Virus record (IMG/VR): IMGVR_UViG_3300034082_002962
Coordinates: 1-37,861 of that record
DNA length: 37,861 nt
Reading direction: 5' to 3' (one strand)
DNA from: a virus
The position numbers were made by a program, and so were the translations under genes. Under the pieces are notes generated by a model that saw only the letters and a program-made list of their open reading frames with translations, did not search any database and was not told the origin of the DNA. This document shows, piece by piece, positions 1 through 37,861 of this stretch. How positions within the stretch are numbered: the first letter of the stretch is position 1; each line of letters begins with the position of its first letter.

Positions 1-59
1 ATAACAGAATAGGGATAATCTGCAAGAGCCTTGGCACCCGGTGTTTATGGTATGGCTAC

Positions 60-136
60 CATATTGAAATACACTACACTGGTCTACGTCCAGTTGCGCT
101 TTTGACTTTCATCGCATATAAATGTACTTCAATATG
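60..136 (-). ncRNA. Structured RNA module 1 (long closing stem, two inner hairpins)
   Basis: The two ends form a 16-bp inverted repeat: on the minus strand CATATTGAAGTACATT at the 5' side pairs with AGTGTATTTCAATATG at the 3' side, with two G-U wobbles. Inside are two hairpins: TGCG/CGCA enclosing TGA-AAG-TCA, and ACTGG-7 nt-CCAGT. Closely similar closing arms occur at 858-966 and 2709-2801 and a related one at 6952-7038. The G-U pairs favour the minus strand as the RNA. The function is unknown and no Rfam family was recognised. Confidence 0.6.
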
Positions 137-400
137 ATCGCTCATATCGGTCTTTCGACCTTCCACTGCTTGCAACTGCTCCCCAATTTCCCGTCAATCT
201 GCACCTGTGGTCAGGCAAAGATCCTCATCGGCCTGACCTTCTGGGGTCAGTGATCCTTGGGAAAGGACTGTATGGCCTAAACCTGCCATACCTCAGGCTA
301 TTAAATTTCTGGCCGGTGTTTCACGAGGTTATCTACCGGCCCCACCTCGACGTTACGGCGATTTTTCAGTCACGTGCCTTACTTGTCGCTATCTTATGTA
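137..400 (-). ncRNA. Structured non-coding region with H-type pseudoknot
   Basis: About 260 bases between tRNA-His and module 1 hold no convincing gene but several strong helices on the minus strand. One is an H-type pseudoknot: CGAGGT (349-344) pairs with ACCTCG (329-324), while GGCCGGT (341-335) pairs with ACCGGCC (317-311), in the order a-b-a'-b'. Others are GGTCAGGC/GCCTGACC, GTATGG/CCATAC and a GGTC-GAAA-GACC tetraloop hairpin. The pseudoknot resembles tmRNA PK1 in layout, but there is no tag frame or tRNA-like domain. This is inferred to be a stable phage RNA of unknown role. Confidence 0.45.
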
Positions 401-402
401 CT

Positions 403-478
403 TGGGGTGACTGATGGGACTCGAACCCACAACAACAGGAATCACAATCCTGGGCTCTACCATTGAACTACAGCCACC
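403..478 (-). tRNA. tRNA-His(GTG)
   Basis: The cloverleaf folds with anticodon GTG in a seven-base loop, G-1 opposite C73, and an encoded CCA. It is the last tRNA of the cluster in the direction of transcription, and the structured non-coding region follows directly. Confidence 0.95.
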
Positions 479-483
479 ATTGT

Positions 484-762
484 CTATAGAAACACGTACA
501 GTATGACCGCAAACACAATCAATCCTGTTAAGAACTTTCTTGATGTGCGATGCATTTCTGCAACTGCTTCTTCTTCTGTTTGATACCCAACTGTATACTC
601 ATTCATAATGTATCCATCGAAAGCAATACTTATTGCTATAAACAACACAATATTTTTATGCCCTTGCCAGGAATATCGGGACCGTATTTTCTCAATAAAA
701 TACGAAGAAGAGGTTGCTAGTCTTCTTATATGTGAAAGGGCAAAGACATAAAAATATTGCAT
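484..762 (-). CDS. Hypothetical small membrane protein
   Basis: A 92-residue frame starts at ATG 762, about 40 bases downstream of the promoter at 806-834 and straight after a boxA-like leader. Two hydrophobic stretches, roughly residues 36-52 and 77-92, suggest two membrane segments with a short charged loop between them. There is no clear Shine-Dalgarno sequence before ATG 762; a shorter 40-residue version from ATG 606 would keep only the second segment. No family was recognised. Position and promoter argue that it is expressed, but the start is uncertain. Confidence 0.45.
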   Translation of the reverse strand: MQYFYVFALSHIRRLATSSSYFIEKIRSRYSWQGHKNIVLFIAISIAFDGYIMNEYTVGYQTEEEAVAEMHRTSRKFLTGLIVFAVILYVFL

Positions 763-766
763 CTGG

Positions 767-779
767 TTGTTAAAGAGCG
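767..779 (-). promoter_or_regulatory. boxA-like antitermination site
   Basis: The minus strand reads CGCTCTTTAACAA, matching the boxA core (CGCTCTTTA) of bacterial rrn leaders, where NusB-S10 binds the RNA. It lies about 27 bases after the -10 of the promoter at 806-834, so it is in the leader. A near copy is at 974-986. Confidence 0.6.
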
Positions 780-805
780 TTTACTGCATTACTTACTATA
801 CAACT

Positions 806-834
806 ATTATACTGCTTACTGCATTTCTGGTCAA
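806..834 (-). promoter_or_regulatory. Sigma70-type promoter
   Basis: The minus strand has TTGACC (834-829), a 17-base spacer and TATAAT (811-806). It drives the small membrane-protein frame, tRNA-His and the structured RNA region. It belongs to a family of eleven promoters in the window with the same boxes and identical spacing. Confidence 0.85.
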
Positions 835-857
835 CTCTTTTGTGCGGTTTAACAACA

Positions 858-966
858 CAATATTGAAATACACTTGCTTTCTAAGTCACCCGTTTTAACC
901 TAGCGATTACCAGTATCCGGGTATCATTTCTAGCTTTCGGCCTAGTGCCAATGTACTTCAATATTG
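858..966 (-). ncRNA. Structured RNA module 2, with own promoter and boxA
   Basis: A 17-bp closing stem is made by CAATATTGAAGTACATT (5' side, minus strand) and AGTGTATTTCAATATTG (3' side). Inside are a CTAG/CTAG hairpin and a larger hairpin closed by ACCCG/CGGGT. Relative to module 1 one closing pair changes from C-G to A-U, a compensatory change. The RNA starts about 42 bases after the predicted start site of the promoter at 1015-1043 and follows a boxA-like sequence, so it is probably transcribed as a leader RNA. Function unknown. Confidence 0.65.
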
Positions 967-973
967 CGTCTGG

Positions 974-986
974 TTTTTAAAGAGCG
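974..986 (-). promoter_or_regulatory. boxA-like antitermination site
   Basis: The minus strand reads CGCTCTTTAAAAA, one base from the copy at 767-779. It sits between the promoter at 1015-1043 and structured RNA module 2. Flanking leader sequence is shared with the other copy, so promoter plus leader have been duplicated. Confidence 0.55.
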
Positions 987-1014
987 TTTTTACTGCATTT
1001 CTTACTATACAGCT

Positions 1015-1043
1015 ATTATAGCACCCTGCCCATTACTGGTCAA
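1015..1043 (-). promoter_or_regulatory. Sigma70-type promoter
   Basis: TTGACC (1043-1038), 17 bases and TATAAT (1020-1015) on the minus strand. The first thing transcribed is a boxA-like leader and structured RNA module 2. It diverges from the plus-strand nuclease gene at 1104. Confidence 0.85.
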
Positions 1044-1078
1044 CTCTGTGTGTTGCAGAAAAACAACACTCAAACTGG

Positions 1079-1085
1079 TTAAATA
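1079..1085 (+). promoter_or_regulatory. Possible T4-like late promoter (weak)
   Basis: TTAAATA lies 18 bases before the nuclease start and resembles the T4 late -10 TATAAATA with mismatches. No good -35 is present. Tentative; it would make the plus-strand nuclease a late gene. Confidence 0.3.
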
Positions 1086-1103
1086 TACAACAGGAGATTT
1101 ACA

Positions 1104-1541
1104 ATGAAAAAAATGTTGTTATTGCTTTGCTTAGTACCTATTATCGCTGTTGCACAACCACGCCAACGACCCGGAGTCACTTATGACGCTGTGATCACTA
1201 GAGTAATCGACGGTGACACAGTGGCATTCCAAGCTGACTTTTTGCCGGCTCCGCTCAAACCAGAACTCAGTATTCGTGTGTTTGGCGTTGACACACCCGA
1301 AAAGGGATTTCGTGCCCAATGCCCGTCGGAAGCTGCTAGAGGTGCTGCTGCCACAGAATTTACCAAAAAGGCCATATCTGCTGCACAACACCGACAAATT
1401 GTTCTCATTGACTGGGACAAATACGGAGGCCGTGTGTTAGGTGATGTCTTACTCAACGGACAAAGCCTACGTGGCATGTTGATCCAAAATGGTTTTGCCC
1501 GCGAATACTACGGCGAAGCAAAACAATCTTGGTGTAACTAA
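1104..1541 (+). CDS. Secreted thermonuclease-like nuclease (SNase domain)
   Basis: This 145-residue protein has an N-terminal signal peptide (positive MKK, then a leucine-rich core to about residue 17) followed by a staphylococcal-nuclease fold. Visible signatures are VIDGDTV, then RVFGVDTPE and DKYGGRVLGDV, which supply the two arginines and the glutamate of the SNase active site. It would be a Ca-dependent, sugar-nonspecific nuclease acting outside the cytoplasm. AGGAG stands 7 bases before ATG 1104. It is one of only two plus-strand genes and overlaps the convergent neighbour by four bases at the stop codons. A role in periplasmic nucleic-acid breakdown or exclusion of competing phage is inferred. 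Confidence 0.88.
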   Translation: MKKMLLLLCLVPIIAVAQPRQRPGVTYDAVITRVIDGDTVAFQADFLPAPLKPELSIRVFGVDTPEKGFRAQCPSEAARGAAATEFTKKAISAAQHRQIVLIDWDKYGGRVLGDVLLNGQSLRGMLIQNGFAREYYGEAKQSWCN

Positions 1542-1777
1542 GTTCTACGCATCTTCCAAGTGTATGCTTCACCGCTTGGGAGTCGACCGTCTTCTACTGC
1601 ATCAACACCCATACGACCCACCTGGTTGGGCAGTTCACCTACCATGGCCACATATGCCATACCGATGGTACGCATATGGTTGGCACGAGTCAGTGCTTGT
1701 ACCATTTCTACATAATCTTCACTACGTGCGGAACCATCTTCTGCGGTCCAGTAGACTTTGTAGGTTGTATTCTTCAT
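1538..1777 (-). CDS. Conserved small phage protein of unknown function
   Basis: A 79-residue protein starting at ATG 1777, which overlaps the stop of the upstream homing endonuclease (TAATG). It reads as a small alpha/beta protein: a VYW strand, an SEDY segment, then a C-terminal part with GELPNQVGRMGVDAVEDGR and a basic tail. Proteins of this layout (short N-terminal strand, then a G-x-GVD-x-VE-x-G segment) are common hypothetical proteins in T4-like aquatic phages. No function is known. The gene is convergent with the secreted nuclease. Confidence 0.75.
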   Translation of the reverse strand: MKNTTYKVYWTAEDGSARSEDYVEMVQALTRANHMRTIGMAYVAMVGELPNQVGRMGVDAVEDGRLPSGEAYTWKMRRT

Positions 1778-2313
1778 TATTTGCACTTATCTCCGTGCCA
1801 TCTCTTAAAATTTGCTGGGTCCACAAGTGCGTTGCACTTGGGACAGTTTTTATATTGTGCTTCTTTCCATTCTTCTGAATTTCTAATTTCGGAAATTCTT
1901 TTACCTTGCTGTTTTCTTGATTTATTATTCTTCTGCTTCCAATCCGGATTATTGAATAATACAGAATTTGTCTTCGATATCTTATCTCGTGTTTCGTTAG
2001 TAACAATACTGCCAAACGGAGCTCCGTCGATGCCATTCTCTGGACGCTGATTCGACCAAGATCTATCTTTAACAATATCAAAAAACTCGCTAAAGAATTC
2101 TGCAAACTCAATCAAGTCATCTCGGTTAGTAAAAATGTCTGACACCCATATTGTATCTACGTGTTCTTTGCCGTGGGCTTTTAAATGTTTAAGCCAATGC
2201 CTTCCAGAACCTAAGTATTCGTAGGGATTTTGTTTACAAGTTTTTCCAAAATATCTTAAATTGGTAATTGAATGTTTCTTTATGTACAGAGTTGTTGGAG
2301 TAAAATTGTGCAT
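1777..2313 (-). CDS. GIY-YIG-like homing endonuclease
   Basis: This 178-residue protein begins with a degenerate GIY-YIG core (LYIKKH near residue 9, then RYFGKT, then YLGSGRHWLKHLKAHGK), typical of free-standing phage homing endonucleases. The C-terminus carries a CPKC-x-LVDPANFKRWH-x-DKC zinc-finger-like module often found on such enzymes. ATG 2313 is used; a TTG lies directly before it. It sits between tRNA-Phe and a conserved small gene, consistent with insertion beside the tRNA cluster. No intron is evident. It should cleave DNA in phage genomes lacking the gene. Confidence 0.82.
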   Translation of the reverse strand: MHNFTPTTLYIKKHSITNLRYFGKTCKQNPYEYLGSGRHWLKHLKAHGKEHVDTIWVSDIFTNRDDLIEFAEFFSEFFDIVKDRSWSNQRPENGIDGAPFGSIVTNETRDKISKTNSVLFNNPDWKQKNNKSRKQQGKRISEIRNSEEWKEAQYKNCPKCNALVDPANFKRWHGDKCK

Positions 2314-2332
2314 CAATTACTTATATAATAAT

Positions 2333-2408
2333 TGGTGTCCCTTGCTGGTTCCGACCCAGCCTTTACAGATTTTCAATCTGTCACTTTCACCAGATTAGTT
2401 TAAGGGAC
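2333..2408 (-). tRNA. tRNA-Phe(GAA)
   Basis: Perfect acceptor GTCCCTT/AAGGGAC, anticodon loop TTGAAAA giving GAA, and encoded ACCA. The D arm is somewhat irregular. Confidence 0.93.
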
Positions 2409-2414
2409 TTGTTA

Positions 2415-2502
2415 TGGAGGGCAAGGTGAGATTCGAACTCACGGACCGTTTCCGGCCTTCAGTTTTCAAGACTGATGCAATCGGCCTCTCTGCCACTTGC
2501 CC
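2415..2502 (-). tRNA. tRNA-Ser(TGA)
   Basis: A class II tRNA with acceptor GGGCAAG/CTTGCCC, loop CTTGAAA giving anticodon TGA, a GGCCG-type long variable arm and encoded CCA. Confidence 0.94.
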
Positions 2503-2509
2503 CAAAAGG

Positions 2510-2629
2510 TGAACAAAGATATCTTCACTGCCACGCCCAGATAATGTTACTCAACGGCAGGGGTACGCCACTTGGCGGTTAGGAAAGGTAACCCGTGTGC
2601 ATTTCGCACTGCTCGGATATCTTCGTTCA
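2510..2629 (-). ncRNA. Structured inter-tRNA RNA element (closing stem family variant)
   Basis: The spacer between tRNA-Met and tRNA-Ser is closed by a 14-bp stem, TGAACGAAGATATC with GATATCTTTGTTCA on the minus strand, with one G-U pair. Inside are GTGC/GCAC, GGTTA/TAACC, GCC/GGC and CTGCC/GGCAG hairpins. The stem sequence differs from modules 1-4, but position and design are the same. It holds no reading frame of note. Confidence 0.5.
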
Positions 2630-2634
2630 TTGCT

Positions 2635-2710
2635 TGGTGGTGAAGGAGGGACTCGAACCCCCGACCTTATCCGTATGAAGGATCCGCTCTACCAACTGAG
2701 CCACATCACC
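2635..2710 (-). tRNA. tRNA-Met(CAT), elongator-like
   Basis: Anticodon loop TTCATAC gives CAT, with a normal T arm and encoded ACCA. The acceptor has one T-T mismatch. A second CAT tRNA at 7987 looks like tRNA-Ile2, which leaves this one as the likely methionine tRNA. Its 5' end touches the closing stem of module 3. Confidence 0.88.
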
Positions 2711-2801
2711 ATATTGAAATACACTAGTACCTCTGTCGTTAGATTCAGAGTCTAACGAACAGTATGCGAAAACCAACAACGGTTAATGTATTTTAATATG
2801 G
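2709..2801 (-). ncRNA. Structured RNA module 3 between tRNA-Lys and tRNA-Met
   Basis: An 18-bp inverted repeat closes the spacer: CCATATTAAAATACATTA at the 5' side and TAGTGTATTTCAATATGG at the 3' side (minus strand), with one A-C mismatch and one G-U. Inside are AACC-6-GGTT and an 8-bp hairpin TCGTTAGA/TCTAACGA. The element exactly fills the gap: its 5' arm starts at the CCA of tRNA-Met's neighbour boundary and its outer bases overlap both tRNA ends, tying one tRNA's end to the next. Confidence 0.62.
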
Positions 2802-2990
2802 TAGGACCGCCCAGACTCGAACTGGGATAGACCGGTTAAAAGCCGGATATTCTACCTTTGAATTACGATCCCTTTGTTTTTCTAACTTACGCAAGGCTTT
2901 GTTGCTCTTGCGGTGACTGCCTGCCCCTGTCTTTTTAAGTACCAAACAAACGAAGGGGTTACGTTTGGGTACGGTCAGTTTAGACTTCAT
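2793..2990 (-). CDS. Conserved small basic phage protein running through tRNA-Lys
   Basis: A 65-residue frame starts at ATG 2990 with TAAGGAG 6 bases upstream and a promoter at 3014-3042. The first 39 residues, including KRNPFV and SHRKSNKALRKLEKQ, form a very basic module recalled from small proteins of T4-like phages. The last 26 or so residues are read straight through tRNA-Lys(TTT), with the stop at 2795-2793 after the tRNA. Either a stop codon was lost when the tRNA arrived, or the tail is tolerated. Function unknown; the charge suggests nucleic-acid or ribosome contact. Confidence 0.7.
   Translation of the reverse strand: MKSKLTVPKRNPFVCLVLKKTGAGSHRKSNKALRKLEKQRDRNSKVEYPAFNRSIPVRVWAVLPY
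2799..2872 (-). tRNA. tRNA-Lys(TTT)
   Basis: Stem TCCGG/CCGGT with loop CTTTTAA gives TTT, and ACCA is encoded. It lies wholly inside the 3' part of the small basic protein frame on the same strand, and its CCA is part of the module 3 stem. Confidence 0.93.
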
Positions 2991-3013
2991 GTCTAACTCC
3001 TTATTAAAAAAGT

Positions 3014-3042
3014 ATTATACTGCTGACACCATTTCTGGTCAA
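3014..3042 (-). promoter_or_regulatory. Sigma70-type promoter
   Basis: TTGACC (3042-3037), 17 bases and TATAAT (3019-3014) on the minus strand, 24 bases before the small basic protein start. It would also transcribe tRNA-Lys and module 3. Confidence 0.85.
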
Positions 3043-3072
3043 ATTGACATGTTGTAGAAATACAACACTTTA

Positions 3073-3149
3073 TGGCCGGTCCTAACGGATTTGAACCGCT
3101 AACTTCCAGTTTCGAAGACTGGCACTCTATCCAATTGAGTTAAGGACCG
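3073..3149 (-). tRNA. tRNA-Arg(TCG)
   Basis: Acceptor CGGTCCT/AGGACCG, loop CTTCGAA giving TCG, discriminator G and encoded CCA. Confidence 0.94.
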
Positions 3150-3155
3150 ATTGTG

Positions 3156-3229
3156 TGGCAGGCCTGCTTGGGATCGAACCAAGAATAACGGAATCAAAAT
3201 CCGGTGTGATACCATTTCACTACAGACCA
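3156..3229 (-). tRNA. tRNA-Gln(TTG)
   Basis: Loop TTTTGAT gives TTG, with discriminator G and encoded CCA. The first acceptor pair is T-T, in keeping with the weak 1-72 pair of glutamine tRNAs. Confidence 0.9.
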
Positions 3230-3244
3230 ACAAACTTCTAAAAA

Positions 3245-3329
3245 TGGCTCCGGAGGTTGGATTCGAACCAACGGTGGATTTCTCAACGGATTAACAGTCC
3301 GTCCCCTGCTACCGCTCGGGTACTCCGGA
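3245..3329 (-). tRNA. tRNA-Asn(GTT) with enlarged variable region
   Basis: Acceptor TCCGGAG/CTCCGGA and discriminator G are typical of tRNA-Asn, and loop CTGTTAA gives GTT. The D arm (CCCGAGCGGTAGCAGGGG) and the roughly 13-base variable region look like a class II tRNA of the Tyr/Ser kind. CCA is encoded. Confidence 0.85.
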
Positions 3330-3339
3330 ATAAAAACTA

Positions 3340-3417
3340 TGGTCGGAGATGTAGGATTCGAACCTACGGTCTTCTGGTCCCAAACCAGACGGATTAACCA
3401 GACTTTCCCAATCTCCG
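3340..3417 (-). tRNA. tRNA-Pro(TGG)
   Basis: Stem TCTGG/CCAGA with loop TTTGGGA gives TGG. The acceptor CGGAGAT/ATCTCCG is perfect and CCA is encoded. Confidence 0.95.
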
Positions 3418-3425
3418 AATAAAAA

Positions 3426-3641
3426 TTAAACTTTATTTAATTGTTCAAGAACTTGATCTACTGTTTCTTTAACTTCCCAGGACCCTTGTGTGCCATAAAC
3501 AACAGTGACCTTTTCGTCTGTTTGTTTTTCGGCCGGCCCACGCTTGACAGTGGTTTGAAATACTGACAGCACTATATCACTTCTAACAGCCAAAGGCATG
3601 CCTTTGTATTCTGGTGCATCGTTAGTAAGTCTAAGAAACAT
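3426..3641 (-). CDS. FlbD-like small protein
   Basis: A 71-residue protein starting at ATG 3641 with AAGGA upstream. Its layout (LRLTNDAPEYKG near the start, a beta-rich middle ending in TVVYGTQGSWEVKETVDQV, then a terminal helix) resembles the FlbD family, in which a strand pair is followed by V-x-V-x-E-S/T-V-x-E-V. In phages such proteins are of unknown role. It sits between tRNA-Val and tRNA-Pro in the cluster. The family link is from memory of the pattern, not a search. Confidence 0.65.
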   Translation of the reverse strand: MFLRLTNDAPEYKGMPLAVRSDIVLSVFQTTVKRGPAEKQTDEKVTVVYGTQGSWEVKETVDQVLEQLNKV

Positions 3642-3664
3642 TTTAAATCCTTGTTATTAAAAAT

Positions 3665-3740
3665 TGGTACCGGGTGACAGACTCGAACTGTCATCGCTCT
3701 CCGTGTAAAGGAGACGTATCACCTCTCTACGCAACCCGGC
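3665..3740 (-). tRNA. tRNA-Val(TAC)
   Basis: Stem TCTCC/GGAGA with loop TTTACAC gives TAC. The acceptor pairs fully with one G-U, and CCA is encoded. Confidence 0.94.
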
Positions 3741-3749
3741 ATTACTATT

Positions 3750-3834
3750 TGGTGCCCAGGGAGAGACTCGAACTCTCAATCCTTTCGGCGCTGGCTTCTA
3801 AGACCAGAGTGTATACCAGTTCCACCACCGGGGC
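3750..3834 (-). tRNA. tRNA-Leu(TAG)
   Basis: A class II tRNA; loop CTTAGAA gives TAG, the long variable arm is present, and ACCA is encoded. Confidence 0.94.
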
Positions 3835-3849
3835 ATTTACTAAAAAACT

Positions 3850-3878
3850 ATTATAGCTGAACTGTCTTTGCAGGTCAA
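3850..3878 (-). promoter_or_regulatory. Sigma70-type promoter
   Basis: TTGACC (3878-3873), 17 bases and TATAAT (3855-3850) on the minus strand, just upstream of tRNA-Leu(TAG), tRNA-Val and the FlbD-like gene. It begins at the end of the secreted hydrolase-like gene. Confidence 0.82.
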
Positions 3879-3881
3879 CCG

Positions 3882-4343
3882 CTATTCGTAAAAATCATTT
3901 ACATATTCTTGCATTTTACCATGCGATATGTTGTATACATGTATCCCAGGCGATTGTTGTTGTCTACCTGACTCATCAAAGAAGTTGTCAAAGTTGATTT
4001 CGTAATTGCCAAAGTCTACATCGGTTGTATACCATGCACCTATAGTTAGTACAAAATTGGGCATGCGTTTAACTTTCTTCAGTACCTGCACTATTGCGCT
4101 GGCACCTGCACTAAATCCATACAGCTGATAAGATTTATTTTTTTGATTTATAAAGTTGGCTGCACTGTCTATTTCTTCTGAGTTATACACTAATGAGCAG
4201 GCAGCATTTCGTTCCGCATATCGATCAAACGCTGCTTGGTCAAATGCGCCACCGGCACCACGGAATCCTATGACATAGCTGCTGCACTTGGCTGAACCAA
4301 CAGCCGTATAAAAAACAAGTAATAAAGTTAAAAGTGTTTTCAT
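3882..4343 (-). CDS. Secreted alpha/beta-hydrolase-like protein
   Basis: A 153-residue protein with a clear signal peptide (MKTLLTLLLVFYTAVGSA, likely cleaved before KC or at the following Cys). The mature part contains YGFSAGASA, the G-x-S-x-G nucleophile elbow of alpha/beta hydrolases, near residue 97, and a late HGK histidine. At about 135 mature residues it is short for a full hydrolase, so it may be a minimal or degenerate lipase/esterase-like domain. It lies in the tRNA cluster. Export suggests an envelope target, possibly at lysis. No SD is obvious before ATG 4343. Confidence 0.6.
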   Translation of the reverse strand: MKTLLTLLLVFYTAVGSAKCSSYVIGFRGAGGAFDQAAFDRYAERNAACSLVYNSEEIDSAANFINQKNKSYQLYGFSAGASAIVQVLKKVKRMPNFVLTIGAWYTTDVDFGNYEINFDNFFDESGRQQQSPGIHVYNISHGKMQEYVNDFYE

Positions 4344-4350
4344 AATTGTA

Positions 4351-4428
4351 TGGTACCCCGAGTCAGATTCGAACTGACAGAACTACTCCTTTTGAGAGAG
4401 TCGACTTTACCAATTTGTCCACCAGGGC
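4351..4428 (-). tRNA. tRNA-Leu(CAA)-like with class I body
   Basis: The cloverleaf folds cleanly: acceptor GCCCTGG/TCGGGGT, D stem GAC/GTC, loop CTCAAAA giving CAA, and T stem GTCAG/CTGAC with encoded ACCA. The variable region is only six bases, whereas leucine tRNAs normally have a long class II arm. Its 5' end abuts the stop codon of the 55-residue gene upstream. Confidence 0.82.
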
Positions 4429-4596
4429 TTAGTTTTTTACTGGTACTAGAGCTGTTCTTTTAATTAAGAATACTCGGTGTTCGTTTAGACGCCGCACCGT
4501 GAGATATTCTTCACCTTCGATTACAGATATATTACGAAGGTCATCACACACAACACGCTCGCGAGTTCTGGGATTTTCGAATATAATTGACTTCAT
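4429..4596 (-). CDS. Conserved 55-residue phage protein
   Basis: A short frame from ATG 4596 to TAA 4431-4429, preceded by AGGAG 5 bases before the start. It begins MKSIIFENPRTRERVVCDD and continues with V-IEGEEYLTV and a basic FLIKRTAL end, a small beta-rich protein type recalled from many T4-like phages. It is divergent from the plus-strand gene at 4619, with only 22 bases between the two starts, and stops one base before tRNA-Leu(CAA). Function unknown. Confidence 0.75.
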   Translation of the reverse strand: MKSIIFENPRTRERVVCDDLRNISVIEGEEYLTVRRLNEHRVFLIKRTALVPVKN

Positions 4597-4605
4597 TGCA
4601 ACTCC

Positions 4606-4613
4606 TATAAATA
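4606..4613 (+). promoter_or_regulatory. T4-type late promoter TATAAATA
   Basis: An exact TATAAATA on the plus strand, 5 bases before the ATG of the plus-strand gene. Known T4 late promoters use this octamer as the whole recognition element. Initiation would fall at or next to the start codon, giving an almost leaderless mRNA. Confidence 0.55.
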
Positions 4614-4618
4614 TTTTT

Positions 4619-5554
4619 ATGCAACTAAAACTGATCTTTCCACATTCTCATATTTCAATCGAATTAAAACAGCATCCTACTATTGAAAAATGGTTTAAGT
4701 TTTTTCAGACATTAACTAATAATCAACCTGATTACTATCGTATGTTCTTTTCAGATGAATTTAAACTACTTTTAGGACACGATTCAGTTGATCATAAAAA
4801 ACAATGGAAAATTATTTTAGATTCTATCCACACCATGCGTACAGCGGGTTATACTATACCATTTGATCTGCCAGCCGAATTTGATTTCACCCAATCGATT
4901 CTAAACACTCTACATAGATTTTTTACCTACAACTGCGATTGGTGGTATCGACAGACGACCGAACCAAATCCATTTGATAAAAATTTTCGTCCGCCTGAGG
5001 ATTGGGATTTTGCCAAATGGTATAGTGTTATTGGACAGATAAACGAAGCTGTGCATTGCTTAGAAGTAACTGTAACCACACCTACCAAACTGCTTTATCA
5101 AACCAACAGTGCTGAATGGGTTTTACCCAGTTGGATAATCAATAATCCTGCCAGCATAACCGGCGAATTAATTAAGACCTGTTATTTACCGTTTGATTCC
5201 TACGACCAAAGCTTCAACTATGAACCAATGGATTTTTCTCGCGGTGCCCCGGTCACACTCAATGCCAGCATTTTAGGCAAGTGCATGCTACAGAGTTATT
5301 TTGAAGAAGATGACCCTACAGCTCGAGATGCCAGCGGCAGAGAAGGATCCTATGGCGGTTACTGCATACATCTTAATCGCCGACGCGAAGAGATTTATCG
5401 GTCAGAACATTTTCGTCAATGGGCTGCCAGATATGGTCGCACAGTTGACTCCTTGCCCTTGGAATTTCAAATTGGTCATGTGGTAGGCACCAGCATAGAA
5501 GATCTGTATAAATTTGACCCACAGCGATATATTCGCACTGAGTTCATTGATTAA
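4619..5554 (+). CDS. Unknown 311-residue plus-strand protein, probably late
   Basis: The start at ATG 4619 is chosen because it follows the TATAAATA box and because the region upstream codes for the divergent 55-residue gene. The protein is rich in aromatic residues, with no signal peptide or membrane segment. Visible features are an acidic FDLPAEFDF, a WWYRQ block and a conserved-looking C-terminal GSYGGYCIHLNRRREEIY followed by PLEFQIGHVVGTS. No family was recognised. Plus-strand orientation amid minus-strand tRNAs and a late promoter suggest late expression. No SD is visible. Confidence 0.72.
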   Translation: MQLKLIFPHSHISIELKQHPTIEKWFKFFQTLTNNQPDYYRMFFSDEFKLLLGHDSVDHKKQWKIILDSIHTMRTAGYTIPFDLPAEFDFTQSILNTLHRFFTYNCDWWYRQTTEPNPFDKNFRPPEDWDFAKWYSVIGQINEAVHCLEVTVTTPTKLLYQTNSAEWVLPSWIINNPASITGELIKTCYLPFDSYDQSFNYEPMDFSRGAPVTLNASILGKCMLQSYFEEDDPTARDASGREGSYGGYCIHLNRRREEIYRSEHFRQWAARYGRTVDSLPLEFQIGHVVGTSIEDLYKFDPQRYIRTEFID

Positions 5555-5555
5555 T

Positions 5556-5632
5556 TGGTATCCACGGAGGGATACGAGCCCCCAACCTACGGTTTCGTAA
5601 ACCGTTGCTCTATCCAGTTGAGCTACGCGGAT
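5556..5632 (-). tRNA. tRNA-Arg(ACG)
   Basis: Stem ACGGT/ACCGT with loop TTACGAA gives ACG, the A34 of which is normally read as inosine. Encoded ACCA. Confidence 0.94.
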
Positions 5633-5640
5633 GTAATAAA

Positions 5641-5787
5641 TTCAGGTGCCCCGCTATCCCTTTTGTGGGGACTCACAGGATTGTCTCGTTGAGCAAGTTT
5701 GATCACCGACTTCAGCCATATTGTTTTGTCACGTGGCAGACTGTCACGTTAGACTGGCAGGGACTCTAACTCAACGTCTATCCTGAA
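5641..5787 (-). ncRNA. Structured inter-tRNA RNA element
   Basis: The spacer between two tRNAs has no gene. On the minus strand CAGGAT/ATCCTG (outer) and CGTTGAG/CTCAACG (inner), separated by a small internal loop, close a domain at 5676-5785 that contains an ACGTG/CACGT hairpin. A CCCC/GGGG hairpin lies on the downstream side, and a 6-bp TTCAGG/CCTGAA pair can compete with the outer stem. Same design as the other closed spacers but no sequence match. Confidence 0.42.
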
Positions 5788-5790
5788 ACT

Positions 5791-5885
5791 TGGTAGTAGC
5801 GTAGAGATTCGAACTCTATCGTTGCAGCCCATCTGACCACTCTCCCGGGTTTATAAAACCCAGCCGCATACCAATGCTCGCTACT
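5791..5885 (-). tRNA. Atypical tRNA, Ile(TAT)-like, 95 nt
   Basis: The acceptor AGTAGCG/CGCTACT is perfect, the T arm is TAGAG/CTCTA and ACCA is encoded. A TGGGT/ACCCG stem holds loop TTTATAA (anticodon TAT). The D arm is very short (CAT/ATG) and about 27 bases separate the anticodon stem from the T arm, much more than in an isoleucine tRNA. It may be a hybrid or interrupted tRNA. Confidence 0.6.
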
Positions 5886-5890
5886 ATTTT

Positions 5891-5968
5891 TGGAAGTAAG
5901 GGTGGGATTCGAACCCACGGTTGTAGAGATTTGCAGTCACTTGCCTTGGTCCACTCGGCCACCTTACT
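5891..5968 (-). tRNA. tRNA-Cys(GCA)
   Basis: Acceptor AGTAAGG/CCTTACT with U73 as in cysteine tRNAs, loop CTGCAAA giving GCA, and CCA encoded. The anticodon stem has one T-T mismatch. Confidence 0.88.
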
Positions 5969-5976
5969 ATTATTGT

Positions 5977-6052
5977 TGGTGCTGATGGTGAGGATTGAAC
6001 TCACGACCTCATCCTTACCAAGGATGCGCGACTACCACTGTGCTACATCAGC
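5977..6052 (-). tRNA. tRNA-Thr(GGT)
   Basis: Acceptor GCTGATG/CATCAGC, stem CATCC/GGATG with loop TTGGTAA giving GGT, and encoded ACCA. Confidence 0.95.
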
Positions 6053-6058
6053 GAACCG

Positions 6059-6544
6059 TTATGCTGCCTTTGCCTGCATGTCTAGTACTTCTTTTAGACG
6101 ATCTGCAGCGTACGATGCAGCGAAAGCTTGTGGCTTAACAAAAGGCACAACATTACACATACCTTTGATGTAGCCAATAGCTTCGTTTACCACACATGAA
6201 CTACCATGCAATTCACTTGGGTTGATATCCAAGTGAACTTCTACAATACGATCTTCCAAAACATCTTGCAGCTTTAGGTACAGCTCTGCAATCTTGTACA
6301 CTTCCGTCATTAGTCGCATGCGTGGCTTGTCTTTTTTGCTATCCCAATCACGTTCACGTTGTACTTCGCCGAAAATCTTACAACCGTTGTTACCATTGAT
6401 GTGAACAACGATAGCTAGAGTGTAATCGGCGAACCATGCTCCATCTAAGGAGAATCGAGAACTGTCGCCCCCGATGTAAATCTTGGTACCGGGACCTTGA
6501 GCTTCGATGAACTGCCGTACTTCATCAATGTTAATCTTACGCAT
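6059..6544 (-). CDS. RNase H-like nuclease, YkuK/DUF458-like
   Basis: A 161-residue protein starting at ATG 6544 with GAGAGG upstream. IYIGGDSSR near residue 22 opens an RNase H-like strand with the first acidic residue. The middle carries KKDKPRMRLMTEVYKIAELYLKL, and the end has VHLDINPSELHGSS and EAIGYIKGMCN followed by VKPQAFAASYAAD, matching the pattern of the YkuK (DUF458) RNase H-related family. The substrate is unknown. It is flanked by tRNA genes, so a role in tRNA or RNA handling is possible but only inferred. Confidence 0.78.
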   Translation of the reverse strand: MRKINIDEVRQFIEAQGPGTKIYIGGDSSRFSLDGAWFADYTLAIVVHINGNNGCKIFGEVQRERDWDSKKDKPRMRLMTEVYKIAELYLKLQDVLEDRIVEVHLDINPSELHGSSCVVNEAIGYIKGMCNVVPFVKPQAFAASYAADRLKEVLDMQAKAA

Positions 6545-6586
6545 TATAACCTCTCGTTTGTTAGCGTACTTTTTACTACAAAAACT

Positions 6587-6661
6587 TGGCGGGTCAACTA
6601 GGACTCGAACCTAGAACAAGGGTTTTGGAGACCCACGTGTTGCCAATTACACCATTGGCCC
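6587..6661 (-). tRNA. tRNA-Trp(CCA)
   Basis: Loop CTCCAAA gives CCA on a TGGGT/ACCCT stem. Discriminator G and encoded CCA. One C-A mismatch in the acceptor. Confidence 0.93.
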
Positions 6662-6669
6662 GTAAAACT

Positions 6670-6745
6670 TGGAGCGGGTAAGGAGGCTCGAACTCCTGAC
6701 ATCTTCCTTGGCAAGGAAGTGCTCTACCAACTGAGCTACACCCGC
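6670..6745 (-). tRNA. tRNA-Gly(GCC)
   Basis: Stem CTTCC/GGAAG with loop TTGCCAA gives GCC. U73 and encoded CCA. Confidence 0.95.
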
Positions 6746-6788
6746 ATTAAACTATTTTACTACATACCTTAGTATATAGCAACGAACT

Positions 6789-6863
6789 TGGTGGACCGTG
6801 GGAGAATCGAACTCCCGCTTCATGCTTGCAAAGCACATGTGCTACCACTATCACTAACAGCCC
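6789..6863 (-). tRNA. tRNA-Ala(TGC)
   Basis: Loop TTTGCAA gives TGC; the acceptor GGGCTGT/ACGGTCC pairs with two G-U pairs; encoded ACCA. The usual G3-U70 alanine identity pair is present. Confidence 0.94.
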
Positions 6864-6870
6864 ATAAAAC

Positions 6871-6945
6871 TGGTACTCGGTATTGGTAACGATCCAATAT
6901 CTGCGCCTTATCAAGACGCTGCTAATCCATTTCAGCTAACCGAGC
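6871..6945 (-). tRNA. tRNA-Ile(GAT)
   Basis: Stem GCGTC/GGCGC with loop TTGATAA gives GAT. Acceptor GCTCGGT/ACCGAGT, encoded ACCA. It follows module 4 by six bases. Confidence 0.94.
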
Positions 6946-6951
6946 ATTAAA

Positions 6952-7038
6952 CAATTTATTGAGTACACTGGCAACTTTGATTCGAGCAATAGCGTGTCAT
7001 TGACACTCGATCGTAACTCCAGTGTACTCAATAAATTG
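6952..7038 (-). ncRNA. Structured RNA module 4 (perfect 20-bp closing stem)
   Basis: CAATTTATTGAGTACACTGG and its exact reverse complement (6952-6971 and 7019-7038) close this 87-base element. Inside, a TCGAG/CTCGA stem holds a GTGTC-AAT-GACAC hairpin. The arm shares ATTGA-R-TACACT with modules 1-3, so it is placed in the same family. It lies directly upstream of tRNA-Ile(GAT). Confidence 0.62.
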
Positions 7039-7172
7039 TAGTGGTTGTCCCACTACTGTCCATCTTACTCTTGCTGTTGCCGCCAGCAATTTCACATCCG
7101 GAACCCCGCCCATTCGAGCATGTTTAACGTGGGCTCAAGGTTCTCGTTACCTATTCCACGTACTGCTGAAAA
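7039..7172 (-). ncRNA. Structured non-coding region upstream of module 4
   Basis: No gene is seen here. On the minus strand GTAGTGG-5-CCACTAC and TTGCTG-7-CAGCAA are solid hairpins. GAACC..GCCC pairs with GGGC..GGTTC, and ACGTGG with CCACGT in its loop, which can form a pseudoknot or a competing fold. Together with module 4 this gives about 220 bases of continuous structured RNA. Confidence 0.4.
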
Positions 7173-7200
7173 CAAAAAACCCTAGGGTTTAGCCTAGGGT
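7173..7200 (-). terminator. Rho-independent terminator
   Basis: On the minus strand ACCCTAGG-CTAAA-CCTAGGGT forms an 8-bp GC-rich hairpin followed by TTTTTTG. It ends the short unit that starts at the promoters 7402-7430 and 7484-7512. Confidence 0.85.
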
Positions 7201-7230
7201 CTGTGTAGTTTTGGATATTAGCTTATTAGC

Positions 7231-7392
7231 TCAACTATCCCTTTCTCCACGGACCCGACTCGTTCCCTCTGGTGTGCGATCACTCTTAATATTCAAGCCC
7301 GCAAACGCACACGCTGACCAATAGGCGACTGTGCCTAGTTGGGGCTGTTGTGAGGATATCTGCGAGAGATGTTTAAGTGTGTTCATTTTCAT
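7231..7392 (-). other. Short transcription unit: small RNA or 53-residue ORF
   Basis: Between the promoter at 7402-7430 and the terminator at 7173-7200 a transcript of about 220 bases is expected. It contains an open frame of 53 residues from ATG 7392, but that start would lie only a few bases from the transcription start and has no SD. The frame is basic at its end, has no recognised family, and may be chance. A non-coding RNA is the simpler reading. Confidence 0.4.
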
Positions 7393-7401
7393 ATTAAAGT
7401 A

Positions 7402-7430
7402 ATTGTACTGCAAAGACCATTGCTGGTCAA
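7402..7430 (-). promoter_or_regulatory. Sigma70-type promoter
   Basis: TTGACC (7430-7425), 17 bases and TACAAT (7407-7402) on the minus strand. First promoter upstream of the short unit ending at the 7173-7200 terminator. Confidence 0.8.
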
Positions 7431-7483
7431 CCTGTATTTCTATTTAGTCCTAAGAAATCACTTGTTTAATTTCTTAAAACACG

Positions 7484-7512
7484 ATTGTACTGCAAAGACA
7501 GTTTCCTGTCTA
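7484..7512 (-). promoter_or_regulatory. Sigma70-type promoter (second, tandem)
   Basis: TAGACA (7512-7507), 17 bases and TACAAT (7489-7484). Its spacer end (TGTCTTTGCAG) is nearly the same as in the promoter 80 bases downstream, so the pair looks like a duplication. Confidence 0.65.
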
Positions 7513-7521
7513 CCGGTATTT

Positions 7522-7803
7522 TTATTTAGCTTGTCCAAAAATATTGCTCCACGTGTGCAGCTTTTCTATCTTTCTTTCGGCAGCAGCTTCCAAACCATCT
7601 GCTGAAATGACACCTTCATCAATCAGCAACTTCATCATTGCCATGACATCACCCAACTCTTGTTCCAACATTTCTCTATGCGGAACATTGGTCTTGTAGT
7701 GTTGTGAGTCTATGCCAAACCTGCGGCACTTGCTGACTTCAACAATGACCTCCCCACATTCTTCTTGCAGGATGTCTAGTATTTCTTGTACTGTTTCTTT
7801 CAT
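7522..7803 (-). CDS. MazG-like nucleotide pyrophosphohydrolase
   Basis: A 93-residue protein starting at ATG 7803, chosen for AAGG six bases upstream. It shows the all-alpha MazG/HisE pattern: LQEECGEVIVEVSK near residue 10 gives the E-E-x-x-E metal-binding helix, and LEQELGDVMAMMKLL near residue 48 gives the E-x-x-D second helix. Such enzymes hydrolyse NTPs or dNTPs to NMP and PPi. Phage versions may trim unwanted nucleotides or lower (p)ppGpp. A second, longer MazG-like gene is at 15908. Confidence 0.82.
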   Translation of the reverse strand: MKETVQEILDILQEECGEVIVEVSKCRRFGIDSQHYKTNVPHREMLEQELGDVMAMMKLLIDEGVISADGLEAAAERKIEKLHTWSNIFGQAK

Positions 7804-7813
7804 TTTAACCTTA

Positions 7814-7898
7814 TGGTACGAGAGATGGGACTTGAACCCATAATCCTTACGGCGCAAAATTTTAAGTCTTGTGTGTATACCAATTCCACCACTCTCGC
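7814..7898 (-). tRNA. tRNA-Leu(TAA)
   Basis: A class II tRNA; stem CAAGA/TTTTG with loop CTTAAAA gives TAA. Acceptor GCGAGAG/CTCTCGT, long variable arm, encoded ACCA. Confidence 0.94.
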
Positions 7899-7906
7899 TT
7901 TATTGT

Positions 7907-7981
7907 TGGCCCGGCGTGCAGGAATCGAACCCACATTCTAGAGGTAGAAGCTCTATGTTCTATCCGTTGAACTAACGCCAG
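7907..7981 (-). tRNA. tRNA-Arg(TCT)
   Basis: Stem TAGAG/CTCTA with loop CTTCTAC gives TCT. Discriminator G and encoded CCA. Confidence 0.94.
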
Positions 7982-7986
7982 ATATT

Positions 7987-8062
7987 TGGTGCCCCCGGAG
8001 GGATTTGAACCCCCGACCAAGCGATTATGAGTCGCCTGCTCTCACCACTGAGCTACAGGGGC
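7987..8062 (-). tRNA. tRNA-Ile2(CAT), lysidine type
   Basis: Anticodon loop CTCATAA gives CAT. The whole anticodon arm and the sequence around it (GCAGGCGACTCATAATCGCT) match what I recall of the E. coli isoleucine-2 tRNA, so C34 is probably changed to lysidine by host TilS and reads AUA. Encoded ACCA. First tRNA of the cluster. Confidence 0.85.
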
Positions 8063-8067
8063 AAAAC

Positions 8068-8322
8068 TTATTTATTTTGCAATTTGCGAGCCACTTCCGC
8101 CTGATCAATATTAAACATGGCCACACGGAATCGGATCCAGGCATACACCAGGTCCACAAAGTTCATGGCAAAGCCCACAACAATAACGGTCAGCGGCCAT
8201 GGACTAGGACAGCCTGCTGCCAACATGATCAAACCAATTACGACAACAATAGCACCCCAAAAGCTCAAACTACGAGTGCAGCCTTGAAATTCCCAACGCA
8301 CGAACGATACAATCTTTTTCAT
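8068..8322 (-). CDS. Small membrane protein with two TM segments
   Basis: An 84-residue protein starting at ATG 8322 with AAAGGA 8 bases upstream and a promoter at 8352-8380. Residues 22-37 (GAIVVVIGLIMLAAG) and about 43-62 form two hydrophobic helices with a short loop; both ends are charged. Small two-helix proteins of this type occur in T4-like phages of aquatic hosts, with no known role. First gene of the tRNA-cluster transcript. Confidence 0.75.
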   Translation of the reverse strand: MKKIVSFVRWEFQGCTRSLSFWGAIVVVIGLIMLAAGCPSPWPLTVIVVGFAMNFVDLVYAWIRFRVAMFNIDQAEVARKLQNK

Positions 8323-8351
8323 TCAATATCCTTTTTATTTACTATACCACT

Positions 8352-8380
8352 ATTATAGCTGATGCGTCATTACAGGTCAA
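8352..8380 (-). promoter_or_regulatory. Sigma70-type promoter
   Basis: TTGACC (8380-8375), 17 bases and TATAAT (8357-8352) on the minus strand. It lies in the 59-base gap between the end of the paralogue array and the small membrane protein, and opens the tRNA cluster. Confidence 0.85.
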
Positions 8381-8381
8381 C

Positions 8382-8603
8382 CTACGACCATTTCAGCATG
8401 AATCCGGTATAGTCTTTGTCCAACATGTAAACCTCTCCATGTTCGGCAGTTGAAGTAATGTGTACTGCTATGCCATACCATTCCAGGATGTACCCTTTGA
8501 GCGTCGCGACATTGACAGCATAACTGGTACCGTGTGCAGTTTCAACACGACCAACGAAGTCTGCCCAAAACTCAGGATATGATTTGAGATTGACTTTCTT
8601 CAC
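8382..8603 (-). CDS. FxLKW-array paralogue 21 (last)
   Basis: A 73-residue protein ending in DKDYTGFMLKWS, the array signature. The start is GTG 8603, whose GTGA overlaps the upstream stop; a GTG two codons earlier is possible. The N-terminal half (YPEFWADFVGRVETAHGTSYAV) differs from its neighbours. A predicted helix is followed by strands V-ITSTAEHGEVYML before the motif. Last gene before the tRNA-cluster promoter. Function unknown. Confidence 0.8.
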   Translation of the reverse strand: MKKVNLKSYPEFWADFVGRVETAHGTSYAVNVATLKGYILEWYGIAVHITSTAEHGEVYMLDKDYTGFMLKWS

Positions 8604-8821
8604 AGCCACCGCATGCTGAAGAACGTGGCATCCGGGCCGTCATGAAAGAAAAATACCCAAGGATTGCTGTTGCCCTGGTTGCCCCATTTTCGGCCAATTC
8701 GGCCCATGTTGTCTTCCAACCATAGCCGAGCCTCCCAGGGATCTTTATCCATATTGTGATAATCCATTTCTACCACATACTTCCAGTACCTACGTGCTCG
8801 TCTTCGTTGATAACTATTCAT
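8600..8821 (-). CDS. FxLKW-array paralogue 20
   Basis: A 73-residue protein, ATG 8821 overlapping the upstream stop as ATGA. The basic start (QRRRARRYWKYV) is followed by WEARLWLEDNMGRIGRKWG, the helix seen in several members (W-x-x-x-x-G), then WVFFFHDGPDATFFSMRWL. The final motif is a variant with M for L and R for K. Unknown function. Confidence 0.8.
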   Translation of the reverse strand: MNSYQRRRARRYWKYVVEMDYHNMDKDPWEARLWLEDNMGRIGRKWGNQGNSNPWVFFFHDGPDATFFSMRWL

Positions 8822-9015
8822 TTTAAAAATTTCAAAGTAAACCAGGCGTAGTCTTTTTCTTGATCAAAACATATTGTATATAACCATTCGTTGGTGACAA
8901 AATCATGGTGCCCGTTGGCCAGTCGTAGTCCTGGCCACCGTTCCTGAAGAATTTCTTCAGTTTTTTCAATATCCACTTGGGTCGGGTATCTACATTTATA
9001 CGGAGTTTTTATCAT
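8818..9015 (-). CDS. FxLKW-array paralogue 19
   Basis: A 65-residue protein from ATG 9015 (ATGA overlap with the upstream stop). It has an acidic helix VDIEKTEEILQERWPGL and a strand WLYTICFDQEKDYAWFTLKFLK, with F in place of the motif W and two added residues. A start two codons upstream is open but less likely, since it lies inside the previous coding end. Confidence 0.8.
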   Translation of the reverse strand: MIKTPYKCRYPTQVDIEKTEEILQERWPGLRLANGHHDFVTNEWLYTICFDQEKDYAWFTLKFLK

Positions 9016-9353
9016 GACCATTTCAACATGAAGAACTCTGCATCTTCTGCTCGACCAAATAAGATACGATCACTGAACACATAGTATCCACCCTGGCACG
9101 TTTCTTTGGCCCAAGCTTCAATCACTGCATCACCAGCTGCTCGTGCTGATTTAGAAAATAGTATTTCTATCCAATTTTTGCGACCAGGGTCTATCTCACA
9201 AAGAACATTCCAGTCAATTTCCCTTTGAATGTCAAGCCCCATTATGGTCATTAGCTCTTCCTCAGCATCAAACGTCCACGTGGCCTTTAGCTGTCGTGAT
9301 GGCACATTGACCTGTGTTCTTACTATTTTAATATTGCTATTGCTATTTGTCAT
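9012..9353 (-). CDS. FxLKW-array paralogue 18 with capsid-like N-terminus
   Basis: At 113 residues this is the longest member. Start ATG 9353 (TAATG overlap). Residues 12-45, including SRQLKATWTFDAEEEL and then GLDIQREIDW, resemble a segment I recall from T4-type major capsid proteins (S/T-R-x-LKA-x-x-T-x-E-x-x-x-x-L, later DAE-EL and EI-x-REI). The rest, with AEDAEFFMLKWS at the end, is the array domain. The resemblance needs an alignment; if real, this is a fusion. Confidence 0.78.
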   Translation of the reverse strand: MTNSNSNIKIVRTQVNVPSRQLKATWTFDAEEELMTIMGLDIQREIDWNVLCEIDPGRKNWIEILFSKSARAAGDAVIEAWAKETCQGGYYVFSDRILFGRAEDAEFFMLKWS

Positions 9354-9622
9354 TATGCCCACTTCAGCATAAACATTGTAGCATACTTCTCATGATCAAA
9401 TGAGAATATATATGTGACCTGATCTCGATCTCTACCATCATGTGTGCATTGCCATGTTCCGTCGCGTCCAAACCGTGGCTGATCAACAGGCCGATCAACA
9501 ATACTGAATCTTATGCCAAACTGTTCATGACACCATGAGCACATTCTTTCAATCTCCGCCGCAGATTTATCATGTATTTTGACTTTATGTTCCAGCCTGG
9601 ATTGTTTGTCAACTCGAATCAT
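9353..9622 (-). CDS. FxLKW-array paralogue 17
   Basis: An 89-residue protein from ATG 9622 (ATGA overlap). It contains the recurring helix IERMCSWCHEQFG, then an RDGTWQC segment and VTYIFSFDHEKYATMFMLKWA. The W-C-x-E-Q-F-G block recurs in paralogues 3, 11 and 16, which ties the members together beyond the C-terminal motif. Unknown function. Confidence 0.82.
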   Translation of the reverse strand: MIRVDKQSRLEHKVKIHDKSAAEIERMCSWCHEQFGIRFSIVDRPVDQPRFGRDGTWQCTHDGRDRDQVTYIFSFDHEKYATMFMLKWA

Positions 9623-9825
9623 GACCACTTCAACAAGAACCATTCACAATCTGCTGCATTCTTGAATTCAAATACACCTTCACTATTATAACGCCAGCGA
9701 TCTTGCCAATCAAACTGTTCATAGCCGAACTCTTGCTCGCACCATTCCATACAAGGAGTCCATCCCCATGTACCCACAGGTGCCGGGACCGAAGCCACAT
9801 GCCACTCATGATTGTATCTGATCAT
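9619..9825 (-). CDS. FxLKW-array paralogue 16
   Basis: A 68-residue protein from ATG 9825 (ATGA overlap). CMEWCEQEFGYEQFDWQDRWRYN is the helix-turn core shared with paralogue 11 (CYDWCGEQFGSEHFAW). It ends VFEFKNAADCEWFLLKWS. This pair gives the clearest pairwise similarity in the array. Confidence 0.82.
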   Translation of the reverse strand: MIRYNHEWHVASVPAPVGTWGWTPCMEWCEQEFGYEQFDWQDRWRYNSEGVFEFKNAADCEWFLLKWS

Positions 9826-9983
9826 GACCACTTCAACATAAACATAGTAGCTTCTGCCTCATCGATAAAATAATAACAAATTTTGTTGCCTGGCTGTGCT
9901 GTGTTGGTAATATAACCGGGACAATTTTTTATTGCCCAATCCACTGCCCGCCATAATGGATCGTATGGTAGTGTGACTGTCAT
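9822..9983 (-). CDS. FxLKW-array paralogue 15 (shortest, 53 aa)
   Basis: A 53-residue frame from ATG 9983 to TGA 9824-9822. Both ends overlap neighbours as ATGA, so the gene fills an apparent gap in the array exactly. It reads DPLWRAVDWAIKNCPGYIT, then KICYYFIDEAEATMFMLKWS. The VDWAIKNC block matches IDWAVDNC of paralogue 2. It probably shows the minimal form of the domain: one helix, one or two strands and the C-terminal motif. Confidence 0.82.
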   Translation of the reverse strand: MTVTLPYDPLWRAVDWAIKNCPGYITNTAQPGNKICYYFIDEAEATMFMLKWS

Positions 9984-10159
9984 GACCATTTCAATTTAAA
10001 AAATGTTTCTTGTTCAGGCACCTCAAATGAAATATTTCCATTTTCGACAGTTCCACCATACAAGCGGATACAGGCATCAACACCTGCTATGGTACATGTG
10101 CCCTTTTGTTCTAACACATGCCACATTATCTTATATTGATAATCATTGAATTTTAACAT
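9980..10159 (-). CDS. FxLKW-array paralogue 14
   Basis: A 59-residue protein from ATG 10159 (TAATG overlap). It has a start region MLKFNDYQYKIMWHVLEQ, then CTIAGVDACIRLYGG and a beta strand NISFEVPEQETFFKLKWS. The helix motif is degenerate (DACIRLYGG in place of W-C-x-E-x-x-G). Confidence 0.8.
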   Translation of the reverse strand: MLKFNDYQYKIMWHVLEQKGTCTIAGVDACIRLYGGTVENGNISFEVPEQETFFKLKWS

Positions 10160-10356
10160 TACGCCCACCTCAACTGAAACATAGTTGCCAATTCGGGATC
10201 TTCAAACTCAATCCAGGGGTAGAAGCTTTTTCGTTGAACTGGGAATACACCCTGTGTGTACAACCAGTATCGAAATTCTTCCGAGTTGCTGTTGCGGTTT
10301 TCTAACCACCATTCAGCAGCATTGGCCCAGTAAGGTTCGATAGGCAATCTGATCAT
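10159..10356 (-). CDS. FxLKW-array paralogue 13
   Basis: A 65-residue protein from ATG 10356, chosen because its ATGA overlaps the stop of the upstream zinc-ribbon gene; longer in-frame extensions run back through that gene. It contains NAAEWWLENRNSNSEEF and ends IEFEDPELATMFQLRWA. It resumes the array after the two zinc-ribbon genes. Confidence 0.8.
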   Translation of the reverse strand: MIRLPIEPYWANAAEWWLENRNSNSEEFRYWLYTQGVFPVQRKSFYPWIEFEDPELATMFQLRWA

Positions 10357-10550
10357 TTTAGAATACGGTATTTTTTGTGTGTCCAATTGCAACTGACACA
10401 TGTTCTTGAAGTCATATACTTGGCACCGTAGCCCTGCACCAGTTCTAAGTCGGTCCATCGACTCCAGCGATGCCAACCAACTCTGCACAAACGACGCTCG
10501 ACTACCAAGGGCTGATCTGCCAGGGCTCTGAATGTGTTTTCTTTATTCAT
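10353..10550 (-). CDS. Small zinc-ribbon-like protein A
   Basis: A 65-residue protein from ATG 10550, overlapping the upstream gene by eight bases. It has C-x-x-x-WHRWSRW in the middle and TCVSCNWTHKKYR near the end, so two cysteine-containing knuckles with a histidine can bind one zinc. It is a paralogue of the next gene upstream. Small C/H ribbon proteins of this layout are common in phages; some bind nucleic acid, but no role is known. No FxLKW motif is present. Confidence 0.72.
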   Translation of the reverse strand: MNKENTFRALADQPLVVERRLCRVGWHRWSRWTDLELVQGYGAKYMTSRTCVSCNWTHKKYRILK

Positions 10551-10764
10551 TTTTCTTTGTCAATGTTTTGCTGTAGGGACTTTCGTATCTGACACGTCCG
10601 CAGTCGGCACAATAGCATCGTAATCTGTCACCAAACCTGCCTGCATTCCAATCCTCTTCGATCACACTCCAGGTAGTCCAGCGATGCCAGTCTAACCGAT
10701 AGCAACGAAATCGCTGTATGGGATCTTGGCCTTTGATAACTCTGCTGGTATTTTGTTTGCTCAT
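10543..10764 (-). CDS. Small zinc-ribbon-like protein B
   Basis: A 73-residue protein from ATG 10764 (ATGA overlap). RCYRLDWHRWTTW and CYCADCGRVRY give the same C-x4-WHRW plus C-x-x-C pattern as its downstream paralogue at 10353. A basic tail (SKTLTKKNE) follows. The pair interrupts the FxLKW array but keeps the overlap pattern, so both travel in the same transcript. Confidence 0.72.
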   Translation of the reverse strand: MSKQNTSRVIKGQDPIQRFRCYRLDWHRWTTWSVIEEDWNAGRFGDRLRCYCADCGRVRYESPYSKTLTKKNE

Positions 10765-11042
10765 AAAAATTTTAACCTAAACATTGTGGCTGCTGCTTCA
10801 TCGTCGATCTTGACAAACCATGTGGTCTGGAAATGATCTCCTACTGTTTCAGACCGAGTACCCCATTCCCACCCTGCCCCTACGTATGCTCTACCGTATT
10901 CCTGTTCAACTTCTCTGTAGTATGCACCTACATTTTCTTCCAGCCAGGAGATCATTTGTTTCTTGGTATTCACCGTAGGGCTCTTTGATCTATCTCGATA
11001 TTGCAATCTTGCCAGGACCTGTTCGCTTATGTCAATTATCAC
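10761..11042 (-). CDS. FxLKW-array paralogue 12
   Basis: A 93-residue protein from GTG 11042, the only in-frame start near the upstream stop, with an 11-base overlap. Features are KKQMISWLEENVGAYYREVEQ (the array helix, W-L-E-E-N-x-G), a glycine/tryptophan turn and TTWFVKIDDEAAATMFRLKFL. The motif W is replaced by F. Unknown function. Confidence 0.78.
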   Translation of the reverse strand: MIIDISEQVLARLQYRDRSKSPTVNTKKQMISWLEENVGAYYREVEQEYGRAYVGAGWEWGTRSETVGDHFQTTWFVKIDDEAAATMFRLKFL

Positions 11043-11292
11043 GGCCCCACCTCAATGTAAACATTATAGCATCTTTTTCACGTTCGAACCAGAATTTTGA
11101 GCCAGTCCATGCAAAATGTTCTGAGCCAAATTGCTCACCACACCAATCGTAGCACACCTTATTTCTAGGACTCAAGTCCACTGAAATATACCCGTTGAGC
11201 AAAAATAAGTCATTCCAGTTTATGGGTTCTATCAATTTGCCAGAATCACGCAATTTCTGCACCTGGCGAATAAAATCCGCAATGCTAACCAT
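11032..11292 (-). CDS. FxLKW-array paralogue 11
   Basis: An 86-residue protein from ATG 11292, overlapping the upstream gene by eight bases. It starts VSIADFIRQVQKLRDSG, then INWNDLFLLNGYISVDL, then CYDWCGEQFGSEHFAWTG and FWFEREKDAIMFTLRWGRDN. The motif is followed by four more residues, one of the few members with such a tail. Confidence 0.8.
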   Translation of the reverse strand: MVSIADFIRQVQKLRDSGKLIEPINWNDLFLLNGYISVDLSPRNKVCYDWCGEQFGSEHFAWTGSKFWFEREKDAIMFTLRWGRDN

Positions 11293-11620
11293 GTTGTAAG
11301 TGGAACCATGTTTTGTCTGCCGGAGTCGCAAATACCAGCTGCCAATCTCCAGCCACATGAACAACATCATAGTTGCCGGGGAATCGAGTCTGCATACTTT
11401 TGTATATGTAATCTCTGCGAACTGTCAGTGTTTCGCCCATGTCCGTGGCATAGCGTTTTAGCCATTCTTGCCAGGTTTCTGGAACTGCCAACCCATGTGC
11501 AATTACCCACCGAATACCTTCATATACTTCGATATTGTTAGTGGTTGTATTCACCCGCATGCTGCCTATGGCAGGTTCTACTGGTCCGCTGGCGATTCGT
11601 CGGATTCCGGTGCTCGCCAT
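11285..11620 (-). CDS. FxLKW-array paralogue 10 with virion-like N-terminus
   Basis: A 111-residue protein from ATG 11620 (TAATG overlap). Residues 16-34, GSMRVNTTTNNIEVYEGIR followed by W, match a short repeat recalled from phage tail and fibre proteins (G-x-M-x-x-N-T-x-T-x-x-x-E-x-Y-x-G-x-x-W). The C-terminal part, ETWQEWLKRYATDMGE and WQLVFATPADKTWFHLQHG, is a divergent array domain that has lost the K-W pair. Like paralogue 18 it looks like a fusion. Confidence 0.76.
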   Translation of the reverse strand: MASTGIRRIASGPVEPAIGSMRVNTTTNNIEVYEGIRWVIAHGLAVPETWQEWLKRYATDMGETLTVRRDYIYKSMQTRFPGNYDVVHVAGDWQLVFATPADKTWFHLQHG

Positions 11621-11865
11621 TATAACCACCTCAACTTAAACCATGTGGCCAATTCTTCTCTGGCAAAGTGCCATGTGGTCATGCCAAATGAATAGCTATA
11701 GGACCAGGGGTATTCATCTGATACTTGATCACGGAACTCTGCTTTGGGGCCTAGGTTGGCATCACACCATTCTTCCATTGCTCCAGTATGTACTACAAAT
11801 ATTTTTGAATCTTTTTGATCTGTGGTCATATAAAATGACATCATTTTGACTTCGGCCGCTATCAT
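11620..11865 (-). CDS. FxLKW-array paralogue 9
   Basis: An 81-residue protein from ATG 11865 (ATGA overlap). It contains GAMEEWCDANLGPKAEFRDQ, the array helix, and ends MTTWHFAREELATWFKLRWL. The strand before the motif (SYSYSFGM) is rich in aromatic residues. Unknown function. Confidence 0.8.
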   Translation of the reverse strand: MIAAEVKMMSFYMTTDQKDSKIFVVHTGAMEEWCDANLGPKAEFRDQVSDEYPWSYSYSFGMTTWHFAREELATWFKLRWL

Positions 11866-12119
11866 AGGTTCAAGTACCGCATGCTAAAGAAAGTTTCTTG
11901 TGCATCGTTCCAAAAGTCCAGGTACACACCCTCTTCGGGTCTGCCATAATACTGTTCACCGAGCTTGTTCTTTCCTAACTCAGGATACTCTCTATAATTG
12001 CGTACAGTAAAACCCAGGACTTCTCGCTGTTTCCAGCTGATGGCCCATACTGATGCAGGATACTCTGCCCGGATGCGATCCAGTACAGGCAACCACTGTT
12101 TAATTGTCAGCTTGATCAT
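11862..12119 (-). CDS. FxLKW-array paralogue 8
   Basis: An 85-residue protein from ATG 12119 (ATGA overlap). It has TIKQWLPVLDRIRAEYPAS, then a YPELGKNKLGEQYYGRPEEG loop and VYLDFWNDAQETFFSMRYLNL. The motif is diverged (F-S-M-R-Y) and has two extra residues, much as in paralogue 20. Confidence 0.78.
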   Translation of the reverse strand: MIKLTIKQWLPVLDRIRAEYPASVWAISWKQREVLGFTVRNYREYPELGKNKLGEQYYGRPEEGVYLDFWNDAQETFFSMRYLNL

Positions 12120-12382
12120 TGTACCCACTTCAGTATAAACATCGCAGCATCACTCTTGTTCTTAAAATGAAATTTACCCGGGCCCATGTACACCCACGCA
12201 TTGTTGCGACCCCATGTGGCCAAGCACCAATCATAACAGTCACTCCAGGGATGGTAGGGCCAGTTGTTTGGCAAAGTGACAACAGTCCAGGTTGGGCCTA
12301 TCTTGTGATATGTGTCCATTTCTGCCATAACCTGATCATGGTCTTTTTGCCACGCAGCATGTTGTGATTCGTATTCGGTCAT
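12116..12382 (-). CDS. FxLKW-array paralogue 7
   Basis: An 88-residue protein from ATG 12382 (ATGA overlap). A charged N-terminal helix of about 25 residues (QHAAWQKDHDQVMAEMDTY) precedes the core SDCYDWCLATWGRNNAW and FHFKNKSDAAMFILKWVQ. The added N-terminal helix is not shared with neighbours. Confidence 0.82.
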   Translation of the reverse strand: MTEYESQHAAWQKDHDQVMAEMDTYHKIGPTWTVVTLPNNWPYHPWSDCYDWCLATWGRNNAWVYMGPGKFHFKNKSDAAMFILKWVQ

Positions 12383-12597
12383 GAAAACCTCAATAAAAAC
12401 CAAGCAGCATCAGCATCGTTCTCAAATACAAACCAGTAGAAGCCAACTCCGCTATCTATTTCACCATTCCATTCTGCTAATGCAGTATTATAACCATCGG
12501 GATCTCCTGGCGTTGTACAACCACACTCAGTAATAAAATTTATATACCATGGTTCTAAATTTGTTCCTTTCATTGGTGTCAAAAATTTAGCCATCAT
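12379..12597 (-). CDS. FxLKW-array paralogue 6
   Basis: A 72-residue protein from ATG 12597 (ATGA overlap; a second ATG follows directly). It contains EPWYINFITECGCTTPGD and YWFVFENDADAAWFLLRFS. The motif has F for W. Confidence 0.8.
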   Translation of the reverse strand: MMAKFLTPMKGTNLEPWYINFITECGCTTPGDPDGYNTALAEWNGEIDSGVGFYWFVFENDADAAWFLLRFS

Positions 12598-12773
12598 GAC
12601 CACTTCAATGAAAACATTATGGCATCCTGTTCGTGCTTGAACCAAAATCCGTCATACGTGTGATCCCAGGTTTGTAAGTCTATCTGCTCGCGTAACCATA
12701 TCCAAGCCGGCTCCTTAATGTTAGCCGCGGACACAAAAATCCATGGTTCTTGGCTCATTCCCCTTTCAGTCAT
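12594..12773 (-). CDS. FxLKW-array paralogue 5
   Basis: A 59-residue protein from ATG 12773 (ATGA overlap). EPWIFVSAANIKEPAWIWLREQIDLQTW precedes GFWFKHEQDAIMFSLKWS. The EQDAIMF block is almost the same as EKDAIMF in paralogue 11. Confidence 0.82.
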   Translation of the reverse strand: MTERGMSQEPWIFVSAANIKEPAWIWLREQIDLQTWDHTYDGFWFKHEQDAIMFSLKWS

Positions 12774-12985
12774 TCCCATTTCAATGCAAACCACACAGCA
12801 TCTTGTTTGAGTTCAAATTCAGCATGAGAATATCCAAAGACCATAAAGAACTTACCGGTACTTGGATACAATTGTAGCATACGTTTGATATCTTGCCAAG
12901 AACAATTGGCCATCCTGGCTCGGTTTATTCTGACTCGATGCCAGCATCGTTCCCTAATCTTCTTATCTTTGTTCCAGTATTTCAT
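12770..12985 (-). CDS. FxLKW-array paralogue 4
   Basis: A 71-residue protein from ATG 12985 (ATGA overlap). The N-terminal half is strongly basic (KKIRERCWHRVRINRAR), then SWQDIKRMLQLYPS and a strand leading to FELKQDAVWFALKWE. The basic start could contact nucleic acid. Confidence 0.81.
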   Translation of the reverse strand: MKYWNKDKKIRERCWHRVRINRARMANCSWQDIKRMLQLYPSTGKFFMVFGYSHAEFELKQDAVWFALKWE

Positions 12986-13233
12986 GACCACCTCAACAAG
13001 AACGCTGTACAATCCTGAGGATTGCGAAAGTAGTAAGTGCTGTGCCTGTCCAAGCTGATACTCCATCTGCGGTCTTCTGGTAGAACAGCGTCATCCAGGG
13101 GACCAAACTGTTCTATACACCACAACAATTTTTCAGACAACACAAGGCGCAGCCAGGGATCAACGGACATACAGGCAACCTGTTTCCAAACTGTGCCGTT
13201 GCTGCGATGATAATCGCTGACTCTAAATTTCAT
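12982..13233 (-). CDS. FxLKW-array paralogue 3
   Basis: An 83-residue protein from ATG 13233 (ATGA overlap; an upstream ATG two codons earlier is possible). It has EKLLWCIEQFGPLDDAVLPED, the array helix, then RWSISLDRHSTYYFRNPQD and CTAFLLRWS. Unknown function. Confidence 0.82.
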   Translation of the reverse strand: MKFRVSDYHRSNGTVWKQVACMSVDPWLRLVLSEKLLWCIEQFGPLDDAVLPEDRRWSISLDRHSTYYFRNPQDCTAFLLRWS

Positions 13234-13436
13234 AGCCATTTCAACTCAAACAATAATTGATCTCTAGATTCCTTAAATTCAATTTCTAACTTAAACCAAC
13301 AGTCTCGTTCTGCCTTTTCTTCGTAGTCCAACTCCAACATCTTGTAGCCCACAAAACTGCTACAGTTATCTACTGCCCAGTCTATCATGCCGTCAAAGTC
13401 ACTACCGGCAGCCAAGTATACTGTAGTTACGACCAT
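13230..13436 (-). CDS. FxLKW-array paralogue 2
   Basis: A 68-residue protein from ATG 13436, which lies inside the upstream KW codons (10-base overlap). FDGMIDWAVDNCSSFVGYKML matches paralogue 15. It ends FKLEIEFKESRDQLLFELKWL. Confidence 0.8.
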   Translation of the reverse strand: MVVTTVYLAAGSDFDGMIDWAVDNCSSFVGYKMLELDYEEKAERDCWFKLEIEFKESRDQLLFELKWL

Positions 13437-13663
13437 TTCAATACAAACAGTAATTGTGTGTCGTCATCTACATGATCGTTGACTTCAATAGTGTAAATTG
13501 GATTGTATGTTCCATCCTCTGTCGTAGCCTGTGTCCAAAGATGCCAGCCCAGGCTTTGAATATTCGATCCATGGACATACACTTCGGGCCCTACATGTTG
13601 TACAAGCCATTGCACACATGCTCGAGCACGATACACATCTGTGGTTTTAATTTTCTGCATCAT
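13427..13663 (-). CDS. FxLKW-array paralogue 1 (first)
   Basis: A 78-residue protein; two adjacent ATGs (13663, 13660) can serve as start, inside the end of the upstream gene. RACVQWLVQHVGPEVYVHG is the array helix and IYTIEVNDHVDDDTQLLFVLKWS the end. This opens the run of 21 members downstream of the 14697 promoter. Confidence 0.8.
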   Translation of the reverse strand: MMQKIKTTDVYRARACVQWLVQHVGPEVYVHGSNIQSLGWHLWTQATTEDGTYNPIYTIEVNDHVDDDTQLLFVLKWS

Positions 13664-14213
13664 CAAGCACTATCCATCCAAGTTGAAACAAATCTGCACG
13701 AATTTCGTCTGTGACCACACCTTCTGTCACATAGCTACTGCCATCAGCTTCTACTTCGGGTACTGTACCCGATAACCCGTAGCCATCTTCACTGCTGCCA
13801 ATACCGCTACAGTACCAGTCAATATAGTCGCCCGATTCACACATGTCAGCAACAATGCCGCCAGCTCTGCGCCAGCTGACACTCCATTTTTGATCTGTCA
13901 GAATAGGCCAGGTGTTGTTGCGTTGGAACTCTCGGTTGCACATGGCAGCATATAGATTTTGTGCGTAGTTTTTACTGCCGCGAACTCGTGACAGCATGTG
14001 CTCGCTGGTACGCAGATCATATTCCATGTTGTCCTTTTGCCATTCAGGGTCTACAAGATCAGCTTCATCTTGTTCTTTGGCAGTTTTCCAGAATTCAAGA
14101 TAGTGCTCTGGAACTTCCTCACCCTTTTCCTCCGCACGTTTGGTTGCTGCTTCGACTTGAAAGGTATGGCGTTCAGGGCTGCTGCTGGGTTTAGTTGAGC
14201 GATCTTTTGTCAT
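13647..14213 (-). CDS. Conserved T4-like phage protein, 188 aa
   Basis: Start ATG 14213 is chosen because longer extensions run through the previous gene. A charged N-terminal helix (residues 25-70) precedes SKNYAQNLYAAMCNREF, SWRRAGGIVADMCESGDY and IDWYCSG, then VVTDEIRADLFQLGW near the end. This series of blocks is recalled from a conserved protein of unknown function in T4-like cyanophages and related phages. It is co-transcribed with the paralogue array but lacks its C-terminal motif. Confidence 0.8.
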   Translation of the reverse strand: MTKDRSTKPSSSPERHTFQVEAATKRAEEKGEEVPEHYLEFWKTAKEQDEADLVDPEWQKDNMEYDLRTSEHMLSRVRGSKNYAQNLYAAMCNREFQRNNTWPILTDQKWSVSWRRAGGIVADMCESGDYIDWYCSGIGSSEDGYGLSGTVPEVEADGSSYVTEGVVTDEIRADLFQLGWIVLDDAEN

Positions 14214-14430
14214 CGCTGCGCTCCAATGCAGCAATAATTTGCTGCCGTGTATCTTCATCCAGCTCTTCAATGTCCTCATCAGTCAGCTCCGCGCTGTTTT
14301 CAAACAGCAGGCCCGACTCGGCAAATTCCTGGATTTGTTTTACAAACTCATCCAGTTCCTCTTGAGTACCTTCAAAGTTGTTGAAACAACCTGGATCAAA
14401 AATTAATTTGAGTGGTTTCTTTTCAGTCAT
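14191..14430 (-). CDS. Small acidic protein
   Basis: A 79-residue acidic protein from ATG 14430 (TGATG overlap with the upstream stop). It is helical, with EGTQEELDEFVKQIQEFAESG and a very acidic ELTDEDIEELDEDTRQQI region. Acidic helical proteins of this size in phages are often partner-binding or DNA-mimic proteins, but nothing here shows it. It overlaps the downstream gene by 23 bases. Confidence 0.7.
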   Translation of the reverse strand: MTEKKPLKLIFDPGCFNNFEGTQEELDEFVKQIQEFAESGLLFENSAELTDEDIEELDEDTRQQIIAALERSDDKRSLN

Positions 14431-14663
14431 CACATGGCCCGGATTCGGTTGATAACTGAATTGGCCTGGGACAGGTCCAGATCATCCTCTTGCATGTCTT
14501 GATCAATTTCTTCAAGAATTTCTTCTTGCAGTCGGGCCATCTCTGCCTTAATGGCCCGTACCGCAGCCAAAATTTCATCTGGGCTCTTGGTGTCGACCCA
14601 TTGGGATAACTGTTTACTATTCATATCAAGAAACATTCTGGGATCAATATTGTCGGGGTTCAT
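14430..14663 (-). CDS. Small acidic helical protein, first gene of array operon
   Basis: A 77-residue protein from ATG 14663 with CAGGAG 8 bases upstream, and a near-consensus promoter at 14697-14725. Residues 32-65 form an acidic coiled-coil-like helix (RAIKAEMARLQEEILEEIDQD). It is the first gene of the array operon and the only one there with a strong independent SD. Function unknown. Confidence 0.78.
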   Translation of the reverse strand: MNPDNIDPRMFLDMNSKQLSQWVDTKSPDEILAAVRAIKAEMARLQEEILEEIDQDMQEDDLDLSQANSVINRIRAM

Positions 14664-14696
14664 TGTACAGCTCCTGAGTTTAGTGTATAAAATATA

Positions 14697-14725
14697 ATTA
14701 TACTGCGAACTCAATTAGCGGTCAA
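14697..14725 (-). promoter_or_regulatory. Sigma70-type promoter of the array operon
   Basis: TTGACC (14725-14720), 17 bases and TATAAT (14702-14697) on the minus strand. It opens a unit of 26 consecutive overlapping genes down to 8382, with no other promoter seen inside. Confidence 0.88.
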
Positions 14726-14748
14726 CGATACCGCACAAATACAACGAT

Positions 14749-15123
14749 CTAAGGTACTGATCGTCTCTCGGGCATGTGATCTAGCCAATTTTTAATGCTG
14801 CTGTACATGGTGGCCATCATGGCTTCTTTGCTGGAATAGAATATTATTGCTTTTTTCTTGTAGTCAATGAAATAAGGATAGGTCAACTTACGGTCTAATG
14901 CCAGCAGCATGGTCTTATCCATTGTGATTTTGATATCGTCAAGTTCAACTGACCAAGATTCCAGACCTAATATTTTCATAGCTTGATAACCAAACACAGT
15001 CAGACGAAATCCGCCATTGTTGCGGATGTTGGTATACCAATGCAGCATGGCTTCTTCGAGAGTGATCCGGTGATCCTCAGGCAGTAGTTCTATCAGGCGT
15101 TTGGTTAGTTTACTTTTTGACAT
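14749..15123 (-). CDS. Conserved T4-like phage protein, 124 aa
   Basis: Start ATG 15123, overlapping the upstream gene by 14 bases. Blocks ITLEEAMLHWYTNIRNNGGFRLT, FGYQAMKILGLESW, MLLALDRKLTYPYFIDYKKK and FYSSKEAMMATMYSSIKNWL match a conserved hypothetical protein I recall from T4-like cyanophages. No function known. Last gene before the array promoter. Confidence 0.8.
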   Translation of the reverse strand: MSKSKLTKRLIELLPEDHRITLEEAMLHWYTNIRNNGGFRLTVFGYQAMKILGLESWSVELDDIKITMDKTMLLALDRKLTYPYFIDYKKKAIIFYSSKEAMMATMYSSIKNWLDHMPERRSVP

Positions 15124-15409
15124 GGGGGAACACAGTCTCCCCTTGTGTAAGCAACACAACTGAAAACTTGTCTGTGCGGAATTGTGTGTTTAACTTTTTG
15201 GCCAAGTTGATGGCATGGCCTTGATTGGAGAATGAAACCTTCTTGTACTTTGGTCCAGGGTACTGAACCAAGAGATTCGAGGTTTTAAGATTGATAGGTT
15301 GGCCATCGAAGAATACCGCCCATATTCCTTCAGCCGCCAAGACCTGTTCAGTCTTGTAAGTACTTTTATTTGTAAGCTCAACTAACACTTGAGGTTTAGG
15401 TCTTGACAT
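15110..15409 (-). CDS. Hypothetical 99-residue protein
   Basis: Starts at ATG 15409 with AGGAG 8 bases upstream. The sequence is beta-rich: VLVELTNKS, IWAVFFDGQPINLK, KYKKVSFSNQGHAINLAKKLN, FSVVLLTQGE. The layout suggests a small alpha/beta fold of alternating strands with one helix. No family recognised. It overlaps the downstream gene. Confidence 0.72.
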   Translation of the reverse strand: MSRPKPQVLVELTNKSTYKTEQVLAAEGIWAVFFDGQPINLKTSNLLVQYPGPKYKKVSFSNQGHAINLAKKLNTQFRTDKFSVVLLTQGETVFPHVKK

Positions 15410-15452
15410 TCATTAAACTCCTACATTTATTTATCAATAATGTAAGCCGTTT

Positions 15453-15665
15453 TTAGAAGGTGCCACCATTTACTTCTAGATCCACAGTGGGGTTAGTGGA
15501 TGCTGCTGCGGTGTTTTGTTCATGTAAAGTCTGAAGAGCCAACAGTATCTTGGTGATATCTGCATGAAGATCTTTGGCATCGCTCATACTCATTGTGAAA
15601 TCACGTTGCTGTCTAGCATCTGCTGCTTTAATTCGATCTATAAATCTATTGATATGCAAGCTCAT
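15453..15665 (-). CDS. Conserved 70-residue phage protein
   Basis: ATG 15665 overlaps the upstream stop (TAATG). RFIDRIKAADARQQRDFTMS and DAKDLHADITKILLALQTL form two helices, ending in a short DLEVNGGTF strand. The DA-x-DLHADITKLLL block is recalled from a widespread small T4-like phage protein of unknown role. Confidence 0.78.
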   Translation of the reverse strand: MSLHINRFIDRIKAADARQQRDFTMSMSDAKDLHADITKILLALQTLHEQNTAAASTNPTVDLEVNGGTF

Positions 15666-15904
15666 TAGTCATTCCCACAAGTGTTTCGCGATGTTGCTAC
15701 CGCTTTGAATTCCATATGCGGAGCAATGTCGTTATCAAATATCTGTGCCATCTGACGCCATAATGATTCACGCTCTTCTTTTGTCATACCCGAAGTCAGA
15801 ATAGATGTATAAGACGATTCGTTGTTTGGCCAGTCCTTGGTAATGCCATAGTCATGACGCCAGGTATGGCACATGCTGGTTATGATTTGATCTCTTGTTT
15901 TCAT
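15665..15904 (-). CDS. Conserved 79-residue phage protein
   Basis: Starts at ATG 15904, three bases after the MazG-like gene. RDQIITSMCHTWRHDYGI and GMTKEERESLWRQMAQIFDNDIAPHMEF are typical of a small conserved helical protein in T4-like aquatic phages. Function unknown. Confidence 0.78.
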   Translation of the reverse strand: MKTRDQIITSMCHTWRHDYGITKDWPNNESSYTSILTSGMTKEERESLWRQMAQIFDNDIAPHMEFKAVATSRNTCGND

Positions 15905-15907
15905 AGT

Positions 15908-16312
15908 TTATTCTCGGTTGATATATTTTGCCAATTCAGGCGGCTGCCATCCGGTTGGCTTCATGACCTTGCCATCTTCACGCTTACGAACACGACCAGT
16001 TAAGCTATCAATCTTGGCAAAGTTTGTGCTCATAACTTCCTTCCAAGCACCTTCGGCATCAACACCTAGTGATTGTAAAGCACCCACAGTCACAACCATA
16101 ATGTCGATTAGGGCATCAAGTGTTTCAACTTTATCAACTGGCAAATAACCGATACGATCAAGATTCTGATTTAAGCCTTGAGCTTCCAGTAATTCGTTGT
16201 ATTCTTCCTTGATAAGTTTTAGATACAGTTTAAATTGATCTTCGTTAGACTCGCCCACTGTTTGTTCGCAGGCCTTCATAAATTTTGCTTGGTCTCTAAA
16301 CACGTTGCTCAT
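15908..16312 (-). CDS. MazG-like NTP pyrophosphohydrolase
   Basis: A 134-residue protein from ATG 16312 with GAGGAA upstream. KLYLKLIKEEYNELLEA supplies the E-E-x-x-E helix, and ETLDALIDIMVVTVGALQSLGVD the E-x-x-D helix. The C-terminal AKIDSLTGRVRKREDGKVMKP is typical of phage members of the MazG/phosphoribosyl-ATP pyrophosphohydrolase-like group. It should hydrolyse nucleoside triphosphates. It is separate in sequence from the shorter MazG-like protein at 7522. Confidence 0.85.
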   Translation of the reverse strand: MSNVFRDQAKFMKACEQTVGESNEDQFKLYLKLIKEEYNELLEAQGLNQNLDRIGYLPVDKVETLDALIDIMVVTVGALQSLGVDAEGAWKEVMSTNFAKIDSLTGRVRKREDGKVMKPTGWQPPELAKYINRE

Positions 16313-16745
16313 TGGCTTGTTCCTCAGTGTGAAATGGTCCACGATACGGATATCGTTGTAGTGTAATTAGTTTGGGACAAAATTCTGTTGTCCAACTACG
16401 ACCTTGCTTGACTTGATACCAGCCGGCTGCGTACCAACTTTTACTGCGAGGTTCTTGAGTCCAAAGAGGTACCTGGTGTTTGACATCGTATATGGCATTA
16501 AATGCCTGCCCGGCTGTAGGGTATCCGTGCGCTGAATTTAAACTGACAGCAGCCGGTCTTTTAGCAACAGGTTCGAATGCAATTGCTATTTTTTGTTTGA
16601 TAACATTGATGTTCTTATAACGCTGTGTGTGGTCACCAATTTTTACGCTGAAGCCATCTGCACCGGCTTCTATATTGCCAACTTTGTTCTCGCCATCTTT
16701 TAGAATCCAAAATTGATTTGGTACAACAGTTTTAGCTATGATCAT
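16296..16745 (-). CDS. Conserved T4-like phage protein, 149 aa
   Basis: Start ATG 16745 with AGGAG six bases upstream, overlapping the exonuclease end by 14 bases. It begins IIAKTVVPNQFWILKDGENKV and GNIEAGADGFSVKIGD, a beta-rich domain, and has LNSAHGYPTAGQAFNAIYDV then a C-terminal half with PLWTQEP and WYQVKQGRSW. I recall this block order from T4-like cyanophages; the function is unknown. It follows the exonuclease and may act in DNA metabolism. Confidence 0.78.
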   Translation of the reverse strand: MIIAKTVVPNQFWILKDGENKVGNIEAGADGFSVKIGDHTQRYKNINVIKQKIAIAFEPVAKRPAAVSLNSAHGYPTAGQAFNAIYDVKHQVPLWTQEPRSKSWYAAGWYQVKQGRSWTTEFCPKLITLQRYPYRGPFHTEEQANEQRV

Positions 16746-17739
16746 CCAATACTCCTTTGTATGTTTCATTTAACCAGCGAGCATACTGCTCTGCTGATTC
16801 ACTGGCCTTGACCAGTTCGTACTTGCCACAAAACTTCATGAATCTAATGCCTACCTGCCCCACATCCTTATGACTAATCATGCTGCAGATACTGTCGTCT
16901 ACTGATTGTTTGATATCAACAGGCTGTGCTGTAAGGTCAATTAGAGTACGATTGCGTTCGTAATCATCAAGTACACGATGTTCTACACCGTCTGGGTCAG
17001 TCCATCTTTGCAACATGATGTTATTCCATGCATACCCTTGTTTATTGCGGTCTTCAAATGCTTCTGTTAGACCCACTTTGTTCTTGGTACCTTTAACGCG
17101 AACGCCGGGATATGCCGAAAACACGTTGTCGCTGGAATCACCACGCATGCATTTTTCAAACAACAACCATTCGGGATTGGGAATAACTTTGGGTTCTTTA
17201 GTTTTTTTGTCAATTACAGGTCGGCTTTTGGCATCAAAAATCCCGCGGATTGTCAGCAACTCATCAGTAATACCGTTGTATTGATCGACATTTTCAGCAA
17301 GCAGCTGAACAAAGTCTGTATCGCTTGAAATAATTACATGATTATCTTGGGGGTGTAGTGCTATCCAACGAGCAATGATATCGTCGGCTTCTGCGTTTTC
17401 GTTTCTGATTACTGAGCAATTGGTACTCTCAGCCAAGTATTTAGTCAAGTTATCAAACGTTTCCCAGAACAGCTTGTCTTCAGCTTGTTCTTTTTCTGTT
17501 TGTGCTGCACGAGCATCTGATCGATTACGCTTGTAAGGAGCATAGATATCCTTACGCCAACTACGGCCTTCCAGGGCAAATACCACATGGTCTGCACCAA
17601 ACTTATTGACTACTTTGTTTACAGCACTAAGAGTTATGTGTAGAGCGTAGCCAACTTTCTCCCATTCGTCAGCAGCACGAAAGGCCACATGGCGAGCACG
17701 AAAGAACAGATTAGCTGTATCAATAAGAATGTATTTCAT
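16732..17739 (-). CDS. rnh: T4 RNase H-type 5'-3' exonuclease
   Basis: A 335-residue protein of the FEN-1/5' nuclease family. The N-terminus YILIDTANLFFRAR gives the first catalytic Asp; VFALEGRSWRKDIYAPYKRNR, ENAEADDIIARW and ISSDTDFVQLL carry further acidic metal ligands, and MRGDSSDNVFSAYPGV begins the helix-3-turn-helix DNA-binding part. In T4 this enzyme removes RNA primers from Okazaki fragments. Length is close to T4 RNase H (305). Start ATG 17739 follows the SGNH gene by six bases. Confidence 0.9.
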   Translation of the reverse strand: MKYILIDTANLFFRARHVAFRAADEWEKVGYALHITLSAVNKVVNKFGADHVVFALEGRSWRKDIYAPYKRNRSDARAAQTEKEQAEDKLFWETFDNLTKYLAESTNCSVIRNENAEADDIIARWIALHPQDNHVIISSDTDFVQLLAENVDQYNGITDELLTIRGIFDAKSRPVIDKKTKEPKVIPNPEWLLFEKCMRGDSSDNVFSAYPGVRVKGTKNKVGLTEAFEDRNKQGYAWNNIMLQRWTDPDGVEHRVLDDYERNRTLIDLTAQPVDIKQSVDDSICSMISHKDVGQVGIRFMKFCGKYELVKASESAEQYARWLNETYKGVLDDHS

Positions 17740-17745
17740 TTTGGC

Positions 17746-18450
17746 CTAAATTAGTTTATTAGCAACAATGTATTGTAGCATAAAATGAGCCCAAGCACTA
17801 TGAGCTTCTTTACCGAAATGCCAGGAATCTTTGGAAACTGTTTCAAATCCGTTGTTTCTTAGCCACTCGTGATAGGTTCCAGCAGCATCGTATGGTTTGA
17901 TATAGCTGGTTCCCCAATCCTTTTGGGACTGCATACCTTGAAAACTATGGTTACCGTTGAAGAAGATATGCTTGACGCCAAGTAATTTAAGTTCTTGATG
18001 AAAATTCCAAATGTCCTCGTGAGCATCGACACAGACATTGTACCAGTTGATGCCGGCAATGTACTCTTTATACTGTTGCTGGTGACTTTCTGGAACTACA
18101 TCAACACCGCTGGCATTGACTTGATGGTACGTTCCGTTAATAAGCCACTCTTGTCTTTCCCAAGTGGACCATTGAATGATAACCAAGCCATCTCGATATG
18201 CTGCTGGGTGATCCAACAACCACTGGCGTGTAGTACGCATGATTCGAGTATTGCTTGCTGCAGATTCCGCACCGCAAGTAAAACCGGCCTTTAGTATATC
18301 TGCTAATTTACGACCCCAACTTGCTGATAAATTAGCAGGGTGCGGTAAGCGACCTAGATAATTTAACAAAGGATCATCTTCAGCAAAGGCATGTGCATTT
18401 ACTGCTTCGGCGGCTGCTGTGTGACTATCGCCGTTGACGTAAAGAATCAC
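17746..18450 (-). CDS. SGNH/GDSL hydrolase-like protein
   Basis: A 234-residue protein from GTG 18450, whose GTGA overlaps the upstream stop. Block I is LYVNGDSHTAA with the nucleophile Ser, block III is around GAESAASNTRI (G..N), and DSWHFGKEAHSAWA near the end gives the D-x-x-H pair of block V. No signal peptide. SGNH hydrolases include esterases that act on acyl or acetyl groups on sugars, so it could act on the sugar made by the upstream operon, though that is inference. Confidence 0.8.
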   Translation of the reverse strand: MILYVNGDSHTAAAEAVNAHAFAEDDPLLNYLGRLPHPANLSASWGRKLADILKAGFTCGAESAASNTRIMRTTRQWLLDHPAAYRDGLVIIQWSTWERQEWLINGTYHQVNASGVDVVPESHQQQYKEYIAGINWYNVCVDAHEDIWNFHQELKLLGVKHIFFNGNHSFQGMQSQKDWGTSYIKPYDAAGTYHEWLRNNGFETVSKDSWHFGKEAHSAWAHFMLQYIVANKLI

Positions 18451-18872
18451 GAAACCTCCGTACGTCCGTTACCTAAATCTCGGCTGCGTGTAAATCTTTG
18501 AGGATTGGGTTCGGGATTCATTGCTTGCTCTTGTTCCCAAGTTTCCATAACAACATGCCGGCAAACATTCTGGAACCATTGATCCACAATATCTGTATCT
18601 GTTTTGCCAACATATCCAGCACGGATTAAATTGGCTAAAAACTTATCGTTCCAGTCTAATTCAAATGAACCAGCATGAATATTTTCGGGATCAATATCCA
18701 TGCCCAGCATGGCAACATAGGGTTCGCCACGTTCTGTTGCTAATTCTTTTTCTGACTTTGCTGGAGGTTCTGCTTTCTTAGCACGTTCCTTCTTGAGCTG
18801 CTTAACAGCTTCAGCGGGAATCGGTGTCAGCGGTTCTGCTTTCTTAAACTTCTTCTTTAAATAATCAAACAT
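18447..18872 (-). CDS. Conserved T4-like phage protein, 141 aa
   Basis: Start ATG 18872 is preferred for TTAGGAG 8 bases upstream; an ATGA-overlap start at 18908 is the alternative. A lysine-rich N-terminus (FDYLKKKFKKAE, then KKERAKKAE) is followed by GEPYVAMLGMDIDPENIHAGSFELDWNDKF and VDQWFQNVCRHVVMETWEQEQ. These blocks are recalled from a conserved hypothetical of T4-like aquatic phages. Unknown function. Confidence 0.78.
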   Translation of the reverse strand: MFDYLKKKFKKAEPLTPIPAEAVKQLKKERAKKAEPPAKSEKELATERGEPYVAMLGMDIDPENIHAGSFELDWNDKFLANLIRAGYVGKTDTDIVDQWFQNVCRHVVMETWEQEQAMNPEPNPQRFTRSRDLGNGRTEVS

Positions 18873-18904
18873 ATCTATTACTCCTAAGGCTGCGTCTGGT
18901 GTTA

Positions 18905-19363
18905 TCATTTTACTTCAATCCAAGTGTGGTCACCCAACCACTTTACTGCTACAATATACTCATACCATACAGGTGGACCAGCTGACCAACCGTCTGGTCC
19001 CATACCGCATAAGATGAGTTCATTGTGTCGTGTGTCTTGGGCTAACCAATAGGTGTGCCCATGTGCTATCTGGAAATCATACTTGGCCGCATGTACCATG
19101 TCAGTCAAATCTAATCTGCGCTTGATTTCCTCTGCTTGACGTTGTAACACATCAACTAATTCCATTATCCTGTTGTACTCTTGCTCGGCATGCATACGAG
19201 CAACATTCAGCATGATGTCTTTTTGTCGAGTGACAGGTACTAAATCAAAAGCTGGTGCACCTGCTTCTGTTGGATATGGTGTGACATTCTTATTAAAGAA
19301 AGGAACAACTACATTGCCAACATTGACATCGAAGCTGTTGCGTCCTTTGGCAATATTGGTCAA
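18905..19363 (-). CDS. DUF2452-like protein
   Basis: Start is TTG 19363, whose TTGA overlaps the queE stop; an upstream TTG at 19420 is open but overlaps more. The 152-residue product has NSFDVNVGNVVVPFF, then a long helix DIMLNVARMHAEQEYNRIMELVDVLQRQAEEIKRRLDLT and a beta-rich end HTYWLAQDT and PVWYEYIVAVKWLGDHTW. The helix with QAEEI-x-RR-L and the H-A-x-Y-F-x-x-x-G-x-x-Y pattern match my memory of DUF2452. Role unknown. Confidence 0.68.
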   Translation of the reverse strand: MTNIAKGRNSFDVNVGNVVVPFFNKNVTPYPTEAGAPAFDLVPVTRQKDIMLNVARMHAEQEYNRIMELVDVLQRQAEEIKRRLDLTDMVHAAKYDFQIAHGHTYWLAQDTRHNELILCGMGPDGWSAGPPVWYEYIVAVKWLGDHTWIEVK

Positions 19364-20241
19364 GCAAGACTCGCATACAAGTGTTGTTGTAGATTCAATC
19401 GTAATCCGTTCTCTACACAATACTGTCCTGTGTATTCGTGATTGCGTTGATTGGCCGCCAAGTTCAATAAACCAGGTTCCCAGAAACTGATAACTTCATC
19501 CACAGTACTACGCTCTTCCATAGTGATCTGTCCCTTCTCTGAACGCAACAGTTTGATCCGCTGTGGCAAACTGTTATACACATTCATTGGGCTACAGTAG
19601 ATCTGCTTGCCTGTGCGATCACGCCAAGCCAAGGCCCAGTCTGGAACGCTGCTGTATGGACTAGCAGGATCAGCACTCATAACAAACTTCAAACAGTCTG
19701 CACGATCTAAAATAGTTTTGCTGGGTGCGTAGTACTTGATGGCTACACCATTCTTCTCCACACACTTTGGACTGCATACCAGTGTGACACCTTCTGGTAC
19801 CACAGTATCAGGAATGCCATTGCTTTCTACTTGTACTTCTTTGAAGTTGTGTAACTGTTGTGCCATAAACCAGCTGATGTTTTCCTGGATCAAGGGCTCA
19901 CCACCTGTCATAACCAACACAATATTGGGAAACTTTTTGCCTGGTAAATCGGGCGTGTGTGCCCACGCAGGAACGTCCTTGCCTTTGTCAGCCCAGAATG
20001 CCCGAATAGTAGTATACATTTTGGTTTCAAGCTGGTCGTAAGTCATCCAATCGCCGTCGTCAAAGAACGTGTCGCAGAAGCTGCAATCTAAGTTGCACTT
20101 GGCCAAGCGAATGAACAGAGCTGGCATACCTGCATATGGTCCTTCGCCTTGTAGGGTAAAGAACATACTGGTCACAAACAAGCTGTCGGCAGGAGCATCC
20201 TTAAAGTACTTCTTGCCTACGATTTCATTAGTTCCAAACAA
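19360..20241 (-). CDS. queE: 7-carboxy-7-deazaguanine synthase (QueE)
   Basis: A 293-residue radical SAM protein. FTLQGEGPYAG and ALFIRLAKCNLDCSFCDT give the QueE signature with the C-x3-C-x2-C iron-sulfur motif; VLVMTGGEPL follows for SAM binding. It rearranges 6-carboxytetrahydropterin into 7-carboxy-7-deazaguanine (CDG). Start is TTG 20241, supported by ACGGAG seven bases upstream and a dedicated promoter at 20265-20293. It is separated from folE and queD by the sugar operon, but the same pathway is implied. No queC lies in this window. Confidence 0.92.
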   Translation of the reverse strand: MFGTNEIVGKKYFKDAPADSLFVTSMFFTLQGEGPYAGMPALFIRLAKCNLDCSFCDTFFDDGDWMTYDQLETKMYTTIRAFWADKGKDVPAWAHTPDLPGKKFPNIVLVMTGGEPLIQENISWFMAQQLHNFKEVQVESNGIPDTVVPEGVTLVCSPKCVEKNGVAIKYYAPSKTILDRADCLKFVMSADPASPYSSVPDWALAWRDRTGKQIYCSPMNVYNSLPQRIKLLRSEKGQITMEERSTVDEVISFWEPGLLNLAANQRNHEYTGQYCVENGLRLNLQQHLYASLA

Positions 20242-20264
20242 TTGTATTCTCCGTTGTATAGTTG

Positions 20265-20293
20265 ATTATAGCAAAGTATTTAGACCAAGTCAA
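20265..20293 (-). promoter_or_regulatory. Sigma70-type promoter of queE
   Basis: TTGACT (20293-20288), 17 bases and TATAAT (20270-20265) on the minus strand, 24 bases before the queE start. The -35 touches the end of the phosphoribosyltransferase gene. Confidence 0.84.
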
Positions 20294-20295
20294 CA

Positions 20296-20802
20296 TTAAC
20301 GCCACCAATTTTCCCATGGAAAGATGTACCATGCGGGATCCTCAGCCTTGTTGATTTCTTCTGCTGAGTAGTTGATACCATGAAATTCACTGGCTTGGTT
20401 GTCTACCAACACAGCAAATCGGGTGGTGTCGGACCAAATATCTCCCCACTTTTCCTCTTGTGGTAAGCAGCCACCTTCCCAGTCTCTCTTGATCCAGTTT
20501 AAGGTAGCACCTGAATCATTAATGTCGTCAACGATGAGAATTTTCTTGGGATCAGCCAAATACCCGTATGCATCCTCGGCCATCCACAAGTTGCTTTCGC
20601 AGTCTTTTTCGTTGTCACGCAGGCTAACATGCAAGGCATGCATGGGCACACCCAAGTACTGACTAATCATGTTGGCAGGCACAAGTCCACCGCGTGTTAG
20701 ACCAATAATATAGTCGGGCCGCCAGTTATCCCGTTGCATTTGTCTAAGGATTTCTAATACCTGACCTTCTATTTGTTCTGCTGTGTAGTGTATTTTTTTC
20801 AT
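20296..20802 (-). CDS. Phosphoribosyltransferase (purine PRT type I fold)
   Basis: A 168-residue protein from ATG 20802 directly after the epimerase stop. YIIGLTRGGLVPANMISQYLGVP is the PRTase flexible-loop and first strand region; ILIVDDINDSGATLNWI is the 13-residue PRPP-binding motif with the two acidic residues. The rest fits hypoxanthine/xanthine-type PRTases. It would join a purine or similar base to PRPP. Placement next to queE leaves open a deazapurine base as substrate, which is conjecture; simple purine salvage is the default. Confidence 0.82.
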   Translation of the reverse strand: MKKIHYTAEQIEGQVLEILRQMQRDNWRPDYIIGLTRGGLVPANMISQYLGVPMHALHVSLRDNEKDCESNLWMAEDAYGYLADPKKILIVDDINDSGATLNWIKRDWEGGCLPQEEKWGDIWSDTTRFAVLVDNQASEFHGINYSAEEINKAEDPAWYIFPWENWWR

Positions 20803-21615
20803 TTATTTTCCATACAGTAATAGAGATTTTTCTAAATTATCTAAGTTGAGATTGTATCTGGCAAGCCTATCACTATTGCCAGTGTAATTTAATATGTTAG
20901 AAGATTGAACATGTAAAAATATTGTGTCAATTCCGTGCAGCTTTGAGTATAACATAAGAATGTCGCTTAGTCTATATTTTTGGTCATACACTACATTCAG
21001 GTCTTGATCTCGAATAGTCCCGTCGATTACAGCTTCAATTACACGTACAAAATCTCTTGCACTGACCATATCAAAATATCGATCTTGCTCTAATATAAAC
21101 GGCAATTCATTACCGGCTGCTGCAATAAATCTTTTTAATAAACGATTTGGGGATTCGGAAGGATCAAAACATCCAAACAGTCTTAGCGTTGTGGTTTTTG
21201 GGAAATCAACACTGAATCTAGATATGATATTTTTACTTTGCCCATAGCTGTATTGAGGTCTGCGATTCCAAATTTCAAATTCATGCATCTGATCTATATC
21301 TTGGTCTATGTCAAATTCGGCACCAGATCCAATGTTGATTAGCTTACTGTAGTATTGATCGTTGATGGCCAAGTTATAAAAACTTTCTAAGTTATTGGCA
21401 TAGATAGCATGCTCGTACGATCTCAGTTGTTCTCTACCTGCTGCTGCACAATTTATAACAACGTCATAACGATTCTGCTTTAGCACTGAAGTAACTGCTG
21501 TTAAGTCTGTTAGATCAAGTTGCTGACGGGTTGCGGCATGAATCTGATGATCAAGTAAATGATTGCTAACATAACTGCCTAAAAATCCAGCGGCACCAGT
21601 TACAAGTATTTTCAT
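20803..21615 (-). CDS. NAD-dependent epimerase/reductase (SDR), sugar nucleotide
   Basis: A 270-residue extended SDR. ILVTGAAGFLGSYV is the G-x-x-G-x-x-G nucleotide-binding motif, and YSYGQSKNIISRF carries the Y-x-x-x-K catalytic pair. The size and layout suit a 4-ketoreductase or epimerase of the dTDP-4-dehydrorhamnose reductase or GDP-fucose synthase kind. ATGA overlap with the E1 beta-like gene. It probably reduces the keto sugar made by the dehydratases upstream. Confidence 0.82.
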   Translation of the reverse strand: MKILVTGAAGFLGSYVSNHLLDHQIHAATRQQLDLTDLTAVTSVLKQNRYDVVINCAAAGREQLRSYEHAIYANNLESFYNLAINDQYYSKLINIGSGAEFDIDQDIDQMHEFEIWNRRPQYSYGQSKNIISRFSVDFPKTTTLRLFGCFDPSESPNRLLKRFIAAAGNELPFILEQDRYFDMVSARDFVRVIEAVIDGTIRDQDLNVVYDQKYRLSDILMLYSKLHGIDTIFLHVQSSNILNYTGNSDRLARYNLNLDNLEKSLLLYGK

Positions 21616-22154
21616 CGGCCAAAGTCAGGGAATTCAACTACAATAGTACTACGTCCGTCTGTGCGGTTGTAGGCCAGTTCATAAGCTGGCCGAATACTCT
21701 CTACAGTATCAGCTTCGATGATATCAACTGTATGGCACATGAGTCTAAAGGCTGCTGAAAAATTCCCGCGATGTTGAGCTTGTGGATCTACAGGACGTTC
21801 GGACCCTACTGCTACTCTAATGATAACGCGGGGCTGGCAGCGGCCGCCACTTAATGCTGGTAACTTGTCCAAGTGATTGATAATCTGATCAGTAGCGCAC
21901 AACAAGAAGTTCCAGCGAGGAACAACCGACACAGGTACAAACCCATTCATAGCTAATCCAATACTGACACCAATTTGAAAATTTTCTGCCACAGGAAATT
22001 CCATCTTACGTTCAGGTGCAATGTCCGTTAAACTTTCATAACAGCCAGTGCCAGCATACTCAACTGCTTGCCCAAGGAATATAGTTTTAGGCTGCTCACT
22101 AAGCCATGTCATGGTACGTTTGAGTTCTGCGTTGTAAAGTTGGTTTAGTGTCAT
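21612..22154 (-). CDS. TPP-dependent E1 beta / transketolase central-domain-like subunit
   Basis: A 180-residue protein corresponding to the pyrimidine-binding domain of the 2-oxoacid dehydrogenase E1 beta subunit. FPVAENFQIGVSIGLAMNGFVPV contains the conserved E-N/Q that activates thiamine diphosphate, and RVAVGSERPVDPQAQHRGNFSAAF matches the usual G-x-R-x-x-x-G-x-x-H-S segment. It lacks the transketolase C-terminal domain. TAATG overlap with the alpha-like subunit; the two should form a heteromer. Confidence 0.82.
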   Translation of the reverse strand: MTLNQLYNAELKRTMTWLSEQPKTIFLGQAVEYAGTGCYESLTDIAPERKMEFPVAENFQIGVSIGLAMNGFVPVSVVPRWNFLLCATDQIINHLDKLPALSGGRCQPRVIIRVAVGSERPVDPQAQHRGNFSAAFRLMCHTVDIIEADTVESIRPAYELAYNRTDGRSTIVVEFPDFGR

Positions 22155-22774
22155 TAGAATTGTACCCTTACACCTGCGCCAGCATGCGGATAGCGAGTGT
22201 TTTTATATCGGTAATAGATCAAGTTGGTGTCCTGATACCAGTCAGCATCTATGGCATAGTATGGAACAGTTCTACCCCATATCTTGTCAGTAGGGGACTC
22301 AACAGCAAGTCCGTTGTCTTCGACTACAAATGTGATTGGTAACTGATGATTCACGCTGTACTTGTAGGCTTCGTGCCAAGCACCTGTTTCTGCACTCATG
22401 TCTCCGGTCCAACACCAAACATGTTCGCCGGTGTTGCGTAGTTTTGCTGCCAATGCCAAGCCTGTAGCAATGCTGGGAATACCTCCCACTATACTGCTAC
22501 ATACAAACTTATACTCTGGTAAGTTTAGAACCATGCTACGTCCGGCTATGATTTCGCTACGCAATAAATCTTTTGGAACACCTTTCAGCAGCGCCTGGTA
22601 ATGATTACGCCAGGTGCAGCAAACCCAATCTTGTTTGACAGATATGCCAGCAAACACCTGCATGATCTGATCTTCGTTGCCGTGATAAAGGTGTATGGGC
22701 GCACGTATTTCGCGATTGTTAAAACGTGCGCCTATTTCTGTTTCAAAATCTATTAGTTCTTGTTTTGTGATCAT
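22154..22774 (-). CDS. TPP-dependent E1 alpha-like subunit
   Basis: A 206-residue diphosphate-binding domain. CTWRNHYQALLKGVPKDLL, SIVGGIPSIATGLALAAKLR and WTGDMSAETGAWHEA then VVEDNGLAVES give the GD-x(24-27)-N thiamine-diphosphate motif. It is shorter than pyruvate dehydrogenase E1 alpha (about 360). No E2 or E3 component is nearby, so an acyl transfer to a sugar, as in yersiniose-type branched sugars, is more likely than a dehydrogenase complex. That assignment is inference from the RfbH-like neighbour. Confidence 0.84.
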   Translation of the reverse strand: MITKQELIDFETEIGARFNNREIRAPIHLYHGNEDQIMQVFAGISVKQDWVCCTWRNHYQALLKGVPKDLLRSEIIAGRSMVLNLPEYKFVCSSIVGGIPSIATGLALAAKLRNTGEHVWCWTGDMSAETGAWHEAYKYSVNHQLPITFVVEDNGLAVESPTDKIWGRTVPYYAIDADWYQDTNLIYYRYKNTRYPHAGAGVRVQF

Positions 22775-24090
22775 ACAACTAAGCTCATAAACCCATCAAC
22801 CTTTTCGCCAATGTAAGCGATCTGTTCAGGAGTGATCACAGGACTTGTGCCGTGGAAGTAAGTGTGTGTCATGGCATGAGTGGCTGCTGGGAAGTCGTTC
22901 TTGGCCCGTTGCGGATCCATCAAATGGCTGTATGCTGGTTGCAACATGATATTGCCAGCAAAGTAGGGACGAGTCTGAATCAGATTCTCTTCCAGATAGT
23001 CCACCATGTCACCGCGATTGAATCCAGCATCTTTACGCACAGTCACAGGGAAAGCAAACCAACTGGGGTCAGATCGATCCTGGGCACGTGGCAAGTGGAA
23101 CCATTGCTCATATCGTTCATAAATGTCAAACAGCAATTGATAGTTGCGCCGACGCAGAGCATGTATCTCCGGCAGCTTCTTCAATTGTTGTAGTCCCATA
23201 CTAGCCTGTAGTTCGATGGGTTTTAAATTGTATCCGATCTCATCATACACATATTTGTGATCAAATACCTCGTCAGGCAGAGTAGGAATCCAATTGTTAA
23301 ATCGTTTGCCGCAGGTCCCGCACTTGAGTTTATTGGCTTCTGGACCCACACAATAACAACCACGGCCCCATTCACGGAAACTTCTCAAAATGACGTCTGT
23401 TTGCGGATCACTGGTTGCAACAAATCCGCCCTCGCCCATGGTCATGTGGTGTGCAGGATAGAAGCTACATGACGACATCAGACCAAAGCTGCCCAATGGT
23501 TTATTATCATATGTGCTGCCTAATGCGTCGCAGCAATCTTCCAACAAGATTAGATTATAACGTTCAACTAATTCCATTACACGGGCCATATTAGGAGGGT
23601 TTCCCAACACGTGAGCAAATGTAATGACTTTGATACAAGGATCGTTTTCGAGAATAGCTTCTGCTTGGTCTAGATTGATGTTTAGTGTATCTAATTCAAT
23701 GTCTACAAATACAGGCACGAAGCCAAGCTGTATAGTGGGATTGACTGTGGTAGGAAAGCCAGCAATGGGCATCAGTACTCGGGTGCCCTTGGGCAAATTA
23801 TAACCACGCTTGCTGGTCAATGCTGACATCATCAGCAGATTACTACTGCTACCTGAATTGGTCAAGATACCGCGGGTCTTGCCAAATTGATGCGGAAACT
23901 CACGTTCAAATTTCAGACCATCATCGCCCATTGCCAACCAGCCCTTGAGAAGACTTTCTACCCCAGCAACAAATTCATCGCTGTTATAGTGTGCGCCAGC
24001 ATAGTTTACAAAGTCTTTGCCAGCGGTCCAGGTCTTAGCAGCTTGTTTTTGATCAATATAGGATTTGACTGCTTCTAATATTTCTTTCAT
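22771..24090 (-). CDS. RfbH-like NDP-4-keto-6-deoxyhexose 3-dehydratase
   Basis: A 439-residue PLP enzyme of the DegT/DnrJ/EryC1 fold. SFYPAHHMTMGEGG has His where aminotransferases keep the PLP lysine, the hallmark of 3-deoxysugar dehydratases (E1/RfbH, ColD). WGRGCYCVGPEANKLKCGTC then GKRF supplies cysteines in the place of the RfbH [2Fe-2S] cluster. It would remove the C3 hydroxyl of a 4-keto-6-deoxyhexose to give a 3,6-dideoxy sugar. The matching reductase (RfbI) is not seen here. ATGA overlaps at both ends. Confidence 0.88.
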   Translation of the reverse strand: MKEILEAVKSYIDQKQAAKTWTAGKDFVNYAGAHYNSDEFVAGVESLLKGWLAMGDDGLKFEREFPHQFGKTRGILTNSGSSSNLLMMSALTSKRGYNLPKGTRVLMPIAGFPTTVNPTIQLGFVPVFVDIELDTLNINLDQAEAILENDPCIKVITFAHVLGNPPNMARVMELVERYNLILLEDCCDALGSTYDNKPLGSFGLMSSCSFYPAHHMTMGEGGFVATSDPQTDVILRSFREWGRGCYCVGPEANKLKCGTCGKRFNNWIPTLPDEVFDHKYVYDEIGYNLKPIELQASMGLQQLKKLPEIHALRRRNYQLLFDIYERYEQWFHLPRAQDRSDPSWFAFPVTVRKDAGFNRGDMVDYLEENLIQTRPYFAGNIMLQPAYSHLMDPQRAKNDFPAATHAMTHTYFHGTSPVITPEQIAYIGEKVDGFMSLVV

Positions 24091-24812
24091 ACTGTGATCT
24101 CTAGTTTGTTACAAAGTTCTTTCATGATAGCAATTACTTGCTGTGTGCCTCTGCTGGCAGCAAAATGCAAAATGTGCGCCATGTCAAATGGGCAACGATT
24201 CCACTCTTCCGAAGCAGCTACCACACTGGCATCTAAGCTACGCATGTTGTGTGCCATCCAGTTCAGGCCAGGATGCAGTCTATCTGCATCATCAATCTCC
24301 TGCGACCAGAACATAGCATTGTGTCGATTCTGATCAAAGCCCCAGTTTCTGTCGGCAGCAGTTTCTCTCAGTTTCAAGTAATCCTCTCCCAGCTGCCAAG
24401 TTTCGGCACTCATAGTATGAGGATAGTATTGTACATCGTCATTAAAGTAATGCGTGAAGTCGTGATATGTCCTGGGATCAGTGTAGTTGAACAGTCGATA
24501 CTGTGTCCATTGATCTGAGAATAAACTGGTAGGACGAATCATCAAGGTATCAGCACCTGCCCAGAAAATATTGCAGGGCTCGCGATGCCACAATTCCTTG
24601 ATTGCATACCAGTTGGCCATGTTGTAGTTGTCGCAATCTGCGGCCGGATCAGTCCATAAGATGGGTTCAAATGGTTCTTGCACAAACTTACGGAAAGAAG
24701 CCAAGCGCATTTCGTACATGGTCATGTAAGGAACATGTAGGTCTGTACCTGAATGTGTCATCCATCCGTTGCTGGTAATAGGTCTAACTGCACATACCAA
24801 ATAGTTTTTCAT
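24087..24812 (-). CDS. Putative glycosyltransferase-like protein, 241 aa
   Basis: Start ATG 24812, one base after the upstream stop. The N-terminus MKNYLVCAVRPI with EPILWTDPAAD, then NIFWAGADTLMIRPTSLF resembles the A-fold nucleotide-sugar region with an acidic metal site near residue 87. FNYTDPRTYHDFTHYFNDDV and AHNMRS follow. No clear CAZy family. Its position between a methyltransferase and the RfbH-like enzyme supports a role in sugar transfer. It could also be a non-catalytic relative. Confidence 0.6.
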   Translation of the reverse strand: MKNYLVCAVRPITSNGWMTHSGTDLHVPYMTMYEMRLASFRKFVQEPFEPILWTDPAADCDNYNMANWYAIKELWHREPCNIFWAGADTLMIRPTSLFSDQWTQYRLFNYTDPRTYHDFTHYFNDDVQYYPHTMSAETWQLGEDYLKLRETAADRNWGFDQNRHNAMFWSQEIDDADRLHPGLNWMAHNMRSLDASVVAASEEWNRCPFDMAHILHFAASRGTQQVIAIMKELCNKLEITV

Positions 24813-24813
24813 A

Positions 24814-25452
24814 TTAGTCAGCTGATTTAAATCTACCCAGGATGGCTCCACTGTTTTGTCTGTAGCCTTGGTTGTGCAACAGGCTGTAGCCATTCAACAG
24901 CAAGTAAGGAACTACAGCTGAACACTTGCCAATGAAAACACCTTCAGTGGGATGATACCAAGTGTCATCACACACAATAATACTGTTTTCACTCATCATG
25001 TGCATGAGATAAATGGCCTGCAACAAGTGTGTGACTTGACTTTGTACGTTGGTCATTTCGACACCCATCTTGTCCCGATAGTTTTGTTTGACGCCAGCAA
25101 CAAATGCTTCTTCTTGACCACCCAACCAATAGTCCCAGTCAAAGTTATCCAAGTACACCAAGCTGGCTTGTAGTTCTGGATCGTCATTTGACAGTTGTTG
25201 AATGTAATTTTCGCCGCGATCACATGCCAGTGTGACATGATCAGGCAGTTTTCCATCAACACTTAAATTTTCAGTAGCACGAGCAATCTGATCTGGATCC
25301 ATATCAACGCCGTGAAAGGCAACGCCACGAGCCGCTGCTAGGTCGGACAAGAATTTAGTTGATCCTTCTCCTCGATCAACACCAACTTCAATCCAGCATC
25401 CTGAGTCGATGCGATCCAAATAGTCCTCAACCTTCTTGTAGTATGTACCCAT
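24814..25452 (-). CDS. Class I SAM methyltransferase-like protein
   Basis: A 212-residue protein starting at ATG 25452. WIEVGVDRGEGSTKFLSDLA is motif I (E-V-G-x-x-x-G), FHGVDMDPDQI is motif II with the acidic residue after strand 2, and VYLDNFDW and IIVCDDTWYHP follow. The pattern suits the methyltransferase-24 / sugar O-methyltransferase group. It probably methylates the deoxysugar or a glycan. It lies between the RmlB-like gene and the glycosyltransferase-like gene. Confidence 0.78.
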   Translation of the reverse strand: MGTYYKKVEDYLDRIDSGCWIEVGVDRGEGSTKFLSDLAAARGVAFHGVDMDPDQIARATENLSVDGKLPDHVTLACDRGENYIQQLSNDDPELQASLVYLDNFDWDYWLGGQEEAFVAGVKQNYRDKMGVEMTNVQSQVTHLLQAIYLMHMMSENSIIVCDDTWYHPTEGVFIGKCSAVVPYLLLNGYSLLHNQGYRQNSGAILGRFKSAD

Positions 25453-25455
25453 TCA

Positions 25456-26412
25456 TCACCATATAAAGTTATCTTTGTAATATTGTACTACCTTTGACAG
25501 CTCTGTGTCAAACTCTGCTGTAGCCGACCAGCCCAAACTTTTTAATTTACTATCGTCTATACTGTATCTAACATCCTGTCCAGCACGTTGCGAATCGATC
25601 ACATAGTCTAACCAAGTGGTTTCAAAGTCTTCGCCGTTGCGGAAATATTCTGCCAAGATCTTTTGTACCACAACACGATTTGGTAGTTCCGTATTGCCGG
25701 AGATATTGTAAATTTCGTTGCGTACACCAGCATCAATAATGGCAGCAACAGCCCGAGCTGTGTCAGTGGCATGTAACCAAGTGCGACGTGGCTCTCCTCG
25801 ATCGTGTAAGTCTATAGGTCTGCCTAGTTCCAGGTACTTTACACTTTTGGGTATCAGCTTTTCTACATACTGTCCAATGCCGTAGTTATTGGTAGGCCTA
25901 ACAATCACATAAGGAATACCATGTGTGCGACCCCAGGCGTTAATCAGCATGTCAGCCGCAGCCTTTGATGCTGAATAAGGATTACTAGGATTTAACTTGT
26001 GTTCTTCTGTGTGCGAGCCAGACTCAATGTCACCATACACTTCGTCAGTTGAAAAGTGCAGCAAGACTGGACGCTTGTAAGCTGGTATCACACGTATCAG
26101 TTCCAGTATGTGATGAACACCACGCACATTGCTTTCAATAAACACATCACTGGCCATGATGGAATTGTCCACATGCGTTTCTGCTGCGGTGTTGATAAAG
26201 TAGTCACAGTCGCGCAACGGTCCTAGATCGTTTATGTCACATGATAAAAATGTAAAATTGCTACAAGCTTCAAATCGACTCAGCCACGTACGATTACTGG
26301 CGTAGGTCATTTTATCTACACCAATCACATACCAGCCGCGATCAAGCATAAGTTGTGTAACGTGTATACCTATAAAGCCCAAACACCCAGTTACATAAAC
26401 AACTTTCTTCAC
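25456..26412 (-). CDS. dTDP-glucose 4,6-dehydratase-like (RmlB)
   Basis: A 318-residue extended SDR. VVYVTGCLGFIGIHV binds NAD, HFSTDEVYGD and NPYSASKAAADML give the catalytic T-D-E and Y-x-x-x-K, and RPTNNYGIGQYVEKLIPK is the RmlB signature. It makes NDP-4-keto-6-deoxyglucose. The start is GTG 26412, whose GTGA overlaps the upstream stop and places the usual KK-V-x-VTG at the N-terminus; ATG 26442 would add ten residues. It supplies the substrate for the RfbH-like enzyme. Confidence 0.9.
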   Translation of the reverse strand: MKKVVYVTGCLGFIGIHVTQLMLDRGWYVIGVDKMTYASNRTWLSRFEACSNFTFLSCDINDLGPLRDCDYFINTAAETHVDNSIMASDVFIESNVRGVHHILELIRVIPAYKRPVLLHFSTDEVYGDIESGSHTEEHKLNPSNPYSASKAAADMLINAWGRTHGIPYVIVRPTNNYGIGQYVEKLIPKSVKYLELGRPIDLHDRGEPRRTWLHATDTARAVAAIIDAGVRNEIYNISGNTELPNRVVVQKILAEYFRNGEDFETTWLDYVIDSQRAGQDVRYSIDDSKLKSLGWSATAEFDTELSKVVQYYKDNFIW

Positions 26413-27188
26413 ACTTTTCTCGCTTTTACCAACAAGTGCCATCCCAAATACTCTTTGACAGCATCACGCATAGTTGGTTGCATGGCTTCGAACCAAGGCT
26501 CTAATTCAAATTGACCTTGTTTGTATTTGGGCACATTATACATGAAGCAATGGTCCTGTCTAATACGTTCAATTTTAAACAGTCCATGTACTAATTCTGT
26601 AATTTCTTCTTTGGTATATGCATCTGCGTATGGACACCCGGCTTGTGCTTCAAACTGGTCCAGACCTTTTTGTATCATGGCATACTTCCAAGAATTACGA
26701 GCGTAGACCATAAATCTCAGTTCGCTACCCGAGTTCATAACAGTGCTGATATTTTCTAAGTGGTCACGCATGCCAGGAAAGTGATGCAAGACTCCATAAC
26801 TGTAAACTAAATCAAACTGTCCCAAATCTTGCAACTCAGTTCGATCTGTCACATCGCAGTGTATAAAATCTCCTGGCAGTTCCAACGTCTTGAAACGCTG
26901 ACGGCAGATTGCCAAGCTGTCTTGAGAAAGATCAATACCCACGTACTCGGCACCATGTCTAGCAAATTGTTCTGCATCAGTCCCGATACCACAACCAATC
27001 TCCAGCACACGAGCACCGCGCCATAAGTGAAATCCGGCAAAGTCCAATATATGTGGCTCAGCTCGATAGCGTTTGGCTGTAACTGCTTCAAAGTATTCCG
27101 CAGTGCCCACTGGATGATCGCTGTGACCTATGTTACAAGGTTGGCGATTCCAGTATTCAATAATTCGTTCTCTAATGTCTTGTGTCAT
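26409..27188 (-). CDS. Class I SAM methyltransferase
   Basis: A 259-residue protein from ATG 27188 (ATGA overlap). VLEIGCGIGTDAEQFARHGAEYVGIDLSQDSL contains motifs I and II, and FDLVYSYGVLHHFPGM motif IV. The N-terminus YWNRQPCNIGHSDHPVGTAEYFE is common in small-molecule and sugar methyltransferases. C-terminal PWFEAMQP. It is part of the sugar operon, so a sugar or glycan is the likely acceptor. DNA is not excluded. Confidence 0.84.
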   Translation of the reverse strand: MTQDIRERIIEYWNRQPCNIGHSDHPVGTAEYFEAVTAKRYRAEPHILDFAGFHLWRGARVLEIGCGIGTDAEQFARHGAEYVGIDLSQDSLAICRQRFKTLELPGDFIHCDVTDRTELQDLGQFDLVYSYGVLHHFPGMRDHLENISTVMNSGSELRFMVYARNSWKYAMIQKGLDQFEAQAGCPYADAYTKEEITELVHGLFKIERIRQDHCFMYNVPKYKQGQFELEPWFEAMQPTMRDAVKEYLGWHLLVKARKV

Positions 27189-27991
27189 TTATATTGCATC
27201 AGTTGGTGATTTGGATCAAACTCTGGGCCGCACATTTTTTCCCAGGGTGGTTGCTTTCCTGCAACAACATCCTGAAACCATTGAGTGCTTTGTCCAATAC
27301 TTTCAAGATGTGCATTTATCTTTACAGCATCCTGGAAACGTCTCTTTCTCCATTCAACATGATTAAAATCACGTGGATGATCGGGGTTGCCTTCCAACAT
27401 GGGACGATTCTTAAAAGTATCGTCGTGATTATTACCTGTAAGATCGTGGCGATCATGCACAACTTCAATTGGCACAGTAATCATTATGTCTAACATGTAA
27501 CTTATTTGACTGATCCAAGCATCTGAAATCTGATGAGCACTTAGATAATCAAATAGTTCGTACCATGCCTTAGGCACAATAGGAAATATAGCATAAGGAT
27601 GTGAATTGTGAGTAGGCATTCTCAAACAACAAAATTTACCTGTGTGCTTTACAATCTCTTTGTCCCAACCAGCAGTTTCCATAACAGCATCATCGTTCCA
27701 GAACATCAACCAGTCACTGGTGGCTATTTTGGCTAATTCGTTCACATATTCATTTAATCGAATATAACCCATAGGTTCAAATGCCAAGCAAGTATAACTG
27801 GCTCCAGCCCGATCTATTTCGGGTGCAATGTGTTCAATAAAGTAATCAGATGATTCTGAATCATCTGTATCAAATCCCACAAGTAATTGAATTTCGCTGG
27901 GGCTGTCAGCTAAGTGAATCAAGCTCATAATACTGCGCTTCAGGGCATCAGTACGACCTCTGGTGGGTAATAAAATTGATATTTTAGACAT
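27185..27991 (-). CDS. Family 2-like glycosyltransferase (GT-A)
   Basis: A 268-residue protein. ISILLPTRGRTDALKRSIMSL is the usual GT2 start, LLVGFDTDDSESSDYF and DWLMFWNDDAVMETAGWD (with a DD-A metal site) follow. The C-terminal half is WISQISYMLDIMI and NNHDDTFKNR. It should transfer a sugar from a nucleotide donor. TAATG overlap with queD, so the transferase follows queD in the same transcript. Confidence 0.8.
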   Translation of the reverse strand: MSKISILLPTRGRTDALKRSIMSLIHLADSPSEIQLLVGFDTDDSESSDYFIEHIAPEIDRAGASYTCLAFEPMGYIRLNEYVNELAKIATSDWLMFWNDDAVMETAGWDKEIVKHTGKFCCLRMPTHNSHPYAIFPIVPKAWYELFDYLSAHQISDAWISQISYMLDIMITVPIEVVHDRHDLTGNNHDDTFKNRPMLEGNPDHPRDFNHVEWRKRRFQDAVKINAHLESIGQSTQWFQDVVAGKQPPWEKMCGPEFDPNHQLMQYK

Positions 27992-28506
27992 TAAGTAAAC
28001 AAATCCTCATTCCATTCACGATGGCCTTCACGAAATGCCATGTTGCTTTGTGTTTCGCGTACTTCTACACGATAGCACCAAAGTCTATCTGCTTCTGCTT
28101 GCCCCCACATGTCAGGAATATAAACACCATTGACATACTTATACAGCATGTCAGCCAAGCCTTCACAACCCAAGCGCGGCAGTATGGTCAGTTTAGCCAT
28201 GTTCTTTTCTTGCAACAGTTTAAATGTCTCCAGTTCTGGATCATCCTGGGCCACTAACAATGTGTGATCAAATTGATCTTCTAAGATGCCTTTAAGCTCT
28301 TTGAGACCACCATAGTCAGCTGCCCAGTTGCGTACATCTAGGTTGTCTGTGCCAAAGTAAAACTTCATGCTAAAGGCATAGCCGTGTATTAGATTACAGT
28401 GACTGTCTGCTCGCCATTGTCTATACGCACAAGGGAATGAATTGTGATATTCTTTTGTGCTTGTGTATCGGTATTGACGTGGGATTGGTACTTGTATGTG
28501 TTCCAT
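27991..28506 (-). CDS. queD: 6-carboxytetrahydropterin synthase-like (QueD)
   Basis: A 171-residue QueD-type protein. RQWRADSHCNLIHGYAFSMKF supplies the conserved Cys and zinc ligands in a C-x3-H-G-Y form (Tyr replaces the last His of the usual HGH). RNWAADYGGLKELK and QFDHTLLV carry the D-x-G and D-H pair, and RLGCEGLA the late Glu. The RQW-A-x-SHC form is a known divergent QueD branch in my memory. It converts dihydroneopterin triphosphate from FolE. Start ATG 28506 with AAGGA upstream. Confidence 0.87.
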   Translation of the reverse strand: MEHIQVPIPRQYRYTSTKEYHNSFPCAYRQWRADSHCNLIHGYAFSMKFYFGTDNLDVRNWAADYGGLKELKGILEDQFDHTLLVAQDDPELETFKLLQEKNMAKLTILPRLGCEGLADMLYKYVNGVYIPDMWGQAEADRLWCYRVEVRETQSNMAFREGHREWNEDLFT

Positions 28507-28515
28507 TATTTTTCC

Positions 28516-29211
28516 TTATCTTGGTGCAAAGTCTTGTTGCAGTTTAATATTATCCATAAACTCTTTTTTAGTTGCTGGATCGTCTTTAAACGCACCTTTC
28601 AACACTGTGGTCTGTGTCAAGCTGCTGTGTGCCATAATACCGCGATTCTCACAGCAACCATGCGTGGCCTGGATATAAACACCCACATTCTCGCTGTCAG
28701 TGGCTCGCATTATTTCTCGGGCAATGTCGTTGCAGAGTTCTTCCTGCAACGTGCCGCGGCGAGCACACCACTGAGCGATACGAGTATACTTGCTGAGGCC
28801 AATAAGTTTATTGGCAGCGATGATCCCGATGTAAGCCACACCAACCACAGGTTGATGATGATGACTACACATAGAACGTAGCTCACTGCGGACAACAAGC
28901 ATGCCTTCATAACGATCTGCTGAATCATTTGGAAAAGCCGTTGCATCTGGTGCTGTATCATATCTTCCTGCCATAATTTCATACACATACATTTTAGCTA
29001 ATCTATGTGCAGTACCGCGACTGTTGGGATCTGTTACAGTATCAATAATTAGACTTTGTAACACATCTTCAAATTTCAGTGCAATTTCGTCTACTAATTG
29101 AGTCTTTTCTTCTTCTGTAATGTAAGCAGAAATGTTGTCTCCTGCCCAAAATCTTTTGCCGTCATTGTGTAAACGCTGACGAATTACTTGTGATAAATGT
29201 TTTTCTTGCAA
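28516..29211 (-). CDS. folE: GTP cyclohydrolase I (FolE)
   Basis: A 231-residue protein. SMCSHHHQPVVGVAYIGI holds the zinc Cys-His region, LIGLSKYTRIAQWCARR the conserved GLSK-x-x-R segment, and HGCCENRGI with SSLTQTTVLKGAF the C-terminal zinc Cys and end motif. It opens GTP to give 7,8-dihydroneopterin triphosphate, the first step to 7-deazaguanines. Start is TTG 29211, supported by CGGAG and a 7-base gap. First gene of the 29285-20296 operon. Confidence 0.93.
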   Translation of the reverse strand: MQEKHLSQVIRQRLHNDGKRFWAGDNISAYITEEEKTQLVDEIALKFEDVLQSLIIDTVTDPNSRGTAHRLAKMYVYEIMAGRYDTAPDATAFPNDSADRYEGMLVVRSELRSMCSHHHQPVVGVAYIGIIAANKLIGLSKYTRIAQWCARRGTLQEELCNDIAREIMRATDSENVGVYIQATHGCCENRGIMAHSSLTQTTVLKGAFKDDPATKKEFMDNIKLQQDFAPR

Positions 29212-29256
29212 TGTATGTCTCCGAGTTAGAGCCGAGGATGGCTAGTCATATGTTGT

Positions 29257-29285
29257 ATTGTACAGAGTATTTAGGCTGTAGTCAA
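29257..29285 (-). promoter_or_regulatory. Sigma70-type promoter of folE/sugar operon
   Basis: TTGACT (29285-29280), 17 bases and TACAAT (29262-29257) on the minus strand, about 45 bases before the folE start. No other promoter was seen before 20293. Confidence 0.82.
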
Positions 29286-29869
29286 CTAATAATATTAATT
29301 TTGCGTAAGTCTGGATAGACTTGTGTAGTAATACCTGTCGAAATTTCTTTCAGTCCTGCAATGCCAGCTGCACAAGTTTCCAATGTTGGGCAGTAATGAA
29401 AGCCCTGATAGATCACTTCTTGGTCTTGCCAGGGTGTGATCCTAAGATCCCTGCCGTCGCTACGCATACAACTCAATGCCAGATAATCTGCTGGGTTGTC
29501 TAACAAGATGGCACCAGCTTTGCCCAACTCTAAGGGTTTGCCATGCCCAAAACTTAGACATTGCAACTGCCCCGCACGATACATGTTGGGTTCTAATCTA
29601 CGAGCCGAATCCCAGATGCGAGTATTATAGAAACGGTACTCTCCGATGCTGTGCCAGTACTCCAGTCGATAATGATAGGATATATCCAATTGATGCATCA
29701 ACTGAGGAATACTCAAGTAAGTGAAAGGAGTAAACTCACAATACCTGACTAATTCAAATCGTAAACAAAGTTCAATAGCATGGGTGCAACCGTCTGTGAC
29801 AACTGCATACGGTGCACCTGTATATTCAGCTAATGCAGATTCAAAATCAAAGAGCTGTTGGAAACTCAT
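29282..29869 (-). CDS. Short DegT/DnrJ/EryC1-like protein
   Basis: A 195-residue protein from ATG 29869, just after the upstream stop. FESALAEYTGAPYAVVTDGCTHAIELCL is the N-terminal cofactor-domain start of DegT-family aminotransferases, and LSFGHGKPLELGKAGAILL is the PLP-lysine region. At half the usual 370-400 residues it lacks the C-terminal domain. It may be a PLP domain with a changed role or a decaying gene. The open frame and clean overlap argue that it is still expressed. Confidence 0.75.
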   Translation of the reverse strand: MSFQQLFDFESALAEYTGAPYAVVTDGCTHAIELCLRFELVRYCEFTPFTYLSIPQLMHQLDISYHYRLEYWHSIGEYRFYNTRIWDSARRLEPNMYRAGQLQCLSFGHGKPLELGKAGAILLDNPADYLALSCMRSDGRDLRITPWQDQEVIYQGFHYCPTLETCAAGIAGLKEISTGITTQVYPDLRKINIIS

Positions 29870-29873
29870 GTTA

Positions 29874-31097
29874 TTAAATTTTTCTAACAGGATACTTGGC
29901 TTTGGCAACATGATCGCGATACTTTGTACTTGAACGTATCCATCTAAAGGCTTTATCACGGGCATCTTTATTAACAGGATCAAGTCCTACTAATATGTCA
30001 ACAATACGATCAATTGTACCATTGTTCCAATCGCTAATCAAGCCCATGTTGTGATGCGGTGCATTTAATAATAGCTTGAGTTTTTCGTAAGCATCATCTT
30101 CTGACCATGGAATGTACAGTCTATTGGGATCATTGGCAAAGGTTTCTGGAAATGATCTATAAGCTGGATACAAGACATTGCACCCCAGGGTGTCTGCTTC
30201 ACTTACTGTGTTAGAAACCCAATCTTGCAATGCACAGTTAAACAACACACGACTGTCATTGACCAACGCATAATATTCATTCTTGTTTAAGTTTTCGTGA
30301 ATTTCCAATTTGCCGGCTGCAGCCATTGCACGGGCACGTTTGACATATTCTGGATTGTTACTGCGTAATGGACCGCCGGAGAAGATAGCAAAGGTAACAT
30401 CCGTATTGGTTTCTTGGAAACGTTCTGCCAAGTCCATGTAGAACCCGGGCTGTTTCTCTTGATCAAAACGTGCAGCAAAGCCTACTCTGCGTCGACGTGC
30501 TGCAAATGGTCGAATATTGTCAGCACCGCCAATGCGTTCCAGCACTTCGTCTTTGCCAAATGCCAATCCGGAAATATTGTAGATCGGAGCTGTCCAACCT
30601 GCAATCTTCATGTGTGCTACCATTTCTTCATTAGTCGCAAGTACGCCTGTGACAAACTCGTTGACCATTTTTTCATAAAGTCCCATCCACTTTTGCATAC
30701 CGCACACATGAACAAAGTCATCAGGATCAATGGACTGAGCAAGACATCTAACGTATACGAGAGGGCGGTGCTCCTTAGGAACTTGGTCCATAATGTAAGG
30801 CAAACTTTCAATGCCCGGCTGAAACATGTCTTCAAAGTAGATAACATCCGCACTTGTGACTTCTCCTTGTTGCATTAGCTTGACCAGGTTCATCATTTGG
30901 CTCATGCCAAAGTAACTGCGACCGTGTGCGTCTAACACTTGACCCACACTAATTTTCTTACTGTTGTCAAGATTGAGGCCAGGAACATACACAACATCAA
31001 GACCGCGACGTTCAAATACACGTCGATTCCATTCTGTTAGTTGTAGAGTGTAGCGAGCTTCATAAGACTCCAATCCCATGTAGTATAACTTACGCAT
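29874..31097 (-). CDS. Glycosyltransferase, GT-B fold (GT4-like)
   Basis: A 407-residue protein from ATG 31097 (three bases after the upstream stop). The N-terminal domain carries a nucleotide-fold start KLYYMGLESYEARYT; RRRVGFAARFDQEKQPGFYMDLAERF is the typical donor-domain start, then FAIFSGGPLR and FNCALQDWVSNTVSEADTLGCNVLYPAY for the E-x7-E-like donor site. It should transfer a sugar from an NDP donor. Its acceptor is unknown. It lies upstream of the operon that makes the deoxysugar. Confidence 0.82.
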   Translation of the reverse strand: MRKLYYMGLESYEARYTLQLTEWNRRVFERRGLDVVYVPGLNLDNSKKISVGQVLDAHGRSYFGMSQMMNLVKLMQQGEVTSADVIYFEDMFQPGIESLPYIMDQVPKEHRPLVYVRCLAQSIDPDDFVHVCGMQKWMGLYEKMVNEFVTGVLATNEEMVAHMKIAGWTAPIYNISGLAFGKDEVLERIGGADNIRPFAARRRRVGFAARFDQEKQPGFYMDLAERFQETNTDVTFAIFSGGPLRSNNPEYVKRARAMAAAGKLEIHENLNKNEYYALVNDSRVLFNCALQDWVSNTVSEADTLGCNVLYPAYRSFPETFANDPNRLYIPWSEDDAYEKLKLLLNAPHHNMGLISDWNNGTIDRIVDILVGLDPVNKDARDKAFRWIRSSTKYRDHVAKAKYPVRKI

Positions 31098-31099
31098 GT

Positions 31100-31312
31100 T
31101 TATCGGCTCCGCGAACTGTCTTGGAACCACATGTCTTTGACATGCTTGCCCTGCAGACTTTTGTTAAATTGTTGATACGCATAGCTTTTCCAGTTGTATA
31201 GATCGGCTTCGTTAAACTTGTACCCGTATGTACGACAAAAGTCCAAGTATTGCTCGAGGTCCTCGAAGATTTGTGCTACTTTAGGATTAGCTTTAATTGA
31301 TGGCTTGGCCAT
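31100..31312 (-). CDS. Conserved 70-residue phage protein
   Basis: Starts at ATG 31312 with AAGGAAG upstream. It is helical: KVAQIFEDLEQYLDFCRTYGYKFNEADLYNWKSYAYQQF. This compact sequence with Y-G-Y-K-F/Y-N-E-x-D-L is recalled from small proteins in T4-like phages. It lies between the QueD-like gene and the glycosyltransferase. Function unknown. Confidence 0.75.
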   Translation of the reverse strand: MAKPSIKANPKVAQIFEDLEQYLDFCRTYGYKFNEADLYNWKSYAYQQFNKSLQGKHVKDMWFQDSSRSR

Positions 31313-31321
31313 TTTACTTCC

Positions 31322-31786
31322 TTAGATTGAAACAGTTTGATAGGGGCGATGAGTATTGTATTTTATCAAGCAGCCGTTCTCACCATCCTCGGCTACTTCT
31401 ATCCAGACATTACGTCCAGGATATTTCCCGGCAATCTGTAAGTACAGATCATCTGCAATCATTTCGCAGCTCTTGTAGTCAAGTGCTAAAACGGAATTCT
31501 TAGTATTGTTATCGGTTCCACGATAAAGGTTTTCCAGCCAGCGTTTGAATTGGATGAACTCGATTTCTCTGTCGTTGTGCCAGACGTCAATCCACACCCT
31601 GAAATGAAAAATGTGACGATGAGGAAAACCAAGAAACGATACATCATATTCATCTCCCGTGGCCAACATAGGATCTGTCAAGGCCGCAGGATATTTATGT
31701 ATACCTTCTTTTTGGAATTGTACGAATATCATTCTACTTGCATTTTGTTTTATTCTTTCAACAATTTCACGCTGTTCTTGATTCAT
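31322..31786 (-). CDS. Second QueD/6-pyruvoyl-tetrahydropterin synthase-like protein
   Basis: A 154-residue protein from ATG 31786 (ATGA overlap). FPHRHIFHFRVWIDVWHNDREIEFIQFKRWLE resembles the H-x-H strand of the PTPS/QueD fold and the D-E-F-x-x-x-K helix, and LDYKSCEMIADDLYLQI with WIEVAEDGENGC resembles the end region with the conserved Glu. It is clearly different from the queD at 27991 and keeps HRH rather than HGY. It could act in a later step on the deazaguanine or pterin. Confidence 0.68.
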   Translation of the reverse strand: MNQEQREIVERIKQNASRMIFVQFQKEGIHKYPAALTDPMLATGDEYDVSFLGFPHRHIFHFRVWIDVWHNDREIEFIQFKRWLENLYRGTDNNTKNSVLALDYKSCEMIADDLYLQIAGKYPGRNVWIEVAEDGENGCLIKYNTHRPYQTVSI

Positions 31787-32406
31787 TTTGGTTTAGGTCC
31801 CGATTTACGTTGAGTAAGTGCCGCTAATCTTCTTGCATCAGACCACGGCTTACCTTTCAATTTTACACTTTTTTTAATACTACTGTCAATACTCATTGGC
31901 ACATTCATTTTAGAATCTCTAATTTGTTGTTTAGTTTTTTCGCTATGCAATTTGCCTTCCATACCCGACTTCAGAGTTCCATTTTTAATTTTAGTTGCAA
32001 TAATTTTTTTCTTTGTCTCTTCTGATAAAGTTTTACCCATATGAGCTTTGGACAAGTTTTTTCTGTGCTCTTCAGTTTTAACTCTGCCTTTCCACGAAGG
32101 GGGTCTTGCATCGTCTAAAATATTTGTAAGTATTCCGGTACCGTCGATAATTTTTCCGTAATGCTTGATTAATTTTGTTTCCGCATTATATGCAACATTC
32201 TCATCTTGTATATTACTCACAAGTATCTGTATTACTGGTTCAACTCCATTACGTCTTAGCTGTACTATGCGTTGCCATCTGAGTTTATTTTCTTTACCTC
32301 GGCGTTCTGTTAAATGGTCTTTATGCCTATTATTAGCAGTTTTACCTTTGCCGATGTAAAATAATTGATCTCTAATCGGGTCGTACAATCCGTAAACATA
32401 ATACAT
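31783..32406 (-). CDS. GIY-YIG homing endonuclease
   Basis: A 207-residue protein from ATG 32406 with AGGAG upstream. YYVYGLYDPIRDQLFYIGKGKTANNRHKDHL is the GIY-YIG catalytic module (Y, Y, R). The C-terminal part has two NUMOD3-like repeats, TEEHRKNLSKAHMGKTLSEETKKKI and HSEKTKQQIRDSK, and a basic end, which bind DNA. It is inserted between the QueD-like gene and the 124-residue gene, with its own SD. It overlaps the QueD-like start, so it may replace the natural upstream junction. Confidence 0.9.
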   Translation of the reverse strand: MYYVYGLYDPIRDQLFYIGKGKTANNRHKDHLTERRGKENKLRWQRIVQLRRNGVEPVIQILVSNIQDENVAYNAETKLIKHYGKIIDGTGILTNILDDARPPSWKGRVKTEEHRKNLSKAHMGKTLSEETKKKIIATKIKNGTLKSGMEGKLHSEKTKQQIRDSKMNVPMSIDSSIKKSVKLKGKPWSDARRLAALTQRKSGPKPK

Positions 32407-32450
32407 ACTAATCTCCTAGTATGTTTATTTATGAAAACTAACCCAAATTA

Positions 32451-32825
32451 TCATTGTTGCGGTCTCCGTAAAAATTCCCAGGATACAATTCGAGCGATAG
32501 CAGCAGCTTTATCCTCAGTTTCATCAGGAATGATATGATGTTTAGTGATGCTACGATCATTCTTGCTATCGTATGTTCGTACTTCTACAATCATACCACC
32601 TTCGGCTGCTGCCACTTTAAAATTGATAGGGCGGGTCAGATCAATTTCTTCACTGACGCAAACAACTGAGTCTCTTTCCATCACGTTGCTGCCGCTTAAA
32701 CTGTTTAGACCTTTAATCTTCTTGTCCAGGTAATCCTGTTCGGCTTTTAGCTCAGGATACACAACTCCTGCACGATGCCAGCACCAACGTGCTTTACGAT
32801 AAAACCATTTATCTAAAAATTTCAT
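32451..32825 (-). CDS. Hypothetical 124-residue protein
   Basis: ATG 32825 overlaps the upstream stop as ATGA. The N-terminus is basic and aromatic (FLDKWFYRKARWCWHRAG); the rest is LTRPINFKVAAAEGGMIVEVRTYDSK then HHIIPDETEDKAAAIARIVSWEFL, a beta-strand pair and a helix. I recall similar V-E-V-R-x-Y-D-x-K/R-x-D-R patterns in T4-like phage hypotheticals. Co-translated with the DpdA-linked genes. Function unknown. Confidence 0.74.
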   Translation of the reverse strand: MKFLDKWFYRKARWCWHRAGVVYPELKAEQDYLDKKIKGLNSLSGSNVMERDSVVCVSEEIDLTRPINFKVAAAEGGMIVEVRTYDSKNDRSITKHHIIPDETEDKAAAIARIVSWEFLRRPQQ

Positions 32826-33346
32826 GCTATTACTTTATCCTTTGTGTATCGAGACCATGCAGTATAGCGGTCTCTATTTTGTAAGTCGTGTAGGTTGTGA
32901 CACCATACACCTGGATTGGTTGCTGCAAAGTCCCGATCGTCTAGTTTGATTGTGGCATTGTATCCCAGCAGTTTCATGTAAGGTAACTTGACACTGATCA
33001 TAGGGATAAAATTATCATATTCAACTAATCGCGATTCAACAAGCCCTTCGACACAAACGACATCAAGATCAAGCGTACACATAAATTTGTGACGAGATTC
33101 AAGTAGTGGGACGATCATGTCTTCCCACTGCTTCCATGTGGCATGATCGTCTGTGTTTATGTTAGGGAAACTTTGATTAGCACCAAAGTAAATATGCTCA
33201 CATCGACAATTCAACGCTGTATCTTCAAGATCCATAGTTGGTGTTTTTAATCCTACAACAAATAATGTAGGCATTCCGTAGGCAGGAGTATGTTCTACTT
33301 CTGTGCCGAGAAATATTTTTACCTGTTCGTGCCCTGCTCGGTTCAT
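32822..33346 (-). CDS. DpdA-adjacent unknown protein, 174 aa
   Basis: ATG 33346 overlaps the DpdA-like stop (ATGA), so the two are coupled. The sequence has alternating strands and acidic residues: IFLGTEVEHTPAYGMPTLFVVG, CEHIYFGANQSFP, FMCTLDLDVVCVEGL, VKLPYMKLLGYNATIKLDDRDF and GVWCHNLHDLQNRDRY. It may be a truncated barrel-like or alpha/beta fold. No family recognised. Coupling to the transglycosylase makes it a candidate partner in base modification. Confidence 0.74.
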   Translation of the reverse strand: MNRAGHEQVKIFLGTEVEHTPAYGMPTLFVVGLKTPTMDLEDTALNCRCEHIYFGANQSFPNINTDDHATWKQWEDMIVPLLESRHKFMCTLDLDVVCVEGLVESRLVEYDNFIPMISVKLPYMKLLGYNATIKLDDRDFAATNPGVWCHNLHDLQNRDRYTAWSRYTKDKVIA

Positions 33347-34863
33347 ATGCTTTCTTCTAATTTGTCTAGTTGCACAGCGTCGAGTTCATCTACAGAGATT
33401 TCCTCTTCGTCGACATCAAATAGTGTGTTAAATTGACTGTGAGAGTTTACTGCACGTTTGCCGGTAAAGCCACGTGTTCCTACAACCCGTTCCCATACTT
33501 TAGCATGATCTGCAATGATTTGCAAGCTCTTTGGGCGATCTCGGGCAGCAAAAATACGATCAACAACCTTGGCCACGTCATAATCAGGATCGAGTGGATG
33601 CACCATCATGTCAGGACATACACCCGAATCAAACATACGGTTAGCACGTTGTACCGATTCAATATGTGTCCAAACATTGTGACCCATAAGCAAGGCATAG
33701 CTAAAACTATCCCAACTTGTACGCCCTTCCTTACCAATCTTATTAAGATCACCGGGCTTGTAATAACACACGTCCGAAATCTTCATACGACTTGTAATTG
33801 GGCTATCTTCAAAGTGGGGATGAATTCCATCTTGTCTAACTGCATCACCAAACGATCTTGAGTCTGTAGCATACTTCTTATCGTCAGCAGTGGGGCTCAT
33901 GTTATAACTCCACTTCCGACGATTTTCAATGGTAATGTTGTGGTACAGTTGTCCGTTTGCTGTGGCCAAGAATGGACTGGCACAGTCAAAACTAATAGTA
34001 AAGTTAGGATTGTGATACTGTCTAACACTACGTTGAATAACTGTAAGCAGCACGGCCCATTCCAATTTACTTGTGCCCAAGAAATGCATCCAATCGTGAA
34101 TGCCAGGTTCTAACAAGTGATCATGTATCAAGTGTACCAAGCGTTTAAGAACTAACTCAACGTCGCACATGTTTTGACCTCCCATACCCCAACCATTGAA
34201 GTGTTTGGGATACTTGGCGGGATCACAGTAGTCTTTCATGGTGTCGTACCAAAGGTCTGCTTCGTTGTGATTACCGCCTTGCAGAACGTTTAGAATTTTG
34301 GTTTCACCGTAGCGATTGGCCATCCAATATTCGTTGTTGTACTTGGTTGCCGAGACCGCATCGTCATAACTGTGAATGCCGCATAAGGCTGCTGCCTTGG
34401 GATCACGATAAGTCCAAGTGGGAATATCCATTGTCATACCGTGTGTGGCAATGCCCATTTGCCACTTCAGCACAGCTTCGCGCTTCTTCTCTGCTGCCTT
34501 ATCTTTAGGATCAGCCCAACGACCTGGCCATACACCTTTGGCAATCTGGAACCCGCCGGAGTCGGCCAACATGATAGTGTTGGGGTCTCTGTTGCGAACC
34601 ATATCTTCTTTGGCTACAAACTTGGACAAGTCCAAGTCAGCGTGTCCTGCACTATACAAACTGTATCGGTACGGGAACAAACTTTTCTGTGGATTCAACC
34701 AGTTGAGTTGTTCCATGTCAGGAATGCCTGCCGGCATACGTGCAGCATCGATGTAATTTTCGGTACGCTGACGCCCTACATAGTTGGCATAAAAGCTACT
34801 GATAGCCGGAAGGAATACAGCGTAGTCTTGTTGATTGGCTGTAAAATCGTGTTGTTCGGTCAT
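33343..34863 (-). CDS. dpdA: DpdA/TGT-like 7-deazaguanine transglycosylase
   Basis: A 506-residue protein with tRNA-guanine transglycosylase features: IMLADSGGFQIAKGVW corresponds to the D-SGG-F/Y-Q motif, with the general-base Asp; ILNVLQGGNHNEADLWYD and FNGWGMGGQN to the Q-G-G and G-x-x-x-G-G substrate motifs; and MHFLGTSKLEW to the L-M-G-V-G-x-P segment. ISFDCASPFL supplies the candidate nucleophile Asp. It is longer than bacterial TGT (about 380). ATGA overlaps with the clamp upstream support a DNA role (DpdA) over tRNA. It would swap guanine for a 7-deazaguanine. Confidence 0.85.
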   Translation of the reverse strand: MTEQHDFTANQQDYAVFLPAISSFYANYVGRQRTENYIDAARMPAGIPDMEQLNWLNPQKSLFPYRYSLYSAGHADLDLSKFVAKEDMVRNRDPNTIMLADSGGFQIAKGVWPGRWADPKDKAAEKKREAVLKWQMGIATHGMTMDIPTWTYRDPKAAALCGIHSYDDAVSATKYNNEYWMANRYGETKILNVLQGGNHNEADLWYDTMKDYCDPAKYPKHFNGWGMGGQNMCDVELVLKRLVHLIHDHLLEPGIHDWMHFLGTSKLEWAVLLTVIQRSVRQYHNPNFTISFDCASPFLATANGQLYHNITIENRRKWSYNMSPTADDKKYATDSRSFGDAVRQDGIHPHFEDSPITSRMKISDVCYYKPGDLNKIGKEGRTSWDSFSYALLMGHNVWTHIESVQRANRMFDSGVCPDMMVHPLDPDYDVAKVVDRIFAARDRPKSLQIIADHAKVWERVVGTRGFTGKRAVNSHSQFNTLFDVDEEEISVDELDAVQLDKLEESI

Positions 34864-35591
34864 TTTTGCTGTGCAGGCATGATGTAATTGTATTCAGCAA
34901 TACCAGAATTCACAGTAATCTTTGCTGCACCATCATCGCTGATACGAACAATCTTGTCACCAGTGAGATCCATGATGCTGATAAACTGCTTGACCGGCCA
35001 TGCCCATGAGCGTTTAAGCACACCTGAGATACCGTTTTGGAATACAAACTCGCCGGCATGTGTTGAATGATCGCCAAAGAAAAACTTCAAATCAGAACCG
35101 TCTGTTTTGGCTTTGAAGTTAAGCTCTTCACTGTTAGCACTGGCCTGCATCTTAAGGCGTTGAATCCCGGCTACCATTGGTTCAAACTCGATATGCCAAG
35201 TAACGCCACGGAACTTAGGCGACTTGAGTTTTTCTGCAACAATCTCGGCAGTCATAAAGCGATAGTCGTTCTTAAAGTCCTTGGCAGCATTTTGAAAATG
35301 CAATCCAACTGGCATTTGCTCGCCGTTGCGATCCTGACGTACTACTGCGATATTGGCATTCTCCTTGTACTCTTGCAAGTTCAACAAGATTTTAAGTTTA
35401 GATAAGTTGGGCATACCAAATGTGCCAACAAAATCTGCAACTGGTACCAAAAACTTGCCTTCGATAATGACCGAACGATCTTCTGCAACGCCATTGATTA
35501 AAGTTTCGTTAGCATCGCCGGTGATTTTAATTGTGTCAATACAACCCAAGTCGTATGTGTGTCCTACTAAGTCTAGCAAGTGATCTCTCAT
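34860..35591 (-). CDS. 45: Sliding clamp, T4 gp45-like
   Basis: A 243-residue protein. Features of gp45-type trimeric clamps are EGKFLVPVADFVGTFGMPNLSKL, VGLHFQNAAKDFKNDYRFM, LNFKAKTDGSDLKFFFGDHSTH and the end IVRISDDGAAKITVNSG followed by YNYIMPA. It should tether the polymerase and also couple late transcription. It has its own promoter at 35631-35659 and SD AAAGGAAA. The stop overlaps the DpdA-like start. Confidence 0.88.
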   Translation of the reverse strand: MRDHLLDLVGHTYDLGCIDTIKITGDANETLINGVAEDRSVIIEGKFLVPVADFVGTFGMPNLSKLKILLNLQEYKENANIAVVRQDRNGEQMPVGLHFQNAAKDFKNDYRFMTAEIVAEKLKSPKFRGVTWHIEFEPMVAGIQRLKMQASANSEELNFKAKTDGSDLKFFFGDHSTHAGEFVFQNGISGVLKRSWAWPVKQFISIMDLTGDKIVRISDDGAAKITVNSGIAEYNYIMPAQQK

Positions 35592-35630
35592 TGTGTTTTC
35601 CTTTGATGATATTTAGATCTGTAATAGATA

Positions 35631-35659
35631 ATTGTAATATTTTTATTGACCAATGTCAA
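35631..35659 (-). promoter_or_regulatory. Sigma70-type promoter of the clamp gene
   Basis: TTGACA (35659-35654), 17 bases and TACAAT (35636-35631) on the minus strand, about 40 bases before the clamp start. The -35 is inside the end of the upstream gene. Confidence 0.8.
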
Positions 35660-36587
35660 CTGCTTTGGCCAAGCTTTGACCACCTCTAAGGGAGGTCATT
35701 TGCCCAGGTCTCTTCAGTTCGACCCAGGTTGTACTATTGCTCATTCGATATCGTTGTCTCACCTGATATCCTACCGAGTGAGCATGTGCTAAAACTGTTT
35801 GCCCAGGAGTATAACACATGAAACTGCGTTCAGCCATGGCTGTAGCTCCGGCATAGTCACAGTCGTTGAATGTAAATGCTAGAACACCGCCGGGTTTAAG
35901 TTTGCTGTAAATTTCAGTCAAATATTGATTGATAATTTCCTGCGGTTTATAGTCGAAAAAGTTATAAACCAAACAGAACCCAAATTGACTGTCGGGTAGA
36001 TGTTCCAGTATAGCACCGTCCACACTTTCTGCAACGGTATAGGTACGCAATCGACGTTGATACTGATCGTTGAATCTCAACACAGCAGGCTCCAATAACT
36101 CTGGTATAGGTGCCACTAGATATAAAGGATCATGTCCCACAAGGTAAGTGATCCATTCTTCATGACCTGGATGTATAATCATACCAGCATGATGCCAATC
36201 GCCATGTGCTTGAATACGGGCAGTGATATAACTAGCCACTTCGGGTGTTATTTCAATGCGACGATTCAATATGTATTCAGCTGTGTCATGAATCATTTCT
36301 TGGCTGTACAGTCTATAACTTTCAGCGAAGTATGCTGGTTCCATTTGCTGTATCAAGTAAGAAATTTCTTCTTTGATATCTTCTACTGTGCGTTCAAAAT
36401 GATCAATACTGCCCAGGACATTCTTGTAGTCTTGGCTCAATCGATCTACCAGGTGAGTAAATTCTACATCACTTGATTTGACTGTGTGCAACAACGGTGC
36501 CAGACGATCGTGAGCTATCAACACACCATTCAAGGGGGTAGCTTCATCTAATCGATTACGATAAGCAATTATATCACTTAGTTTCAT
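35643..36587 (-). CDS. Methyltransferase-fold-like protein, 314 aa
   Basis: Starts at ATG 36587 directly after the polymerase stop. Residues 1-110 are helical and acidic (DRLSQDYKNVLGSIDHFERTVEDIKEEISYLIQQ). The second half resembles a SAM methyltransferase: PLYLVAPIPELLEP, FGFCLVYNFFDYKPQEIINQYL and YSKLKPGGVLAFTFNDCDYAGA. Glycine-rich motif I is not obvious, so SAM binding is uncertain. It sits between polymerase and clamp. It may be a DNA-linked or structural relative rather than an active enzyme. Confidence 0.66.
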   Translation of the reverse strand: MKLSDIIAYRNRLDEATPLNGVLIAHDRLAPLLHTVKSSDVEFTHLVDRLSQDYKNVLGSIDHFERTVEDIKEEISYLIQQMEPAYFAESYRLYSQEMIHDTAEYILNRRIEITPEVASYITARIQAHGDWHHAGMIIHPGHEEWITYLVGHDPLYLVAPIPELLEPAVLRFNDQYQRRLRTYTVAESVDGAILEHLPDSQFGFCLVYNFFDYKPQEIINQYLTEIYSKLKPGGVLAFTFNDCDYAGATAMAERSFMCYTPGQTVLAHAHSVGYQVRQRYRMSNSTTWVELKRPGQMTSLRGGQSLAKAVDIGQ

Positions 36588-37861
36588 TTAGAACTCAAAC
36601 AAACTTTCAAACGTATTGCTAGTATTGGTTGCTGACGCTAGATCCCAATCCAGAACACCTAGTAAGTTATCAACTTTACCGTCAATAACTGTGGCTTCCA
36701 TTTCAGAATCATTGAACGGCAGTTCTGTAAACCACTTGGGCAGATGCTTTTCGTCTGTGGGATATCCAATACTGGTCCATCCCAGAGGATTCTGACGCAG
36801 TTTACATACAATAGTTTTCATACCATCTGTAATGGCCAGACTGTAGTTATCCCCGTTCATGCGACGCATGTTGTTCCAGTTGATGGCTGCACGGACATGT
36901 CCTGGCATATTGGCTCGACCTTCTTTGTCTTCTTTCTTGCCGTACATGGTCAAGTTATTGACACGCTTGGGCGAACCTTTTTCCCAACCTGGTCGGTCTT
37001 TAAACAGGTACTTAAACTCACGGATCTTCTCTACAATAGGATCCTTGCTGGCACCGTTAAGAACATCATTGAGAATATCGCTAAGAAACTCTTGGATGAC
37101 CTTAGGCGTATCAGTACGCTTGAGATCCAAGCCCATTACCTTAACTTTGCCAGGCTTGCCTGCTACATCATATCGTTTGCCATCCTTGTCGTAGAACAAC
37201 ACAGCATAACGTTTCTTAGTAATAAACAGGCCCTTACTGGCAACAATCTCACGACTACCTTGGATGATTGCACCCATCTCGCGTGGACAATGAAATGAAC
37301 GTTCCATAAAACCAGGAAAGCTAAGGTTGACTTGTTCGGCAATACTGTTGTACAAGGCAATAACAGTATCCTTATCCCAGGTCATATGTCCCGCATCAAT
37401 CTCTTTCTTCAACAGAGGATACGCTGAAAAATAACAACTGTCAGTATCGCCGTATATAATTGCAGCGCCTACATGGTCGTATTTCCCAGTAATGCATTCG
37501 TTAACATACGCATCCATGTGCCGAGCAATGGTCCGCCCGGTAAGGGTAGTAGATTGTCCAATGCGCTTATCAAAGAAACGACACCCAGGGTTAAGAATAG
37601 CACCATACAAACTGTTGAGGTTAATTTTCTTAACCAATTGCCGCTTGTCCCAGTATTCTTCTTGCTCATGATCGCCTGCTTCCTTTGCTGTGACTAAAGT
37701 GGCCTGCATCTCTTGTCGTTCTTTGTACCAACGTGCAAGTAATCCAGGAATGATGCCTTGTTTCTCGTATGTGAAGATAGTGCCATTGGCACTCATGATC
37801 CAAGGTTTGTTACTGTTGAATATGATAGGCCAAATCTCTGCTGCCGACATTACGGACGTCT
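36588..37861 (-). CDS. 43: DNA polymerase, T4 gp43-like (C-terminal part, cut by window)
   Basis: The frame is open to the window edge, so only the palm, fingers and thumb part is seen (about 424 codons). KKINLNSLYGAILNPGCRFFD is motif B, IYGDTDSCYFS is motif C with the catalytic Asp pair, and FITKKRYAVL is the K-x-Y motif. The exonuclease domain would lie beyond 37861. The ending FESLFEF looks like the clamp-binding tail of T4 gp43. The clamp gene follows one gene downstream. Confidence 0.93.
   Translation of the reverse strand, partial: TSVMSAAEIWPIIFNSNKPWIMSANGTIFTYEKQGIIPGLLARWYKERQEMQATLVTAKEAGDHEQEEYWDKRQLVKKINLNSLYGAILNPGCRFFDKRIGQSTTLTGRTIARHMDAYVNECITGKYDHVGAAIIYGDTDSCYFSAYPLLKKEIDAGHMTWDKDTVIALYNSIAEQVNLSFPGFMERSFHCPREMGAIIQGSREIVASKGLFITKKRYAVLFYDKDGKRYDVAGKPGKVKVMGLDLKRTDTPKVIQEFLSDILNDVLNGASKDPIVEKIREFKYLFKDRPGWEKGSPKRVNNLTMYGKKEDKEGRANMPGHVRAAINWNNMRRMNGDNYSLAITDGMKTIVCKLRQNPLGWTSIGYPTDEKHLPKWFTELPFNDSEMEATVIDGKVDNLLGVLDWDLASATNTSNTFESLFEF

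Follow-up and report, generated by a model that had tools for sequence, protein, structure and literature searches.

Two words of the boxA type lie on the minus strand of a linear 37.9-kb IMG/VR virus fragment (the window, meaning the whole analysed stretch of 37,861 bases), raising the question of why a phage would carry, just behind its promoters, a signal of ribosomal RNA (rrn) operons. In rrn operons, NusB-S10 binds to boxA, which is both required and enough to bring in the factors (PMC10250234), and the resulting complex opposes Rho. A first-pass annotation had placed boxA words about 20–30 bases past two promoters, in leaders that it took to be duplicates. The words are indeed present, 29 nt (boxA 1) and 27 nt (boxA 2) beyond the -10 box and thus approximately 20 nt from the start site, all transcription start sites in the window being predictions, and the two promoter-to-boxA stretches align with few differences. 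The features of the two leaders and of the region that follows them are:

1015..1043, minus strand: promoter 1, TTGACC-17-TATAAT with TG before the -10 box, 11/12 consensus matches
974..986, minus strand: boxA 1, CGCTCTTTAAAAA, equal to the E. coli rrnB 16S-23S spacer boxA GCTCTTTAAAAA
855..969, minus strand: structured RNA 1, leader/trailer-type closing helix of ~20 bp (arms 969-947 and 877-855)
806..834, minus strand: promoter 2, TTGACC-17-TATAAT, 11/12 consensus matches
767..779, minus strand: boxA 2, CGCTCTTTAACAA, equal to the E. coli rrnB leader boxA GCTCTTTAACAA
648..759, minus strand: structured RNA 2, closing helix of ~20 bp (arms 759-739 and 668-648), insert and stem sequence unlike those of RNA 1
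484..606, minus strand: small ORF of 40 aa with a hydrophobic C-terminus, downstream of boxA 2; similar small protein (by eye) in the viral contig L111
403..477, minus strand: tRNA-His, 301 nt downstream of boxA 2, in the minus-strand tRNA cluster 403-8062
55..400, minus strand: further structured RNA after tRNA-His, partly conserved in L111, L015, L041 and L124; no Rfam match

The boxA 1 word (985-974) and the boxA 2 word (778-767) are both exact over the 12-nt boxA, and are identical to the pair in E. coli K-12 rrnB (L347), where GCTCTTTAACAA stands in the leader and GCTCTTTAAAAA in the 16S-23S spacer; the comparison is with E. coli boxA, and the boxA of the phage's own host may differ. Both copies stand in the predicted leader of an untranslated RNA unit, with helix-closed RNAs and tRNA-His downstream. 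A scan of both strands of the window for boxA near promoters, as proposed in the first-pass annotation, found GCTCTTTAA only twice, at boxA 1 and boxA 2, each after a strong promoter. Three other equally strong promoters in the first 9.5 kb all lack boxA; promoters at 8380 and 3042 lead into short ORFs, and the promoter at 3878-3850 starts a short tRNA unit in which the tRNA begins 16 nt past the -10 box, with no boxA. Such words could have arisen by chance, or could be conserved for a role in the promoter or in tRNA processing, the likeness to boxA being incidental. AT-rich words are common, and the promoter, boxA and stem base were duplicated in the window while the RNA inserts differ, so the two leaders amount to one independent occurrence. 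Against a chance origin, the exact word GCTCTTTAAMAA is expected only 0.003 times per window under a first-order Markov model, the match spans the full 12-nt boxA, and permuted or reversed words gave no matches or far fewer in the comparisons that follow.

To see the word in other phages, we used 80 related loci fetched with an unrelated window protein (6059-6544, PHROG 11311), which together contain 1186 tRNAs. Full GCTCTTTAAMAA occurred seven times in these loci, each time 25–31 nt ahead of a tRNA, with no occurrence at any other place; boxA-like words frequent at non-leader positions would have spoken against the first-pass reading, and this distribution upholds it. The form NTTCTTTAAMAA was found near a tRNA 14 times and elsewhere four times. 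The shorter core TCTTTAAMAA lay 18–35 nt before a tRNA at 24 non-redundant places in 26/80 loci, and occurred 18 times elsewhere, whereas 400 permuted words gave a mean of 0.06 near-tRNA places in the same loci; the sole permuted word above 1, CTTTAAAMAT with 11 places, is boxA shifted by one base. No recognised boxA lies near a tRNA in 54/80 loci, and most individual tRNAs of the related clusters lack a boxA. Counted over whole sequences, GCTCTTTAA is not enriched in the relatives (17 occurrences versus a permutation mean of 12), and the boxA signal in these phages is one of position, not of frequency. We also observed units in six contigs (L204, L236, L242, L258, L262 and L271) in which an intrinsic terminator is followed approximately 10–25 nt later by boxA and then by a tRNA, with no promoter between; these terminator-boxA-tRNA units are not explained by a simple promoter-leader model.

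Two further, independent tests used a collection of viral sequences. When the collection was scanned for boxA followed by N56-86 and a tRNA T-loop, 77 viral contigs matched and a permuted word gave 0; the boxA-to-tRNA distance was 24–28 nt in 63/76, and boxA was found ahead of at least 11 tRNA kinds, with Gln and Glu the commonest. A promoter followed by GCTCTTTAA was present in at least 119 stretches, versus 24 for the reversed word. Among the matches listed, 34/59 non-redundant promoter-boxA leaders continue with [AC]AA to give the full boxA, for which the chance value is 2/64. These 34 full-boxA leaders have a tRNA within 1 kb in 13 cases, belong to loci with three or more tRNAs in 17, and lie inside an ORF of at least 80 aa in only two. 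The same word stands before tRNAs and before unrelated structured RNAs alike, which, together with the rrn-like upstream hairpin of many leaders described below, makes chance or mere resemblance a highly improbable explanation. Capture of the arrangement from proteobacterial host tRNA operons was considered and rejected: 257 Gb of genomes yielded only 46 matches to the same boxA-tRNA pattern, mostly in Bacteroidota and Marinimicrobia and with distances scattered over 13–49 nt, suggesting that boxA is not a common tRNA-operon feature simply taken from proteobacterial hosts.

Several other promoter-boxA leaders run into recurrent unidentified sequence families that resemble structured RNAs. In L090, L098, L094, L083 and similar contigs, distinct RNA-like families follow directly after the promoter and boxA, mostly with no tRNAs nearby, and these are candidates for new structured RNAs. 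Rfam models identified only GOLLD, Betaproteobacteria-1 and a group I intron in the boxA-led contigs, none of them directly after boxA. The GOLLD RNA (RF02032, 200.6 bits) occupies positions 6851-7312 of L146, and a promoter-boxA leader lies approximately 3 kb upstream in the same contig.

Leaders homologous to those of the window (TATAAT...ATAGTAAG.AATGCAGT...boxA) were found in L111, L041 (twice), L204, L096, L128 and L151. What follows their boxA varies: in the window and L111 it is a helix-closed RNA, in L041 tRNA-Gln and tRNA-Glu, and in L151 tRNA-Cys. That boxA is kept while the downstream RNA is interchangeable suggests that it belongs to the leader and not to any one RNA. In Xanthomonas phage X1, whose host is known, a hairpin and GTTCTTTAAAAA lie 28 nt before the first clustered tRNA, and the boxA variant GTTCTTTAAAA occurs both in this phage and in L041. 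This was the only one of five named-phage regions with boxA near a tRNA: the regions fetched from Stenotrophomonas DLP_6, Vibrio nt-1 and Vibrio 1.081.O had none there, and the region from Synechococcus BUCT-ZZ01 has no annotated tRNA. Nucleotide BLAST of the window and L041 leaders against named phages returned only short chance or tRNA matches.

The first-pass annotation had likened the words to the boxA of both rrn and lambda nut sites. In many phage leaders boxA comes 0–4 nt after the end of a hairpin, whose loop is often of the GNRA type (GTTAA-GAAA-TTAAC, GCTGA-GAAA-TCAGC and GCGTTAA-GAGA-TTAACGC are examples), and although the hairpin sequences vary, the pairing is kept. In a shuffle test the upstream hairpin reached p<=0.05 in 42% of leaders, versus 1/9 in a small control set. 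E. coli rrnB likewise has a hairpin immediately before each boxA. In lambda nut, boxA is followed by the boxB hairpin, which is bound by the phage N protein. The likeness to lambda is that a phage boxA would, for the window phage, recruit the host's NusB-S10; the difference is that here the word has the rrn form and the hairpin, if any, precedes boxA, and between each window boxA and its closing helix we found no boxB-like hairpin, nor was an N-like protein noticed in the window, which is only a fragment. The hairpin-then-boxA order of many relatives, with the identical rrnB words, thus bears out the rrn half of the comparison and makes 'lambda nut-type' the wrong description. The window differs from rrn in that no firm hairpin precedes its boxA (its leader allows only a weak hairpin, which would begin at or before the predicted start site) and no boxC-like element was identified.

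Taking together the boxA sequence, its place behind promoters, the way in which many phages conserve it ahead of tRNAs and structured RNAs, and the hairpin that comes before boxA in many of these phages, we consider it likely that the window words are genuine rrn-type boxA elements in the 5' leaders of two phage units, consisting of helix-closed RNAs and then the tRNA region, where they would recruit rRNA-type Nus factors (NusB-S10), a function that we infer. As in many other phages with tRNA genes, boxA here stands just behind promoters of the phage's own untranslated RNAs, and the phage probably makes these RNAs with machinery that the host dedicates to rRNA transcription. NusB-S10 binding, Rho resistance and a role in tethering or folding are attributed to the phage boxA by analogy with known systems, and events could run as follows. 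Host RNA polymerase would start at the sigma-70-type promoter, and boxA, emerging approximately 20 nt from the start, would bind the host NusB-S10 (NusE) pair. This pair would nucleate an rRNA-type elongation complex with NusA, NusG and probably SuhB and S4, which may block Rho and tether the 5' end of the RNA to the polymerase, allowing it to read through the untranslated tRNA and structured-RNA genes. With the leader tethered, the closing helix would also pair more readily with its partner downstream, in the manner of pre-16S rRNA. A bacterial precedent comes from Legionella, where boxA GTTCTTTAAAA added upstream of an untranslated CRISPR array raised the precursor RNA approximately 10-fold and relieved polarity (PMC7862264). 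Like the CRISPR precursor, the tRNA and structured-RNA transcripts of phages are untranslated, and the same benefit from boxA would be expected.

Alternatively, boxA could serve mainly as an aid to folding and maturation and not as an antiterminator, the Nus complex holding the leader on the polymerase while the closing helix forms and RNase III cuts, as has been argued for the pre-16S leader-trailer helix. Each window boxA lies immediately 5' of a helix-closed RNA, the closing helices of RNA 1 and RNA 2 (predicted folds of -42.8 and -41.0 kcal/mol) following it directly, so that the order of promoter, boxA and leader-trailer-type helix is that of pre-16S rRNA (PMC10250234). The units are short (~115 nt), and antitermination on its own would hardly seem necessary for RNA 1. 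Moreover, E. coli boxA mutants have just 2–3 fold less 30S activity, while the leader-trailer helix is essential (PMC10250234), and stem pairs vary with compensation among related stems: the stem type ATATTGAAGTACATT...AGTGTATTTCAATAT of RNA 1 recurs at window positions 55-141 and 2706-2804, and is also present in L005, L041, L111, L155, L187, L204 and L218, several of its pairs differing in a compensatory way. However, most other phage boxA elements directly precede tRNAs, without such a closing helix, and the helix-closed elements at window positions 55-141, 2706-2804 and 6951-7039 have no boxA. A mainly folding role is therefore possible but somewhat doubtful as the explanation of the whole pattern; as an addition to the antitermination that we favour, a role in folding and processing is plausible wherever a closing helix comes right after boxA, the window leaders being an example.

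Two further readings concern what the leader RNA might do other than promote its own elongation. As decoys, abundant short boxA RNAs could bind NusB-S10 and weaken host rRNA synthesis. Two copies of boxA at the extreme 5' end of short, probably stable RNAs would suit this, and competition between a boxA RNA and rrn is conceivable in principle, but the fixed spacing of 24–28 nt between boxA and tRNA in most other phages suits a role in cis and would be unneeded by a decoy, making this reading improbable. In E. coli suhB, a functional 5'-UTR boxA represses translation (PMC5725501), and boxA 2 might similarly repress the small ORF at 606-484, readable in L111 too, when Nus factors are plentiful. 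This is very improbable: 160 nt and a helix-closed RNA separate boxA from the ORF, and related leaders have the same boxA before tRNAs with no ORF. The suhB case resembles ours in being a non-rrn boxA within a leader, and differs in that it represses translation of a protein gene, while the RNAs downstream of phage boxA are mainly untranslated.

Compared with known systems, the phage elements share identical 12-nt words with rrn, and many relatives share its promoter-hairpin-boxA order, but rrn boxA serves 16S and 23S rRNA, whereas phage boxA serves tRNAs and short structured RNAs. The boxA leaders of bacterial CRISPR arrays, described by Stringer et al. as cited in PMC7862264, likewise lie close to a promoter from which a long untranslated RNA is made, and GTTCTTTAAAA is shared with L041 and X1; those leaders belong to bacterial arrays, and the phage leaders to tRNA or structured-RNA units. 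The first-pass annotation knew of no boxA in phage tRNA clusters, and in agreement with this, the openly licensed papers searched place boxA in rRNA, suhB, other protein genes and CRISPR arrays. We found no report of boxA in phage tRNA or structured-RNA operons in these papers, and an earlier mention elsewhere is possible. The signal itself is known; what appears to be new is that it recurs as a leader module in front of the untranslated RNAs of phages. More broadly, it is conceivable, though we put this forward tentatively and short of probable, that many tRNA phages of boxA-using, probably proteobacterial hosts carry mimics of the rrn leader (promoter, hairpin, boxA and sometimes a closing helix), which would put their tRNAs and structured RNAs under an elongation and folding complex of Nus factors and SuhB otherwise reserved for rRNA, so that phage RNAs and ribosomes would compete directly for NusB-S10 in their synthesis. 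It is rarely asked how large phages keep Rho from stopping transcription through long untranslated runs of tRNA and structured-RNA genes, and a widespread, recognisable boxA would offer a direct, testable answer. It would also add phage RNAs to rRNA, suhB and CRISPR arrays as targets of the rRNA Nus complex, and provide a way to locate the starts of phage RNA operons and the new structured RNAs that follow boxA.

The window has 22 tRNAs identified by ARAGORN on the minus strand (403-8062) and one extra tRNA at 2336-2408 identified by Rfam, whose search of the window returned tRNAs only and no other known RNA family. The RNAs with the ATATTGAAGTACATT / AGTGTATTTCAATAT stem form a cassette family with no Rfam entry, in which a closing stem of ~15–20 bp is common and the inserts are unrelated; the window has three such cassettes, at 55-141, 855-969 and 2706-2804, all on the minus strand. 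In L111, several cassettes of this family alternate with tRNAs and tRNA-like sequences within 3.6 kb. Two stretches of this contig (~3200-3090 and 2230-1950, minus strand) have a T-arm, with the rest odd or interrupted and interleaved with helix-closed cassettes, and are possibly split or degenerate tRNAs. The RNA after tRNA-His (window 1-400, minus strand) contains the motif ATAAGATAGCGAC.AGTAAGGCACGTGACTGAAAAATCGCC, which is 90% identical over 101 nt in L111 (2503-2403), and another part of it is 82% identical in L015 (276-417); it probably represents a new RNA family of phages and is truncated where the contig ends. A perfect 21-bp stem-loop at 6951-7039 (minus strand) lies beside a long structured region at 7040-7400, and this region is conserved in L003, L004, L009, L088, L017 and L024 with 68–90% identity.

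Follow-up and report, generated by a model that had tools for sequence, protein, structure and literature searches.

Why should 21 small genes standing almost back to back in a viral genome close with nearly the same few amino acids, while their N-terminal parts vary widely? The question arises in a stretch of 37,861 nt (the window; positions 1 to 37,861 of IMG/VR record IMGVR_UViG_3300034082_002962) from a giant environmental virus of bacteria. An initial annotation, made from the sequence alone, had suggested repeated duplication with selection on one anchor domain, as in adaptor, decoy or host-interaction sets.

The array in the window

The array consists of 21 of 23 consecutive small minus-strand genes at 8382-13663, encoding 53-113 aa and ending in F-x-[L/M]-[K/R]-[W/F] or a close variant. 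Between 8382 and 13669, 18 ORFs (45 aa or longer) close with a strict form of the motif (F-x-[LM]-[KR]-[WF] plus at most three residues ahead of the stop codon); first-order Markov resamples of the array DNA average 0.01 such ORFs and never exceed 1, and the remaining 32.6 kb of the window contain none. The tandem array of small motif-ending genes is real, with 21 genes of 53-113 residues and a common C-terminal signature as annotated; the helix with W-C-x-E-x-x-G that was ascribed to many members is indeed found in many of them. F replaces W in the members at 12379-12594, 10761-11042 and 8818-9015, and variant ends occur at 11285-11620 (FHLQHG) and 11862-12119 (FFSMRYLNL). Two adjacent CxxC-type genes (10353-10550 and 10543-10764) lack the motif. 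Genes for tRNA and nucleotide metabolism lie nearby; a general association of arrays with tRNA clusters was rejected, being present in the window and in the related sequence L293 and absent in most arrays. The features are as follows.

13647..14279, minus, conserved single-copy gene on the upstream side of the array, which it also borders in relatives as a fixed limit; without a known family
13427..13663, minus, array member 1, 78 aa, ends LLFVLKWS; orthologues in L279, L281, L282, L283, L293
13230..13436, minus, array member 2, 68 aa, ends LLFELKWL; orthologues in L281, L293, L028, L013, L007
12982..13233, minus, array member 3, 83 aa, ends AFLLRWS
12988..12996, minus, TTGAGGTGG, the L-R-W codons of member 3, as an example of a putative embedded ribosome-binding site; it precedes the ATGA at which member 4 starts
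12770..12985, minus, array member 4, 71 aa, ends WFALKWE
12594..12773, minus, array member 5, 59 aa, ends MFSLKWS
12379..12594, minus, array member 6, 71 aa, ends WFLLRFS; missing in the close relative L281
12116..12382, minus, array member 7, 88 aa, ends MFILKWVQ
11862..12119, minus, array member 8, 85 aa, ends FFSMRYLNL; the weakest of the set, missed by the family profile
11620..11865, minus, array member 9, 81 aa from an ATGA start, ends WFKLRWL
11285..11620, minus, array member 10, 111 aa, degenerate end WFHLQHG
11032..11292, minus, array member 11, 86 aa, ends MFTLRWGRDN
10761..11042, minus, array member 12, 93 aa from GTG (start uncertain), ends MFRLKFL
10543..10764, minus, motif-less gene, CxxC, basic; by eye a paralogue of 10353-10550; relative in L052 (7230-7427)
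10353..10550, minus, motif-less gene, CxxC, basic
10159..10356, minus, array member 13, 65 aa, ends MFQLRWA
9980..10159, minus, array member 14, 59 aa, ends FFKLKWS
9822..9983, minus, array member 15, 53 aa, minimal domain; predicted beta-alpha-beta-beta-alpha
9619..9825, minus, array member 16, 68 aa, ends WFLLKWS; predicted beta-alpha-beta-beta-alpha
9353..9622, minus, array member 17, 89 aa, ends MFMLKWA
9012..9353, minus, array member 18, 113 aa, ends FFMLKWS; front part derived from gp23, the major capsid protein
9213..9341, minus, residues 5-47 of member 18, derived from gp23 (positions 133-175 of Pfam Gp23)
8818..9015, minus, array member 19, 65 aa, ends WFTLKFLK
8600..8821, minus, array member 20, 73 aa, ends FFSMRWL
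8382..8603, minus, array member 21 (last), 73 aa from GTG, ends FMLKWS; motif kept with no coupled gene downstream
8068..8322, minus, conserved gene on the downstream side of the array; its counterpart in L293, which has an array of 9 members, is 68% identical

The N-terminal part of member 10, GSMRVNTTTNNIEVYEGIRW, resembles a fibre or tail segment; Pfam gave no confirmation.

A family of small phage proteins

Judged by profile comparison, the array genes are members of a large virus-specific family, defined here as FxLRW by a C-terminal profile match with a hydrophobic-x-F strand followed by D-A-x-x-F-x-L-[K/R]-W at the C-terminus. A larger, independent profile was needed because one built from the window genes alone gave non-significant homology outside the motif for most members. 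The profile built from other phages only recognised 17 of the 21 window members at E < 1e-3; about three weaker members scored 0.003-0.009 and the gene at 11285 scored 0.013, and the member at 11862 went unrecognised (E 19). After the last 11 residues had been cut off, eight members still matched at E ~1e-3 or better, and the kinship of the others is argued mainly from motif, orthologues and synteny. By these comparisons the members are related and not alike merely at the end.

A profile made from 320 diverse members matched 676 ORFs, spread over 122 of 200 sequences searched, and 404 of 502 strict members joined one cluster in BLASTP. Uncultured T4-related large phages carry arrays of up to ~40 family genes; the cultured Sinorhizobium phage Phosso has ~54, scattered, which keep the F-x-L core and often the W, mostly lack K/R at the fourth position, and vary at the last positions, many with extra residues beyond them. 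Among cultured phages the profile gave 30 matches in Phosso, five weaker ones in Atu_ph07 and one in GAP32; SCTP-2 and Vibrio 2.275.O gave no match. Since a tblastn search of 50,697 cultured phages with concatenated members as the query gave no match at E 0.01, missing the Phosso members that the profile detects, BLAST alone is misleading for this family. The C-terminal domain has no recurrent match in Pfam, PHROGs, NCBIfam or PADLOC and none among PDB sequences; the sole recurrent matches to known families, Gp23 and major head protein, are both to N-terminal pieces. A scan of cellular genomes with the joint pattern gave 11 matches in 257 Gb, about chance level by estimate, and the only real array among them (L366, on a contig binned with a Bacteroidetes MAG) is probably phage DNA. 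A search of the open-access literature found no description of the family. A membrane-protein reading was rejected, none of 502 members having a hydrophobic segment.

Structures predicted for the 53-residue member (pLDDT 96.6) and the 68-residue member at 9619..9825 (pLDDT 80) share a beta-alpha-beta-beta-alpha core with the motif as its last helix, an agreement between two predictions that argues against unrelated folds. The same order of elements is found in RRM, ACT and ferredoxin-like folds, and VIA-align gave Z values up to 6.9 (ACT domain) and ~5.5-6.0 (RRMs) at rmsd ~2 A over 51-53 residues, which is the range of a common arrangement; the FxLRW core has, however, no fourth strand and no sequence similarity to them, no sequence match to the RRM or ferredoxin-like superfamily was found, and the best Foldseek hit had E 0.12. 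Together with the profile searches, the predicted cores support the annotated picture of one C-terminal domain behind widely varying front ends, with the motif marking one family and not a generic ending of many unrelated ones.

Change of upstream neighbours at the start codon

Orthologues keep their identity while their upstream neighbours differ completely, and the break falls exactly at the ATG: in 273 orthologue pairs (non-independent) with unrelated upstream neighbours, identity is near chance 5' of the ATG, the motif codons excepted, and high 3' of it. The orthologue of member 13 in L293 follows a different neighbour, with the junction exactly at ATGA. Between the same two border genes, L293 holds seven of the 21 window members in the same order plus two of its own, and 18 of 68 array pairs are rearranged. 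Arrays in related phages do vary in number and order, a point that the initial annotation had proposed to check. Pooled pN/pS over array genes is 0.29 and 0.28, and by this measure the genes are under purifying selection. High member turnover between close relatives, with no conserved set, would also be expected of a near-neutral gene factory, in which duplicated fragments, capsid pieces included, are kept by chance or selfish recombination for no organismal function; the low pN/pS (~0.28) and the persistence of orthologous subfamilies across distant phages argue against it, and we consider it very unlikely.

A putative ribosome-binding site within the motif codons

The motif codons TTG-AGG-TGG-TC[ATGA] double as a Shine-Dalgarno site and the overlapping start of the next gene, the canonical site forming nine base pairs with the 16S 3' end (-14.1 kcal/mol). 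The loci that show the codon bias were fetched with a pattern containing TTGARRTGG; ORFs matching this pattern were taken out, but the counts still come from those loci. With the matching ORFs excluded, the arginine codon is AGG in 105/155 at ATGA overlaps and 38/44 at TAATG (68-86% of coupled members), compared with 5/17 where no start lies downstream, ~8% in gene bodies, and 0-8% at control arginines away from the C-terminus (1/35, 0/40 and 4/53 at positions -5, -7 and -8). Arginines near the joint have some AGG excess (5/16 at +1, 8/26 at -3), and the F codon of the motif is little shifted. Pairing to the 16S end averages -8.22 kcal/mol, far stronger than the -4.27 kcal/mol obtained with the same amino acids and resampled codons. 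Joint energies (pattern matches excluded) are -8.12 for family-to-family, -7.10 for family-to-other, -5.46 for other-to-family and -4.55 kcal/mol for other-to-other joints; by these values the ribosome-binding site belongs to the upstream cassette, whatever gene comes next. The window array has mostly lysine, not arginine, with weaker sites (TTGAAGTGG, -7.5 kcal/mol; TTGAAATGG, -4.1 kcal/mol), and lysine members have no codon bias; the two motif-less CxxC genes also break the chain of such ends. As the Phosso motif, mostly without K/R, contains no embedded Shine-Dalgarno site, the double use appears to be a feature of one part of the family.

It could be argued that conservation is purely at the protein level and the site an accident of the L-R-W codons, given that Phosso keeps F-x-L and often W without embedded sites; the AGG frequencies, the pairing energies and the attachment of the site to the upstream cassette regardless of its successor led us to reject this account, which we regard as highly improbable. 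A purely RNA-level motif was rejected as well: TGG is kept in 44/45 cases in which the arginine codon is CGN, and terminal genes keep the motif. That constancy of W where the codons form no ribosome-binding site would suit a C-terminal tag for one partner (a protease adaptor, a chaperone, or a secretion or packaging machine), which would also account for the extreme C-terminal position, the motif stopping exactly one residue ahead of the stop in 503 ORFs. Conservation nevertheless spans ~45 residues in a consistent predicted fold with the motif as closing helix, the Phosso endings vary, and the RNA-level role accounts for the position too; a tag seems to us rather improbable. Selection at the RNA level, through codons that would serve the following gene as ribosome-binding site, is probably part of what keeps L-[KR]-W strictly placed and nearly invariant. 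The annotated selection on an anchor domain thus holds for the single homologous domain and has to be modified for its C-terminal position.

Capsid-derived N-termini

In about a dozen phages, some members bear N-terminal pieces of the major capsid protein gp23, drawn in different arrays from three regions (N-arm, spine helix and C-terminal part) and found in 16/856 ORFs, a minority, with one such gene in the cultured phage Phosso; those in the phage G003 include the array members at 208990-209406 and 210551-210961. Member 18 matches Pfam Gp23 at 28.0 bits (cut-off 24.4; E 1.8e-6) and at E 2e-8 in a second search; a reversed-gp23 control gave 0 matches, and an overlapping-piece search of G003 and Phosso for N-terminal donors other than gp23 gave none at E 0.01. 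The spine-type piece is under purifying selection (dN 0.175, dS 0.650). What these members have in common with Gp23 (PF07068) is a piece of 25-60 residues; they are not capsid proteins, since the matches cover ~25-60 of 376 profile positions, the fragments are fused to the family domain, and these phages have a full gp23 gene at another place. Such N-termini may offer a concrete first handle on the adaptor or decoy idea.

One reading, possible though not likely, takes the members as decoys, directed at host factors or sensors with affinity for the major capsid protein (Lit with EF-Tu, CapRel-type), the C-terminal domain being a carrier that holds or blocks the sensor and the other N-termini mimicking other triggers. 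It would fit the recurrence of pieces from three gp23 regions across arrays, one Phosso gene included, the selection on the spine-type piece, and the role of capsid proteins as direct immunity triggers (PMC9712102). The N-arm piece falls in the first quarter of gp23, reported as its most conserved part and the region of the EF-Tu-binding Gol peptide (PMC3014915), although the overlap is by region only. Against decoys stand the minority of members with recognisable gp23 sequence, the other N-termini, which match no phage protein, and the lack of a known sensor or host target for these phages. The same pieces are plausible assembly interfaces, as inferred from HK97-fold capsids, and gp23-bearing members of a virion-linked family might instead co-assemble with the capsid, placing proteins in the head or poisoning competitors' capsids. 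This we hold unlikely: in G003 the arrays (190-213 kb) lie apart from the structural genes (gp23 at 2.6-3.8 kb), the window array lies near tRNA and nucleotide-metabolism genes, and most members have no gp23 piece.

Proposed mechanism and significance

We propose to read the array as a series of small-gene cassettes that can replace one another. Each would encode a soluble protein built on a ~50-residue beta-alpha-beta-beta-alpha domain and closed by the last helix D/E-x-x-D-A-x-x-F-x-L-[K/R]-W. In the lineage of the window's phage the codons of this helix (TTG-AGG-TGG-TC, or the weaker TTG-AAG/AAA-TGG) would also form a Shine-Dalgarno site, and the cassette's stop would overlap the start (ATGA or TAATG) of any gene that comes next. 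Each cassette would therefore bring its successor's ribosome-binding site, and cassettes could therefore be gained, lost and reordered one by one while the operon stays translated. We infer that ribosomes use the embedded sites and that cassettes move by recombination in their shared ends. The proteins may constitute an anti-host or anti-defence (host-takeover) repertoire with gp23-bearing members as possible capsid mimics, the role that we favour, though at low probability. The cassette model is in our judgement the best explanation and probably right, the repertoire role being a much less likely part of it. Its most specific version, an open-ended rack in which the C-terminus is both closing helix and ribosome-binding site of the next gene, and which serves an order-independent host-directed repertoire partly presenting capsid baits, we put forward as a doubtful but possible one.

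The work delimits a large family of small phage proteins that had gone unrecognised, and the function of which becomes testable through its cultured representative Phosso. Protein and RNA selection on the same dozen nucleotides may allow genes to stand in for one another, a point relevant to the assembly and renewal of accessory gene sets in phages. The recurrent capsid-piece fusions would make it possible to test directly whether a phage presents fragments of its own capsid protein as decoys or as poisons of assembly.

Comparison with known systems

The variable (hyperplastic) regions of T4-like phages are clusters of small, variable early genes, mostly of unknown role, between conserved genes. 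Those genes are mostly mutually unrelated, whereas one homologous domain runs throughout the FxLRW cluster. The expansion of a zinc-ribbon family to ~35 copies in Bacillus phage G is likewise that of one small family in a jumbo phage; it differs from FxLRW in being a zinc ribbon, and is not reported to have a common C-terminal motif or modular joint (PMC7824862). In ATGA/TAATG translational coupling, stop and start overlap and coupled translation is expected, as in the FxLRW array, but known cases are usually stable pairs of related function, in contrast to a one-family chain of interchangeable members with a standard joint (PMC6728339, PMC12548453). The start-associated sequences of cluster K mycobacteriophages are repeated and have a Shine-Dalgarno core just 5' of the starts of many small genes, and the FxLRW joint is likewise a conserved repeated sequence with such a core ahead of small-gene starts (PMC3203893). 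Start-associated sequences go with the downstream gene family and are not derived from a protein motif (PMC3203893), whereas the FxLRW site is made of the last-helix codons of the upstream protein, followed by the ATGA overlap, and goes with the upstream member.

Array and family definition

The window, a virus record of 37,861 bases, carries T4-type replication genes and resembles T4-related large phages, and the best matches of its DNA polymerase are Sinorhizobium phage Phosso, Agrobacterium phage Atu_ph07 and Salicola phage SCTP-2. The strict motif F-x-[L/M]-[K/R]-[W/F] ends 18 minus-strand ORFs (at least 45 aa) within 8382-13669 and none in the remainder of the window, with a mean of 0.01 in resampled DNA. 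The array size claimed in the initial annotation was confirmed, i.e. 21 of 23 genes once looser motif variants are counted. Features in and around the array are:

8382-13663, minus strand, array of small paralogous genes
10353-10764, pair of similar, basic CxxC genes that overlap each other within the array, without the motif
7522-7857 and 15908-16342, two MazG/PRA-PH-like nucleotide pyrophosphohydrolases, flanking the array on both sides

Immediately downstream lie 22 tRNA genes (ARAGORN; 403-8062, all minus strand), and in the relative L293 a tRNA cluster likewise adjoins the array. A relative of the CxxC genes, at L052 7230-7427, is also found amid family members, and in Phosso a MazG gene adjoins them too.

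IMG/VR was scanned with a DNA pattern of the joint, i.e. the motif codons plus the overlapping start of the next gene (TTYNNNTTGARRTGGTCATGA), giving at least 119 loci; all such counts are lower bounds. Part of the motif is itself included in the pattern by which most loci were fetched. In the fetched loci the motif stands exactly one residue from the stop in at least 503 ORFs (other distances, 0-28). Position-specific frequencies give a signature of a hydrophobic residue (-11), F (-9), D/N (-7), E/D (-6), D (-4) and A (-3) before the core F (0, 95%), L (+2, 96%), K/R (+3) and W (+4, 94%). BLASTP at E < 1e-6 links 404 of 502 strict members, and a 320-member profile detected at least 676 ORFs at E < 0.01, 133 of them lacking the strict motif. 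When a profile was built without any window protein, it still picked up 17 of the window's 21 array genes (E < 1e-3), and eight of these match at about 1e-3 or better even with the motif removed. Judged by sequence, the array genes appear clearly to be one family rather than proteins with a chance shared ending. The C-terminal domain had no match in public families; BFVD library matches are many uncharacterised proteins from uncultured phages. A dense array of the family also occurs on the 6.4-kb contig L366, which was assigned to Bacteroidetes MAG UBA11400 but is probably phage DNA that was binned together with its host.

AlphaFold2 predicted a β-α-β-β-α order for both members modelled, 9619-9825 (pLDDT 80, motif helix about 91) and the 53-residue 9822-9983 (pLDDT 96.6), with the motif as the last helix. 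In PDB comparisons the only resemblance was to the widespread ferredoxin/RRM/ACT-like arrangement (Z at most 6.9, Foldseek E no better than 0.12), which is uninformative on function.

Motif codons as a probable ribosome-binding site

The window array genes end in TTT-NNN-TTG-A(A/G)(A/G)-TGG-TC[ATGA], and GAGGUGGUC could pair with the 3' end of 16S rRNA over nine bases in a row (-14.1 kcal/mol). In the codon tests pattern-matching ORFs were removed, the remaining ORFs coming from the same pattern-fetched loci. The motif arginine is AGG in 105 of 155 cases at ATGA overlaps and 38 of 44 at TAATG, versus just 5 of 17 without a start downstream and about 8% in gene bodies. Control arginine positions gave 1/35, 0/40 and 4/53, and arginines near the joint a milder excess (5/16 and 8/26). 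Pairing to 16S averaged -8.22 kcal/mol as observed and was far weaker, -4.27, when codons were resampled with the amino acids left unchanged. Family-to-non-family joints are stronger, as a group, than non-family-to-family joints, which ties the site to the upstream gene. Many window joints carry lysine and are weaker sites. In Phosso, K/R occupies the motif position in 13 of 47, and no Shine-Dalgarno bias was seen in the listed 3' codons. W is kept in 44 of 45 members with a CGN arginine, so selection also acts on the protein. The codon usage argues strongly that the motif doubles as a ribosome-binding site, and ribosomes would then use the joints.

Cassette turnover

We compared relatives sharing the upstream border gene (13647-14279). 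L281 keeps the window gene order without 12379-12594 and both CxxC genes; L293 has seven window members in order between the same border genes, with two further members specific to it; L294-L300 each have a single member, and many others have zero. The L293 counterpart of 10159-10356 has another gene in front of it, and the two sequences become similar exactly at the ATGA. In orthologue pairs whose upstream neighbours are unrelated (273 pairs, not independent), identity is high 3' of the ATG and near chance 5' of it except in the motif codons. Array pairs sharing at least four members are collinear in 50 of 68 cases and rearranged in 18. A pN/pS of about 0.28 indicates that array genes are maintained. 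An architecture of homologous domain, standard translational joint and cassette turnover is, at the sequence level, well supported.

Capsid-protein pieces

The N-terminus of member 9012-9353 matches positions 133-175 of gp23, the T4-type major capsid protein (28.0 bits versus a cut-off of 24.4), and Gp23/major head protein was the only recurrent known family among 140 long members scanned. In G003, a 320-kb phage with 41 members, two array proteins contain pieces of its own gp23 (residues 159-218, 43%; 67-91, 56%), and no donor other than gp23 was found among its phage proteins. In the whole data set such stretches occur in 16 distinct ORFs (two weak) from about a dozen phages and cluster in profile regions of about 56-109, 156-220 and 325-379; reversed gp23 gave no matches. 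One Phosso member carries the gp23 C-terminal region. Between G003 and the phage G017 the spine-type piece is under purifying selection; the two N-arm pieces are too alike for such an estimate. The Gol peptide lies within the first quarter of gp23 (PMC3014915), as does the N-arm region, a likeness at the level of region.

Outside the family count, short array-locus ORFs with gp23 pieces (L018 11602-11970, L053 7304-7672, L058 11568-11909) are possibly decayed fusions, and L391 (182280-182546 in the cultured phage Phosso) is a 228-residue non-family ORF with an N-arm piece.

Possible functions and other window genes

No hydrophobic segment was present in any of the 502 members screened, indicating soluble proteins; tryptophan content is high (about 6%). 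Host takeover or anti-defence would fit the family because its members are small, soluble and fast in turnover and lie in operons away from structural genes. The gp23-bearing members could act as baits or mimics, or could disturb the assembly of capsids; a repertoire with mimics is the preferred reading of the function, at low confidence.

By eye, QueE-, QueD-, FolE- and TGT/DpdA-like transferase candidates lie at 19360-20241, 27991-28506, 28516-29211 and 33343-34863, a putative set that could possibly provide 7-deazaguanine DNA modification. ORFs at 1777-2316 and 31783-32406 have the appearance of GIY-YIG homing endonucleases. Finally, a run of putative NAD-dependent epimerase-, aminotransferase-, transketolase- and methyltransferase-like genes (20803-27188) resembles the sugar-nucleotide clusters of cyanophages.
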